The notes beneath the pieces are model-generated. The model did no database searches and was not told where the DNA came from. It worked only from the letters and a program-made list of their open reading frames with translations. The translations under genes and the position numbers were made by a program. A stretch of 16,466 bases of DNA from Lachnospiraceae bacterium. Its GTDB lineage: Bacteria > Bacillota > Clostridia > Lachnospirales > Lachnospiraceae. The DNA lies in contig JAFRCB010000316.1 of the NCBI GenBank assembly GCA_017404585.1, positions 1 to 16,466 of the forward strand, written 5' to 3'. Below, one piece after another: positions 1 through 16,466 of the stretch; the stretch's first letter is position 1; each line of letters begins with the position of its first letter.

Positions 1-473
1 CCCATCACAAGTACAATATCTGTTGTTTCTTCCGGAATGACAGGCTCCCATGGCTTTGGCACTTTGAATGGGAGGCATCTCGCGCCATCTGCCTCAATAA
101 GAGTGACATCCGCATATTTCTCGGCAAAGAGGCGATCACCGTCCGGAATCGCTGAGATTTTTATCCGCCGGTGGGGCTCCGTAGTCCGGGTACCCGCTTT
201 GTCGACTTTCACAGGAACTCCGGCGAACGCATATCCGTCCCTATTCAATTTTTCAATAATGTCCTTCACATTTGATACACATCCATCCTCAAGGAACATA
301 TGTGTCGTCGTAGAAACAAGGACTTTCCTGTATCTTGCGAGATAATAGTCTCTAATGGCATGTATCGCCGAAGTCTTTCCCCCTGCTCCGCAGAAAGCAA
401 TAACTTTTCGATCAGAGTTGAAACTTGTCTCAATTAGTTTTTCAATAGAGCATCTATTCATATCACCTGTCAT
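1..473 (-). CDS. yqeC: YqeC, selenium-dependent molybdenum hydroxylase accessory protein (partial, C-terminus off the left edge)
   Basis: YqeC-family proteins are nucleotide-binding accessory factors that travel with selenium-dependent molybdenum hydroxylases; the exact reaction is not established. About 157 residues are visible. A P-loop-like GAGGKT lies at residues 29-34, STTTHM at 54-59 and EADGAR at 127-132, followed by a segment ending in VIPEETTDIVLVMG. These are the family signatures and they occur in family order. It is the last visible gene of the ssnA-ygfK-hydA-yqeB-yqeC operon, 108 bases after yqeB. The start is uncertain: ATG at 473 has no clear ribosome binding site, while ATG at 461 follows AGGTGAT too closely. 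The first half of the gene is clearly more AT-rich than yqeB and ygfK. The family call is firm; the start is not. Confidence 0.88.
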   Translation of the reverse strand, partial: MTGDMNRCSIEKLIETSFNSDRKVIAFCGAGGKTSAIHAIRDYYLARYRKVLVSTTTHMFLEDGCVSNVKDIIEKLNRDGYAFAGVPVKVDKAGTRTTEPHRRIKISAIPDGDRLFAEKYADVTLIEADGARCLPFKVPKPWEPVIPEETTDIVLVM

Positions 474-581
474 TTGTTCTAAAACCCGGCTCTTTACAAA
501 GCGGCACACAGTAAAGAAGGCCGACAGACCTCTCCTCTTAAGATCGGTCTTCAGCCCTCCATAATCTTACGAACATCTTTA

Positions 582-1421
582 TTATTTCAGCATCCCCTTC
601 TCGTAAGCTACGACGAGCTGGAGCACACTGCCGCCGAGACAGCGAGCCTTATCGGAGACCTTGCTGCAGTTTTCGACTTCGTCGATTCGCGGATCGATGT
701 CAGCCATCTTGAGTCCTTCTGTGACCTCAAAATTGTCCGGAAGAATGCCGCGAATCACGCCCGGAATTGTTGCCGGGACCTTGACGCGGGTCTTTCCGGT
801 TCCGATCACAGCAATGATTTTTCCTTTCTCGACAATTTCACCGATTCCGCAGATGAGTTCAAGCGTTCCCGATGCAGGAGCATGAATGACGCGCTCCCTT
901 CCGTAACCTGCAATGTTGCCCGGAATCCCGGTATCTTCCTCGGCACTTCCCGTATATAAAATCCTTCCGAGATCGTGGCCCCGCATAGTTTCAATGACGC
1001 AGCGCACATCGACACCGGCCGTAAAGCCCGGTCCGAGCGCAATTGTCAGGGGCGCCATGTCTATTGTCGTTCCCAGGTTCTTTTTGGCAAGTATCGCGTC
1101 TATGAGAACATCCGGTTTCAGACGGGAAAGTGACTTGGCTTCCGGATCGATGAGAATCATCGGCCTGCCCGGCTGAGCCCTCCGCATTGCGTCATCAATA
1201 TTGCTTGTCAGCGTGCATGTCACACCCTCGACAGTTTTCGTGCCTTCGCCGTACCATCTGTCCCTCTCATAGATTGCGTCACAGAAAGCTACGTTGCGCC
1301 TGATTGCCGTAGGTCTGGCACACTCCAGAATGATCACGGGATAGCCGGCTTTGGAAAGCGCCAAAACTGTCCCCGTTGCAATATCTCCGCCGCCTCTTAC
1401 TACGATTGGTCTCATAATCAT
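582..1421 (-). CDS. yqeB: YqeB, selenium-dependent molybdenum hydroxylase maturation protein
   Basis: The protein has 279 residues. YqeB (EF2563 family) is a cytoplasmic factor thought to act on the molybdenum cofactor of selenium-dependent hydroxylases such as xanthine dehydrogenase or purine hydroxylase. The N-terminus carries the glycine-rich VVRGGGDIATG signature (residues 7-17), and a second conserved block, GPGFTAGVDVRCV, begins near residue 130. The length is normal for the family. The ATG overlaps the hydA stop by one base (TAATG), and GAAGGAAA just upstream serves as ribosome binding site, so the two are translationally coupled. A second ATG two codons in (MIMRP) is also possible. 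Its presence implies a selenium-dependent molybdenum hydroxylase elsewhere, since none is encoded here. Confidence 0.92.
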   Translation of the reverse strand: MIMRPIVVRGGGDIATGTVLALSKAGYPVIILECARPTAIRRNVAFCDAIYERDRWYGEGTKTVEGVTCTLTSNIDDAMRRAQPGRPMILIDPEAKSLSRLKPDVLIDAILAKKNLGTTIDMAPLTIALGPGFTAGVDVRCVIETMRGHDLGRILYTGSAEEDTGIPGNIAGYGRERVIHAPASGTLELICGIGEIVEKGKIIAVIGTGKTRVKVPATIPGVIRGILPDNFEVTEGLKMADIDPRIDEVENCSKVSDKARCLGGSVLQLVVAYEKGMLK

Positions 1422-2818
1422 TATTTTCCTTCCACATGTGTATAGTTTGGCACGCCTCTTTTTACAAATCTTCCGAGTCCTCTTCGGATAAGGCGTCCGT
1501 CATCCACACAGAGATTCCCGCGAAGGAAGACCTTCTCAACGCAGCCCCTGAGTTTCATTCCCTCATAGGGCGTGTTGTCACAGTTCGTGACCCAGTCAGC
1601 TGCGGTAATGATCTTCATCCTTGTCGGATCTATGACTGCGATATCGGCATCACTGCCGGGAAGCAGTGCCCCTTTTGTCGGATATACTCCGTACAGTTTT
1701 GCCTGATTCTCGGACAGCACGCGGCAGAGGCACTCCGGGGAAATTCTCCCTTTTCCGACACCCTCTGAGAACATCAGGTCGCCGCGGGTCTCAACTCCCG
1801 GGAGTCCTCCGGGAATTTTCGTGAAATCATCTATGCCTAGCTTCCTCTGCTCGAGCGTAAAATCGCAGTGGTCTGTGCAGACGGTATCTATTATACCACT
1901 TTTTATCGCATTCCAAAGCACTTCCTGATCATGTTTTGTTCGAAGCGGCGGCGCGCATATATATTTTGCACCCTCAAAATTCGGCAAATCATACAGGCTC
2001 TTATCAAGGAACAGGTACTGCGGGCATGTTTCCGAGTAGGCAGTTACCCCCTCCGCCCTCGCGCGGATGATCTCATTCAGGGCCTTTTCGTTCGTGGTGT
2101 GGACGACCATGACAGGCGCGTCGGCCTCTTTCGCGATGACCATGAGCCTGTGAACAGCCTCCGCTTCCATTGTGTCCGGACGTGAGCGTGGATGGGCGGA
2201 CGGTCCGAAGTTTCCGAGCTCCTTCTGCTCCTTGATAAGGGCATCGATGACAGGCGCATTCTCGCAGTGGCAGCCGGTGAAGGAGTGGACTTCCTTCAGC
2301 TTCTTCAGAACCTCGTAGATCTCGCCGTCATTAAGCATCATGGCCGGATAGGTCATGTAAATCTTGAAGGTCGTGATGCCCGCCTCCATCATGTCATCAA
2401 CTTCGTCCCGCACTTTTGGATTCCATTCGGAGATCGACATGTGATAGCTGTAGTCACAGGAATTCGGTCCGTTCTCATTGGCCATATCATGCCAGTTCTG
2501 AAGCCCCTCCTTCAGCGTCTCCCCATGGTACTGGGTTCCGAAGTCGATAACAAAAGTCGTTCCGCCTGCAATCGCCGCCGCTGTCCCGGTCTCAAAATTG
2601 TCGGATGTGACCGTGCCCGCGACATGAAGGTTAAAATGTGTGTGGGCGTCAATGAATCCGGGGAAGATATACTTGCCTGTGCAGTCGATCTCCTCTGCAT
2701 CCGGGTCGCTGATGTCCGTGTCCACCCTGACGATTTTCTCATCCTCGATCAGGAGATCTGCGATCCGTGTCCCTGAGCCTGAGACAATGATTCCGCCTTT
2801 TAAACATGTTTTTCCCAT
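1421..2818 (-). CDS. hydA: HydA/HyuA, hydantoinase/dihydropyrimidinase-family cyclic amidohydrolase
   Basis: The product has 465 residues from the chosen start. It is a metal-dependent hydrolase of the dihydropyrimidinase/D-hydantoinase family, which opens cyclic ureides to N-carbamoyl amino acids. All binuclear-metal ligands are visible: HTH at residues 59-61, the lysine expected to be carbamylated at K152 (FKIYMTY), H184, H240 and D316 (CTDHCD). ATG 2818 is chosen because AGAGGA sits at good spacing before it and the protein then begins like its relatives (MGKTCLKGGI). An in-frame ATG at 2890 would add 24 residues including a hairpin-encoded stretch and is unlikely. E. coli HyuA (about 460 residues) lies in the equivalent cluster. 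In the urate scheme it would open a reduced purine-derived ring (inference). Confidence 0.92.
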   Translation of the reverse strand: MGKTCLKGGIIVSGSGTRIADLLIEDEKIVRVDTDISDPDAEEIDCTGKYIFPGFIDAHTHFNLHVAGTVTSDNFETGTAAAIAGGTTFVIDFGTQYHGETLKEGLQNWHDMANENGPNSCDYSYHMSISEWNPKVRDEVDDMMEAGITTFKIYMTYPAMMLNDGEIYEVLKKLKEVHSFTGCHCENAPVIDALIKEQKELGNFGPSAHPRSRPDTMEAEAVHRLMVIAKEADAPVMVVHTTNEKALNEIIRARAEGVTAYSETCPQYLFLDKSLYDLPNFEGAKYICAPPLRTKHDQEVLWNAIKSGIIDTVCTDHCDFTLEQRKLGIDDFTKIPGGLPGVETRGDLMFSEGVGKGRISPECLCRVLSENQAKLYGVYPTKGALLPGSDADIAVIDPTRMKIITAADWVTNCDNTPYEGMKLRGCVEKVFLRGNLCVDDGRLIRRGLGRFVKRGVPNYTHVEGK

Positions 2819-2886
2819 TGCTGTTCCTCTTTTCTGCCTGCATTCAGACAGCAGGTGGATCCGCATCCACCTGCCGCCGTTTTCAT
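2800..2886 (-). CDS. Possible 28-residue leader ORF overlapping the hydA start
   Basis: An ATG at 2886 follows AAAGGTG with a six-base spacer. It opens a 28-codon frame that ends at TAA (2800-2802), overlapping the first 19 bases of hydA in a different frame. The predicted peptide is Cys/Gly-rich near its start (GGCGSTCC) and ends in EKHV. It spans a perfect 10-bp hairpin. It resembles no family I know. It could be a coupling leader peptide or a chance frame; the good ribosome binding site is the only positive evidence. Confidence 0.25.
   Translation of the reverse strand: MKTAAGGCGSTCCLNAGRKEEQQWEKHV
2851..2874 (-). promoter_or_regulatory. Perfect 10-bp hairpin between ygfK and hydA
   Basis: The arm GCAGGTGGAT at 2851-2860 is exactly complementary to 2865-2874, with a four-base loop. 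On the transcribed strand it lies between the ygfK stop and the hydA ribosome binding site, with its 3' arm 32 bases before the hydA ATG. No U-tract follows, so it is unlikely to be an intrinsic terminator. It more likely affects mRNA processing or stability, or controls hydA translation. Confidence 0.5.
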
Positions 2887-2967
2887 TCATATCACCTTTA
2901 CTCAGTCACCTGCGAGGAGGAAATTCCACCCGGCGTGGCTGTTGTCATATCCTGTCAGGAAACCTGA

Positions 2968-5964
2968 TCACTTTCTCAGCAGCATATACCAATGTCCGTA
3001 CATGACCGCATTCATAAGCTCCACGATTCCACCCGGAACGCTGCCCGGATTGTCTGCTGTGATGACGCTCTCTGTTCCCAGGAAGCGGACTTTATACTTC
3101 TTCTTTGTGATGTCGAGCACAACAAATCCGTCGTTGGTGGAATCGGCCATGTCGGCTTCATTTGCAAAGAGTGTAAATTTCTCCTTATACGGCTTGCTCG
3201 CGTACGGACAGAATGTCGCGCAGTTTCCGCACTCGTTGCACATATAATCGACGTGAACGATCTGCGGGATATCCCATCCTGGGACCTTGACTTCGATGTT
3301 AGCTCTGTTGGGGCATACGTCGAAGCAGTTCTCACAGATTACGTTGCAGTGCATGCAGCGCGCGTTGTCATTCATCTTGTCACAGGCCTCAGCCAGAATT
3401 CCCTTCTTCGCGTAAAGTGCTTCTGCGCAAATGTCAGCTTCTGCCTCGCGCCTCTCTCCCTCAGCTTTGCCGAGAATCGCGTCTGCTGCCTTTCGAGCAT
3501 TGGCCTCCGCCTTGACGATGATCGAAGGACCGTAGAGACCGTCACCGACGATGTATACGCCGGGTACCGAGGACTGAAGATTATCATCGACGAGCGGGCG
3601 GCCCTTGGCGTCGGTGTTGATGGCATTTGCATCATACCAGTTCTTATCGCATCTCTCGCCAACCGCAATGATAACTGTATCTGCCGGAATCTCCACTCTC
3701 TCGTCCGTCTCGGTAACGGAAGCGCGGCCGCTCTCATCCATGCTGCCTAGCTGCATGACCGCGCAGGTCAGCATTCCGTCTTTATAAGAGATCGGATTCG
3801 TGAGTTCTCTGAACTCCACACCGTCCTCTACCGCTTCAAGGAGTTCCTCCTCATCTGCGGGCATATAGCGCTTCGTACGTCTGTAAACAAGCGATACCTT
3901 TTCGACGCCGCTGTTCTTAAGTGCGGCTCTGGCTGTATCCATAGCCGTATTTCCGCCGCCGACAACGACAACGTTCTTTCCGATATCGACATTTCCGTCT
4001 GTCGCGTTGAATTCAGCGAGGAACGCAAGCGCATTCTTCGGCGTGATTCCGTCGATCTTCATGCGGCCTTCACCCGGAGCGCCGATCGCAACAATAATTG
4101 TCTCAAATCCGAGATCCTTGACCTCCTGCACAGTGACTGCGCGGCCCGTTTCGAACTTGACGCCGAGATTTCTCAGAAGGTCGATATCTTTCTCGATCTC
4201 CGCCTCAGCTATTCTGAAATTCGGGATCACATAGCGCGGCACGCCGCCGAGCTTCTCGTTCTTCTCGAATATGGTAACATCCGCGCCTTCCCTTGCAAGG
4301 AAATATGCTGTCGCCATACCTGCCGGACCGCCGCCGATCACAGCGGCCTTGATTCCGCACGGTTCCTTAGCCTTCAGCTCAGAAAGCGCCTTGTCGATTC
4401 CCGCGCGGGCGATCGTCAGCTTGGTATTGCGGATATTCACCTGGGTCTCATAGAAGTTTCTTGTACATGCATTCTGGCACGGGTGCGCGCAGAGGTTTCC
4501 TGTCATGAACGGCAGCGCGTTCGTGTCGAGCACGACCTTCATCGCGGCATCGAAATCGCCCTTCTCCGCGTATGCCATGTAGGAAGATACGTCCTGATGG
4601 ATCGGGCAGTGAGCGGTACACGGTGCAAAGAAGCAGTTGAGCAGCGGGACCTTCTCATCCGTCTTTCTGTTCGGAAGCGGCTTTGCCGGCTTCACATGAT
4701 GAACGTCAGTCAATGCCGACTCGGCCAGCGCATTCAGCTTCTCAACATCGATTCCTGCAAATGGCCGCACGACCCCCGAAAGCTTCTCCGCCATCTGCGT
4801 AAATCTCTGATAGCCGCCGGTCTTCAAAAGTGTTGTAGCTACAGTTACCGGCCAGATGCCTGTCTCGACGATCTTGTCGATATTGAAGTAATCCGCGCCG
4901 CCGGAGTAGGAAATGCGCAGCTTGCCCTCGAGGTCTCTGGACAGCTTTGCTGCCAAGTTGATAGAAAGAGCGTACAGGGAGCGGCCTGACATGTACATTT
5001 CATTGCTCGGCAGCTCGCCGCGGGTGACGTCGACCGGGAATGTGTTCGTGATCTTGACGCCGAAGGCAAGTCCCTTTTCATCGCACAGAGCCATAAGTCT
5101 CTTCAGCATCGGGATCGCATCGACATACTGCAGGTCGTCGTCGAAGTGGAACCTGCCGAATACCAGGTAGTCATATCCCATGGCGTCCATGGTGCTTCTT
5201 GCAAATTCATACCCGAGCAGGGTCGGATTGCATTTGATAAATGTGTTGAGGCCTTTCTCGTTGATGAGGTAGGTAGCGATGGCCTCGATCTCATGCGGCG
5301 GACATCCGTGAAGAGTGGAGATTGTCGCGTCGTTCACGATGTCAGAGCGGATCGCGTCGAGATCAGCCTCCGTGAAGTTCTTGAAATCACCGAGATTGTC
5401 GCGCAGGACGGAGATTGCGTGCTTGAATTCCTCCGTATCCTTTGCCTCCATCATTTTGTTGATGAAGGTGTCGATCTTGGGAGTCTTAATGCCGGCCAGG
5501 TCATAACCGACGGATATATTGAACTGGAAGCCGTCCTGGCTGCCGAGACCATACTCCTTGGCAATAAAGTTCAGCATGACCCAGGCGTTGATGTACTCGT
5601 GCTGAGCTTCCGGCACCGTGAGTTCTGTGGACCATTCGCAGTTGTAGCCCTCATCATCGGCCTTGATGCAGGGCTTATTCACACAGGCGGCAAGTTCACG
5701 GCCATCCATCTTCTGGACGGTCTTCAGTTCGAAGAATCGTGCTCCGGCATAATAGGATGCAACGATGGTCTGCGACAGCTGGGAGTTCGGGCCGGCTGCC
5801 GGACCGATGACGGTCTCAAGCGGACGTCCGAAGATTTCCTGCGTGTCAGCCGGGTTCGCTGTGAAAGGACGGCGCACACCGAACACACTGCCATGTGCAT
5901 CATGCTCACTTCTTACCCAGTAAAGAAGCTGTTCAAATGACATACATTTCATAATATCACTCAT
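2968..5964 (-). CDS. ygfK: YgfK, FAD/FMN/iron-sulfur oxidoreductase (labelled 'putative selenate reductase subunit')
   Basis: This 998-residue protein is close to the usual length of about 1030. Domains in order: residues 1-430 are a dihydroorotate/dihydropyrimidine-dehydrogenase-like barrel (IGPAAGPN and FELKTVQ near 53-85, HGCPP with C221, IKCNPTLLG with K244, SGGADYF near 354). Residues 444-500 form a GltD-type iron-sulfur region (C444, C449, C453, C492, C496, C500). Residues 540-830 are FAD and NAD(P)H domains with GGGPAG (544-549) and GGGNTA (669-674). Near the C-terminus are two 4Fe-4S motifs (C870/C873, C877, C880, C884; C909, C912, C915, C919). These are the parts of dihydropyrimidine dehydrogenase in a different order. 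That favours cytoplasmic NAD(P)H-driven reduction of a purine-type ring over selenate reduction (inference). ATG 5964 follows AGAGGTGA. It lies downstream of ssnA in the operon. Confidence 0.93.
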   Translation of the reverse strand: MSDIMKCMSFEQLLYWVRSEHDAHGSVFGVRRPFTANPADTQEIFGRPLETVIGPAAGPNSQLSQTIVASYYAGARFFELKTVQKMDGRELAACVNKPCIKADDEGYNCEWSTELTVPEAQHEYINAWVMLNFIAKEYGLGSQDGFQFNISVGYDLAGIKTPKIDTFINKMMEAKDTEEFKHAISVLRDNLGDFKNFTEADLDAIRSDIVNDATISTLHGCPPHEIEAIATYLINEKGLNTFIKCNPTLLGYEFARSTMDAMGYDYLVFGRFHFDDDLQYVDAIPMLKRLMALCDEKGLAFGVKITNTFPVDVTRGELPSNEMYMSGRSLYALSINLAAKLSRDLEGKLRISYSGGADYFNIDKIVETGIWPVTVATTLLKTGGYQRFTQMAEKLSGVVRPFAGIDVEKLNALAESALTDVHHVKPAKPLPNRKTDEKVPLLNCFFAPCTAHCPIHQDVSSYMAYAEKGDFDAAMKVVLDTNALPFMTGNLCAHPCQNACTRNFYETQVNIRNTKLTIARAGIDKALSELKAKEPCGIKAAVIGGGPAGMATAYFLAREGADVTIFEKNEKLGGVPRYVIPNFRIAEAEIEKDIDLLRNLGVKFETGRAVTVQEVKDLGFETIIVAIGAPGEGRMKIDGITPKNALAFLAEFNATDGNVDIGKNVVVVGGGNTAMDTARAALKNSGVEKVSLVYRRTKRYMPADEEELLEAVEDGVEFRELTNPISYKDGMLTCAVMQLGSMDESGRASVTETDERVEIPADTVIIAVGERCDKNWYDANAINTDAKGRPLVDDNLQSSVPGVYIVGDGLYGPSIIVKAEANARKAADAILGKAEGERREAEADICAEALYAKKGILAEACDKMNDNARCMHCNVICENCFDVCPNRANIEVKVPGWDIPQIVHVDYMCNECGNCATFCPYASKPYKEKFTLFANEADMADSTNDGFVVLDITKKKYKVRFLGTESVITADNPGSVPGGIVELMNAVMYGHWYMLLRK

Positions 5965-6041
5965 AGTTTGTCACCTCTTCTTTTGTTTATCTCTACCTTA
6001 TTTTTTTAGTCTCTGACTATTATTCTCTATCCTGTTTCCTC

Positions 6042-6057
6042 TGACTTTTTCAAGTCA
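6042..6057 (-). promoter_or_regulatory. Hairpin with GAAA tetraloop between ssnA and ygfK
   Basis: On the transcribed strand, TGACTT-GAAA-AAGTCA forms a perfect 6-bp stem closed by a GNRA-type loop, in the 125-base spacer between ssnA and ygfK. A second small dyad (TAGTC-AGA-GACTA) lies at 6008-6020. Neither is followed by a U-tract. They may be mRNA stability or processing elements. Confidence 0.35.
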
Positions 6058-6089
6058 TCCCTGCAGCCTGTTTTAATATTTTTAAATTA

Positions 6090-7418
6090 TCAGTTAATAC
6101 TGAAATGAAGCTTATCGGCCTCAGCGCGGCACTCAGCGTAGATCTTCTCCTCGTCACAGGTCTTAAGTTCGAAGTTCTGCATGAGGATCTTGCCGTTGCA
6201 GATCGTCGTCTCGCAGTCATGTCCCATCATACCGAAGAGGATATGGCCATTAAGATTATCAGCCCCGAGACGTGTCGGCGGAGTATACTTCATGACGATG
6301 ACGTCAGCCGCAGCACCCTCTTTCAGCACGCCGAGCTCGCTCTTGAAGTAACGGTTGGCCATCTTCGGATTGTTATAGAACAGCATTTGCGGAATCTCAC
6401 CCCACGCTGCGTTGGGATCGCAGAGGCTGTGCTTGTGGAGAACATTTGCAACCTTAAAGGACTCGATCATGTCGTGCGTATATCCGTCGGTTCCGAGACC
6501 CGTCAGTATGCCGTGATGCACCTGCTCCATGGTCGGCGGGCATCCGCATGCGTTGCCCATGTTCGATTCGGGATTGTGGACGATCATTGTATCGGTGTCT
6601 TTTATGAGCTGCATCTCGTGCTCATTGACATAGATGCAGTGGCCGAGCAGAGTCTTCGGACCGAGGATGTCATGATCATAGAGACGGTCGATGATCCGCT
6701 TGCCATATTTCTTCAGACAGTCGTGAAGGTCCTCGATGCCCTCAGCGACGTGAATGTGATAGCCGATGCCGTCCGGCTTCACGGAGGCAGCGTAATCAAA
6801 TGTCTGATCGGAAATCGTGAACTGCGCATGCATTCCCATCATGCCGGCGATCATGTCTGAATCATCCGCCAGCGCGTATTTTGCCCAGGCCGCGTTCTCG
6901 TCCACAGACTCTTTCGCCTTGTCCATTCCGTCTCTGTCGGAGATTTCATAGCAGAGGCAGGTGCGGATGCCGAGGTCTTTTGCCGCCTCACCGATCTTGA
7001 AAAGGGAGTCACGGATGTGACCGAAACTTGCGTGGTGGTCGAATACGGTGGTGACGCCGCATTTGATGGACTGAATATATGTGTCGTAAGCGCTGTATTT
7101 TGTCTGCTCCAGTGTCAGATGGCGGTCGATGGTCCACCACTGACCGTCAAGTATATCGAGGAAGCCTTTCGGATTATAGCCCTTGATGGAGAAACCTCTC
7201 GCCATGGCGCTGTAGATATGCTCATGCATGTTGATGAATGCCGGCATGATGACACCGCCGTGGGCATCAACGAATTCAGCCTCCGGATACGCGGCTTTCA
7301 TGTCCGCAAGTGTTCCGATCGCTTTAATTTTTGTCCCTTCTATGACGACGGCGCCGTCACGAATTTCAGGACACTCATTGTCTCTTGTAAATACGATTCC
7401 ATTTCCTACCAGATACAT
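6090..7418 (-). CDS. ssnA: SsnA, amidohydrolase/aminohydrolase of the purine-catabolism cluster
   Basis: The product has 442 residues from ATG 7418, matching E. coli SsnA. It belongs to the cytosine-deaminase/chlorohydrolase branch of the amidohydrolase superfamily, hydrolases of ring C-N bonds. Metal and catalytic residues visible are H65 and H67 (NMHEH), H221 and H223 (YHIHVAEG), H260 (LLGH) and D311 (LGTDGYTHD). SsnA-specific stretches include VHNPESNMGNACG (280-292). The start is chosen because AAGGACG precedes it; the longer in-frame reading from 7460 adds 14 residues without support. It is the first gene of the operon that continues into ygfK, hydA, yqeB and yqeC. In the anaerobic urate scheme it would act on the YgfK product; that order is inferred from published work on the E. 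coli-type cluster. Confidence 0.93.
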   Translation of the reverse strand: MYLVGNGIVFTRDNECPEIRDGAVVIEGTKIKAIGTLADMKAAYPEAEFVDAHGGVIMPAFINMHEHIYSAMARGFSIKGYNPKGFLDILDGQWWTIDRHLTLEQTKYSAYDTYIQSIKCGVTTVFDHHASFGHIRDSLFKIGEAAKDLGIRTCLCYEISDRDGMDKAKESVDENAAWAKYALADDSDMIAGMMGMHAQFTISDQTFDYAASVKPDGIGYHIHVAEGIEDLHDCLKKYGKRIIDRLYDHDILGPKTLLGHCIYVNEHEMQLIKDTDTMIVHNPESNMGNACGCPPTMEQVHHGILTGLGTDGYTHDMIESFKVANVLHKHSLCDPNAAWGEIPQMLFYNNPKMANRYFKSELGVLKEGAAADVIVMKYTPPTRLGADNLNGHILFGMMGHDCETTICNGKILMQNFELKTCDEEKIYAECRAEADKLHFSIN

Positions 7419-7545
7419 AATCACGTCCTTTCTCCGGGCTCCAGTCTGCCCGGCCGGCATTGGCCGCTCGCTTGTTCACCTGTCTGATTTCGTCGCAAAT
7501 TACAGTAGTTTTTTACAAAAATACCGATGACTTATGATTAAATTT

Positions 7546-7570
7546 CATCAATTATACTATATCACATCAA
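7546..7570 (-). promoter_or_regulatory. Candidate ssnA operon promoter -10 with flanking direct repeats
   Basis: A perfect TATAAT is read on the minus strand at 7551-7556. TTGATG occurs on both sides of it at a 19-base interval. A consensus -35 is missing. This is the best promoter candidate for ssnA-ygfK-hydA-yqeB-yqeC, but it rests on sequence similarity only. Confidence 0.35.
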
Positions 7571-7642
7571 ATCTTTTATGTCATCATAGAAACTTGTTTA
7601 CATATTTGATTAGAGCTGCATCCGCCTTAAAACCGATGATAA

Positions 7643-7695
7643 ACCAAAAAATAAAAGCAGCCATCTACCAATTAAATCAGGTAAATAGCTGCCTA
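7643..7695 (-). terminator. Rho-independent terminator after the serC-DUF1015 unit
   Basis: Arms 7680-7692 and 7657-7669 pair over 13 bp on the minus-strand transcript, with two G-U pairs and a 10-base loop. A U-rich tract (TTTTATTTTTT) follows. On the plus strand the G-U pairs become C-A mismatches and there is no T-tract, so it works for minus-strand transcription only. It lies about 55 bases beyond the DUF1015 stop and separates that unit from the ssnA operon. Confidence 0.85.
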
Positions 7696-7747
7696 TTGAA
7701 ATTAAAACAGATTAGATTAATAAGTTGTTAACTGAAATTCTAAACAA

Positions 7748-9028
7748 TCAATCAAGATAGTGCACAAACAACCCGCTCCTGAGCTTCGGCTCGAACCACG
7801 TTGACTTCGGCGGCATGATTGCGCCTGCATCCGCGATATCCATAAGATCGTCGAGCGTCGTCGGATACATGGCAAATGCCACCGCACACCCGCCGTCCAC
7901 CAGCTTCACAAGCTCCTTTAGTCCTCGGATCCCGCCGATGAAAGAAATCCGGCTGTCCGTGCGCGGATCGCCGATCGCAAGCACCGGTGTCAGAAGATTC
8001 TTCTGGAGGATGGATACATCCAGGCGCGAGACCGGATCATTCTCGTCGAATGTCCCGGCTTTGGCGGTCAGCTTGTACCACCTGCCTGAGATATACATGG
8101 ATACATCATGCTTCTTAGCCGGGCGATACTGCTCGAGAAATTCAGCATCTTTGGCCTTGTCCGCAGGCATTTCTGCCATAGGGGCAATATCAAATGAAAC
8201 ATTGACTTTAGAAAAGAACTCTTCCTCAGTGAGACCATTCAAATCATGCACTACGCGGTTGTAGTCATATATGTGAAGAACATCACTCGGGAACAGAACA
8301 GAGAGGAAGAAATTGAATTCCTCCGTGCCGTCATAGTCCGGATGCTCCGCTCTTCTCATGAGGCCTACGCGGACCGCAGAAGCTGAGCGGTGATGGCCGT
8401 CAGCGATATAGAAAGCAGGAACAGTCTCAAAGTACTTCTCAAGCTCACTAATGGTATCGATGTCATCGATTTTCCAGACAGTGTGGGTAATGCCGTCCAC
8501 AGCCACAAAGTCATAAATCGGGTCGTGGGAAGCCATCCAGTCAGCTGAAAACTGACCGATAAACCCATTGTCACGGAAAGTCAGGAAAATAGGTCCCGTA
8601 TTGGCATTGCATGTATCAACGTGCCTTACACGGTCCTCCTCCTTGTCGGCTCTCGTCAGCTCATGTTTCTTGATGATATTATTTTGGTAATCATCAATCG
8701 AGGCACACCCGACAATACCGGCCTGAGCGCGCCCGTTCATGATCTGTCTGTAAATGAAATACGCAGGTTTGTCATCCCGAATGTTCACGCCGTCATCGAG
8801 CATCTTCTGAAGATTCTCCGCGGCTTTTGCATAGACAGCAGCATCGTAAATATCTATAGACGGCTCAAGATCCACCTCCGCCTTATCCACATGCAGGAAT
8901 GAAAAAGGATCGTCTTTCACCATCTCCCTGGCTTCAGCGCTGTTCATAACGTCGTACGGAAGTGCGGCGACCTTATCAGCGACCTGCTCATTGGGCCGTA
9001 CTGCTGTAAACGGTCTGAATACTGCCAT
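7748..9028 (-). CDS. DUF1015 family protein, probable partner in phosphoserine/serine metabolism
   Basis: The product is 426 residues. It belongs to the DUF1015 family, soluble proteins of unproven function often encoded next to serC and serA. The start MAVFRPFTAVRP and the YIADGHHRSASA block (D210, G211, H212, H213, R214) are family hallmarks. KHELTRADKEEDR (121-133) is another conserved-looking charged stretch. The DGHHR motif resembles the active-site motif of ParB/sulfiredoxin-fold enzymes such as the free serine kinase SerK, which hints at phosphate chemistry (inference). ATG 9028 is preceded by AAGGAGG at ideal spacing, 22 bases after the serC stop, so the two genes form one unit. In-frame sequence upstream to 9073 runs into serC and is not expected to be translated. 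Confidence 0.85.
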   Translation of the reverse strand: MAVFRPFTAVRPNEQVADKVAALPYDVMNSAEAREMVKDDPFSFLHVDKAEVDLEPSIDIYDAAVYAKAAENLQKMLDDGVNIRDDKPAYFIYRQIMNGRAQAGIVGCASIDDYQNNIIKKHELTRADKEEDRVRHVDTCNANTGPIFLTFRDNGFIGQFSADWMASHDPIYDFVAVDGITHTVWKIDDIDTISELEKYFETVPAFYIADGHHRSASAVRVGLMRRAEHPDYDGTEEFNFFLSVLFPSDVLHIYDYNRVVHDLNGLTEEEFFSKVNVSFDIAPMAEMPADKAKDAEFLEQYRPAKKHDVSMYISGRWYKLTAKAGTFDENDPVSRLDVSILQKNLLTPVLAIGDPRTDSRISFIGGIRGLKELVKLVDGGCAVAFAMYPTTLDDLMDIADAGAIMPPKSTWFEPKLRSGLFVHYLD

Positions 9029-9050
9029 GTCTGCCTCCTTATGACACACC

Positions 9051-10142
9051 TTACTTCTGATGCTCAGCCGCAAACTCCTTCATATACTCAACAAGCGCGA
9101 TTACGCCTTCCTTCGGCATCGCATTGTAGATGGATGCACGCATGCCGCCGGTAACTCTGTGTCCCTTGAGGTTTGAGAATCCATGAGCTGCCTGACCTTT
9201 GACGAATTCTGCATCGAGCGCATCGTCCCCCGTGCGGAAAGTGACGTTCATGATGGAACGGTCTTCCCTAGCAGCTGCCGCCTTGAAGAAATCCTGAGAG
9301 TCAAGATAGTCGTACAGGATCCCGGCCTTCTCCTCATTGCGCCTCTGCATCTCGGCAAGACCGCCCTGCTCCATCAGATAATCCGTGACAAGCTTCACGA
9401 AATAAATCGGGAAGCAGGGAGGTGTGTTCAACATGGACTCTTTGTCAGCCATGATCTTGTAATCCCAGATCTTCGGAGTGATCGGCATCGCGTTGCCGAT
9501 CAGATCCTCGCGGACGATAACGATCGCCATACCTGCCGGAGCCATGTTCTTCTGGACACCTGCGTAGATCATGCCGAACCTGGAGACATCCACCGGCTCG
9601 GAGAGAATGCTTGAAGACATATCAGCTACAAGCGGAACATCACCCGTGTCCGGAATATACTGGAACTTTGTGCCGAAAATCGTGTTGTTCCAGCACACAT
9701 GTACATAATCAGCGTCCGGGCTCAACTTCAGCTCATCCTGACGCGGAATGCGTGTAAAGTTTACGTCTTTAGTTGTCGCAATTTCTCTTGCGTCGAGATA
9801 TTTTTTAGCTTCCTTCAGCGCGCCTCCGGAGAAATTTCCGGAAACAATGTAATCAGCGACTTTATTCTTATTTCCCAGATTCATCGGAAGAGATGCAAAT
9901 ACACCGCTCGCGCCGCCCTGCAAAAACAGGACCTTGTAGTTGTCCGGGATGTTCATGATCTTTCTCATATTGGCTTCAGCAGCCTTGATGATATCATCGA
10001 ACACCTTGGATCTGTGACTCATCTCAAGAACGGACATGCCGGAGCCTTCGCAGTTCAGGAGTTCTGCCTGTGCTTTGAGCAGGACCTCTTCCGGAAGGAT
10101 GGACGGACCTGCGGAGAAATTGTAAATTCTACCTTCAATCAT
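9051..10142 (-). CDS. serC: SerC, phosphoserine aminotransferase
   Basis: The 363-residue product is a class V PLP aminotransferase. It converts 3-phosphohydroxypyruvate and glutamate to O-phosphoserine and 2-oxoglutarate in serine synthesis. It begins with the classic IYNFSAGP and has QGGAS (75-79) and the PLP lysine K198 in AGVQKNMAPAG, the position known for SerC. Length and motifs are normal. ATG 10142 follows AGGAGG. It has its own promoter and is followed by the DUF1015 gene. No serA is present here, although serC-serA-DUF1015 is a common arrangement. It may be ordinary serine synthesis, or it may feed phosphoserine to the neighbouring threonine-synthase-like enzyme (speculative). Confidence 0.95.
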   Translation of the reverse strand: MIEGRIYNFSAGPSILPEEVLLKAQAELLNCEGSGMSVLEMSHRSKVFDDIIKAAEANMRKIMNIPDNYKVLFLQGGASGVFASLPMNLGNKNKVADYIVSGNFSGGALKEAKKYLDAREIATTKDVNFTRIPRQDELKLSPDADYVHVCWNNTIFGTKFQYIPDTGDVPLVADMSSSILSEPVDVSRFGMIYAGVQKNMAPAGMAIVIVREDLIGNAMPITPKIWDYKIMADKESMLNTPPCFPIYFVKLVTDYLMEQGGLAEMQRRNEEKAGILYDYLDSQDFFKAAAAREDRSIMNVTFRTGDDALDAEFVKGQAAHGFSNLKGHRVTGGMRASIYNAMPKEGVIALVEYMKEFAAEHQK

Positions 10143-10160
10143 AATATGTGCCTCCTCTAA

Positions 10161-10181
10161 TTGACCAGCTTATGCTGTCAA
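10161..10181 (-). promoter_or_regulatory. Bulged inverted repeat at the serC transcript start; contains a shared 13-base motif
   Basis: On the minus strand TTGACAGC pairs with GCTGGTCAA around an ATAA loop with one bulged G. It begins about where the serC promoter would start transcription. It contains TGACAGCATAAGC (minus strand of 10168-10180), which recurs exactly upstream of the 489-residue PLP gene at 13417-13429. It could be an operator or a 5'-end mRNA hairpin. Confidence 0.45.
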
Positions 10182-10187
10182 GCACAT

Positions 10188-10217
10188 ATTATAGGTCACA
10201 CCGCTACGCTTTGTCAC
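10188..10217 (-). promoter_or_regulatory. serC promoter
   Basis: On the minus strand GTGACA (plus 10212-10217) and TATAAT (plus 10188-10193) are separated by 18 bases. This matches the housekeeping consensus at 5/6 and 6/6. The predicted transcript starts near 10181, leaving a leader of about 40 bases before the serC ATG. Confidence 0.65.
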
Positions 10218-10237
10218 GTTAAATCTGAAAAATTTTC

Positions 10238-10275
10238 GATATTGTAATATCGCAATACTATATTTTTACAAAAAT
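10238..10275. promoter_or_regulatory. Two AT-rich dyads upstream of the serC promoter
   Basis: CGATATT-GT-AATATCG (10238-10253) and ATTTTT-AC-AAAAAT (10262-10275) are both perfect inverted repeats. The first is centred about 65 bases before the predicted serC start, a position typical of activators. It also overlaps a TATTG/CAATA dyad. It lies 62-77 bases after the threonine-synthase-like stop and has AAAATTTTT following on the minus strand, so a weak terminator is an alternative. Confidence 0.3.
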
Positions 10276-10314
10276 TGGTTAAAACAGCTGCCCCAAAGTA
10301 TAGCATCATGCAAA

Positions 10315-11550
10315 TCAAGCCAGCTCCGGAAGCTCCTTAAGCAGCAGATCCATCTCCGGCGGTATACAGATCGGCTCCCCGGCTGCCTTGATCGCGTTAT
10401 TGACGTCTTTTAGGCCGTTGCCGGTGACAACGCTGACGACCGAAGCATCTTTCTCTATGAGTCCGAGCTCGATGGCTTTCTTGATGCCCGCTGTTCCCGT
10501 CGCTCCTGCAGGTTCTGCAAATACTCCCTGAGTCCGCCCGAGCAGCCTCATTGCCGCAAGGATCTCTTCGTCAGATACATTTACACAGACACCGTTCGAT
10601 TCGCGGATTGCCCTGATGGCCTTGATCGGATTTCTCGGTACACCGACCGCGATTGAATCAGCAATCGTATTCTCCGGCTGCGGAGACCACTCTTCTGTTC
10701 CCGCAGCTGCCGCCGTGTTGATCGGGCAGCACCCTGAAGCCTGGACACTGATAATGCGGGGCAGTCTGTCGATGAAACCGGCCGCATACATGTCCTTAAA
10801 GCCCTTCCAGAGACCTGCGATTGTGCATCCGTCGCCTACGGAAATAGCTACATAGTCTGTCATCTTGAATTTCAGCTGTTCAGCAATCTCAAGAGCGACA
10901 GTCTTCTTGCCTTCCATGAGATACGGGTTGATTGCCGCGTTCCTGTTATACCAGCCCCAGCGGTCAATAGCTTCCGCTGACAGACGGAATGTGTCCTCAT
11001 AGGTTCCTTTTACAGAGATAACGGTCGCTCCGAACATCATGAGCTGGGCTACCTTCCCCTTGGGTGCGCGCTCCGGCACAAAGATATATGTCTTCATGCC
11101 TGCCGCCGCGGCATTTCCCGCAAGAGAGCTGGCAGCGTTGCCTGTGGATGAACATGCGATGATATTCTTGCCGGCTTCCTCCGCCTTGACGACCGCCATC
11201 GCAGAAGCCCGGTCCTTCAGGGAAGCTGTCGGATTGATGCCGTCATCCTTAATATAGAGAGTCTTGATTCCGAGAGTATCCGCCAAGCGGTCAGCCTTAT
11301 AGAACGGTGACATGCCGACACGCAGCTTGGGAAGCTTCCCCCTGCCTTCTACCGGCAGGAACTCCATGTATCTCCACATGGTCCGGTCCTCACGGTCCAT
11401 AAGCCCATATGGTGTCAGTTTCGATTTTATATATTCATAGTCGTACTCGATATCCATGATGCCGCCGCAGCTCGGGCATACTGTGATATCGGGCGTCGCT
11501 TCGATCATCTTTCCACAAATCGTACACTTTGCGCCGATAACGTTCTTCAT
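10315..11550 (-). CDS. Threonine-synthase-like PLP enzyme with N-terminal zinc ribbon
   Basis: The product has 411 residues. C9/C12 and C25/C28 form a rubredoxin-like zinc ribbon. A fold-type-II PLP core follows with the Schiff-base lysine K112 (TASLKDRAS), SSTGNAA (134-140) and the phosphate loop GDGCTIAG (239-246). The family includes threonine synthase (O-phosphohomoserine to threonine) and the archaeal cysteate synthase, which uses O-phosphoserine and has a similar layout. Threonine synthase is the default call, but a serC neighbour and no thrA/thrB make a paralogue with another substrate possible. ATG 11550 is preceded by GCAGGTG at long spacing. Spacers of 172 and 245 bases on either side suggest its own transcription unit. 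Confidence 0.8.
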   Translation of the reverse strand: MKNVIGAKCTICGKMIEATPDITVCPSCGGIMDIEYDYEYIKSKLTPYGLMDREDRTMWRYMEFLPVEGRGKLPKLRVGMSPFYKADRLADTLGIKTLYIKDDGINPTASLKDRASAMAVVKAEEAGKNIIACSSTGNAASSLAGNAAAAGMKTYIFVPERAPKGKVAQLMMFGATVISVKGTYEDTFRLSAEAIDRWGWYNRNAAINPYLMEGKKTVALEIAEQLKFKMTDYVAISVGDGCTIAGLWKGFKDMYAAGFIDRLPRIISVQASGCCPINTAAAAGTEEWSPQPENTIADSIAVGVPRNPIKAIRAIRESNGVCVNVSDEEILAAMRLLGRTQGVFAEPAGATGTAGIKKAIELGLIEKDASVVSVVTGNGLKDVNNAIKAAGEPICIPPEMDLLLKELPELA

Positions 11551-11612
11551 AATATTTGCACCTGCTCTGTTTTTTATGTATTAAGACAGTTTTGTTTTCT
11601 GATATTTTCTAT

Positions 11613-11676
11613 CAAGAACGCCTCGACGTTCTTGCCGCGCCGCGCAAAGTGCGAAGCACCTTCATCATTGCGCGGC
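11613..11676. repeat. GC-rich nested palindrome (REP-like intergenic element)
   Basis: Three stems lie close together in an AT-rich spacer. CAAGAACG/CGTTCTTG (11613-11620, 11627-11634) has a 6-base loop. GCCGCGCAA/TTGCGCGGC (11639-11647, 11668-11676) is 9 bp. GTGC/GCAC (11649-11652, 11656-11659) sits inside the second. The contrast in GC with its surroundings and the stacked symmetry suggest a dispersed intergenic repeat. Copy number cannot be seen from one window. No U-tract follows on either strand. Confidence 0.45.
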
Positions 11677-11706
11677 TGCGATCCGCCGGAGGCATTTAAT
11701 TGAAAG

Positions 11707-11742
11707 GCAGCCAGGTCCATATTAATCCGGTCCTTTAGCTGC
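11707..11742 (-). terminator. Hairpin after the 489-residue PLP gene, possible weak terminator
   Basis: On the minus transcript GCAGCTA pairs with TGGCTGC. After a two-base bulge and one mismatch, further GG/CC and CC/GG pairs close around an AT-rich loop. Only CTTTC follows, so termination would be weak. Its sequence parallels the strong terminator at 7657-7692 (GCAGCCA ... TAGCTGC on the plus strand in both). Confidence 0.4.
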
Positions 11743-11795
11743 ATTCGAAATTCAAATTTTTAGCAAAAGCAACTGACAACACATATGAGTGAAAA

Positions 11796-13265
11796 TCAAA
11801 GCTTCTTCAGCAGCCCTGTCTCCTCATTGAACGCATTGATCAGCTCGTCGACCCTGTCAGCATCCTTCTTGACAGAATCCCAGGTATTCTCTGTATCATA
11901 CCACAGATCATTGAGCTCCTCGGAGGTCTTGCCCTGCTGCTCGACCCATGTGTAATACTTGAGATTGTGGACACGCTTCCTGTCTGTGTAGCGAAGCTCG
12001 ATCATATTGTCTGTCTTCTCACCGAGAATATGTACATGGTAGTCGAGCGCTGCCTTCTCGTGCGTATACTCGCCGTCCTCATCCTGAAGCTCCTTGATTC
12101 TGGACTGATACATATCCGCTGAATCTGTCATGACCGTGCCGATGACGTCATTCTCTGTCAGCTCATAGTACTTGGCCATCTTGATGGCGCAGAGCATATT
12201 TGCAATACCGGAAATACCGAAGTATCCGAGAAGATCGACGAGTGCCGGATCTACGCCCTGCTCTTTAAGATAGTCGCGGCCGACCGGCTCATTGAAGAGG
12301 CGGAGAAGCTTCTGGGAATCCTCATCATCGATGTCGACGACCAGATCTGTATTCTTTACATTGTGGATCCACGGTACATGCTTGTCGCCGATACCCTCGA
12401 TGCGGTGAGCGCCGAAACCGTTGTCAAGAAGAGTCGGGCACTGGAGAGCTTCACCGACACCGACTTTGGCTGTCGGATACAGGTCTTTGATGCGGTCGCC
12501 CGCAGCCATCGTTCCCGCTGAGCCGGATGTAAAGATGACGCCTGCCAGTCTCATGCCGTCGCTCTTCATCTCCTCAAATGCATCCGCAATCGCGTTGCCT
12601 GTTACATTATAATGCCACATATAGTTGCCCATCTGCTCGAACTGGTTGAAGATCATGCATTCCGGCTGCTGGGACAGCTCATGGGTCTTGTCAAAAATCT
12701 CCTTGACGTTGGACTCGGAACCCGGCGTCGCAATGATCTCGCTGGCGATGGTCTTAAGCCAGTCAAAGCGCTCGCGGCTCATGCCCTGCGGAAGGATAGC
12801 GACCGAGTAGCAGTCAAGAAGCTTGGAGTTGAATGCGCCGCCGCGGCAGTAATTGCCTGTGGACGGCCATACTGCCTTGTGATAATCAGAATCGAACTGA
12901 CCGGTGACAAGGCGCGGCGCAAGGCATCCGAAGGAGGCGCCGACTTTGTGGCAGCCGGTCGGGAACCATTTGCCTATCATGCAGATAATCTTTGCCTTCA
13001 CACCCGTGAGCTCTGACGGAAGAACAATATAGTTCGGGCCGTGGAAGAGACCACCGCTCTCCTTCTGCTCCTTCTTCCATGTAATTCGATAGAGGTTCAG
13101 CGGATTGACATCCCAGAGGCCGACCCCCTTCAGCTGTTCCTTGATTGCATCCGGAATCAGCTCCGGATTCTTCATCTGTGCAATCGTCGGAATGATAATG
13201 TTGTTCTCTCTGGCTCGCGCGATATTATGTTTGAGTCCCTGTTCGTTAATCTTAAGATTGATCAT
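11796..13265 (-). CDS. Fold-type-II PLP-dependent enzyme, unrecognised subfamily (489 aa)
   Basis: This is probably a lyase or beta-replacement enzyme. Evidence for the fold is the PLP lysine K107 in PTGCHKVGASFG, the substrate-loop motif STGNY (135-139), the glycine-rich FTSGSAGTMAAG (245-256) and GISGIAN (350-356). At 489 residues it is longer than cysteine synthase or diaminopropionate ammonia-lyase (300-400). The last 100 or so residues (from about 390) form a charged extension I cannot place. It is not a YgeX: the known E. coli YgeX motifs around its lysine and its length differ. ATG 13265 is chosen for the AGGAGGAG just before it; the open frame back to 13391 lacks support. Being divergent from the regulator and next to ygeY suggests a role in the same pathway, perhaps the terminal ammonia-releasing step (inference). 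Confidence 0.75.
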   Translation of the reverse strand: MINLKINEQGLKHNIARARENNIIIPTIAQMKNPELIPDAIKEQLKGVGLWDVNPLNLYRITWKKEQKESGGLFHGPNYIVLPSELTGVKAKIICMIGKWFPTGCHKVGASFGCLAPRLVTGQFDSDYHKAVWPSTGNYCRGGAFNSKLLDCYSVAILPQGMSRERFDWLKTIASEIIATPGSESNVKEIFDKTHELSQQPECMIFNQFEQMGNYMWHYNVTGNAIADAFEEMKSDGMRLAGVIFTSGSAGTMAAGDRIKDLYPTAKVGVGEALQCPTLLDNGFGAHRIEGIGDKHVPWIHNVKNTDLVVDIDDEDSQKLLRLFNEPVGRDYLKEQGVDPALVDLLGYFGISGIANMLCAIKMAKYYELTENDVIGTVMTDSADMYQSRIKELQDEDGEYTHEKAALDYHVHILGEKTDNMIELRYTDRKRVHNLKYYTWVEQQGKTSEELNDLWYDTENTWDSVKKDADRVDELINAFNEETGLLKKL

Positions 13266-13416
13266 TTTTCTCCTCCTGAACTCTGAATGTGCTGTTTCTC
13301 CTTGCCATGCAGCATAAAGCATCGCTCCTTGCGCCTGAGATGAGATTGGAGTCAGCAGACGCTGATATTTGCAAATGCAACTCACCCTCAAGCATTATAA
13401 CAAATCATCGAATCAC

Positions 13417-13429
13417 GCTTATGCTGTCA
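13417..13429 (-). promoter_or_regulatory. 13-base motif shared with the serC leader (candidate operator)
   Basis: TGACAGCATAAGC on the minus strand is identical to the copy at 10168-10180. Here it lies about 20-35 bases downstream of the predicted start of the PLP-gene transcript; at serC it lies at the predicted start. Both positions suit a repressor site. The serC hairpin partner is not conserved here, which favours DNA recognition over a shared RNA fold. Confidence 0.45.
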
Positions 13430-13456
13430 GACATTTGTCATGGCATTCTTATAAAA

Positions 13457-13485
13457 ATTCTATCATTTGTGCTATATTTTAGCAA
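13457..13485 (-). promoter_or_regulatory. Promoter candidate for the 489-residue PLP gene
   Basis: On the minus strand TTGCTA (plus 13480-13485) and TAGAAT (plus 13457-13462) are 17 bases apart, matching consensus at 4/6 and 5/6. The spacer contains a GCTA/TAGC dyad. Confidence 0.45.
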
Positions 13486-13663
13486 CAGCCATCCACAAAT
13501 TTTTAGAGTTAAAAAATTATTTTTAGTCTACAGCTTGTAATAATCCTCATGTATGATATGATTATTATAATAATAAGAAGCGAAAATTTTCTTCCTTTTC
13601 CGGCCGGAGTAGAAAATCATTGCCGGCAGGCGGAAAATTTGAGAGAAAAGAAAGGAGTGACCC

Positions 13664-14302
13664 TTGGAAGATCTGACATTCACCACTCTGAAACAGTTAG
13701 CCCGGGGTCTTGCCGAACAGTTCGGGAGCAATTGTGAAATCGTTATCCACGACCTATCTGAAGAACATATTGATAATTCCATCGTCCACATAGAGAACGG
13801 TCACGTTACCGGCAGAAAACTCGGCGGCAGTCCATCGAACGTCGTCATCGAAGCCATCCAGAAAAATCCGGATGATCTGGAAGACCAATATGCATACCTC
13901 ACAAGGACCGATAGCGGCAGGATCCTGAAATCCACGACAATTTTCATTAAGGGAGAAGATAAAAGACCCCGATACGTACTTGCCATCAACTACGATATAA
14001 CAAACCTGCTTGCCCTGGAGAGCACCATAAAAAGTCTCACGACTACCGGTGAGGATGCAGATGCCGACCAGCCCACCCCCATCCCAATGGATGTCAACCA
14101 GCTTCTCGACGAACTCATCGCTCAGAGCGTGGAGCTTGTCGGTGTTCCGGTAGCCTATATGACAAAAGAGGACAAGATCAAAGCCATCCAGTTCCTGAAC
14201 GATTCCGGTGCTTTCCTGATCACAAAATCGGGGGATAAAGTCTCAAAGTTCTTCGGCATCTCGAAGTACACGCTTTACTCCTACGTCAATATCAACAAGT
14301 AA
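13664..14302 (+). CDS. YheO/DauR-type transcriptional regulator (PAS-like sensor plus HTH)
   Basis: The product has 212 residues. An N-terminal YheO-like PAS domain (about 8-120) includes IVIHDL, DNSIVHIENGHVTGRKLGG (37-55) and YVLAINYDIT (104-113). The C-terminal helix-turn-helix (about 168-210) includes DKVSKFFGISKYTLYSYVN. The family includes DauR, a repressor of D-arginine catabolism, and other amino-acid-linked regulators; the ligand here is unknown. Translation starts at TTG, placed by GGAG six bases upstream; no ATG nearby fits. It is divergent from the PLP gene and precedes ygeY and ygeW, so it is the obvious candidate local regulator. E. coli's equivalent cluster instead carries the sigma-54-type YgeV. 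Confidence 0.87.
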   Translation: MEDLTFTTLKQLARGLAEQFGSNCEIVIHDLSEEHIDNSIVHIENGHVTGRKLGGSPSNVVIEAIQKNPDDLEDQYAYLTRTDSGRILKSTTIFIKGEDKRPRYVLAINYDITNLLALESTIKSLTTTGEDADADQPTPIPMDVNQLLDELIAQSVELVGVPVAYMTKEDKIKAIQFLNDSGAFLITKSGDKVSKFFGISKYTLYSYVNINK

Positions 14303-14349
14303 TTTGCCGGATTACAGCCGGTACAATATTTAGAAAACACAGAACCAGC

Positions 14350-14447
14350 GGTGAGAGTCTCCTTTGAATATCCCGCCAACCTAAGGCGGTTGGTTTCTCT
14401 CACCCGGATGTAACTCACCAACCTTAAGGTGGGAGTTTCTCTCACCC
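14350..14447 (+). repeat. Two 42-base-period tandem hairpin units in the ygeY leader
   Basis: GTTTCTCTCACCC occurs at 14393-14405 and 14435-14447, and CCAACCT(T)AAGG at 14376-14386 and 14418-14429; both pairs are 42 bases apart. Each unit has its own hairpin: CCGCC/GGCGG with loop AACCTAA in the first, CTCACC/GGTGGG with loop AACCTTAA in the second. The first can alternatively form CCAACC/GGTTGG. GGTGAGAG at 14350-14357 is complementary to CTCTCACC in both units, allowing competing folds. It could be a leader regulatory RNA for ygeY-ygeW or a remnant of IS200/IS605-type end hairpins. No known riboswitch consensus is recognised. Confidence 0.55.
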
Positions 14448-14486
14448 AAGCAGCAGCTAACACCATGAATAATAGTGGAGGTCAAA

Positions 14487-15818
14487 ATGGATTACAGCAA
14501 AATTTTAGAGGCAGCACAGAGCTATCAGGAAGATATGACCGCATTTCTCCGTGACATGATAAAGATTCCCAGCGAGAGCTGTGAGGAAGAGCTTGTCATA
14601 AAGAGAATTGCCGAGGAGATGGAAAAAGTCGGTTTTGATAATGTGCAGATCGATGCTCAGGGCAACTGTCTCGGTTGGATGGGACACGGACCAAGGATAA
14701 TCGCCTTTGACGGCCATATCGATACAGTTGGTGTAGGCTTAAGAAACAATTGGGAATTCGACCCGTATGAAGGATTCGAGAACGAGACTCTCATCGGCGG
14801 CCGCGGCGGTTCCGACCAGGAAGGCGGTATCGCGTCAGCTGTCTACGGCACAAAGATCATGAAAGAACTCGGTCTCCTGCCGGATGACGTCACGATTCTC
14901 GTCACCGCTACAGTTCAGGAGGAAGACTGTGACGGTCTCTGCTGGCAGTTCATTCATAAAGAAGACGGAGTAACTCCGGAATTTGTCGTCTCCACAGAGC
15001 CGACAGACGGCGGTATCTACAGAGGACACAGAGGACGTATGGAGATCCGCGTCGATATGCACGGCATCTCCTGCCACGGCAGTGCTCCGGACCGCGGGAG
15101 TAATGCCATCGAGAAGATGGCGGAGGTCATTTGCAACGTTAAAGCTCTCAATGAGAACGACGACGCCGACGAGACGGAGATCAAAGGTCTCATCAAGATG
15201 CTGAACCCGAAGTACAATCCGGAACATTATGAGGATGCCCGCTTCCTCGGCAGGGGCACATGCACAGTCTCCCAGATTTATTTCACATCTCCGAGCCGCT
15301 GCGCGGTGGCTGACAGCTGCTCTATTTCGATTGACCGTCGTATGACAGCCGGTGAGACATTCGAATCCTGCCTCGAGGAGATCCGCCAGCTTCCGGCATG
15401 CAGGAAATACAAGGACGACGTCACAGTTTCCATGTACATGTACGACAGACCATCCTACACAGACCTGGTCTACGAGACAGAGTGCTACTTCCCGACGTGG
15501 ATCAACAGCGAGTCCGCGCCGCACGTAAAGGCTATCACAGACGCTCACCACGCACTCTTCGGAACAGAACGTATCGGCACACCGGAGTCCATGGACAAGA
15601 GAAATCGCCCGCTGGTCGACAAATGGACCTTCTCCACGAACTGCGTATCCATCCAGGGCCGCTACGGCATCCCGTGCGTCGGCTTCGGCCCGGGTGCCGA
15701 GAGTCAGGCACACGCCCCGAACGAGATCACTTACAAGCAGGATCTTGTCACATGTGCGGCACTCCTCTGCGCGCTTCCGATGACATATGTAGAGCAGAAT
15801 CCAGAGGCAGTAAAGTAA
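14487..15818 (+). CDS. ygeY: YgeY, M20-family metallohydrolase of the selenium/purine cluster
   Basis: The product is 443 residues from ATG 14487, which has GGAGG five bases upstream; an in-frame GTG at 14475 overlaps that site and is rejected. It is an M20/ArgE-DapE-type hydrolase expected to cleave an amide in a late intermediate. Metal and catalytic residues visible are H77 and D79 (FDGHIDT), D110 ([11 protein letters not shown]), E145/E146 (TVQEEDCDG), E171 (STEPTDGG) and H409 (ESQAHAPNE). It is slightly longer than E. coli YgeY (about 400). In proposed anaerobic urate pathways this enzyme works near diaminopropionate formation; that role is carried over by homology. It lies between the regulator and ygeW, each spacer carrying hairpins. 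Confidence 0.93.
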
Positions 15819-15855
15819 TTTCTGTGTTTTCCGCTGCAGTGAGCAGAAAGCAGAT

Positions 15856-15912
15856 CCATTATAGTCAACATATAGCGAACATCTTCGGATGTTCTCCACT
15901 ATAGTCATCATA
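15856..15912 (+). repeat. 17-base direct repeat flanking a TTCG-loop hairpin between ygeY and ygeW
   Basis: CCATTATAGTCAACATA (15856-15872) and CCACTATAGTCATCATA (15896-15912) match at 15 of 17 positions, 40 bases apart. Between them GAACATC-TTCG-GATGTTC (15877-15894) is a perfect 7-bp stem with a UUCG loop. TATAG/CTATA can extend it after an internal loop. No U-tract follows. It could be a paired operator or an mRNA stability element upstream of ygeW. Confidence 0.5.
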
Positions 15913-15983
15913 CAATGTCACCATCTTAACGATGTGGCACCTCGAACTGATTTATACGATAAAAACAAATGAGGAGGCACCAG

Positions 15984-16466
15984 ATGAATTATTCAATCAA
16001 AGACTTTGACGGAATGATCGCAAGGCTCAAGGAACTCGACACAGAGAACATGTACATGAACGACTTTTTCCTCACATGGGAGAAAACTGATGATGAGATT
16101 GAAGCCGTGTGGACAGTAGCCGATGCGCTGCGCGATCTTCGCTGCCGCAACATCTCGACAAAAGTTTTCGATTCGGGTCTCGGCATCCTCATATTCCGCG
16201 ACAACTCCACCCGCACCCGCTTCTCCTTCGCCGCCGCCTGCAACCTGCTGGGGCTGGAGGTGCAGGACCTGGACGAGGGCAAGAGCCAGATCGCCCACGG
16301 TGAGACGGTGCGCGAGACGGCGAACATGGTGTCCTTCATGGCGGACGTCATCGGCATCCGCGACGACATGTACATCGGCAAGGGCAACAGGTACATGCAC
16401 GACGTGGTAGACGCCGTGACCGAGGGCCACGCGCAGGGCGTATTGGAGCAGAAGCCCACGCTGGTC
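15984..16466 (+). CDS. ygeW: YgeW, knotted carbamoyltransferase (partial, C-terminus off the right edge)
   Basis: The first 161 codons are visible of a family of about 400 residues. YgeW belongs to the aspartate/ornithine carbamoyltransferase superfamily (knotted subgroup). Its likely catabolic role is phosphorolysis of a ureido intermediate to carbamoyl phosphate, usable for ATP by carbamate kinase. The carbamoyl-phosphate loop STRTRF is at 75-80, followed by EGKSQIAHGETVRET. ATG 15984 has GAGGAGG upstream. The reading frame is open to the window end. From codon 73 (base 16200) onward nearly every third position is G or C and leucine is almost always CTG, unlike the first 72 codons and the rest of the window. 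This is either recombination or a chimeric assembly. Confidence 0.9.
   Translation, partial: MNYSIKDFDGMIARLKELDTENMYMNDFFLTWEKTDDEIEAVWTVADALRDLRCRNISTKVFDSGLGILIFRDNSTRTRFSFAAACNLLGLEVQDLDEGKSQIAHGETVRETANMVSFMADVIGIRDDMYIGKGNRYMHDVVDAVTEGHAQGVLEQKPTLV

Follow-up and report, generated by a model that had tools for sequence, protein, structure and literature searches.

The stretch of DNA analyzed here (the window, 16,466 bases) is a complete contig, C191, of the draft assembly G000, which comprises 2.16 Mb in 361 contigs and is 64.9% complete and 1.4% contaminated. Positions 1–16187 carry genes of an anaerobic uric-acid/purine degradation and selenium-dependent molybdenum hydroxylase cluster, and a profile search placed homologues of yqeC, yqeB, hydantoinase, ygfK, ssnA and ygeY in this region, above the curated cut-offs. 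Among the purine-degradation genes, positions 7748–10142 (minus strand) encode a DUF1015 protein and a class-V aminotransferase, the latter of which we take to be serC-like, and a contig of the same-genus genome G017 is collinear here. Positions 11796–13391 (minus strand) encode a PLP-dependent enzyme, distantly cysteine synthase-like, which falls below all NCBIfam curated cut-offs and scores 33.4 bits against 35 for PALP. Divergent from this gene and upstream of ygeY lies a regulator of the YheO-like PAS and HTH type (13664–14302, plus strand). The last gene of the contig is ygeW, which divides into three parts:

15984–16187, plus strand: native 5′ part of ygeW, codons 1–68, assigned by identity to the same-genus loci L004 and L005 and by its tree clade with both
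16188–16193, plus strand: join, codons 69–70, assigned by site-by-site comparison and by a leucine at codon 69 where a serine stands elsewhere
16194–16466, plus strand: foreign tail, codons 71–161 of the ygeW of a GC-rich, RUG13861-like species, reaching the contig end, assigned by identity to the locus L062 and by tree clade

Three loci recur in the comparisons below. L004 and L005 are the ygeW loci of the same-genus genomes G017 (contig C203) and G025 (contig C9), respectively, while the donor-like locus L062 lies on contig CADBCY010000003.1 (94,920 bases), labelled “uncultured Clostridiales bacterium isolate RUG13861”. The L062 contig holds a complete ygeW frame of 399 amino acids, preceded by DNA that matches the ygeY of the window at 71%. 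Among named relatives, the one nearest to the gene sits in the Lachnospiraceae MAG RGIG5770 from sheep ileum (JAFWIM010000052.1, locus L055), which has the same identities to the window as L004 in the segment comparison.

Against TIGR03316, the best of 14 families and that of the knotted carbamoyltransferase YgeW, the protein of the window scores 292.2 bits over 161 residues (positions 3–154 of 391), below the curated cut-off of 500 bits, the protein being cut by the contig end. The carbamoyl-phosphate binding domain (PF02729) scores 72.4 bits and passes its cut-off of 29.9. Both halves of the gene are YgeW, but unlike an intact YgeW the gene breaks off where the contig does, and the final 91 codons present are of non-native origin. 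A reductive uric-acid degradation cluster that includes YgeW is described in PMC12507026, and like that cluster the window has ygeY, ssnA, ygfK and hydantoinase beside ygeW. Its neighbors fit this cluster, and the native gene is thus an ordinary ygeW in a cluster of a known kind, resembling that for anaerobic breakdown of uric acid.

The composition of ygeW changes where the FRDNSTRTR motif begins (16194). GC content is 0.47 in 15984–16193 and 0.66 in 16194–16466, and the fraction of codons ending in G or C (GC3) is 42/70 (0.60) upstream versus 88/91 (0.97) downstream (Fisher p = 3.9e-9). The earlier note had put 16201–16440 at about 66% GC by hand count, and the computed value is 66.2%. The tail as a whole has 65.6% GC, and the highest value for a 273-base window within 1–16193, sampled every 10 bases, is 60.8%. 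As a baseline we used 100 other distinct ygeW segments, with the window’s own copy excluded. A downstream rise is normal for this gene, with a mean of 0.080 in GC (sd 0.029, maximum 0.151) and of 0.050 in GC3 (sd 0.077, maximum 0.226), but the steps in the window, 0.189 in GC and 0.367 in GC3, exceed those of all 100 segments. The composition step is therefore real, as the note had held in calling the switch abrupt, although part of it, on average 8 GC points, is what ygeW normally displays. The reading frame is unbroken across the switch, again as described before, and stays open as far as the contig end. Since the window is the entire contig, the switch sits at a contig end, and C191 stops 273 bases past position 16194.

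When the two parts were compared separately, as had been suggested, their best matches came from different genomes: G017 and G025 for the 5′ part and RUG13861 for the 3′ part. The segment 15984–16193 is 89.0% identical to L004, 86.2% to L005 and 58.1% to L062, and at most 69% to other loci, in a comparison of 132 rows that include redundant loci. For 16194–16466 the figures are 99.3% to L062 (271 of 273 bases), 78.0% to L004 and 79.1% to L005. In a site-by-site comparison, agreement with L062 sets in at 16194 and is broken only at 16280 and 16301, and the protein encoded by the tail is identical to that of L062. Trees of 41 sequences (the window, with 22 chosen and 18 random segments out of the 100 others) join the 5′ part to L004 and L005 in one clade (support 100/99), and the 3′ part to L062 in another (support 100/96). 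Both swapped placements were rejected, with a p-AU of 7e-10 for the 5′ part beside L062 and of 0.0025 for the 3′ part beside L004 and L005. Judged by sequence, the ygeW of the window is shown to be a mosaic of two organisms.

A native continuation of the gene is found on another contig of G000. C166 (3,063 bases) starts inside ygeW at the counterpart of window position 16278, 84 bases after the switch. With G017:C203 it shares 90.0% identity across 920 bases, and with G025:C9 88.6% across 1,037 bases. C191 itself is collinear with G017:C203 from base 582 on, at 84.7–90.5% per piece. Where C166 and the tail overlap within ygeW they are 79% identical, and in this overlap C166 is 92.6% identical to L005 and 91.5% to L004, while the tail is 98.9% identical to L062. 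Grouping C166 with the tail was rejected (p-AU 0.0007). Grouping it with L004 and L005 gave a p-AU of 0.626 and was 7.86 log units better than the free tree of 189 columns, in which the three do not form one clade. The gene after ygeW on C166 is shared with G017 (81.9% over 502 bases) and has no match in the stretch of G025 compared, which leaves a single relative to confirm the gene order beyond ygeW.

Searching a protein database with the L004 protein as query yielded, among the best 120 of 7997 proteins, P0001, an unbroken YgeW of 402 amino acids on a contig of 1,974 bases. Its sequence agrees with the N-terminus of the window gene at 68 of 70 residues and with C166 at 301 of 304, but with the tail at only 79 of 91. 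Taken with the evidence from C166, this makes it very likely that a single ordinary gene was split between the 5′ part on C191 and C166, leaving 84 bases (16194–16277) between them unassembled.

The tail was also sought elsewhere. The earlier note held that the same composition step in close relatives, together with long reads spanning the join, would rule out an artefact; among 41 other same-genus genomes, 23 had a match of any kind, one of them only 24 bases long (96%), and the best full-length match was 86%. Neither these 41 genomes nor the 31 aligned full database proteins (of the best 120) contained the mosaic. Across 398 sampled genomes of the phylum, own genome included, the best full-length match outside the own genome was 79%, with partial matches of up to 83% over 190 bases and higher values for some matches under 30 bases. 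Within G000, searches for the flanks of the donor-like gene gave at most 74% identity beyond the tail (L062:3451–6450) and at most 76% upstream of the gene. Other candidate sources were rejected in turn: viral contigs held four stretches that match a search pattern, none encoding a relative; a phage collection gave one match, 70.6% over 211 tail bases, in an unannotated Enterococcus phage record; a plasmid search with 15600–16466 gave seven records, all at 60–80% identity; and 5128 E. coli records were likewise all at 60–80%, the best among the matches listed being 70.5%. At the other contig end, bases 1–461 of C191 match G017 at 69% only. Bases 1–1699 match G025 in one piece at 77.6%, and thus no second splice is seen there.

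A closer look at the join reveals a flaw that the earlier note had not described. At 16188, 16189 and 16193 the window agrees with neither the two same-genus relatives nor the donor-like gene, and codon 69 specifies leucine, where all 100 other distinct segments have serine. Serine also stands there in 31 of 31 database proteins that could be aligned from the best 120 of 7997, after those without a match to the motif pattern or with fewer than 70 residues before the motif were dropped. The idea that the motif region offers enough shared DNA for two orthologues to be joined was not confirmed, since at the join only 11 consecutive bases are common to the donor and the two same-genus relatives nearest to the window gene. 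Longer words are shared with the tail further on, 45 bases with C166 (16344–16388) and 57 bases with L005 (16332–16388), and the paths of both species therefore do touch within ygeW, but these words do not explain why the switch lies at 16194. Leu69 and the three unmatched bases are more readily explained by an error at the join than by selection of a recombinant.

We consider it very probable that the last 273 bases of C191 were joined to the wrong species by the assembler. The sequence up to about 16187 would belong to the genome of a Lachnospiraceae-like gut bacterium and that from 16194 to the orthologous ygeW stretch of a GC-rich species nearly identical to RUG13861, and the assembler would have joined the two species inside the conserved enzyme domain. 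Two observations characteristic of a chimera are both made here: the parts of C191 have different closest organisms, and the native continuation lies elsewhere in the assembly, on C166. The earlier note had left the choice between a recombinant gene and a chimeric assembly. The mosaic itself stands, and the second branch is much better supported because the native rest of ygeW was assembled within G000 itself, on C166; the first branch is not supported. We infer a software join within a conserved region, as opposed to recombination in a cell.

PMC8171044 describes chimeric nodes in multi-species de Bruijn graphs and names horizontal gene transfer as another possible source of them. Like the chimeras described there, C191 combines two species, switches between them in a conserved orthologous stretch and has its native continuation on a separate contig. 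It differs from them in that the word expected to carry the join is not seen at 16194 in the known relatives (11 bases), and in that the 84 native bases remained unassembled. Because the tail comes from another gut bacterium and was most likely spliced on by the assembler, the half-and-half ygeW is most likely an artefact, neither biology nor a real feature, and the composition switch holds no new biology. It is a clean case of how a draft genome can seem to hold a recombinant gene when a short, foreign stretch is attached in frame to a conserved enzyme where a contig ends. The last 279 bases of C191 (16188–16466) should be left out of any study on how ygeW evolved or how genes move among purine-degrading gut bacteria.

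Genuine recent homologous recombination, in which part of the strain’s ygeW was replaced by RUG13861-like DNA and C166 derives from a strain with the native gene, would account for a switch in frame at homologous codons and for a tail nearly identical to a real genome (99.3%), as a recent transfer would be. It is nonetheless very unlikely, given the native continuation in the same assembly, the best full-length tail match of 86% in the 41 other same-genus genomes, the 11 bases common at the join in known relatives, the leucine at codon 69 against serine in 100 of 100 others, and a switch no more than 273 bases from the contig end. The gene resembles mosaics from inter-species recombination in its in-frame orthologue switch and in having one part near-identical to the donor. 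Unlike such mosaics, C191 has no visible return to native sequence before its end, a close tail is absent from the other same-genus genomes searched, and G000 also contains the native allele. That a minority strain acquired the carbamoyl-phosphate domain of ygeW from a GC-rich, RUG13861-like gut bacterium very recently, with both alleles present in the sampled community, is accordingly improbable to the same high degree.

A chimeric molecule that arose in the laboratory, before assembly, while the library was prepared or amplified, fits the three bases within 16188–16193 that match neither side and the lack of a long shared word at the join in known relatives. An in-frame join at exactly homologous codons would be rare by random ligation, although template switching could produce one, and a contig requires the agreement of several molecules. 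This origin is extremely improbable. A composition gradient natural to ygeW, with no mosaic at all, draws on the average of 8 GC points by which the downstream part is richer in the 100 other segments, but was rejected as the full cause and is of negligible probability, the window step being larger than in every one of them and the two halves having different closest relatives, with alternative placements rejected.

Returning to the assembler join as the preferred reading, a second candidate for the native continuation in G000 was contig C267. Its ygeW is only 74–75% identical to G017 and G025, and C267 was for this reason rejected in favor of C166. The locus (L135, G000:C267, 1–4061) holds a second complete ygeW of 398 amino acids with 76% DNA identity to the window gene, preceded by a ygeY frame and followed by a frame that, named by eye, resembles carbamate kinase. 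C267 may carry a duplicate of the cluster, or may be a contaminant that was binned with the genome.
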